From: a virus | IMG/VR virus record: IMGVR_UViG_3300046369_000818 | Span: 1 to 21,581 of that record | Reading direction: 5' to 3' (one strand) | DNA length: 21,581 nt | Shown here: positions 1-21,581 of the stretch, one piece after another | How positions within the stretch are numbered: position 1 is the first letter of the stretch | Layout: every line of letters begins with the position of its first letter | Translations under genes and position numbers: made by a program | Notes under the pieces: generated by a model | The model's input: only the letters and a program-made list of their open reading frames with translations | What the model was told of the DNA's origin: nothing | The model's database searches: none

Positions 1-1569
1 GTTGGTTACATTTGTAAATATTCTTTTCTTGTCACCCCTTACGGAATCAACTATCCTATGAGATGAAGTACTTGTTCTTTCTTTTATCCAAACCATATCT
101 GGTTTTAGACCTGTATTGACAGTTATGCCTGTACCATTTCCCGTATATAAAACAGTTTCAAAATGGTCTGTCGGTACAATAGTAGGTTGACAATAAACCT
201 CGTTGTAAAGTGTAGTTACTTCGTTTGCTGTTATTGCTCTATCGAATATGCGTACTTGGTCAATTTTGCCTTCAAAAAAAGCGCCTGTTCCAGCTCCCGA
301 AGAACCTATTGCGATACCATCACTAGAACCAGCATCTCTCCGCAAGGTACTACTAAATGATGCCTCTGCATTTAAAACGCCATCTATATAAATTTTATAC
401 CCCCCACCATTAGCAGAAGAATCTATTTTGTTTACAACCACAATATGATGCCAATCTCCATTTGTTACACTGCTATTTGAAGTGGATAATGTAGTAGTGT
501 ATCTTGCGTAAGTTGGGTCTAAATAATTGTCTGGATAAACTTTTACTTCTCCGTCTGACTCTACTGCAATATAAAAATAATCATTACCACCCCCTTGAAA
601 GAACAACCTATAAGAACTTGATGGAGCAACAACTGCTTGTGCCCATAAGCTAACACTAACACTTTGCGTATTTGTAAATGGTTTAGGTGCAAGTATCTTA
701 CTACTACTACCATTAAACTCTCCTGCATTACCAAACTTACCTGCTACGTTGAAATTAACATTAGTAGCAGTCCCATCATAAGAACCTGTTTCATCAGTAG
801 CATCATTCATTTTGTAGTATGCTACTCCAGAAGGTGCATTTAAAGATATGTTGGTTTGTGATGTTGCTGGTGTTTCTGCGTAAAGTTCAGCCACGTTAGC
901 CGCTGAAAGTGCTTTGTCATATATTCTTACTTGGTCTATTTTGCCGTTAAAGTAAGAACCTGTTCCGTGCCGACCTATATATGGTGTCTCATTTTTTAAG
1001 TTTAAAGTAGCAAATGAATTTACATCACTACCTGTACCATCTGAATTATTTTTTAAAGTTACTCTTGTGCCGTTTTCATAATAATCTATACTATTATCTG
1101 TGTCTCTTGAAAATGTCAAATGATGCCAAGTATTTAAAGATAAAGTGTTAGGAGCATAACCTACTGAACCATATTGCCCTGCTTGTATCCTTCCTTGATA
1201 TAAATTAAATAATAGATGTTGATTATACGCTACACTACCATCAAAAAAAGCTACTATGCTTCCTGTTACGTTACTTGAAGTCAAATAAACCCAAGCAGAA
1301 AAAGAATAAGCTACATTTCCACTTCTATTAAATAGGGGTAGCTGTATTTGACTACTACTCCCATTAAACACAGCAGCGTTACCAAACTTACCAGTAGCAT
1401 ACGTTACGTTAGTAGCAGTACCATTATAGTTGCCAGTTAAGTCATTAGCATTACTTTCAAATTCGTATGTAGCAATAGAATCAAAAGGTACTCCATCTAA
1501 TATTTGAACTGTATCTGTTGTACAAGCCGCTCCTGCAGCACCTGTATTAATAATTCTTTTTCCTAACAT
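1..1569 (-). CDS. LamG-domain tail adhesin, C-terminus cut by window edge
   Basis: The frame is open from an ATG at 1569 to base 1 (523 codons), so the C-terminus lies outside the window. After a short N-terminus starting MLGKRIINTGAAG there are two concanavalin A/LamG-like jelly-roll modules, about residues 30-225 and 230-440. Each opens with a Y-(E/K)-F/M...GNYNGTATNVTY-like segment and FNGSSS, has a W-HH core (TWHHL, DWHHI), and closes with IDQVRIYDKAL or IDQVRIFDRAI. The last part, KPDMVWIKER...SVRGDKKRIF, matches the C-terminal module of the 1180-aa protein at 13660-17202 and resembles a module common in marine phage tail proteins (possibly DUF7483). LamG folds bind glycans, so a receptor-binding or decoration role on the tail is likely. 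It is the last visible gene of the second fibre cluster. Fold is confident; exact role is inferred. Confidence 0.85.
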   Translation of the reverse strand, partial: MLGKRIINTGAAGAACTTDTVQILDGVPFDSIATYEFESNANDLTGNYNGTATNVTYATGKFGNAAVFNGSSSQIQLPLFNRSGNVAYSFSAWVYLTSSNVTGSIVAFFDGSVAYNQHLLFNLYQGRIQAGQYGSVGYAPNTLSLNTWHHLTFSRDTDNSIDYYENGTRVTLKNNSDGTGSDVNSFATLNLKNETPYIGRHGTGSYFNGKIDQVRIYDKALSAANVAELYAETPATSQTNISLNAPSGVAYYKMNDATDETGSYDGTATNVNFNVAGKFGNAGEFNGSSSKILAPKPFTNTQSVSVSLWAQAVVAPSSSYRLFFQGGGNDYFYIAVESDGEVKVYPDNYLDPTYARYTTTLSTSNSSVTNGDWHHIVVVNKIDSSANGGGYKIYIDGVLNAEASFSSTLRRDAGSSDGIAIGSSGAGTGAFFEGKIDQVRIFDRAITANEVTTLYNEVYCQPTIVPTDHFETVLYTGNGTGITVNTGLKPDMVWIKERTSTSSHRIVDSVRGDKKRIFTNVTN

Positions 1570-1577
1570 ATCTTTTT

Positions 1578-2066
1578 TTAAACTTCTGGCTGTGGGTAAT
1601 AATCAAACGTAAATCTCAATACACTAACTACTGTTGTTAAGGCATCAATGTCAGTAATAAATCCGTTTGCTTTAGTAATAATATCAGCACGTTCTGTAAC
1701 AATATCACTTGGAATATCTACGTTTCTTTCTGACTTTCTAATCACATACCAATCAGTTGGCTTTAATAACCTACCTGCCTCTTCGTTTACTGCTTTCTTC
1801 TTGTCTGACTTTAATTCGTCAATATCATAATTAGAAGAAAAGTCAATATCTACTACTGGGTAGGTAAATACGCTGTTATCAGCATCCCACTCAATAGAAC
1901 CTAGCCTTTGGCTTATACTATCATAAGATGGCTTTACAACATCGTAAAAACCAAATGAAGCATGATTCGCTTTCCTAAAGTTTAGGTGCAAACCATTATC
2001 ATCTCTCCATACGTTTGGAAGTCTTCTATAAGTTTTAATTGTACCGTTAAAATCTTTTGCTTTCAT
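1578..2066 (-). CDS. Tail-fibre-assembly-like protein
   Basis: A 162-aa soluble protein between two fibre genes, 1 nt after the previous stop. The N-terminal half is specific to this phage. The C-terminal half (about 90-160) has a long helix with the pattern GRLLKPTDWYVIRKSERN..IPSDI..ER, followed by a helix rich in A, I and D. This is the pattern of phage tail-fibre-assembly / tail-assembly-chaperone proteins, whose C-terminal helices follow an L-x-x-TDW motif. Such proteins usually lie directly next to the fibre they help fold, which fits the LamG adhesin immediately downstream. It may instead be a small structural protein sharing that helix. The TDW pattern is seen; the family assignment is from memory. 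Confidence 0.6.
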   Translation of the reverse strand: MKAKDFNGTIKTYRRLPNVWRDDNGLHLNFRKANHASFGFYDVVKPSYDSISQRLGSIEWDADNSVFTYPVVDIDFSSNYDIDELKSDKKKAVNEEAGRLLKPTDWYVIRKSERNVDIPSDIVTERADIITKANGFITDIDALTTVVSVLRFTFDYYPQPEV

Positions 2067-2067
2067 A

Positions 2068-2418
2068 TTATGTTGCTTCTTGAGATATTGTAGCCCACTG
2101 TTCTGTAGAGCTGTTAGTCGATGTTACTTGTATTAAATTGCTTACTGTACCGTCATAAGTTCCTGCAGCTATTTTTACTGAGCTAGGAAGAGTTAAAGCA
2201 AAGTCCCCTGTTATTACTAAGTCCTTAACCATACCAGTTGAAACATTAGAAAAAGTTAATGTAGCGTCTGCAGTAAGTGTTTTTGTAAATACTTGAGCTG
2301 TGCTAAAGTCTACATCGCTTGCAGATATTGCAGCAGCTTCTGTGAACTCGCTTCCAAGTTTATCGTACGATACAGCATTGTCATTTAATACTGCTGATGT
2401 TACTTTAGTTAATGCCAT
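2068..2418 (-). CDS. Small virion/tail-fibre-associated protein
   Basis: A 116-aa protein that starts MALTKVTSAVLNDNAVSYDKLG, a typical N-terminal opening of marine phage fibre proteins. It continues with DVDFSTAQVFTKTLTADATLTFSNVSTG, a repeated beta motif also typical of such fibres. Its C-terminus ends in IQVTSTNSSTEQW, close in style to the end of the 625-aa fibre at 11741-13618 (YIQVTCLGASEFIY). No signal peptide or membrane segment is visible. The ATG is preceded by an A/T-only leader with no Shine-Dalgarno sequence. Probably a short fibre, or a fibre tip or collar piece; no enzymatic motif is seen. Confidence 0.6.
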   Translation of the reverse strand: MALTKVTSAVLNDNAVSYDKLGSEFTEAAAISASDVDFSTAQVFTKTLTADATLTFSNVSTGMVKDLVITGDFALTLPSSVKIAAGTYDGTVSNLIQVTSTNSSTEQWATISQEAT

Positions 2419-2469
2419 GTTTATATATTTATTCTGTTATTAAATCCCAACTTGTTGTTGTAAGTTTTG

Positions 2470-2775
2470 TTATGGTGCTGTAGGTTTTGTTTCTGGAAAA
2501 TTATCTGTTGCTGTCCAGTCTCTTAATTCTTGTCTGTATGTTATCCACGCATCACGATTTGGATAATCAGTTGTTGAAACTATAAAATCAGTTGAAATCA
2601 ATTCATTATTGCGCCATTCTGTTGCTTCCCACTCAATATCTTCTGTTGTTGGTGTGGGGTTGTGGTGCGTTTTTTCTAATGTCGTACCATTGTCGTAAAC
2701 ATACCTTAATAAGTCCCCGTGATTTGGATTATCGTTTCGGTTACTATCTGTCAAATTTGTAATTGTATAATTCAT
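2470..2775 (-). CDS. Tail assembly chaperone-like protein
   Basis: A 101-aa protein with the layout of small phage tail-assembly chaperones: a beta N-terminus, a W-rich middle (IEWEATEWRNNELISTDFIV), then RDAWITYRQELRDW (about 75-88) and a proline-rich end FPETKPTAP. The RDxWxxYRQxLRDW...FP..P signature is characteristic of a family found beside tail-fibre genes in many marine phages. The encoded proteins are thought to help fold or attach fibres. It sits between two fibre-type genes, and about 50 nt without a gene follow its stop. The signature is seen in the sequence; the function is by family analogy. Confidence 0.65.
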   Translation of the reverse strand: MNYTITNLTDSNRNDNPNHGDLLRYVYDNGTTLEKTHHNPTPTTEDIEWEATEWRNNELISTDFIVSTTDYPNRDAWITYRQELRDWTATDNFPETKPTAP

Positions 2776-2778
2776 TTT

Positions 2779-3495
2779 TTAAAAAGTTTTAATCATTGCA
2801 AATCCATCCCCATCACCAAAACTTGAAATTTGGTTTACCTTAAATTCTACTAAACAAGAAGATGAAAAATAAATATACGGACAACCCATTATTGCTTGGT
2901 GTTCTGCGGGATATACTGCAACCCTATTTCTTGCGTAGGTGTTACCAGTTGCTGAATAATAACCCAAAGTAGAACTATAATGTGAAGCTACTGAATTTTG
3001 ATCGGAGCTTGAGTTACCCCACATCGCATGCATACCTGAATTTGAAGCAGTAGTATTACTATGCGGTGATCCAATTTCATAACCCGTACCCATCATAAAA
3101 ACTTGCGACTCAGCACTAAGTCCAAGCGTCCTTATTTCAACTGCCGTTCCGCCATCTATTGTTACGCGCCAATAAAATTCTGGCGCATAATTAACTGAAT
3201 TGTTGTACATGCCACCTAAAAAATAAATTCCACCCCCGTTGGTTGCTGAAGTAATATTCGCTAGTGTAGCGTAAGTATCATTTGAAGTTGGTGTGACGCC
3301 ATATGAAGTTGGTGAACTTGTGCTTGGAGTACGCAAAATATGTGAATTTTGTACTGTATTACTAGCTATTCGAACTTTTGTTTTACCAAAATCAGAAATG
3401 CTTATTGCATTTGGATAAGAATAGTCACCGACTGTTATAGTTTGTCCAATACCACCACCACCTGCTGCGGGAAAAAAACTTGAAAAATTTGCCAT
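2779..3495 (-). CDS. Hypothetical virion protein
   Basis: A 238-aa protein rich in Ser, Thr, Asn, Tyr and Gly. It has a glycine stretch (AAGGGGIG) near residue 10, then a predicted beta-rich body without recognisable domains. Most of it consists of alternating hydrophobic and polar segments, as in phage head or tail decoration proteins. It lies between a 596-aa repeat fibre and a tail-assembly-chaperone-like gene, which is the main reason to call it structural. No signal peptide, membrane helix or catalytic motif is visible. The short N-terminus MANFSSFFPAAGGG is a common opening of small marine phage baseplate or fibre proteins. Function unknown. Confidence 0.5.
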   Translation of the reverse strand: MANFSSFFPAAGGGGIGQTITVGDYSYPNAISISDFGKTKVRIASNTVQNSHILRTPSTSSPTSYGVTPTSNDTYATLANITSATNGGGIYFLGGMYNNSVNYAPEFYWRVTIDGGTAVEIRTLGLSAESQVFMMGTGYEIGSPHSNTTASNSGMHAMWGNSSSDQNSVASHYSSTLGYYSATGNTYARNRVAVYPAEHQAIMGCPYIYFSSSCLVEFKVNQISSFGDGDGFAMIKTF

Positions 3496-3507
3496 ATTAT
3501 ATTTATT

Positions 3508-5298
3508 TTATGCTGCCGTACCTTCGACACCTATTAAAATCCATCCTTGAGCTGAGTCAGAGTAAATTAGCTCAAAACCAGCATTTAATTTGTCTAATGT
3601 TAAATCACTTGCAACACCCATTATGTTCTCACTATTTCTATCGATAATTGCAGTTGCTACTCCAGATCTATTTGAAATTTTTACACTGTCTCCAGCGCTA
3701 GGGGATGCTGGTAAAGTTAAAGTTAACGTAGCTGTTAAAACGTATAGTGTGTTAGCTACAGCGGTGGTATCACTAGATATAACGGAAACTGAATAGCTTG
3801 TACTAACATTTGAGGCTAATGTAATATCTGTTCCTGAAGGTGTTACTGTTATATTATTACCACCAATAATATTTAAACTACCTGTAAGTGAATTAACACT
3901 ATTTACTGGACTTGATGTTACATTTGCGACTATCCCTACTGTAATAACCTCAATACTATAACCACTTAATGGCGCTGTAGTAAATGTTAAAGTTGTTCCG
4001 CTTATAGAGTACTGATCTTTTTCCTGATATACTCCTTGTATAAACACAAAAGATGTATCAACATCTACTGCTTGCGTTAAAGTGAAATCTGTTTGCGACC
4101 CTGTTCCAGTAAACTGGTTACTATTCAATGTTGAATAAGTTGCAGCTGTAAAATGCACGACCTCTATTGCACTACCACTTGGAGGTGCGGTGGAAAAAGT
4201 GATAGTTGTTCCAGAAGTCGTATAATTGTCTTTAGACTGATAAACTCCGTCTATGTATACTTGTGTAACGTTTTCGTCTGTAACGTCCTTAGAAGCCGTG
4301 AAATCGACTGTAGAAGCGTCTCCTGTAAATGTATCTGTATACACTTTTGAAAGAACAGATATGAAGTGTACAACCTCAACCTCCGCTCCAGCAGGAACTC
4401 CAGTTGAAAATGTAATCACAGATCCGCTTGTAGTATAATTACTTTTAGCTTGATATACCCCATCAATATACACTTGTGTATTACTTGACGCTGTTATATC
4501 AGATGATATTGTAAATGCTGTTTGATTAGCCGTAGCGGTTATTACATCTCTTTCAATTGAAAGTTCTGCACCTCCACCACCCGCAGCTGCAACATCTCCG
4601 TTTTTCCAGTAGTTATTTGTTGCATCCCAAACTAATGCTTGTCCATCTGTTTTAGTGGATGTAGTTACATTAGATATGTTTTCTACAGTATGATTTGTGG
4701 CTGTTGCAACACCACTTGAATTACCAATCCATAACTGGTCTTGAGGTATGTTAGGAACATCATTTGATCTTCCTGCACCAAATACTTCAATGCTCCCATT
4801 GGAGCCATGCACTTTAATTACCTGCCCTATTTTTTGTATTAAAGCAGTACCTGTTGGTTTTGTTGTTGTAAACCCTCCGTTTGAATTTACATAAACCGCA
4901 TCTCCTGATGAAAATCCAGTTGTTGAAAATCCTGAGGCTCTTCCAAACGCAACGCAATCTCCTTCAGCATCATCTAATATTTGCTCAATTAAAATACCTA
5001 TAGCGGGCATTGTAGATCCTGATGTGTTATCAGCAATGTCTACCTCTAATACATTACCGCTTGGGGGGTATGCGGTTGGAGAGACCCTAACAACTGTGCC
5101 CGCATTCAATGTTCCTCCAGAAACATTCTTAACAGTTAATGTTATTTTAAGAGCAGCATCAGCTGTTCCAGCATCTACCGTTCCAAATGAAAGATTACCT
5201 GCACCGTCTGTAACAATCGCTTGTCCAGTCGTACCGTCTACTGATGGTAACGTATACTCATCATTTATCGTTATGTTATTCAGGAAACGATTCGCCAT
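3508..5298 (-). CDS. Tail fibre with three tandem beta repeats
   Basis: A 596-aa fibre-type protein. Residues 1-45 have the fibre opening LPSVDGTTGQAIVTDGAGNLSF. Residues 50-185 form a beta domain with NVSGGTLNAGTVVRV and IGQVIKVHGSNG. Residues 190-240 have a GQALVWDATNNYWKNGD motif. Residues 257-454 hold three repeats, each with an F-T-x(n)-VYIDGVYQ.K..YT.SG..ITFST..P.G..IEVVHF pattern; the repeated core positions are 71 residues apart. The C-terminus (470-596) has NSVNSLTGSLNI and a beta end with LPASPSAGDSVKI...NRSG...AGFELIYSD, found at the tips of many marine phage fibres. It probably forms a trimeric fibre or baseplate spike. It follows the 410-aa virion gene by 9 nt and has no enzymatic motif. 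Confidence 0.75.
   Translation of the reverse strand: MANRFLNNITINDEYTLPSVDGTTGQAIVTDGAGNLSFGTVDAGTADAALKITLTVKNVSGGTLNAGTVVRVSPTAYPPSGNVLEVDIADNTSGSTMPAIGILIEQILDDAEGDCVAFGRASGFSTTGFSSGDAVYVNSNGGFTTTKPTGTALIQKIGQVIKVHGSNGSIEVFGAGRSNDVPNIPQDQLWIGNSSGVATATNHTVENISNVTTSTKTDGQALVWDATNNYWKNGDVAAAGGGGAELSIERDVITATANQTAFTISSDITASSNTQVYIDGVYQAKSNYTTSGSVITFSTGVPAGAEVEVVHFISVLSKVYTDTFTGDASTVDFTASKDVTDENVTQVYIDGVYQSKDNYTTSGTTITFSTAPPSGSAIEVVHFTAATYSTLNSNQFTGTGSQTDFTLTQAVDVDTSFVFIQGVYQEKDQYSISGTTLTFTTAPLSGYSIEVITVGIVANVTSSPVNSVNSLTGSLNIIGGNNITVTPSGTDITLASNVSTSYSVSVISSDTTAVANTLYVLTATLTLTLPASPSAGDSVKISNRSGVATAIIDRNSENIMGVASDLTLDKLNAGFELIYSDSAQGWILIGVEGTAA
3937..4530 (-). repeat. Three protein-level tandem repeats in the 596-aa fibre
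   Basis: Three copies of a module of about 60 residues (about 257-312, 324-383 and 395-454) share VYIDGVYQ, the turn YTTSG and ITFST-P-G. The conserved IDG/IQG sites are at residues 279, 350 and 421, a constant period of 71. The first two copies are closest; the third has VFIQGVYQ instead. The repeats probably arose by internal duplication and set the fibre length. Confidence 0.75.
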
Positions 5299-5307
5299 AA
5301 TATTTTA

Positions 5308-6540
5308 TTAGTCTATTTTAGTAACAAGCACTCTTATAGCGTTTGCAGCTGGTGCAGTTGAAAATGTTATTGTTGCTGTGTTAACACCGCCTCTAGCCAC
5401 ATCAGCATATACTGTTTCATTTGTTGTTGTATCATATAATTGTACAATAATATCTTTTGTATTTAAGCTATGCGTAATAGTTATTGCTGTTGTTGATCCA
5501 TCTCCAATAGATCCACTCCAACTTCTTGCGGCTAATCCAGCTGGTGTTACAGCTCTTATAGTGTCTGTACCTGCTAACGCTTCTGCAGCGGATGCTAATT
5601 CAATAACACCTTTATTTGTTTCAGTAGCGTCTTCAACAGCCAACGTTATACTTCCAGCAGCGTTTGTAATAGATATTGCTTCACCAGCTGTAATTGTAGC
5701 AAGTTGCATATCGCTATTAGCTGTATTACCTATAAGTATTTGACCATTTGTTGGTGCAACACCGTCTATACTTTTAATTGATCCAGATAGATCAATATTA
5801 TTAATATCTAGATTACCTTTTGTACCAGTAAATACTTCAGACGTATTTGACGCAGCTGTTAAAAAAGTAAATTTACCAGTTGAATCATCAAATCCAAAAA
5901 ATCCTAATTGTGCTGCGGATCCATCATGATATTGAAATTCAATACCTCTATCTTTATTATCATCTGAAGAAGGTGCAGTATCCCCTCCTAATGTAAATAT
6001 AGGATCATCTATAGTAACCGTTGTGGAATTTACAGTTGTTGTTGTACCATTAACAGTTAAATCACCTGTTACAATTAAGTCGTTACCAATTGTTACATCG
6101 CTAGGCAATCCAATAGTAATAGTACTTCCATCGCCAGCATCAATACCATTAGTAACTTCAATTTCATTTGTAGTTCCATCTACAGTAAATGCAATATCAC
6201 CAATTGCAGTGGCCACATGGTTATATATATCCCCTGTAGTAGCTAGAGCTGTTCCACCAGAAACAACACTACCAGTTACAATATTAAATACAGGGTTTGG
6301 TCCTGTTGAGTTTGTTACGGTTAATTGATTTACGGTATTAGAATCTACAGATTCAATATCACCGGAAAAACTTTTCCATGATGTGCCGTCCCAATAGTAC
6401 ATTTTTTTATTTCCATTTGTACTATTATAATAAATCTGCCCTTCTGATGGGCTTGATGGATCTGATCCTAATGGTTGGATAACTGCATGCTGCAATTCAT
6501 TTTTATTAAGATCTAAATGCGATAAGTAATTTACTGCCAT
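5308..6540 (-). CDS. Tail fibre / virion structural protein
   Basis: A 410-aa protein. It opens with MAVNYLSHLDLNKNELQHAVIQPL and GQIYYNSTNGNKKMYYWDGTSWKSF (residues 1-60), a module widely found at the N-terminus of marine phage fibre proteins. The middle holds DLIVTGDLTVNGTTTTVNSTTVTIDDPI (about 155-180) followed by GIEFQYHDGSAAQLGFFGFDD, a classic phage tail/structural segment. The C-terminal part has ETNKGVIELASAAEALAGTDTIRAVTPAGLA (about 305-335), typical of fibre knob regions, then HSLNTKDIIVQLYD...VYADVARG. It is likely a tail or side fibre that anchors by its N-terminal module. Its order next to other fibres fits. Structural family is confident, exact position in the virion is not. Confidence 0.75.
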   Translation of the reverse strand: MAVNYLSHLDLNKNELQHAVIQPLGSDPSSPSEGQIYYNSTNGNKKMYYWDGTSWKSFSGDIESVDSNTVNQLTVTNSTGPNPVFNIVTGSVVSGGTALATTGDIYNHVATAIGDIAFTVDGTTNEIEVTNGIDAGDGSTITIGLPSDVTIGNDLIVTGDLTVNGTTTTVNSTTVTIDDPIFTLGGDTAPSSDDNKDRGIEFQYHDGSAAQLGFFGFDDSTGKFTFLTAASNTSEVFTGTKGNLDINNIDLSGSIKSIDGVAPTNGQILIGNTANSDMQLATITAGEAISITNAAGSITLAVEDATETNKGVIELASAAEALAGTDTIRAVTPAGLAARSWSGSIGDGSTTAITITHSLNTKDIIVQLYDTTTNETVYADVARGGVNTATITFSTAPAANAIRVLVTKID

Positions 6541-6546
6541 TTTTTT

Positions 6547-6888
6547 TTAGTTTAAATATGCTTTCCCAGAGAAAGCTGCTTCAAATGTTAATATTATTAT
6601 GTTCGATGTACTGTATGTTATTTCACCTATAACTACACTTTCTGCTGAATCAACTACAGCTACACTTGGAAATTTATTCATATTATGATTAACAGTCCAC
6701 GTGCTTGATGCTACCGATTGTGTATGCACTACTGTAGGAGAAGTGAAATTACCATTATCTTCTATATATGTTAATATACCACTTAATGGAAAATTAACTG
6801 TTGCATTATTATTTTGAGCATCAGATCCAATTACTTTGTCTTCACCTGTAATATTTGAATCTTTTATATATGTAGATATTCTTGCCAT
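6547..6888 (-). CDS. Small fibre/baseplate protein
   Basis: A 113-aa protein made of two parts. Residues 1-45 (STYIKDSNITGEDKVIGSDAQNNNAT...LSGILTYIED) match the N-terminus of the 625-aa fibre at 11741-13618, which has the same D-D-x(2-3)-GSDA...T...I..L..YI order. Residues 60-113 (STWTVNHNMNKFPSVAVVDSAE...FSGKAYLN) form a beta module often found at the C-terminus of phage fibre proteins. It may be a short fibre or an adaptor sharing an attachment site with the larger fibre. Its start shares one base with the stop of the holin gene upstream (TAATG). Confidence 0.65.
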   Translation of the reverse strand: MARISTYIKDSNITGEDKVIGSDAQNNNATVNFPLSGILTYIEDNGNFTSPTVVHTQSVASSTWTVNHNMNKFPSVAVVDSAESVVIGEITYSTSNIIILTFEAAFSGKAYLN

Positions 6889-7304
6889 TATCTGTGCATT
6901 TTATTTCCAAAGACTTTTTCTACGCCACGCGATCCGAAATAGCCTCCGATTACTATAGTTAATAATGAGGTTATATTGTCTAATGAATATCCTAAATACC
7001 ATCCAACAACATACGATATAACTAAAAAAACTAAAGTTAATGGGCGTACATTAGAAGCCAACCATGATCCAGAGCGTGCATCAGCAACCCAACGTTTTGT
7101 TACACCATCTATTTCAGCTCTCTCCATTTTTAATTTTTCAAGAGCAATACTTTTATCAGAGTCTGACATATCAGATCCTCCAATTATAGCTTGTATAACA
7201 GAACCTACCGGTGTATCACCAGCTATCGCTCCTACAACATTTGGAATTTTGTTAAGCAAAAATTGTCCGACAGCTGTGTCTTTAAATTTTTTCTTATCTG
7301 CCAT
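6888..7304 (-). CDS. Holin (3-TM type)
   Basis: A 138-aa membrane protein. The N-terminal third has a moderately hydrophobic, glycine-rich segment (LLNKIPNVVGAIAGDTPVGSVIQAI, about 16-40), followed by an acidic and basic amphipathic helix (50-80). Two clear transmembrane segments then follow at about 88-105 and 110-125, and a charged end. The pattern RPLTLVFLVISYVVGWY...IVIGGYFGSRGVEK is that of the three-transmembrane holin family found in phages and gene transfer agents. Holins form the inner-membrane lesion that lets the endolysin reach the wall. The neighbouring endolysin (7929-8393) and a one-TM protein complete a lysis cassette. It starts on the stop of that one-TM gene (TAATG). Confidence 0.8.
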   Translation of the reverse strand: MADKKKFKDTAVGQFLLNKIPNVVGAIAGDTPVGSVIQAIIGGSDMSDSDKSIALEKLKMERAEIDGVTKRWVADARSGSWLASNVRPLTLVFLVISYVVGWYLGYSLDNITSLLTIVIGGYFGSRGVEKVFGNKMHR

Positions 7305-7585
7305 TATTTTTTAGGTTTTCTACCTGTTCTTGTTTTTCCTGTTACCGCGGAAGGTATATCACCAATTTGATTTCCAACCTCTTTCACAGCAGCACCTACA
7401 TCTTTCATTTCCTGAACAACTCTCTTTGCTCTTTCTTTAATTTCTGCGGCTGCTTCTTCTGCTGAATCAGCAATCATATCACGATCTGCATCTTTGATTT
7501 TACCAGTATACATATATACTAAATAAAAATTTAATAAGATTGATAAAATGCAAATAGCAATTAGTGTAATAGTTAGTGTAGTCAT
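7304..7585 (-). CDS. Single-TM membrane protein, possible spanin
   Basis: A 93-aa protein with one transmembrane segment at the N-terminus (about 5-26, ITLIAICILSILLNFYLVYMY). A long charged helix follows (30-75, IKDADRDMIADSAEEAAAEIKERAKRV...), then a basic tail KTRTGRKPKK. An N-terminal anchor plus a coiled-coil-like helix is the plan of inner-membrane spanins (Rz-like), and its place between holin and endolysin supports a lysis role. No outer-membrane lipoprotein partner is visible in this window, so the assignment is tentative. It could also be a holin regulator. Topology is seen; function is inferred. Confidence 0.6.
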   Translation of the reverse strand: MTTLTITLIAICILSILLNFYLVYMYTGKIKDADRDMIADSAEEAAAEIKERAKRVVQEMKDVGAAVKEVGNQIGDIPSAVTGKTRTGRKPKK

Positions 7586-7600
7586 AATATAAAATTTAAA

Positions 7601-7936
7601 TTAACAATTCCATCTTCTACGAGCCGCTTTACCTCTTTCACCGGTCCAGCCTTTTGATCTCGCACAAAATGATTTTCTTCTTCCAGCAGCTTTACTTCCA
7701 GGTTTTAATTTACTAGGAGGTGTTGTTACTGCTGTTTTTAATTTACTGCCAGGGTTATCTCTTCTGTATTTAGCAGTACCTTTTTTTGTCATACCACCAC
7801 CTGCAGCCGCACCTGTACCAGTTGGGTTTGCTTCGTTGTAGTATCCTAATGATTTCTTTTTAGATGGTGCTGGTGGCTTAGCTTTTTTTAATGGGCTGCC
7901 TGATTGCTGCACTCTTGATGTAATTGGCTTATGCAT
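7601..7936 (-). CDS. Basic protein with conserved FCAR...RRWNC end
   Basis: A 111-aa, strongly basic protein. The N-terminal part has an SPLKKAKPPAPSKKK stretch like the SPxK motifs of the 242-aa protein at 17438-18166. The middle has a Gly-rich, low-complexity linker (PTGTGAAAGGGMTKKGTAKYRRDNPG). The C-terminus, about 84-111, is a compact RRKSFCARSKGWTGERGKAARRRWNC block with two cysteines. I recall similar blocks in small marine phage proteins of unknown role. It overlaps the 3' end of the endolysin gene by 8 nt. It might bind DNA or act as a virion component; no enzymatic motif is seen. Confidence 0.6.
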   Translation of the reverse strand: MHKPITSRVQQSGSPLKKAKPPAPSKKKSLGYYNEANPTGTGAAAGGGMTKKGTAKYRRDNPGSKLKTAVTTPPSKLKPGSKAAGRRKSFCARSKGWTGERGKAARRRWNC

Positions 7937-8393
7937 CTGTAATGTTTATATATTTAGTTCTTCCGTTTTCTTTAACAGCTTTTAATACACGCATTCTATT
8001 TTTACCTAAATTGTAGCTTGCGTGCACCCAAGCAGGATTGTTATCATCTCCAAACTCCCATATAAGCTGATCAAATTGTAATTTATCTTTAATATAATTA
8101 AAAAAGTCAGCATTAGTCGCTTTGCTATACACGTCGTCAATATCAATTGCTTCGCCTTTGCAATGCTGTGAGGTAGTAGATCCTCCAATGGCTTTGTTAA
8201 GTTCAGGTGATCTATAAAAAGAAGAAACATATATCTGCTCACCAAAATGATTTCTCAATGGCTCAAATATATGTTCTGCTGTAATTTGCATAGTAATTAA
8301 CGTCTCATTATCAGGCATATTGTTTAAACCCAGCCTTTGAGCCGTATTAGAGCGTACAGCCTCTTTTAAGGAGATATGTTCGCTAATATTCAT
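7929..8393 (-). CDS. M15-family peptidase, probable endolysin
   Basis: A D-Ala-D-Ala carboxypeptidase-type (M15) zinc peptidase of 154 aa, which cuts peptidoglycan peptides for host lysis. Motifs in order: SSFYRSPELN (57-66); SQHCKGEAIDID (75-86) with zinc ligands H77 and D84; a W-E-F segment at 112-114 with E113 as probable general base; and AWVHASY (121-127) with third ligand H124. These match the HxxGxAxD and WxH signatures. I chose the ATG at 8393 because the 39-aa gene upstream stops at 8395, one base before it; an in-frame ATG at 8426 would add 11 residues but overlap that gene. No signal peptide is visible, so access to the wall needs the holin at 6888-7304. Length is normal for phage M15 endolysins. 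Confidence 0.85.
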   Translation of the reverse strand: MNISEHISLKEAVRSNTAQRLGLNNMPDNETLITMQITAEHIFEPLRNHFGEQIYVSSFYRSPELNKAIGGSTTSQHCKGEAIDIDDVYSKATNADFFNYIKDKLQFDQLIWEFGDDNNPAWVHASYNLGKNRMRVLKAVKENGRTKYINITDA

Positions 8394-8394
8394 A

Positions 8395-8514
8395 TTACTT
8401 CTTGTTACCTCTTTTAGAGCAGCCACAGCTTCCTATAGGCTTCATGCAGCTGTCGCACACCTTACTCATTGGTCGTTTTTCTGCGTGTACTTTTTTTGTG
8501 ATAGGTAAATCCAT
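8395..8514 (-). CDS. 39-aa Cys-rich (zinc-knuckle-like) protein
   Basis: A short gene between the HExxH protein and the endolysin, exactly filling their gap: its ATG lies 2 nt after one stop and its TAA 1 nt before the next ATG. The product starts MDLPITKKVHAEKRPM and contains CDSCMKPIGSCGC (residues 20-32), four cysteines spaced CxxC-x6-CxC, then a basic tail SKRGNKK. Such spacing can bind one zinc ion. The snug fit of both junctions is the main evidence that it is translated. Function is unknown; a nucleic-acid-binding or regulatory role is only a guess. Confidence 0.65.
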   Translation of the reverse strand: MDLPITKKVHAEKRPMSKVCDSCMKPIGSCGCSKRGNKK

Positions 8515-8516
8515 AA

Positions 8517-8840
8517 TTATTTTTTCTTTTGTTTGTTATATGCTTCTTTTTCCCAAGGTAAATTCTTAGCTCCTTCTTTCATAGAGCTACGAGGATATTT
8601 TTTCCCTTTCCAGTATACAAAATCATCATCATAAGATAGATCTCCACGTTTTAGTTGATCTACGTGAACTTTCTCATGACTTATAGCTATTTTCTGTTGT
8701 ATAGGCGAAAGGTTTTTATTGATTACAATAGTACCATCATTTAATGTTTCGCCGTGAACGTCTCCTGCTAAATTTTTTTTAACAATAACTGGCTCTCCTT
8801 TTATAAGAGAATCAACATTGCTTTTCATTTTGTATCCCAT
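8517..8840 (-). CDS. Small HExxH putative metallopeptidase
   Basis: A 107-aa protein with a zinc-binding HExxH motif, ISHEKVHVDQL (H55, E56, H59), and a later LPWEKEAY segment (94-101) whose glutamate could be the third ligand, as in gluzincins. Between them lies DLSYDDDFVYWKGKKYPR. The N-terminal part (VKKNLAGDVHGETLNDGTIVINKNL) has the short beta strands that often precede such a helix. It resembles small phage proteins annotated as putative metalloproteases. It is much shorter than a stand-alone protease, so it may be a minimal enzyme, a virion-associated peptidase or a maturation factor. It starts on the stop of the gene upstream (TAATG) and sits in the lysis/chaperonin block. Confidence 0.65.
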   Translation of the reverse strand: MGYKMKSNVDSLIKGEPVIVKKNLAGDVHGETLNDGTIVINKNLSPIQQKIAISHEKVHVDQLKRGDLSYDDDFVYWKGKKYPRSSMKEGAKNLPWEKEAYNKQKKK

Positions 8841-9280
8841 TATCTTTTTAGATCTTTATTCATATCATCTATAGCTGAATTATAAACTTTATCAGTATAG
8901 CTTTTGTTTTTATTAAATACGCTGCGTCGAGATATAGGTAAATCTTCAGTGCCTAAAAGTATTCTGTATATTCTAGCTACTAGGTATTTACACTTTGTGG
9001 ATACTTTATATACATTGTATTTAATTGTAGTATGATTTCTTTTTGAATAAACTTCTATCCATTCTTCTCTTCGTAATTTTTCCCATCTATTCTTATCCCA
9101 AGAATATATATAGGTTCCTTTTATATAATCATTACGTGTAAAAGTTTTTAAGCAATCAAAATGAATTAATAATTCTAATTCAGCATCAGTAAGGCCATAA
9201 GTCTTACAGGCCCATTTTCTAACGAGCCTATAATACTTAAATAATCCTATATCACGTATGTTATCCGGCTCTAGCCTCAT
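8840..9280 (-). CDS. Possible winged-helix protein
   Basis: A 146-aa, basic and aromatic-rich protein. Residues 10-105 have the helix and beta-hairpin order of a MarR-like winged helix: YYRLVRKWACKTYGLTDAELELLIHF (helices), FTRNDY (about 47-52), YSWDKNRWEKLRREEWIEVYSKRN (recognition helix and first wing strand) and TTIKYNVYKVS (wing). The end (115-146) is polar and likely flexible. It could bind DNA and regulate late genes, or bind nucleic acid in the virion. Its ATG overlaps the stop of the groES-like gene (ATGA), so both are probably translated together. The fold is an inference from the pattern; no close relative is recognised. Confidence 0.5.
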   Translation of the reverse strand: MRLEPDNIRDIGLFKYYRLVRKWACKTYGLTDAELELLIHFDCLKTFTRNDYIKGTYIYSWDKNRWEKLRREEWIEVYSKRNHTTIKYNVYKVSTKCKYLVARIYRILLGTEDLPISRRSVFNKNKSYTDKVYNSAIDDMNKDLKR

Positions 9281-9537
9281 AACACTACGACTACATCTTG
9301 TTCTTTTATAACCTGCAAATACTCACCGTCAAAATCTATGCCATATCCAGCATGTCTATCGTAATAAATGTTATCACCTGTGGTAATTCCTTCAACATAA
9401 TTACCAACAGAGCGAACTTCAGCTTTTCTGTAGCGTATGTCATCTTGATGTTTTTCTGTAAGAATTAAACCTGATTTATTTGGTTTAATTTCTTCTTTGA
9501 TTGATTTGATTATAATAAATTTATTTACAGCCTGCAT
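9277..9537 (-). CDS. groES: GroES-like co-chaperonin
   Basis: An 86-aa Cpn10-fold protein, a little shorter than bacterial GroES (about 97 aa). It caps the GroEL ring during folding. The mobile loop is residues 19-33 (PNKSGLILTEKHQDD), with the hydrophobic contact tripeptide probably L24-I25-L26. Later motifs match the family: KAEVRSVG (38-45), TGDNIYYDRHAG (53-64, compare GDxVLFxKYxG) and FDGEYLQVIKEQDVVVVL (69-86). The roof loop seems shortened. The gene follows groEL with a one-base overlap (TAATG); that order is the reverse of the usual bacterial groES-groEL operon. Being phage-borne and divergent, it probably pairs with the adjacent chaperonin. Confidence 0.8.
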   Translation of the reverse strand: MQAVNKFIIIKSIKEEIKPNKSGLILTEKHQDDIRYRKAEVRSVGNYVEGITTGDNIYYDRHAGYGIDFDGEYLQVIKEQDVVVVL

Positions 9538-11090
9538 TATGATTCTCTTACGTTAGAAATTATACAATCTGCAGACATAATAGTTGTCGCTACTGATACT
9601 GCATTTTTTAAAGCAGTCTTTGTAACTAGAACAGGATCAATTATTCCTTCTTTTACTAAATTAGAACCTTCTCCTGTGATAACGTTAATCCCCCACCCTT
9701 TTTTCATATAAGGGCCATATTTTATGCCTGCGTTATCTAATATTTTTTTATATGGAGCTTTAATAGCTTCAAGTAATATTTTATATCCTAAATTATCATT
9801 GCTCGCTATATTATCCGCTGCATTATGTAGTGCAACTCCTGCTCCTGGTACAATACCTTCTTTTAATGCTGCTTTAACAGCATAAATAGCATCTTCTACT
9901 CTATCCTTCTTTTCTTTTAATTCAATTTTAGAATTTGCACCTACATACAACATTCCAACACCTCCTGAAAGCATTGCTTTACGTTGCTCAAGCTTTTTAA
10001 GCAAGTATGGGTTTTTTTCTTCTTTAAGCTGTTTATTAATAACATCTATTCTATCTTTAACTTCTTCAGTTAATTCAGATATAGTTATAACAGTATTATT
10101 ATCGTCTGTAACAGACTTTTGAGCTTGACCTAATACTGATTCATTAATTAAATCTAAATCATCCCCTAACTCTTCTGAAATGACTGTAGCTCCCGTAAGT
10201 GCGGCTAGATCATCTAGCATGTCTCTACGTAAATTAGAAAAGCCTGGTGGATCAATAAAGTTTACCTTAATGTTCCCTTTAACTCTGTTCATTATAAGAG
10301 CAGATTGCACTTGAGGAGAAATATTACCAATAATTAATATTGCTCTTTTATTCTTAATAGAAAATTCTAATATTGCCTGTAGCTTTCTAATAGTTGAAAT
10401 TTCTGAATCAACTAATAATATTAATGGCTTATCAAGCTCTGCTTTATTTTTTTCTTTATCAGTAATTAAATGTTGTGATTTTAAACCACTATCAAACTGA
10501 ACACCGTCTATAATTTCTATAAACGTTTCATCAGTATCAGACTCTTCCATAAGCACCACGCCTGCTTCACCAACTTTTGTATATGCATCTGCAATTAATT
10601 TTCCTAACTTTTTATCGTTATTAGTTGATATATTAGCAACGTGCTCTAACATTGCGTTTTTAACAGGTGTTGAAGAACTTTCTAAATAATTAACTACCTT
10701 TGTTGTAGCTTCTAATATTTGTTCTTTTATAAGACGCAAATCTTTAGCTTTGCTTTTTTCAAACTCTTTTAAAATGGAGTGTGCGAGCACAGTACTAGTT
10801 GTAGTACCATCACCCGCTTCCTTCACTGTTTTCTGTGCTGCCTCTTTAACGAGGGTCGCGCCAATGTTTTCTACTGGATCCATTAGCACCACACTATTAG
10901 CAACAGTCACTCCGTCTTTTGTTACTATGGGTCTTCCTAGTGCATCTTCATATATAACGCACTTTCCTGACGCACCTAAAGTTGACGAAACTGCCTCAGC
11001 AAGTTTTTCAACTCCAGCCATAATTTTACTTTGAGCGTTATTGCCAAAGTTAAGCTCTTTAACAATTTCGCTTGGATTATTAAATTCCAT
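9537..11090 (-). CDS. groEL: Phage-encoded GroEL chaperonin
   Basis: A 517-aa group I chaperonin (usual length about 545), forming a ring that refolds proteins in an ATP-driven cycle. ATP-site motifs are intact: TKDGVTVA (57-64, D59 equals E. coli D52), AGDGTTTSTVLA (92-103, D94 equals D87), GGVGMLYVGA (375-384) and KKDRVEDA (394-401, D400 equals D398). The apical domain is divergent: GVQFDSGLKSQHLI replaces GMQFDRGYLSPYFI, so the client/GroES-binding residues Y199, Y203 and F204 are L203, H207 and L208. The C-terminal GGM tail is missing; the protein ends SADCIISNVRES. About 80 nt of regulatory-looking sequence precede its ATG. It may fold phage proteins such as the large fibres. Confidence 0.93.
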   Translation of the reverse strand: MEFNNPSEIVKELNFGNNAQSKIMAGVEKLAEAVSSTLGASGKCVIYEDALGRPIVTKDGVTVANSVVLMDPVENIGATLVKEAAQKTVKEAGDGTTTSTVLAHSILKEFEKSKAKDLRLIKEQILEATTKVVNYLESSSTPVKNAMLEHVANISTNNDKKLGKLIADAYTKVGEAGVVLMEESDTDETFIEIIDGVQFDSGLKSQHLITDKEKNKAELDKPLILLVDSEISTIRKLQAILEFSIKNKRAILIIGNISPQVQSALIMNRVKGNIKVNFIDPPGFSNLRRDMLDDLAALTGATVISEELGDDLDLINESVLGQAQKSVTDDNNTVITISELTEEVKDRIDVINKQLKEEKNPYLLKKLEQRKAMLSGGVGMLYVGANSKIELKEKKDRVEDAIYAVKAALKEGIVPGAGVALHNAADNIASNDNLGYKILLEAIKAPYKKILDNAGIKYGPYMKKGWGINVITGEGSNLVKEGIIDPVLVTKTALKNAVSVATTIMSADCIISNVRES

Positions 11091-11168
11091 TAAATTAAAT
11101 TTTAGATTGTTTTTAAATGTTTTTTTTGCTTTTCAGCTATATATTATATTACATTTAAATGTTTTTTT
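11091..11168 (-). promoter_or_regulatory. AT-rich intergenic region upstream of groEL with direct repeats
   Basis: This is the longest gap inside the late block apart from the divergent region. On the minus strand, the 16-base direct repeat AAAAAAAACATTTAAA occurs twice, at 11154-11169 and 11112-11127, spaced 42 bases or about four helical turns. Between them is TGTAATATAATATATAG, a plausible -10-like element. It may be a promoter letting groEL and the lysis block be expressed separately from the fibre genes. No clear terminator hairpin is seen. Confidence 0.4.
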
Positions 11169-11741
11169 TTATGTTGTTTTTTTCCAATACTGCGTTGGAA
11201 CGCTACTTGACTCAGCAATGTTGTCATTTAATCCAGAATTTACTGTCCATTCACCATAAAATCTAATCATATATTCTCTACCAACACTTCCATTTTCAAT
11301 TGATATATATGTTCCTGATGATGCGGGCTCAAAAAATGCAAATGTAGAACCAAAATTTCCATCTCCATTTGTGCCACCCGTACCAACAGTAAGCCTTGAG
11401 AAATCAGATGTAGTTAAAGTATAGTTTGTAAATGCTGCTACATCAGCAACAGCTCTATCTGTAAGCCAACTTACTAAATCTTTTACGTAGTTTAAAGCTC
11501 TTGCATCAGAATCCGCTGATGTACCCGGCCCAAATTGTATAAAATAATAAGGCGTTCCTTGTGCGGTAAGATTAACGCCGTTTTGCCACCAGTCTTGGTA
11601 AATACTTAAATTACCACTAGGAGTTATAGTGTGATTATATCCAAAAATAAGACCGGTGAACGGGCTTCCGCCATCTCCATTTCCATCTCCATTGCTAATG
11701 GATTGATTGTATGTACCTTGTAATATATTAGTTGGAAACAT
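11169..11741 (-). CDS. Hypothetical virion protein
   Basis: A 190-aa protein with a Gly/Asn/Asp-rich start (SNGDGNGDGGSPF) and beta-rich, aromatic segments (YNHTITPSGNLSIYQDWWQNG, YYFIQFGPG). A helix follows (ARALNYVKDLVSWLTDRAVADVAAF), and the end (EYMIRFYGEWTVNSG...QYWKKTT) is typical of short fibre or spike proteins. It is transcribed directly after the 625-aa fibre, and its ATG shares one base with that gene's stop. No known domain is recognised. Position and composition suggest a tail or decoration protein. The DGNGDGG stretch could bind calcium, but this is a guess. Confidence 0.5.
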   Translation of the reverse strand: MFPTNILQGTYNQSISNGDGNGDGGSPFTGLIFGYNHTITPSGNLSIYQDWWQNGVNLTAQGTPYYFIQFGPGTSADSDARALNYVKDLVSWLTDRAVADVAAFTNYTLTTSDFSRLTVGTGGTNGDGNFGSTFAFFEPASSGTYISIENGSVGREYMIRFYGEWTVNSGLNDNIAESSSVPTQYWKKTT

Positions 11742-13618
11742 TATGCTTGAGATATTGTATAAATGAATTCAGATGCACCTAAACAAGTAACTTGTATATA
11801 ATTTACTGTTGAACTTGTTTGATCTAATGTACCTGATAATAATGTACCTGTTATTGTTGGTGTTCCTGTTCCGCCGCTTCCTGTTACTTTAATAACTTTT
11901 GTCATACCAATTTCATTGTTGCTATACACAATAGATGTATTTGTAGCATCTGATGGCAATGTAACTTGGAAAACTGCAGCAGAAGTAAAGTCTAATGTAG
12001 TAGATGTTGCGCCTGAACTTAATGTTACAGGAGATGCAACGGTTTTAAACTCATTTTCTAAATTTGAAAATGCTACTGTTGTTAAACCATCTGTTATTCC
12101 GTATCCACTTATAGTTGTAGGAGTACCAGTTAAAGAACTAAATGCCCCATCAAAACTTACTGCTGTAGTATAACTAAAAGTTCCGTCTCCATCGGTTTGT
12201 ATTAATTGACCAGCTGTACCGTTTGTTGTAATACCGCTTAAACTTGTTGGGACAACAATACCCGCTCCTGATGTTGACTTATCTGTCCATTCTAAATCGC
12301 CATTGCTATCAACTCCTAATATTTTATTAGCAGAACCAGAATTTGTTGTATCTAAATCAGCCGTTCCAATAGCTGCTGCTACAAATTCAATACCTGTTGC
12401 TGCAGTGTTTACCTTTACAAAGTTACCTCCTGCACCTGTAAATGAGCTTGGAGTGTCAGGTAATGTTAAAAAGTTTGTTGTTGTTGCTGTTATTGTAACC
12501 CATTCTAAATTACCAGAATCATCAACACTTAAAACCTGACCATCTGTACCAACAGTAGGTGATAGTTTTATAGCCGTTACAGCTTGATCTGTTATTTCAG
12601 CAGTATTAACTTCATCTAAAATAGCAAGTGATCCAACACCTGTAAAATCTGAAATAGCATGAGTATGATCTCCCTCAGCTAATGAACCAGAAGATGTACC
12701 TATACTTAAAAAAGCTCCATCCCCAAATGTATATGAAGGGAATGATGCTGAAGCAATACCACCTGCTAATTCAAATGTTAAAGTGTTATTCACTTTAGTT
12801 ACATTATCAATGTGATAATTGCTAGCTGAATTAAGTGCCCAAGTAAAACCGTCCCCACCATCAGAAGTTAATACATAACCACTAGTTGGTCCATTTGTAG
12901 TTTTTAGTTTAGGCTCAGTTACCGCATCGGATTGTATTTTATTAGTTGTAATTGCATTGTTTTCAATATAGGATGTATTTACGCTATCTAATGTAGAAAG
13001 GTCTCCTAAATCGGTTGAAACGTCTGCTATTGTAATGTTTTGTGCAACTTGATCAATTACTGTTGCTATAGATAAGAATGCAGCTTCACCAAAATCAAAT
13101 GATTGATTAGCTGTACCATTAACACTAAAAGTTAATGTATTACCAGATTGTGTTATACCGTTTAAATAGAAGTTTGTATCAGCTAGTACTGTAGCATCGG
13201 CCCACACAAACCCACCTGTACCATCCGAAGTAAGTATCTGTCCAGAATCACCGGTATCTGATACATCTAAATAAGTTGTTGTTATTGCGTTAGATGAAAT
13301 TATATCGGATATAGTATGACTATGTCCATCTTCTGCAAAATCACCCACATCACTAAAAGCAGCAGTGCCTAGTGTTAATGTTTGATCAGTAGCACCATTA
13401 ATAGAAAAAGTAATTACACCTGTTGTTGAATTACTAGTTATATTATCAAGATAGTAATTTGTATCTACAATAGCTCCTCCATTGCTTCCAATGTAATCCG
13501 CTAGTGCACCAATACTATAAGTTCTAGTTACATTAGAACCACTTGAGGCATCTGAACCTAATAGTAAATCATCATCAGATATAGTACTATCTGCTTGATA
13601 TGTATAAATTATTGCCAT
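11741..13618 (-). CDS. Tail fibre with repeated beta modules and HxH motifs
   Basis: A 625-aa fibre-type protein. The N-terminus (1-45, YQADSTISDDDLLLGSDASSGSN) is shared with the 113-aa protein at 6547-6888 and probably attaches it. Three divergent modules follow, each with T/SNYxLDNIT...ITFSINGxxxQ...F(G/D)xAAFLS. The first ends in GHSHTISDI (98-106) and the third in GDHTHAISDF; HxH pairs like these hold metal ions in trimeric T4 fibres. The middle contains LKTTNGPTSGYVLTSDGGDGFTW and GQLIQTDGDGTFSYTT, common fibre linkers. The end has GMTKVIKVTGSGGTGTPTITG and IQVTCLGASEFIYTISQA. It is probably a trimeric side or central fibre. No catalytic motif. Confidence 0.75.
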   Translation of the reverse strand: MAIIYTYQADSTISDDDLLLGSDASSGSNVTRTYSIGALADYIGSNGGAIVDTNYYLDNITSNSTTGVITFSINGATDQTLTLGTAAFSDVGDFAEDGHSHTISDIISSNAITTTYLDVSDTGDSGQILTSDGTGGFVWADATVLADTNFYLNGITQSGNTLTFSVNGTANQSFDFGEAAFLSIATVIDQVAQNITIADVSTDLGDLSTLDSVNTSYIENNAITTNKIQSDAVTEPKLKTTNGPTSGYVLTSDGGDGFTWALNSASNYHIDNVTKVNNTLTFELAGGIASASFPSYTFGDGAFLSIGTSSGSLAEGDHTHAISDFTGVGSLAILDEVNTAEITDQAVTAIKLSPTVGTDGQVLSVDDSGNLEWVTITATTTNFLTLPDTPSSFTGAGGNFVKVNTAATGIEFVAAAIGTADLDTTNSGSANKILGVDSNGDLEWTDKSTSGAGIVVPTSLSGITTNGTAGQLIQTDGDGTFSYTTAVSFDGAFSSLTGTPTTISGYGITDGLTTVAFSNLENEFKTVASPVTLSSGATSTTLDFTSAAVFQVTLPSDATNTSIVYSNNEIGMTKVIKVTGSGGTGTPTITGTLLSGTLDQTSSTVNYIQVTCLGASEFIYTISQA

Positions 13619-13641
13619 TGTTTATTTATTTTTTTGTGTGT

Positions 13642-13655
13642 ATATTTTAAAATAT
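13642..13655. repeat. Perfect 14-bp AT palindrome between two fibre genes
   Basis: ATATTTTAAAATAT lies in the 41-base gap between the 1180-aa and 625-aa genes. On the minus strand it is followed by ACACACAAAAAAATAAATAAACAATG, so the mRNA leader is A/C-rich as in the early genes. It may be an RNA-processing or terminator-like stem, or an operator. It is short and AT-only, so chance is possible. Confidence 0.35.
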
Positions 13656-13659
13656 CTCA

Positions 13660-16600
13660 TTATGCTATTGCTAAATAAATGTAAGTGTTTCCGCTTGTAT
13701 TCAAATTACCGTTTGCATCATTAAGCGTAAATCCTGTACTGCTTGTTGTTAAACTGCTTGAAGTTGATTCTGCATTAGATACTTCTGCAAACAAACGCTT
13801 ATCATCTCCTCTAACTGCATCGTGAATCCACCATTGCCCTGATGCGGATGTATTTTTAAACATTATGAATCTTGGCTCAAATCCTACATTTACGGTTCTA
13901 CCAACTGCACCTGTATAACTTCCTATTTTCTGATAACCATCTACTGAATTGAAGCAGTAGGCGATGTAAGTCCCTGTAGTGTTTGTTGTGTAAGAAGTCC
14001 AAGTGGTATCCGTAACGCTTGAAAAACCACCAGCGTCTGTAGTTGCTGCTGCTGAAGAGGCAAGTTGTAAATACTTACCTGTTCCTACGTCTTTATGATA
14101 AACCTCCCAAGCGTTTGAAAAACTTGTCATTTTAGATATTATCATTTCAGGGGCGGTATCTAACCCGTGTCCCACATTCCAAGAAGCTGCGGCAGTGGTT
14201 GTCCATTTAACAATACTAAACCCTGCATCTTGATTAGCAGAAACAGATGATGTAATGCTACCATCAGTGTTGCTGACAGCTGTTCCTCCTGCTTTCCACA
14301 TCCAAGCAACGTAAGTATCGTTATTACCATTAACTCCACCATCTGAACCAACAGAAAATCCATTACTGTCAAAAGAACTTAATGTAGCTAACTGTGGTGA
14401 AGGGTCATTTGATGCAAGATTTGTTCTTTGGTAAACTCCCGCACCTCTAATAGTATCAAACAAAAGATGGTCAACAGGATTATTCCTTTCCTTTATCCAA
14501 ACAAAATCAGGTTGGAATGAAGTTCCTACGAAACTTACATTAGTAGGTGTTCCGTCATAGCCGTAAGTTACATTTGTAGGTGTTCCGTTATAACCATAAA
14601 TTACGTTAGTAGCTGTACCGTCATAATTACCTTGTTCATCTGTTGCATCCCCTTCAAACTTATAGTGTGCTTGTAAACCGCTAATAGATATTGTAGAAGA
14701 AGCTGTTTCTGTATATAAGGTAGTTATTTCACTTGCAGATAATTCTTTATTATAATATCTTACTTCGTCTAATTTACCCTTATAATACGTGCTTGCACTG
14801 TAAATACCAAGTGCAGCAGGTTCATTAGAAAAATCTACATTAGAAAAAGTACCACTAACAAACCAATTCGAAAAGTTTCCATTACTTCCGTTAAGATAAA
14901 AATCAAAACCTGTAGTAGTGTTTATTATAAAAACAAAGTGATTCCAACCTTCATTCCAAGTGCTACTTGTATTTCTTCTATAAATGTAGTTATTTCCTAA
15001 TCTGATAAATGCCTCAATCGTGTAATTATTACCCGAATTTCTTTTGTACCTTACACCTGTATATTCGGCAGAGCCGTCACCTTGAGTCCATAATCCATAG
15101 TAAGTTCCTGTAGGTACTGTATTATCAACATTAACCCACATTGATATAGAGCTACCATAATCAATTTGGTATACATTAGACACCTTACTACTACTCCCAT
15201 TAAACACTGCAGCGCCACCAATCTTTCCATTTCCGCCTCCTGTATCATTAGCATTCCCTTCAAGCTCATAAAGTGCAACACCACTGCTATCATCAAATAT
15301 ATCTGTTGCGGATTTTGTAGACGATGCTGATGTCTCGTTGTATAAGGTTGTTACTTCGGAAGAACTTAATCCCTTGTTGAATAAGCGGACTTGGTCTATT
15401 TTACCAGTCATTTGACTGGCAGAACCTTCATTTTGAGCACCTATTATGATATTTGCACTTGATGTTTTTGTAGCAGAATTAAAGTCTGAATTTGTTGATG
15501 TTCCTACTTGTGCTCCATCAACATAATAAGTTACGGTGCTGCCATTCCAAACCAATACACAATGATGCCAAGTATTTTCACTTATAGCACTCGTATTTGA
15601 GTATGATGACGTAACATTATTAGATGCGTCTCTATGGGCAAAATGTAAAGTTGTTGAGCCTGCTCCATAATGCCAAAACCCCCAAGATTCTTCAATTCCG
15701 CTATTATTCCATTTTGTTACAATAGAATTTGCTGTACTTAAATCTTCAAAATAACACCATGCAGAAATTGAAAGCGAATTATTATTTTGAACAAAATCTG
15801 TAGTTCCTAAATCTATATGACCACTGCTCCCATTAAATATACCTGCTGCTCCAATATATCCAGTAACTCCACCAGTATCCTTAGCACCCTCCTCAAATTC
15901 ATATAAAGCCACAGCAGAGCCATCATCAAAGATGTCTGTTGTAGATTTAGTTGTTGAGGTGTTTGATTCACCGTATAATGTCGTAACTTCCGATGATAAT
16001 AAAGCTCTATCAAATATCCTAATTTGGTCTATTGAACCATCAAAAGCAGTTGATGCTAGGCTAGCTGAATCCGCTCCAAATTTTATTTGATCTGCGTTTA
16101 CTTGATCCCAAGTAGTTAAAGCTCCTAAAGTTTTAGAAACACCATCTAACCAAATTTCTATTGAGTCACCATTTTCAATAACCACTAAATGATACCACTG
16201 ACCTGTGTTTAGAGATACGGTAGCATCTCCATATTTGTAACCATGAAATCTTATTATACTTCCATCAGTCCAAACAAAAGGAGGCGTCTGTGCACTGTTA
16301 GAACTATTAAACCCTTTAAATAACGTTGGGTATGTTACATTAGTAAAACTATCTGCTTTAAACCAAAGCGAAACACTATATTCCTGATTTGATCCAGATT
16401 GACCAGAAAAGGGGTTGGAAGTTGTTATATAACTACTACTCCCATTAAAAGATGCTGAAGTACCTATCTTACCTTCAATGCTCTGTGTTGATCCATTTCC
16501 AGTGTAAGTGTTGATTGTAAAGTTTTCTGTAGCTATAAATTGTTTTTGTACAGTTATAGTAAAAACCCTTGGAGTTGTTTGGCTTTCATTATCCGTTGCA

Positions 16601-17202
16601 GTTACAGTAAAAGTATATAATGTTTCTGCTGTTTCTAAAGATGTAGTTCCATCAATATTAGTGCCTGTCAGCGACAGTCCAGTAGGTAGTGCTCCATTGG
16701 TAATATTAAATGTGATAGTGCCTCCATCTGGTTCTGTTGCCGCTAATGTTATCGTAGATATAGTTTCTGCAGAAGCAAAGGTTCCTAAGCTACCTGCTGA
16801 TGTCGACCATGCTGGAATACCATTATATGAAATACCATTTATAAATGTAGCACTTCCTGTATCTGTATTTGCAACAACTACATCATAATCACCTGCAGCT
16901 TTGGCTGGTGTTGTTATAGTTAAAGTAGTTGCAGACACAAAAGATACCGCTGGTGCAGCCGTACCCCCTACGGTTACAGTAACGCCTGTAACAAAACCTG
17001 TACCTGTAATTGTTATAGTTTCTCCTCCAGCTGTATCCGCAGCGGTTGCAGAGCCCGGATAGGATAACGATGTTATAGCAGGTGGTGTAATATTAGACAC
17101 CCATTCCATATCACCATCCCCTGAAGATTGAAGCACATAACCATTTACGCCATTACCTACAACTCCAGAGAACTGTGCTGCTTTAATTTTAGTTTCAGCC
17201 AT
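13660..17202 (-). CDS. Large multi-domain LamG tail adhesin
   Basis: A 1180-aa protein, the largest in the window. Domains in order: N-terminal virion-anchoring segment (1-38, GYVLQSSGDGDMEWV); an IPT/TIG immunoglobulin-like domain (40-128, PPAITSLSYPGS...GGETITITGTGF); a cadherin/He_PIG-like domain (129-219, NGALPTGLSLTGTNI...TVTATDNESQTTPRVFTITV); and three LamG jelly rolls (about 245-412, 430-622 and 643-831), each starting near FNGSS and ending in IDQ/EVR...LSSSEVTTLY. A C-terminal region (890-1180) has two VWIKER-like modules, as in the protein at 1-1569. Such stalks of Ig-like domains carrying lectin modules bind surface glycans, so this is likely the main receptor-binding fibre. No signal peptide or membrane segment is seen. 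It may be a substrate of the phage chaperonin. Confidence 0.8.
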   Translation of the reverse strand: MAETKIKAAQFSGVVGNGVNGYVLQSSGDGDMEWVSNITPPAITSLSYPGSATAADTAGGETITITGTGFVTGVTVTVGGTAAPAVSFVSATTLTITTPAKAAGDYDVVVANTDTGSATFINGISYNGIPAWSTSAGSLGTFASAETISTITLAATEPDGGTITFNITNGALPTGLSLTGTNIDGTTSLETAETLYTFTVTATDNESQTTPRVFTITVQKQFIATENFTINTYTGNGSTQSIEGKIGTSASFNGSSSYITTSNPFSGQSGSNQEYSVSLWFKADSFTNVTYPTLFKGFNSSNSAQTPPFVWTDGSIIRFHGYKYGDATVSLNTGQWYHLVVIENGDSIEIWLDGVSKTLGALTTWDQVNADQIKFGADSASLASTAFDGSIDQIRIFDRALLSSEVTTLYGESNTSTTKSTTDIFDDGSAVALYEFEEGAKDTGGVTGYIGAAGIFNGSSGHIDLGTTDFVQNNNSLSISAWCYFEDLSTANSIVTKWNNSGIEESWGFWHYGAGSTTLHFAHRDASNNVTSSYSNTSAISENTWHHCVLVWNGSTVTYYVDGAQVGTSTNSDFNSATKTSSANIIIGAQNEGSASQMTGKIDQVRLFNKGLSSSEVTTLYNETSASSTKSATDIFDDSSGVALYELEGNANDTGGGNGKIGGAAVFNGSSSKVSNVYQIDYGSSISMWVNVDNTVPTGTYYGLWTQGDGSAEYTGVRYKRNSGNNYTIEAFIRLGNNYIYRRNTSSTWNEGWNHFVFIINTTTGFDFYLNGSNGNFSNWFVSGTFSNVDFSNEPAALGIYSASTYYKGKLDEVRYYNKELSASEITTLYTETASSTISISGLQAHYKFEGDATDEQGNYDGTATNVIYGYNGTPTNVTYGYDGTPTNVSFVGTSFQPDFVWIKERNNPVDHLLFDTIRGAGVYQRTNLASNDPSPQLATLSSFDSNGFSVGSDGGVNGNNDTYVAWMWKAGGTAVSNTDGSITSSVSANQDAGFSIVKWTTTAAASWNVGHGLDTAPEMIISKMTSFSNAWEVYHKDVGTGKYLQLASSAAATTDAGGFSSVTDTTWTSYTTNTTGTYIAYCFNSVDGYQKIGSYTGAVGRTVNVGFEPRFIMFKNTSASGQWWIHDAVRGDDKRLFAEVSNAESTSSSLTTSSTGFTLNDANGNLNTSGNTYIYLAIA
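14528..14630 (-). repeat. Three 33-bp tandem repeats in the large adhesin gene
   Basis: Three in-frame copies with a period of exactly 33 bases encode YDGTATNVIYG, YNGTPTNVTYG and YDGTPTNVSFVG (residues about 860-892). Related sites are spaced 33 bases apart (near 14551, 14584 and 14617). The same NYNGTATNVTY segment starts the LamG modules of the 1-1569 gene. The repeats probably arose by slippage, and may be a length-variable spacer before the C-terminal modules. Confidence 0.75.
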
Positions 17203-17438
17203 TATTTAGTATTGTTGATTTTAGTGCCCTTACCGAACCCAGAACGGTTTCGTTTTGCAGATACAAAGGACGATGTGGTATGATCATAGTCCATACCGTC
17301 TATATTTTTACCATTCTTTTTCGCAGCTCTACGCTTGCGTTGGTTTTCAGCCTTCATAGCACGACGTCGAGGGCTCATAGCGACGGCCTTATCTCGGACC
17401 TTCTTACGACGCCGCGCTTCAGGAGAAAGCTTTTGCAT
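17202..17438 (-). CDS. Small basic protein of unknown function
   Basis: A 78-aa protein, highly basic. Its first 40 residues are almost all Lys, Arg, Ala and Ser (LSPEARRRKKVRDKAVAMSPRRRAMKAENQRKRRAAKK), followed by a conserved-looking DYDHTTSSFVSAKRNRSGFGKGTK end (about 49-73). The basic helix could bind DNA or another acidic surface. It overlaps its neighbours by single bases on both sides (TAATG at 17438 and at 17202), so it is translated with the 242-aa protein and the large adhesin. It could be a DNA-condensing or virion protein. No domain is recognised with confidence. Confidence 0.6.
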   Translation of the reverse strand: MQKLSPEARRRKKVRDKAVAMSPRRRAMKAENQRKRRAAKKNGKNIDGMDYDHTTSSFVSAKRNRSGFGKGTKINNTK

Positions 17439-18166
17439 TACTTTTTCTTTAATGCTTTAACACCTTTCATTTTTGCAGGTGATTTTCCAATGCTCTTTTT
17501 TGTTTTTGCAACACCTTTAGGCTTAATTGCTGAAACACTCTTTTCTTTTTTAATATAAGAAACTTGGTCTGGAGAGCTTTTACCTTTAGTGTAGACTTTT
17601 CTGCGACTACTTGAAGGCGTATTTGACATTCTTTTTTCACCAGAAGACGTTTTTGTTTTGCTTCTAATGTTTTTCATTTTTTGAGTGGGTTCCGTTTTTT
17701 TCACAGGCGATTTACCTTTACTTTTTTCTTTATCAGTGGTAAATCTAGTACTACCTTTTTTGATTTCAACCTCTATTTTTCCTGTTGTACCAGCACTTTT
17801 TCTACCTGCTTTATCTCTATAGTTTTTAGTTACAGTTGGTTTTTGTCCTGGCTCAAATGAAGGGTCACTTGTTTTTTGACCAATTTTAGCTCCTTCACCT
17901 TTTCTTTTATAATCAGAAGCAGTTTCTCTAGTGTCTTTAGTATATGTTGTTCCAGTTACTCCTGGCATATCAGACTCATAGCGAAATTTATCTTTTTTCT
18001 TTTTAGGGTCAGTAGTCTTTTTAGCTGGTGATTTGCCATATGACCTAGCAGGTGATTCTGGTGCTGCTTTAATAGCATCCTGCAACTGTTGAGGTAAGTT
18101 ACCCTGTTTACCTACTAACGCTTTCATTAGTGGCGTTTTCGGATTCATTTTAAATGGTGATCCCAT
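17438..18166 (-). CDS. Lys/Ser-rich protein with SPxK motifs (histone-like)
   Basis: A 242-aa protein, very basic and low in hydrophobic residues. Residues 1-30 (MGSPFKMNPKTPLMKALVGKQGNLPQQLQDAI) look folded; the rest is mostly disordered, rich in K, S, T and P. SPxK motifs appear at the start (SPFK), at about 40-55 (SPARSYGKSPAKK), in the middle (GKSPVKK) and at the end (GKSPAKMKGVKALKKK), as in histone H1 tails. It is the first gene of the leftward block, its start 36 bases from a possible TATAAATT element. It may condense DNA, regulate, or be packaged. No enzymatic motif. Confidence 0.6.
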   Translation of the reverse strand: MGSPFKMNPKTPLMKALVGKQGNLPQQLQDAIKAAPESPARSYGKSPAKKTTDPKKKKDKFRYESDMPGVTGTTYTKDTRETASDYKRKGEGAKIGQKTSDPSFEPGQKPTVTKNYRDKAGRKSAGTTGKIEVEIKKGSTRFTTDKEKSKGKSPVKKTEPTQKMKNIRSKTKTSSGEKRMSNTPSSSRRKVYTKGKSSPDQVSYIKKEKSVSAIKPKGVAKTKKSIGKSPAKMKGVKALKKK

Positions 18167-18499
18167 AATTTTGTTTTTAAGATTAATCTAATTTATACAT
18201 GCATATATATAAGAGTATTATCACGTTGTATTACATATATTTAAATTATAGTATAACCTGAACACCTAGAGTGCGACATTAGCCCCCTACATATATATAT
18301 TAACACCCTATTGTCACAGTTTTGAGGTATATAAAAGCAGCCCCACCCTGTTCTTAAATTTTTTGTTAGATAATTAGAGGTTTTGTATTACGCATAACTA
18401 TTTGGCACTCAGCCACTTACATAAAACCCAATATCTTACCCCACCCCCCAAAGTGCTCAGTATCAAGTACTTAAGTTTTTGCCTTTTTGGGCTCTCTTT
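18167..18499. other. Non-coding divergent region with C-tracts and hairpin
   Basis: No gene can be supported here. On the plus strand, C-runs of 3-6 occur near 18283, 18306, 18341, 18346, 18427, 18439 and 18444; they are G-runs on the minus strand, which is striking in such AT-rich DNA. TTGTATTAC occurs twice (18226-18234 and 18383-18391). On the minus strand, TATAAATT near 18190-18197 resembles the T4 late promoter TATAAATA and faces the 242-aa gene. GGCACT (18404-18409) can pair with AGTGCT (18452-18457). This could hold an origin of replication, a small RNA or late promoters; none can be proven by eye. Confidence 0.45.
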
Positions 18500-18501
18500 T
18501 T
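18451..18501 (+). terminator. Hairpin followed by T-tracts, possible terminator
   Basis: AAGTGCT (18451-18457) and AGTACTT (18466-18472) form a 7-base stem with one G-U pair and an 8-base loop. T-runs follow at 18476-18480, 18484-18488 (inside GCC-TTTTT-GGGC) and 18497-18501. It lies just upstream of promoter copy 1. It could end a small RNA or insulate the rightward genes. The stem is weak, so the call is tentative. Confidence 0.35.
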
Positions 18502-18534
18502 ACATACTAAACACGAACTAGTTTGGATAATATA
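18500..18534 (+). promoter_or_regulatory. Phage promoter motif, copy 1
   Basis: TTACATACTA, then AACACGA (18510-18516), 8 bases, then GGATAATATA (18525-18534). It has the same 20-base upstream stretch (TTTTTACATACTAAACACGA) as copy 3. No gene starts within 40 bases: the first ATG (18538) meets a TGA at once. It may act in tandem with copy 2 or be a duplication remnant. Confidence 0.65.
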
Positions 18535-18588
18535 GTTATGACTTGACCTTACATTTTAAGAAATATATATTTTAAGTTTTATGTGCTT

Positions 18589-18613
18589 AACACGAAGGAT
18601 AATGGATAATATA
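18589..18613 (+). promoter_or_regulatory. Phage promoter motif, copy 2
   Basis: AACACGA, 8 bases, GGATAATATA, 22 bases before the ATG of the 56-aa gene at 18636. The spacer itself ends in GGATAAT, so the element looks partly duplicated. The leader is GTAACAAAAAATAATAAAT with no Shine-Dalgarno site. Confidence 0.75.
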
Positions 18614-18635
18614 TATGTAACAAAAAATAATAAAT

Positions 18636-18806
18636 ATGAAAACTTTTATAACTTACAAAATTAATAATGATTTCTTTGAATTAGATTATAATAATAATAA
18701 AGAAGAAGAGAAAGAAATGTTAAACTATATTAAAAATAATAATATAAAAGAATTTAAAAGATTAGAAAATAATAAGGGTTATAGATTTAATGTTTTTACA
18801 TACTAA
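18636..18806 (+). CDS. 56-aa early protein, unknown function
   Basis: First gene of the rightward set, 22 bases after promoter copy 2. The product begins MKTFITYKINNDFFELDYN and has a run of Asn, then KEEEKEMLNYIKNNNIKEFKRLENN and ends YRFNVFTY. The order beta, helix, beta suggests a small alpha/beta fold. Its last codons, TTT TTT? aside, end ACA TAC TAA and lie inside promoter copy 3, so coding and promoter sequence overlap. No family recognised. Very AT-rich, like its neighbours. Confidence 0.65.
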   Translation: MKTFITYKINNDFFELDYNNNKEEEKEMLNYIKNNNIKEFKRLENNKGYRFNVFTY

Positions 18807-18830
18807 ACACGACCTCAACTGGATAATATA
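18796..18830 (+). promoter_or_regulatory. Phage promoter motif, copy 3
   Basis: TTACATACTA, AACACGA (18806-18812), 8 bases, GGATAATATA (18821-18830), 23 bases before the ATG at 18854. The stop codon of the 56-aa gene (18804-18806) overlaps the box. It shares 20 identical bases with copy 1. Confidence 0.75.
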
Positions 18831-18853
18831 TATGAACATTAAAACACACACAC

Positions 18854-18988
18854 ATGAATAAATATCTAATAACACATGCACTCGAAACATTACTTGAACA
18901 GGTAGTTGACTCAAGAGAAAACTCTAACGATTACAAAGATCAAATAAAAGAAATTGAAGAACAAATAAAAATAGTAAAAAAACTTTAA
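18854..18988 (+). CDS. 44-aa early protein, coiled-coil-like
   Basis: A small gene preceded by AAAACACACACAC directly before the ATG, with no Shine-Dalgarno sequence, 23 bases after promoter copy 3. The product begins MNKYLITHALETLLEQVVDS and ends DQIKEIEEQIKIVKKL. It is predicted almost fully helical, with a heptad-like pattern of I and L in the second half, so it may form a dimeric coiled coil. An earlier ATG at 18832 gives only nine codons. No family recognised; function unknown. Confidence 0.6.
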   Translation: MNKYLITHALETLLEQVVDSRENSNDYKDQIKEIEEQIKIVKKL

Positions 18989-18999
18989 AACATACACAC

Positions 19000-19143
19000 A
19001 TGGAATTTAATAGACTCGAACTCGAACTACTAAGATATGCAATGGAAGACTTTGCAAACAACGATCAACATACTGAATCAAGTCAATACAAAGCATTTGA
19101 AATTGTAACTAAAATAGATAAAATGATTAACAATATTAAGTAA
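19000..19143 (+). CDS. 47-aa early protein, helical
   Basis: It begins 11 bases after the previous stop, with the leader ACATACACACATG, very like that of the gene before. The product starts MEFNRLELELLRYAMEDFAN, has a polar middle (NNDQHTESSQYKA), and ends FEIVTKIDKMINNIK. Two amphipathic helices are likely, so it may be a small protein-binding factor. It probably shares a transcript with the 44-aa gene, since no promoter motif lies between them. No family recognised. Confidence 0.6.
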   Translation: MEFNRLELELLRYAMEDFANNDQHTESSQYKAFEIVTKIDKMINNIK

Positions 19144-19221
19144 AATAAGTTAATTACACACATACACACACTGAACTACACCTACTCTACTAAAAATATT
19201 AATAAATAAAACACATACCTT

Positions 19222-19398
19222 ATGACTAGTGAATTAAGTAAAAGAATAGCTAAGCAAAATGCTAAAACTGAAAGACAAATGGGTTTCTATACCCTTGGTA
19301 TGAAAAACGTTACACGAGTTACCTTCTCACGTAATGCTCAATGGAACCAAATAGACACAACTAAGGTTTACTATGCACAAACCAAATTACAAGCTTAA
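19222..19398 (+). CDS. 58-aa basic early protein
   Basis: A basic protein that begins MTSELSKRIAKQNAKTERQMG, then FYTLGMKNVTRVTFSRNAQWNQIDTTKVYYAQTKLQA. A basic helix precedes a beta-hairpin-like part, so nucleic-acid binding is possible but unproven. The 78-base gap before it holds the CA-rich stretches ACACACATACACACAC and ends AAAACACATACCTTATG, but no copy of the promoter motif. Its stop codon overlaps the box of promoter copy 4. No family recognised. Confidence 0.6.
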   Translation: MTSELSKRIAKQNAKTERQMGFYTLGMKNVTRVTFSRNAQWNQIDTTKVYYAQTKLQA

Positions 19399-19421
19399 TA
19401 CGTGTTTAAATGGATAATATA
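19397..19421 (+). promoter_or_regulatory. Phage promoter motif, copy 4 (degenerate box)
   Basis: AATACGT instead of AACACGA, then the same 8-base spacing and a full GGATAATATA (19412-19421), 19 bases before the ATG at 19441. It overlaps the stop of the preceding gene. Confidence 0.7.
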
Positions 19422-19440
19422 AATGTAAAACAAACACATT

Positions 19441-19614
19441 ATGACAACACAACTACACGAACTAAATGGTAAACTGGATATGCTAAATGATCTAAAAATA
19501 CAAGGTCTAGGATTATCACTCGACCAACAAGAAAAGCTACTTGCTATACACCAACAGCTACTTGACCGACGCTTTGAACTAATAAAGCAAATTAAAAAAG
19601 ATTATATAATATGA
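19441..19614 (+). CDS. 57-aa early protein, helical
   Basis: First gene after promoter copy 4, with leader AAACAAACACATTATG. The product (MTTQLHELNGKLDMLNDLKIQ, then LSLDQQEKLLAIHQQLLDRRFELIKQIKKDY) is Leu/Gln-rich and predicted to form two long amphipathic helices, likely a helical hairpin or coiled coil. Its TGA overlaps the next ATG (ATGA). No family recognised. Possibly a small inhibitor or adaptor acting early in infection, but this is only from position. Confidence 0.65.
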   Translation: MTTQLHELNGKLDMLNDLKIQGLGLSLDQQEKLLAIHQQLLDRRFELIKQIKKDYII

Positions 19615-19751
19615 ACATAACACATACAAATTTAATGGACTGGGTTAACACGCTTGACCTACCAACAGAAGAAAAGATTAACAGAATATACAAATACTAT
19701 GATTGGCCACTGAGCTATGCTAAAACAAAAGAATACTTAATACAAAACTAA
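19611..19751 (+). CDS. 46-aa early protein
   Basis: It overlaps the previous gene by ATGA. The product begins MNITHTNLMDWVNTLDLPTEEKINRI and continues YKYYDWPLSYAKTKEYLIQN, with many aromatic residues (three W/Y pairs) and two likely helices. Translation is probably coupled to the 57-aa gene. Its small size and lack of homology leave the function open. Only the tight packing and ATGA overlap support it as a gene. Confidence 0.6.
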   Translation: MNITHTNLMDWVNTLDLPTEEKINRIYKYYDWPLSYAKTKEYLIQN

Positions 19752-19752
19752 T

Positions 19753-19860
19753 ATGATGAATAAATATTACTTAGAAGAAATGCTTGCTAATACAAGCTAC
19801 ACTGAAGAACAAATAACTGAGATGGAAAACTGGGAAATTGAAATGCACTTAGGATTATGA
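19753..19860 (+). CDS. 35-aa acidic early protein
   Basis: A very short gene starting one base after the previous stop, with two adjacent ATGs (19753 and 19756). The product MMNKYYLEEMLANTSYTEEQ...ITEMENWEIEMHLGL is acidic and predicted helical. Its TGA overlaps the next ATG. The fit with both neighbours supports translation, although 35 codons could also arise by chance. Function unknown. Confidence 0.5.
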   Translation: MMNKYYLEEMLANTSYTEEQITEMENWEIEMHLGL

Positions 19861-20057
19861 ATATAACACAAAAAGATTTAGAAGCTAAGCTAAAACAAAT
19901 AGCTGAGTTCGAGCAAAAATACGGTACCGATCATGGCCAAACAAATGTACACGCTATGAAAAAATATTGTACTGATGCTAAATACAGAGAACGCGTCACA
20001 GCCTTTAACAAAGCGTCAATTGAAACAATTAAACACTATAACAGATATGAAAACTAA
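19857..20057 (+). CDS. 66-aa early protein
   Basis: It overlaps the preceding gene by ATGA. The product begins MNITQKDLEAKLKQIAEFEQKYG, has a middle TDHGQTNVHAMKKYCTDAKY, and ends RVTAFNKASIETIKHYNRYEN. It is predicted to be mostly helical and mildly basic at its C-terminus, with one cysteine. Its 3' end overlaps the start of the next gene by 11 bases. It belongs to the transcript from promoter copy 4. No family recognised. Confidence 0.65.
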   Translation: MNITQKDLEAKLKQIAEFEQKYGTDHGQTNVHAMKKYCTDAKYRERVTAFNKASIETIKHYNRYEN

Positions 20058-20193
20058 AGATAAATTATACGACTTACGTCAAGCTATTGATGACCTTGTT
20101 GCGATCGGTCCAGACTATGCTCACTTTATGAATGCACAAATTGCACACAAGAATTTAAAGAAGATTAAAAAACTGTTAGAATACGTAGGCTAA
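20047..20193 (+). CDS. 48-aa early protein
   Basis: I chose the ATG at 20047 (MKTKDKLYDLRQAIDDLVAI) because it overlaps the previous gene by only 11 bases; an in-frame ATG at 19975 would add 24 residues in a long overlap. The product continues GPDYAHFMNAQIAHKNLKKIKKLLEYVG, likely two helices with a basic end. It is the last gene before promoter copy 5. No family recognised and no motif found. Confidence 0.6.
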   Translation: MKTKDKLYDLRQAIDDLVAIGPDYAHFMNAQIAHKNLKKIKKLLEYVG

Positions 20194-20216
20194 ATGCTAT
20201 ACACAATTACATACCT

Positions 20217-20241
20217 AACACGAGTACAAACGGATAATATT
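20217..20241 (+). promoter_or_regulatory. Phage promoter motif, copy 5
   Basis: AACACGA, 8 bases, GGATAATATT (20232-20241), 24 bases before the ATG at 20266. It has TTACATACCT upstream, close to TTACATACTA of copies 1 and 3. Confidence 0.75.
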
Positions 20242-20265
20242 AACGAATAACAAACAAACACACTT

Positions 20266-20511
20266 ATGAAAACATTTGACAGATACAAACAAAACTTAAA
20301 ACAAGTCGGCAATGACATTTATTCTTACGATACACAAGTTGCTGAAATAATTGGAGACTATCTTTATAAACTTAAATGGAATGTAAAAGGTATGACGTCA
20401 AGCCCAACAACAAATAAGCATATTAATTATGCAGCAAGTGAACTTGGTTTAACTGTAATTGAAAATAACCAATGGAAAGATGAATACTGGCCAAAAGATA
20501 TAAAAGCATGA
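20266..20511 (+). CDS. 81-aa early protein, possible DUF8033-like
   Basis: First gene after promoter copy 5, with the leader ACAAACAAACACACTTATG. The product begins MKTFDRYKQNLKQVGNDIYSYDTQVAEI and ends with the pattern TTNKHINYAASELGLTVIEN. The combination SYxTxVAxI...TTxKHINYxAxELG resembles a small phage family that I recall as DUF8033; the function of that family is unknown. A beta-then-helix layout is likely. Its end overlaps the next gene by ATGA. Family call is tentative. Confidence 0.7.
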   Translation: MKTFDRYKQNLKQVGNDIYSYDTQVAEIIGDYLYKLKWNVKGMTSSPTTNKHINYAASELGLTVIENNQWKDEYWPKDIKA

Positions 20512-20714
20512 AAAAATTAATATTACAAAGACATGACATCTATAGTCATTACTACAAGGATTTTAATGATGGAAAATTTTACGAGGTTAATGCCTTTGAC
20601 GTTGATCCAATAAGCAATAGAATTGTAAATAAAGATTTTAAAGATTCAGATTTCAGCAAAAGAAAAGAAATTAAAGATGAATTTAAAAACCCAAGATTTA
20701 TACAAACAATATAA
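20508..20714 (+). CDS. 68-aa early protein
   Basis: Overlaps the 81-aa gene by ATGA. The product is MKKLILQRHDIYSHYYKDF..., with NDGKFYEVNAFDVDPISNRIVNKD in the middle and KRKEIKDEFKNPRFIQTI at the end. It has a beta-rich first half and a polar second half with many Lys and Asp. No domain or motif is recognised. The spacing to the next ATG (20719) is 4 bases, so it is likely co-translated or at least co-transcribed. Confidence 0.6.
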   Translation: MKKLILQRHDIYSHYYKDFNDGKFYEVNAFDVDPISNRIVNKDFKDSDFSKRKEIKDEFKNPRFIQTI

Positions 20715-20718
20715 AAGT

Positions 20719-20919
20719 ATGAAAAACACGTGGATATTTTATGGCAACGACCATAGCGGAATTAAAACAATTCACTACATTAAACAATGTAAACGTCCTG
20801 AAGCGACAAGTGAATACAAAGAAATGATGCACTTATTAGAAAACAATACTTATTACACAACAGGATATATGACTAGTAAAGCATGGAATAAAGAAAACCA
20901 ATATATAAAAATAGTATAA
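20719..20919 (+). CDS. 66-aa basic early protein
   Basis: I chose the ATG at 20719, 4 bases after the previous stop; an in-frame ATG at 20677 would add 14 residues and overlap that gene. The product begins MKNTWIFYGNDHSGIKTIHYIKQ and continues CKRPEATSEYKEMMHLLENN, ending YYTTGYMTSKAWNKENQYIKIV. It has a beta-type first part with many aromatics, a helix and a beta end. No family recognised. A small binding fold is plausible. Confidence 0.6.
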   Translation: MKNTWIFYGNDHSGIKTIHYIKQCKRPEATSEYKEMMHLLENNTYYTTGYMTSKAWNKENQYIKIV

Positions 20920-20922
20920 ATT

Positions 20923-21117
20923 ATGTATGACAAAGAATTAGTAGCAAACACAGCAAACACAATTATTGAAGAAGTCAATAGACATATTGACGATACAATA
21001 TACTGGCAACTAGACTCATCTGAATTTGGTTTAAATGAATTTGATGACCTATATGAATTAGAATTACAAATCAAACAACAATTATTATTTACATTAATTA
21101 AAAAAGTAACAAAATGA
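20923..21117 (+). CDS. 64-aa acidic early protein, helical
   Basis: Starts 3 bases after the previous stop and overlaps the next gene by ATGA. The product is acidic in its first two thirds: MYDKELVANTANTIIEEVNRH, DDTIYWQLDSSEFGLNEFDD, then a hydrophobic helix LYELELQIKQQLLFTLIKKVTK. The last 22 residues may form an amphipathic or membrane-touching helix. No family recognised. Function unknown. Confidence 0.65.
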   Translation: MYDKELVANTANTIIEEVNRHIDDTIYWQLDSSEFGLNEFDDLYELELQIKQQLLFTLIKKVTK

Positions 21118-21449
21118 ACGACATTTACACACAACTAGCACAAATTTTAAACGTATCTAAAATTACTGAAGACTATACAACCCATGCTGATCTACAAATT
21201 AGCGAATATATGACTGCTGATAGCTATGACATACACGTTATGACCAACGAACCTATGTCACTAATGTGGGACACTGATGTATATTATCATCAACCATCAT
21301 TCAACGACATTATCGATCGCATTAAAGATTTAGACGAAGATGCTATTGTATATGTAAGCGATTTTGAAACATACTTACCAGAATATGAGGTTGATGATTA
21401 TCTTGAACAACACAACGAAGAAGAATTACAAGATAAACACGAAGCATAA
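21114..21449 (+). CDS. 111-aa strongly acidic early protein
   Basis: By my count it has 28 Asp/Glu and only about four Lys/Arg in 111 residues. The sequence starts MNDIYTQLAQILNVSK, has a middle SYDIHVMTNEPMSLMWDTDVYYHQPS, and ends YLPEYEVDDYLEQHNEEELQ. Such charge is seen in DNA-mimic proteins of phages (for example anti-restriction factors) but also in many other small acidic proteins; a DNA-mimic role is speculation. The last codons and the stop lie inside promoter copy 6. Confidence 0.65.
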   Translation: MNDIYTQLAQILNVSKITEDYTTHADLQISEYMTADSYDIHVMTNEPMSLMWDTDVYYHQPSFNDIIDRIKDLDEDAIVYVSDFETYLPEYEVDDYLEQHNEEELQDKHEA

Positions 21450-21460
21450 GGGATAATAAT
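21436..21460 (+). promoter_or_regulatory. Phage promoter motif, copy 6
   Basis: AACACGA, 8 bases, GGATAATAAT (21451-21460), 25 bases before the ATG at 21486. The box lies within the last codons (Lys-His-Glu) of the 111-aa gene, so coding and promoter sequence overlap. Confidence 0.7.
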
Positions 21461-21485
21461 AACGAACAACAAACAATTAAATATT

Positions 21486-21581
21486 ATGAACACACAATTA
21501 CAAAACTACTTAGACTTACAAAACAAAATTGATCGCATTGAAAAATTAACTAATGCTAGCTGGGATACAAAATATATGCTT
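21486..21581 (+). CDS. Early protein, cut by window edge
   Basis: Open from the ATG to the last base (32 codons), so the C-terminus is missing. The start MNTQLQNYLDLQNKIDRIEK is helical and Gln/Leu-rich, much like MTTQLHELNGKLDMLNDLK of the 57-aa gene at 19441-19614; both begin directly after a promoter copy with a leader rich in AC and A. The two may be paralogues. Function unknown. Confidence 0.6.
   Translation, partial: MNTQLQNYLDLQNKIDRIEKLTNASWDTKYML

Follow-up and report, generated by a model that had tools for sequence, protein, structure and literature searches.

A putative phage-specific promoter class with sigma-70-like geometry in uncultured marine podoviruses

We report a repeated sequence element that is probably a phage-specific promoter of sigma-70 architecture, driving small and presumably immediate-early genes from 6–12 copies per genome; we put the probability of this reading at about 75%. 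Its basis is the conservation of the parts and of their spacing, the clustering on one strand, the position in front of start codons and the absence from relatives without a helix-turn-helix (HTH)–sigma gene pair. It is possible that the element is instead a repeated operator or another DNA-binding site of the same layout. Bacteroidota phages are abundant, yet little has been learned about how they begin transcription in hosts whose promoters are unusual. A sharply defined promoter class would make the first genes callable in hundreds of uncultured genomes, could be used directly to report infection by these phages and poses a testable question, namely which factor reads the element.

Copies in the window and geometry of the element

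The window, i.e. the whole stretch of DNA analysed here, comprises 21,581 nucleotides (positions 1 to 21,581 of IMG/VR record IMGVR_UViG_3300046369_000818). Six copies lie on its plus strand, at 18510, 18589, 18806, 19397, 20217 and 21436, with an invariant 8-base spacer between AACACGA and GGATAATATA, all of them where a preliminary description had placed them. Copies 18510, 18589 and 18806 match the pattern AACACGA-N8-GGATAATATA perfectly, copy 20217 has one mismatch, and 19397 (AATACGT) and 21436 have two each. Dinucleotide-preserving shuffles gave 0.13 matches on average and never reached six, and a scan of the record found six matches on the plus strand, none on the minus strand and none for the reversed-pattern control. 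With the full element the copies score 36–48 bits, compared with about −10 for the shuffled window. The features are as follows.

18501..18538, plus strand: putative promoter copy 1, from −37 to the predicted +1 at 18538, with its AACACGA box at 18510; PSSM score 42.0 bits
18580..18617, plus strand: putative promoter copy 2, predicted +1 at 18617, ahead of ORF 18636-18806; 36.3 bits
18797..18834, plus strand: putative promoter copy 3, predicted +1 at 18834, ahead of ORF 18854-18988; 48.4 bits
19388..19425, plus strand: putative promoter copy 4, AATACGT version, predicted +1 at 19425, ahead of ORF 19441-19614; 43.6 bits
20208..20245, plus strand: putative promoter copy 5, predicted +1 at 20245, ahead of ORF 20266-20511; 42.2 bits
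21427..21464, plus strand: putative promoter copy 6, predicted +1 at 21464, ahead of an ORF from 21487 that runs off the window; 37.3 bits
18636..21449, plus strand: module of small ORFs (44-111 aa) apparently served by the promoters; presumably early, from its place and make-up
1578..18166, minus strand: opposite-strand operon with tail fibre-like proteins, holin, endolysin, GroEL and others; zero promoter copies
~18270..18320, minus strand: motif B, an inverted repeat (GTGACAATAGG-N..-GGCTAATGTCGCAC) located in the divergent region ahead of the late genes

Copies 2–6 are followed by an ORF start 19–26 bases downstream (18636, 18854, 19441, 20266 and 21487), which bears out, with one base more at the upper end, the earlier statement that five copies precede an ATG by 19–25 bases. 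The first two copies are 78–80 bp apart in the window (18510/18589) and in G021, G045, G046, G043, G005, G006, G007 and G050. Between them the window has no ORF, and a short transcript or leader is possible there.

An alignment of 95 non-redundant sites gives TACAAACTAAAYACGA-N7-YGGATAATATAWAT as the consensus, with a purine after it. The element is thus larger than first described: conservation reaches nine bases further upstream (TACAAACTA) and continues downstream to the purine at position 28, counted from the first A of AAYACGA. This purine, at a position that was not used in site selection, is G in 58% and A in 40% of the 95 sites, and the third base of the box is C in 45% or T in 50%. 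When GATAAT is taken as the −10 (−12 to −7), the upstream element extends from −37 to −22 and so takes in the −35 region as well as some of the spacer, and the purine becomes the predicted +1. It is present at 215 of 218 sites (98% in the 95-site set). GATAAT was fixed by the search pattern itself, while the purine was not selected for in the 95-site set. As in sigma-70-type promoters, a −10-like hexamer is followed by a purine 7 bases after its last T, at the predicted start. Since the purine stands at +1 and the upstream element lies over the normal −35 region, the arrangement resembles that of sigma-70 promoters, with one more box inside the spacer. With the −10 read in this way, the distance of 11 bases between box and −10, pointed out earlier as departing from known spacing, is not borne out as the anomaly. 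To judge from these features, the element appears to be a real phage-specific promoter class combining sigma-70 geometry with an extra spacer box. Lineage versions of the upstream element exist, e.g. TACAAA, AAGGTT and that of the ACGTA lineage.

Distribution in related phages

An exact-pattern scan of IMG/VR returned 55 stretches. With two mismatches allowed, about 307 sites were found in 50 records, each chosen for one exact match to the pattern, compared with 10 for the reversed pattern, and nearly always on one strand per record. The motif with its fixed spacing, which the preliminary description had suggested looking for in relatives, is therefore present there. A motif-independent test used 80 loci found by the phage sigma protein alone. 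Upstream of the sigma gene, 540 kb of these loci contain 370 sites, as against 24 in the 721 kb downstream of it; 4 sites lie on the opposite strand. At least three sites occur in 51 of the 52 IMG/VR loci of this set that have at least 5 kb upstream. The sole exception is L153/G055, whose HTH-to-RNR block is mostly 92–100% identical to that of G058. Here the structural genes come almost directly after the HTH gene, indicating that this record lacks the early region, and G055 was dropped as a counterexample.

The context of the sites was analysed in 25 genomes and the window (218 sites). An ORF starts within 200 nt of 91% of them, at a median of 19 nt from the predicted +1. ORF starts at 10–30 nt are found for 49% of the sites versus 7% of random places in the same region, and 5% of the sites lie inside ORFs of at least 60 aa versus 58% in the control. 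There are 6–12 copies per genome, on one strand, between genes and ahead of a small-ORF module. Neither the motif nor the HTH–sigma pair was seen in the examined portions of phi38:1, elemoF and MW202828. The initial view of a phage-specific promoter-like element, in which an upstream box stands beside a −10, holds, and the element is confined to the presumed early module. Two near-duplicate motif clusters occur at the two ends of the G062 record (785-6519 and 64549-70417), from either terminal redundancy or assembly of variants. A motif match is also present in a cyanobacterial single-cell assembly (L210, Prochlorococcus SAG AG-409-L21, 64-kb contig), possibly through contamination by a phage of this group.

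The carriers are uncultured marine podoviruses that form a large group akin to flavobacterial phages: the portal and a neck-type protein match those of Flavobacterium, Cellulophaga, Tenacibaculum and Maribacter phages. A late protein of 2,300 aa (G021:43965-50867) contains a crAss muzzle C-terminal domain (E 8.5e-10), and by this similarity the podoviruses are crAss-related at the tail. Among annotated phage records a close relative of the phage sigma was not found. The record of the window stops short of the position where the HTH–sigma pair is expected; its nearest fetched relatives, G045 and G021 (GroEL 88 and 83% identical), both have the pair. Intergenic hairpins of varied sequence and conserved place are found between late genes (G021 ~52451-52511 and ~53347-53423, with counterparts) and are likely terminators.

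Candidate readers of the element

We suggest that the host core RNA polymerase would begin transcription at the conserved purine, which follows the last T of GATAAT by 7 bases. It would be directed by a dedicated specificity factor, other than the host primary sigma, that would recognise both the −10 and the element from −37 to −22. Early use of the module is likely, its timing being judged from the place of the genes. The factor would most likely act at once, either delivered with the DNA or as a special host factor, since no phage RNA polymerase was detected in the records searched and the phages show no enrichment of host-type promoters. Because the element matches no known host promoter, its reader is most likely something that the virus brings or makes.

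The host primary sigma is an unlikely reader. Primary-sigma promoters of Bacteroidota have TTG at −33 and TAnnTTTG at −7 (PMC9723704). The consensus of the element, GATAATATAWAT, does not contain TAnnTTTG, confirming the first impression that this is not the Bacteroidota pattern. TAnnTTTG is not enriched upstream of the phage genes (early 15 v 13.8, late 10 v 11.9), 148 of 151 Flavobacteriaceae have zero motif matches at up to one mismatch, and the element is unlike all six TSS-derived motifs of F. psychrophilum (PMC9723704); it is these three observations that speak against the primary sigma. A host promoter class was likewise rejected, as there are a few matches in MAG chromosomes but almost none in the 151 Flavobacteriaceae. 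Solitary matches in Bacteroidota chromosomes stand before host genes (L212 (332), L214/L216 and L208/L213).

A host alternative sigma factor or activator could read the element, the lineage versions then reflecting different hosts. The −35 element tracks genes whose products would be expected to encounter host machinery (exonuclease, primase-helicase, C-terminus of a giant late protein) and matches are scattered in a few Bacteroidota chromosomes. However, the number of chromosomal matches is, by our estimate, about that expected by chance, and both the absence from 148 of 151 Flavobacteriaceae and the difference from the TSS-mapped flavobacterial motifs speak against such a factor, so that we regard it as a rather doubtful candidate.

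The phage's own sigma, its HTH partner or both may read the element as a middle-gene regulon. As expected of a phage sigma regulon, a sigma-70 family gene is present downstream and its product has regions 2 and 4; almost all loci that extend far enough have an overlapping or adjacent HTH–sigma pair downstream, and relatives without the pair are also without the motif. The lineage versions argue otherwise. G051 and G052 share AAGGTT promoters and flanking early/replication genes (mostly at least 90% identical), but their HTH proteins are 58% and their sigmas 64% identical and belong to different clades. In rank correlations of promoter with protein distances, computed without correction for shared descent, promoter distance does not track sigma (rho 0.18, p 0.10) or HTH (rho 0.17, p 0.07), but tracks the exonuclease, a 106-aa protein, the primase-helicase and the C-terminus of the giant protein (rho 0.46–0.53). 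Neither in trees nor in distances do promoter versions correspond to sigma alleles, and the idea that HTH or sigma reads these versions was rejected. Residues that differ in the ACGTA lineage were set aside as confounded by descent. The exonuclease and the primase, though correlated, are unlikely promoter readers. Moreover, the start of the HTH–sigma pair itself carries motif B, and we find a middle-gene regulon of the pair unlikely. The activator postulated in the preliminary description is possible as such; the HTH protein beside sigma, for its part, does not follow the lineage versions.

Motif B is an inverted repeat of about 48 bp (GTGACrATAGG...GGCTAAyGTCrCAC). It spans the start of the HTH gene, and hence of the HTH–sigma operon, in most genomes (ATGTCACA/ATGTCGCA), and occurs as well in the divergent region that precedes the late operon. 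Its presence at both places suggests, without proof, that the HTH–sigma pair governs itself and the late genes. The phage-made pair would more likely serve a later promoter class marked by motif B. TGTAATATA was considered as a late promoter and rejected, not being enriched on the late strand.

Another candidate is the last gene product of the late operon, a giant protein of 2,200–2,900 aa (G021:33457-40140 and counterparts). Its HExxH stretch resembles the metallopeptidases seen in polyvalent injected proteins (PMC5512222). In G053 (~18800-22200) the gene is split into several ORFs and in the relative G061 it is a single ORF. If delivered with the virion, the protein could direct the host core RNA polymerase to these promoters by a sigma-region-2-like domain. 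When its middle domain is compared as a profile with PDB, 8b3z_A, a sigma factor of RNA polymerase, comes out first (E 0.0039, or 0.023 with a cleaner alignment), and further sigma factors match at the same place. Sigma70_r2 is the Pfam family most often matched (2 of 21 members, best E 0.035), a sigma-70 family protein ranks second in a viral-model fold search (E 0.055, prob 0.94), and hhalign aligns the middle domain in register with the phage's own sigma (P 0.0032). The giants of G051 and G052, both with the AAGGTT version, are 57–83% identical only in the middle and C-terminal domains and about 15% elsewhere, and the distance of the C-terminal domain tracks the −35 element (rho 0.50). Against this, each sigma match of the middle domain is individually non-significant, the best PDB fold match of the protein is not below E 0.6, and one unrelated control segment reached P 0.008 in hhalign. 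The sigma-2-like domain itself does not track the element (rho 0.08), the AF2 model of the C-terminal domain is all-helical and of low confidence, and presence in the virion is judged from gene place only. The sigma resemblance is a weak lead, and the giant protein a tentative, somewhat unlikely reader. Slightly less probable still is the full scenario, in which the phages eject the giant protein and its sigma-like domain programs the host core polymerase for private early promoters ahead of all phage gene expression. If true, a sigma factor carried in the virion would stand in for a virion RNA polymerase, a new kind of takeover of host RNA polymerase.

A phage RNA polymerase of the T7, N4 or crAss type is the least probable reader, and we consider it highly improbable. 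AATACGA sits where T7 RNA polymerase reads its promoter, AATACGA-N9-G matching the T7 promoter spacing, and virion RNA polymerases are known in other phages (PMC10770324, PMC4496689). On the other hand, 21 records gave no Pfam RNA_pol/PF00940 match, in a search that rang in no control genome and that a very divergent polymerase could escape. No DxDGD or motif-B polymerase pattern was found in a conserved protein, and the low-confidence, all-helical model of the giant C-terminus has no PDB match; on these searches the candidate was set aside. The conservation out to −37 and the lack of an AT-rich −4 to −1 segment are also at odds with a promoter for a single-subunit polymerase.

Comparison with known promoter systems

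Phage sigma-factor regulons of the SPO1 gp28 type resemble the present case in that each genome here also has a phage sigma gene, but here the promoter versions do not track the sigma allele. With the Bacteroidota primary-sigma promoters the element shares the presumed hosts, a similar −10/−35 scale and A-rich leaders without Shine-Dalgarno sequence; it differs in its −10 (GATAATAT), its −35 region (TACAAACT) and the extra spacer box. N4, crAss-like phages and P23-45 have early promoters read by virion RNA polymerases (PMC4496689, PMC10770324). Like these, the phages described here have phage-specific, presumably early promoters that would need a factor on entry, and their virion has a crAss muzzle-like domain; unlike these, no RNA polymerase was found and the promoter layout is sigma-70-like.

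The preliminary description likened the element to T4 middle promoters, in which a MotA box and a −10 are used through sigma appropriation (PMC6755090). The likeness stands for the layout: both have a good, sometimes extended −10, a box centred near −30 in place of the standard −35 (here the −37 to −22 element) and many copies within one gene class. It fails for the box sequence. Where T4 has the short MotA box, the element has the 16-bp TACAAACTAAAYACGA; positions −37 to −32 are strongly conserved here and variable in T4 middle promoters, and the genes served are presumably the first ones; MotA and AsiA had no Pfam match among the few early proteins scanned. We conclude that the element would represent a new class of phage promoters, which resembles T4 middle promoters in its layout alone.
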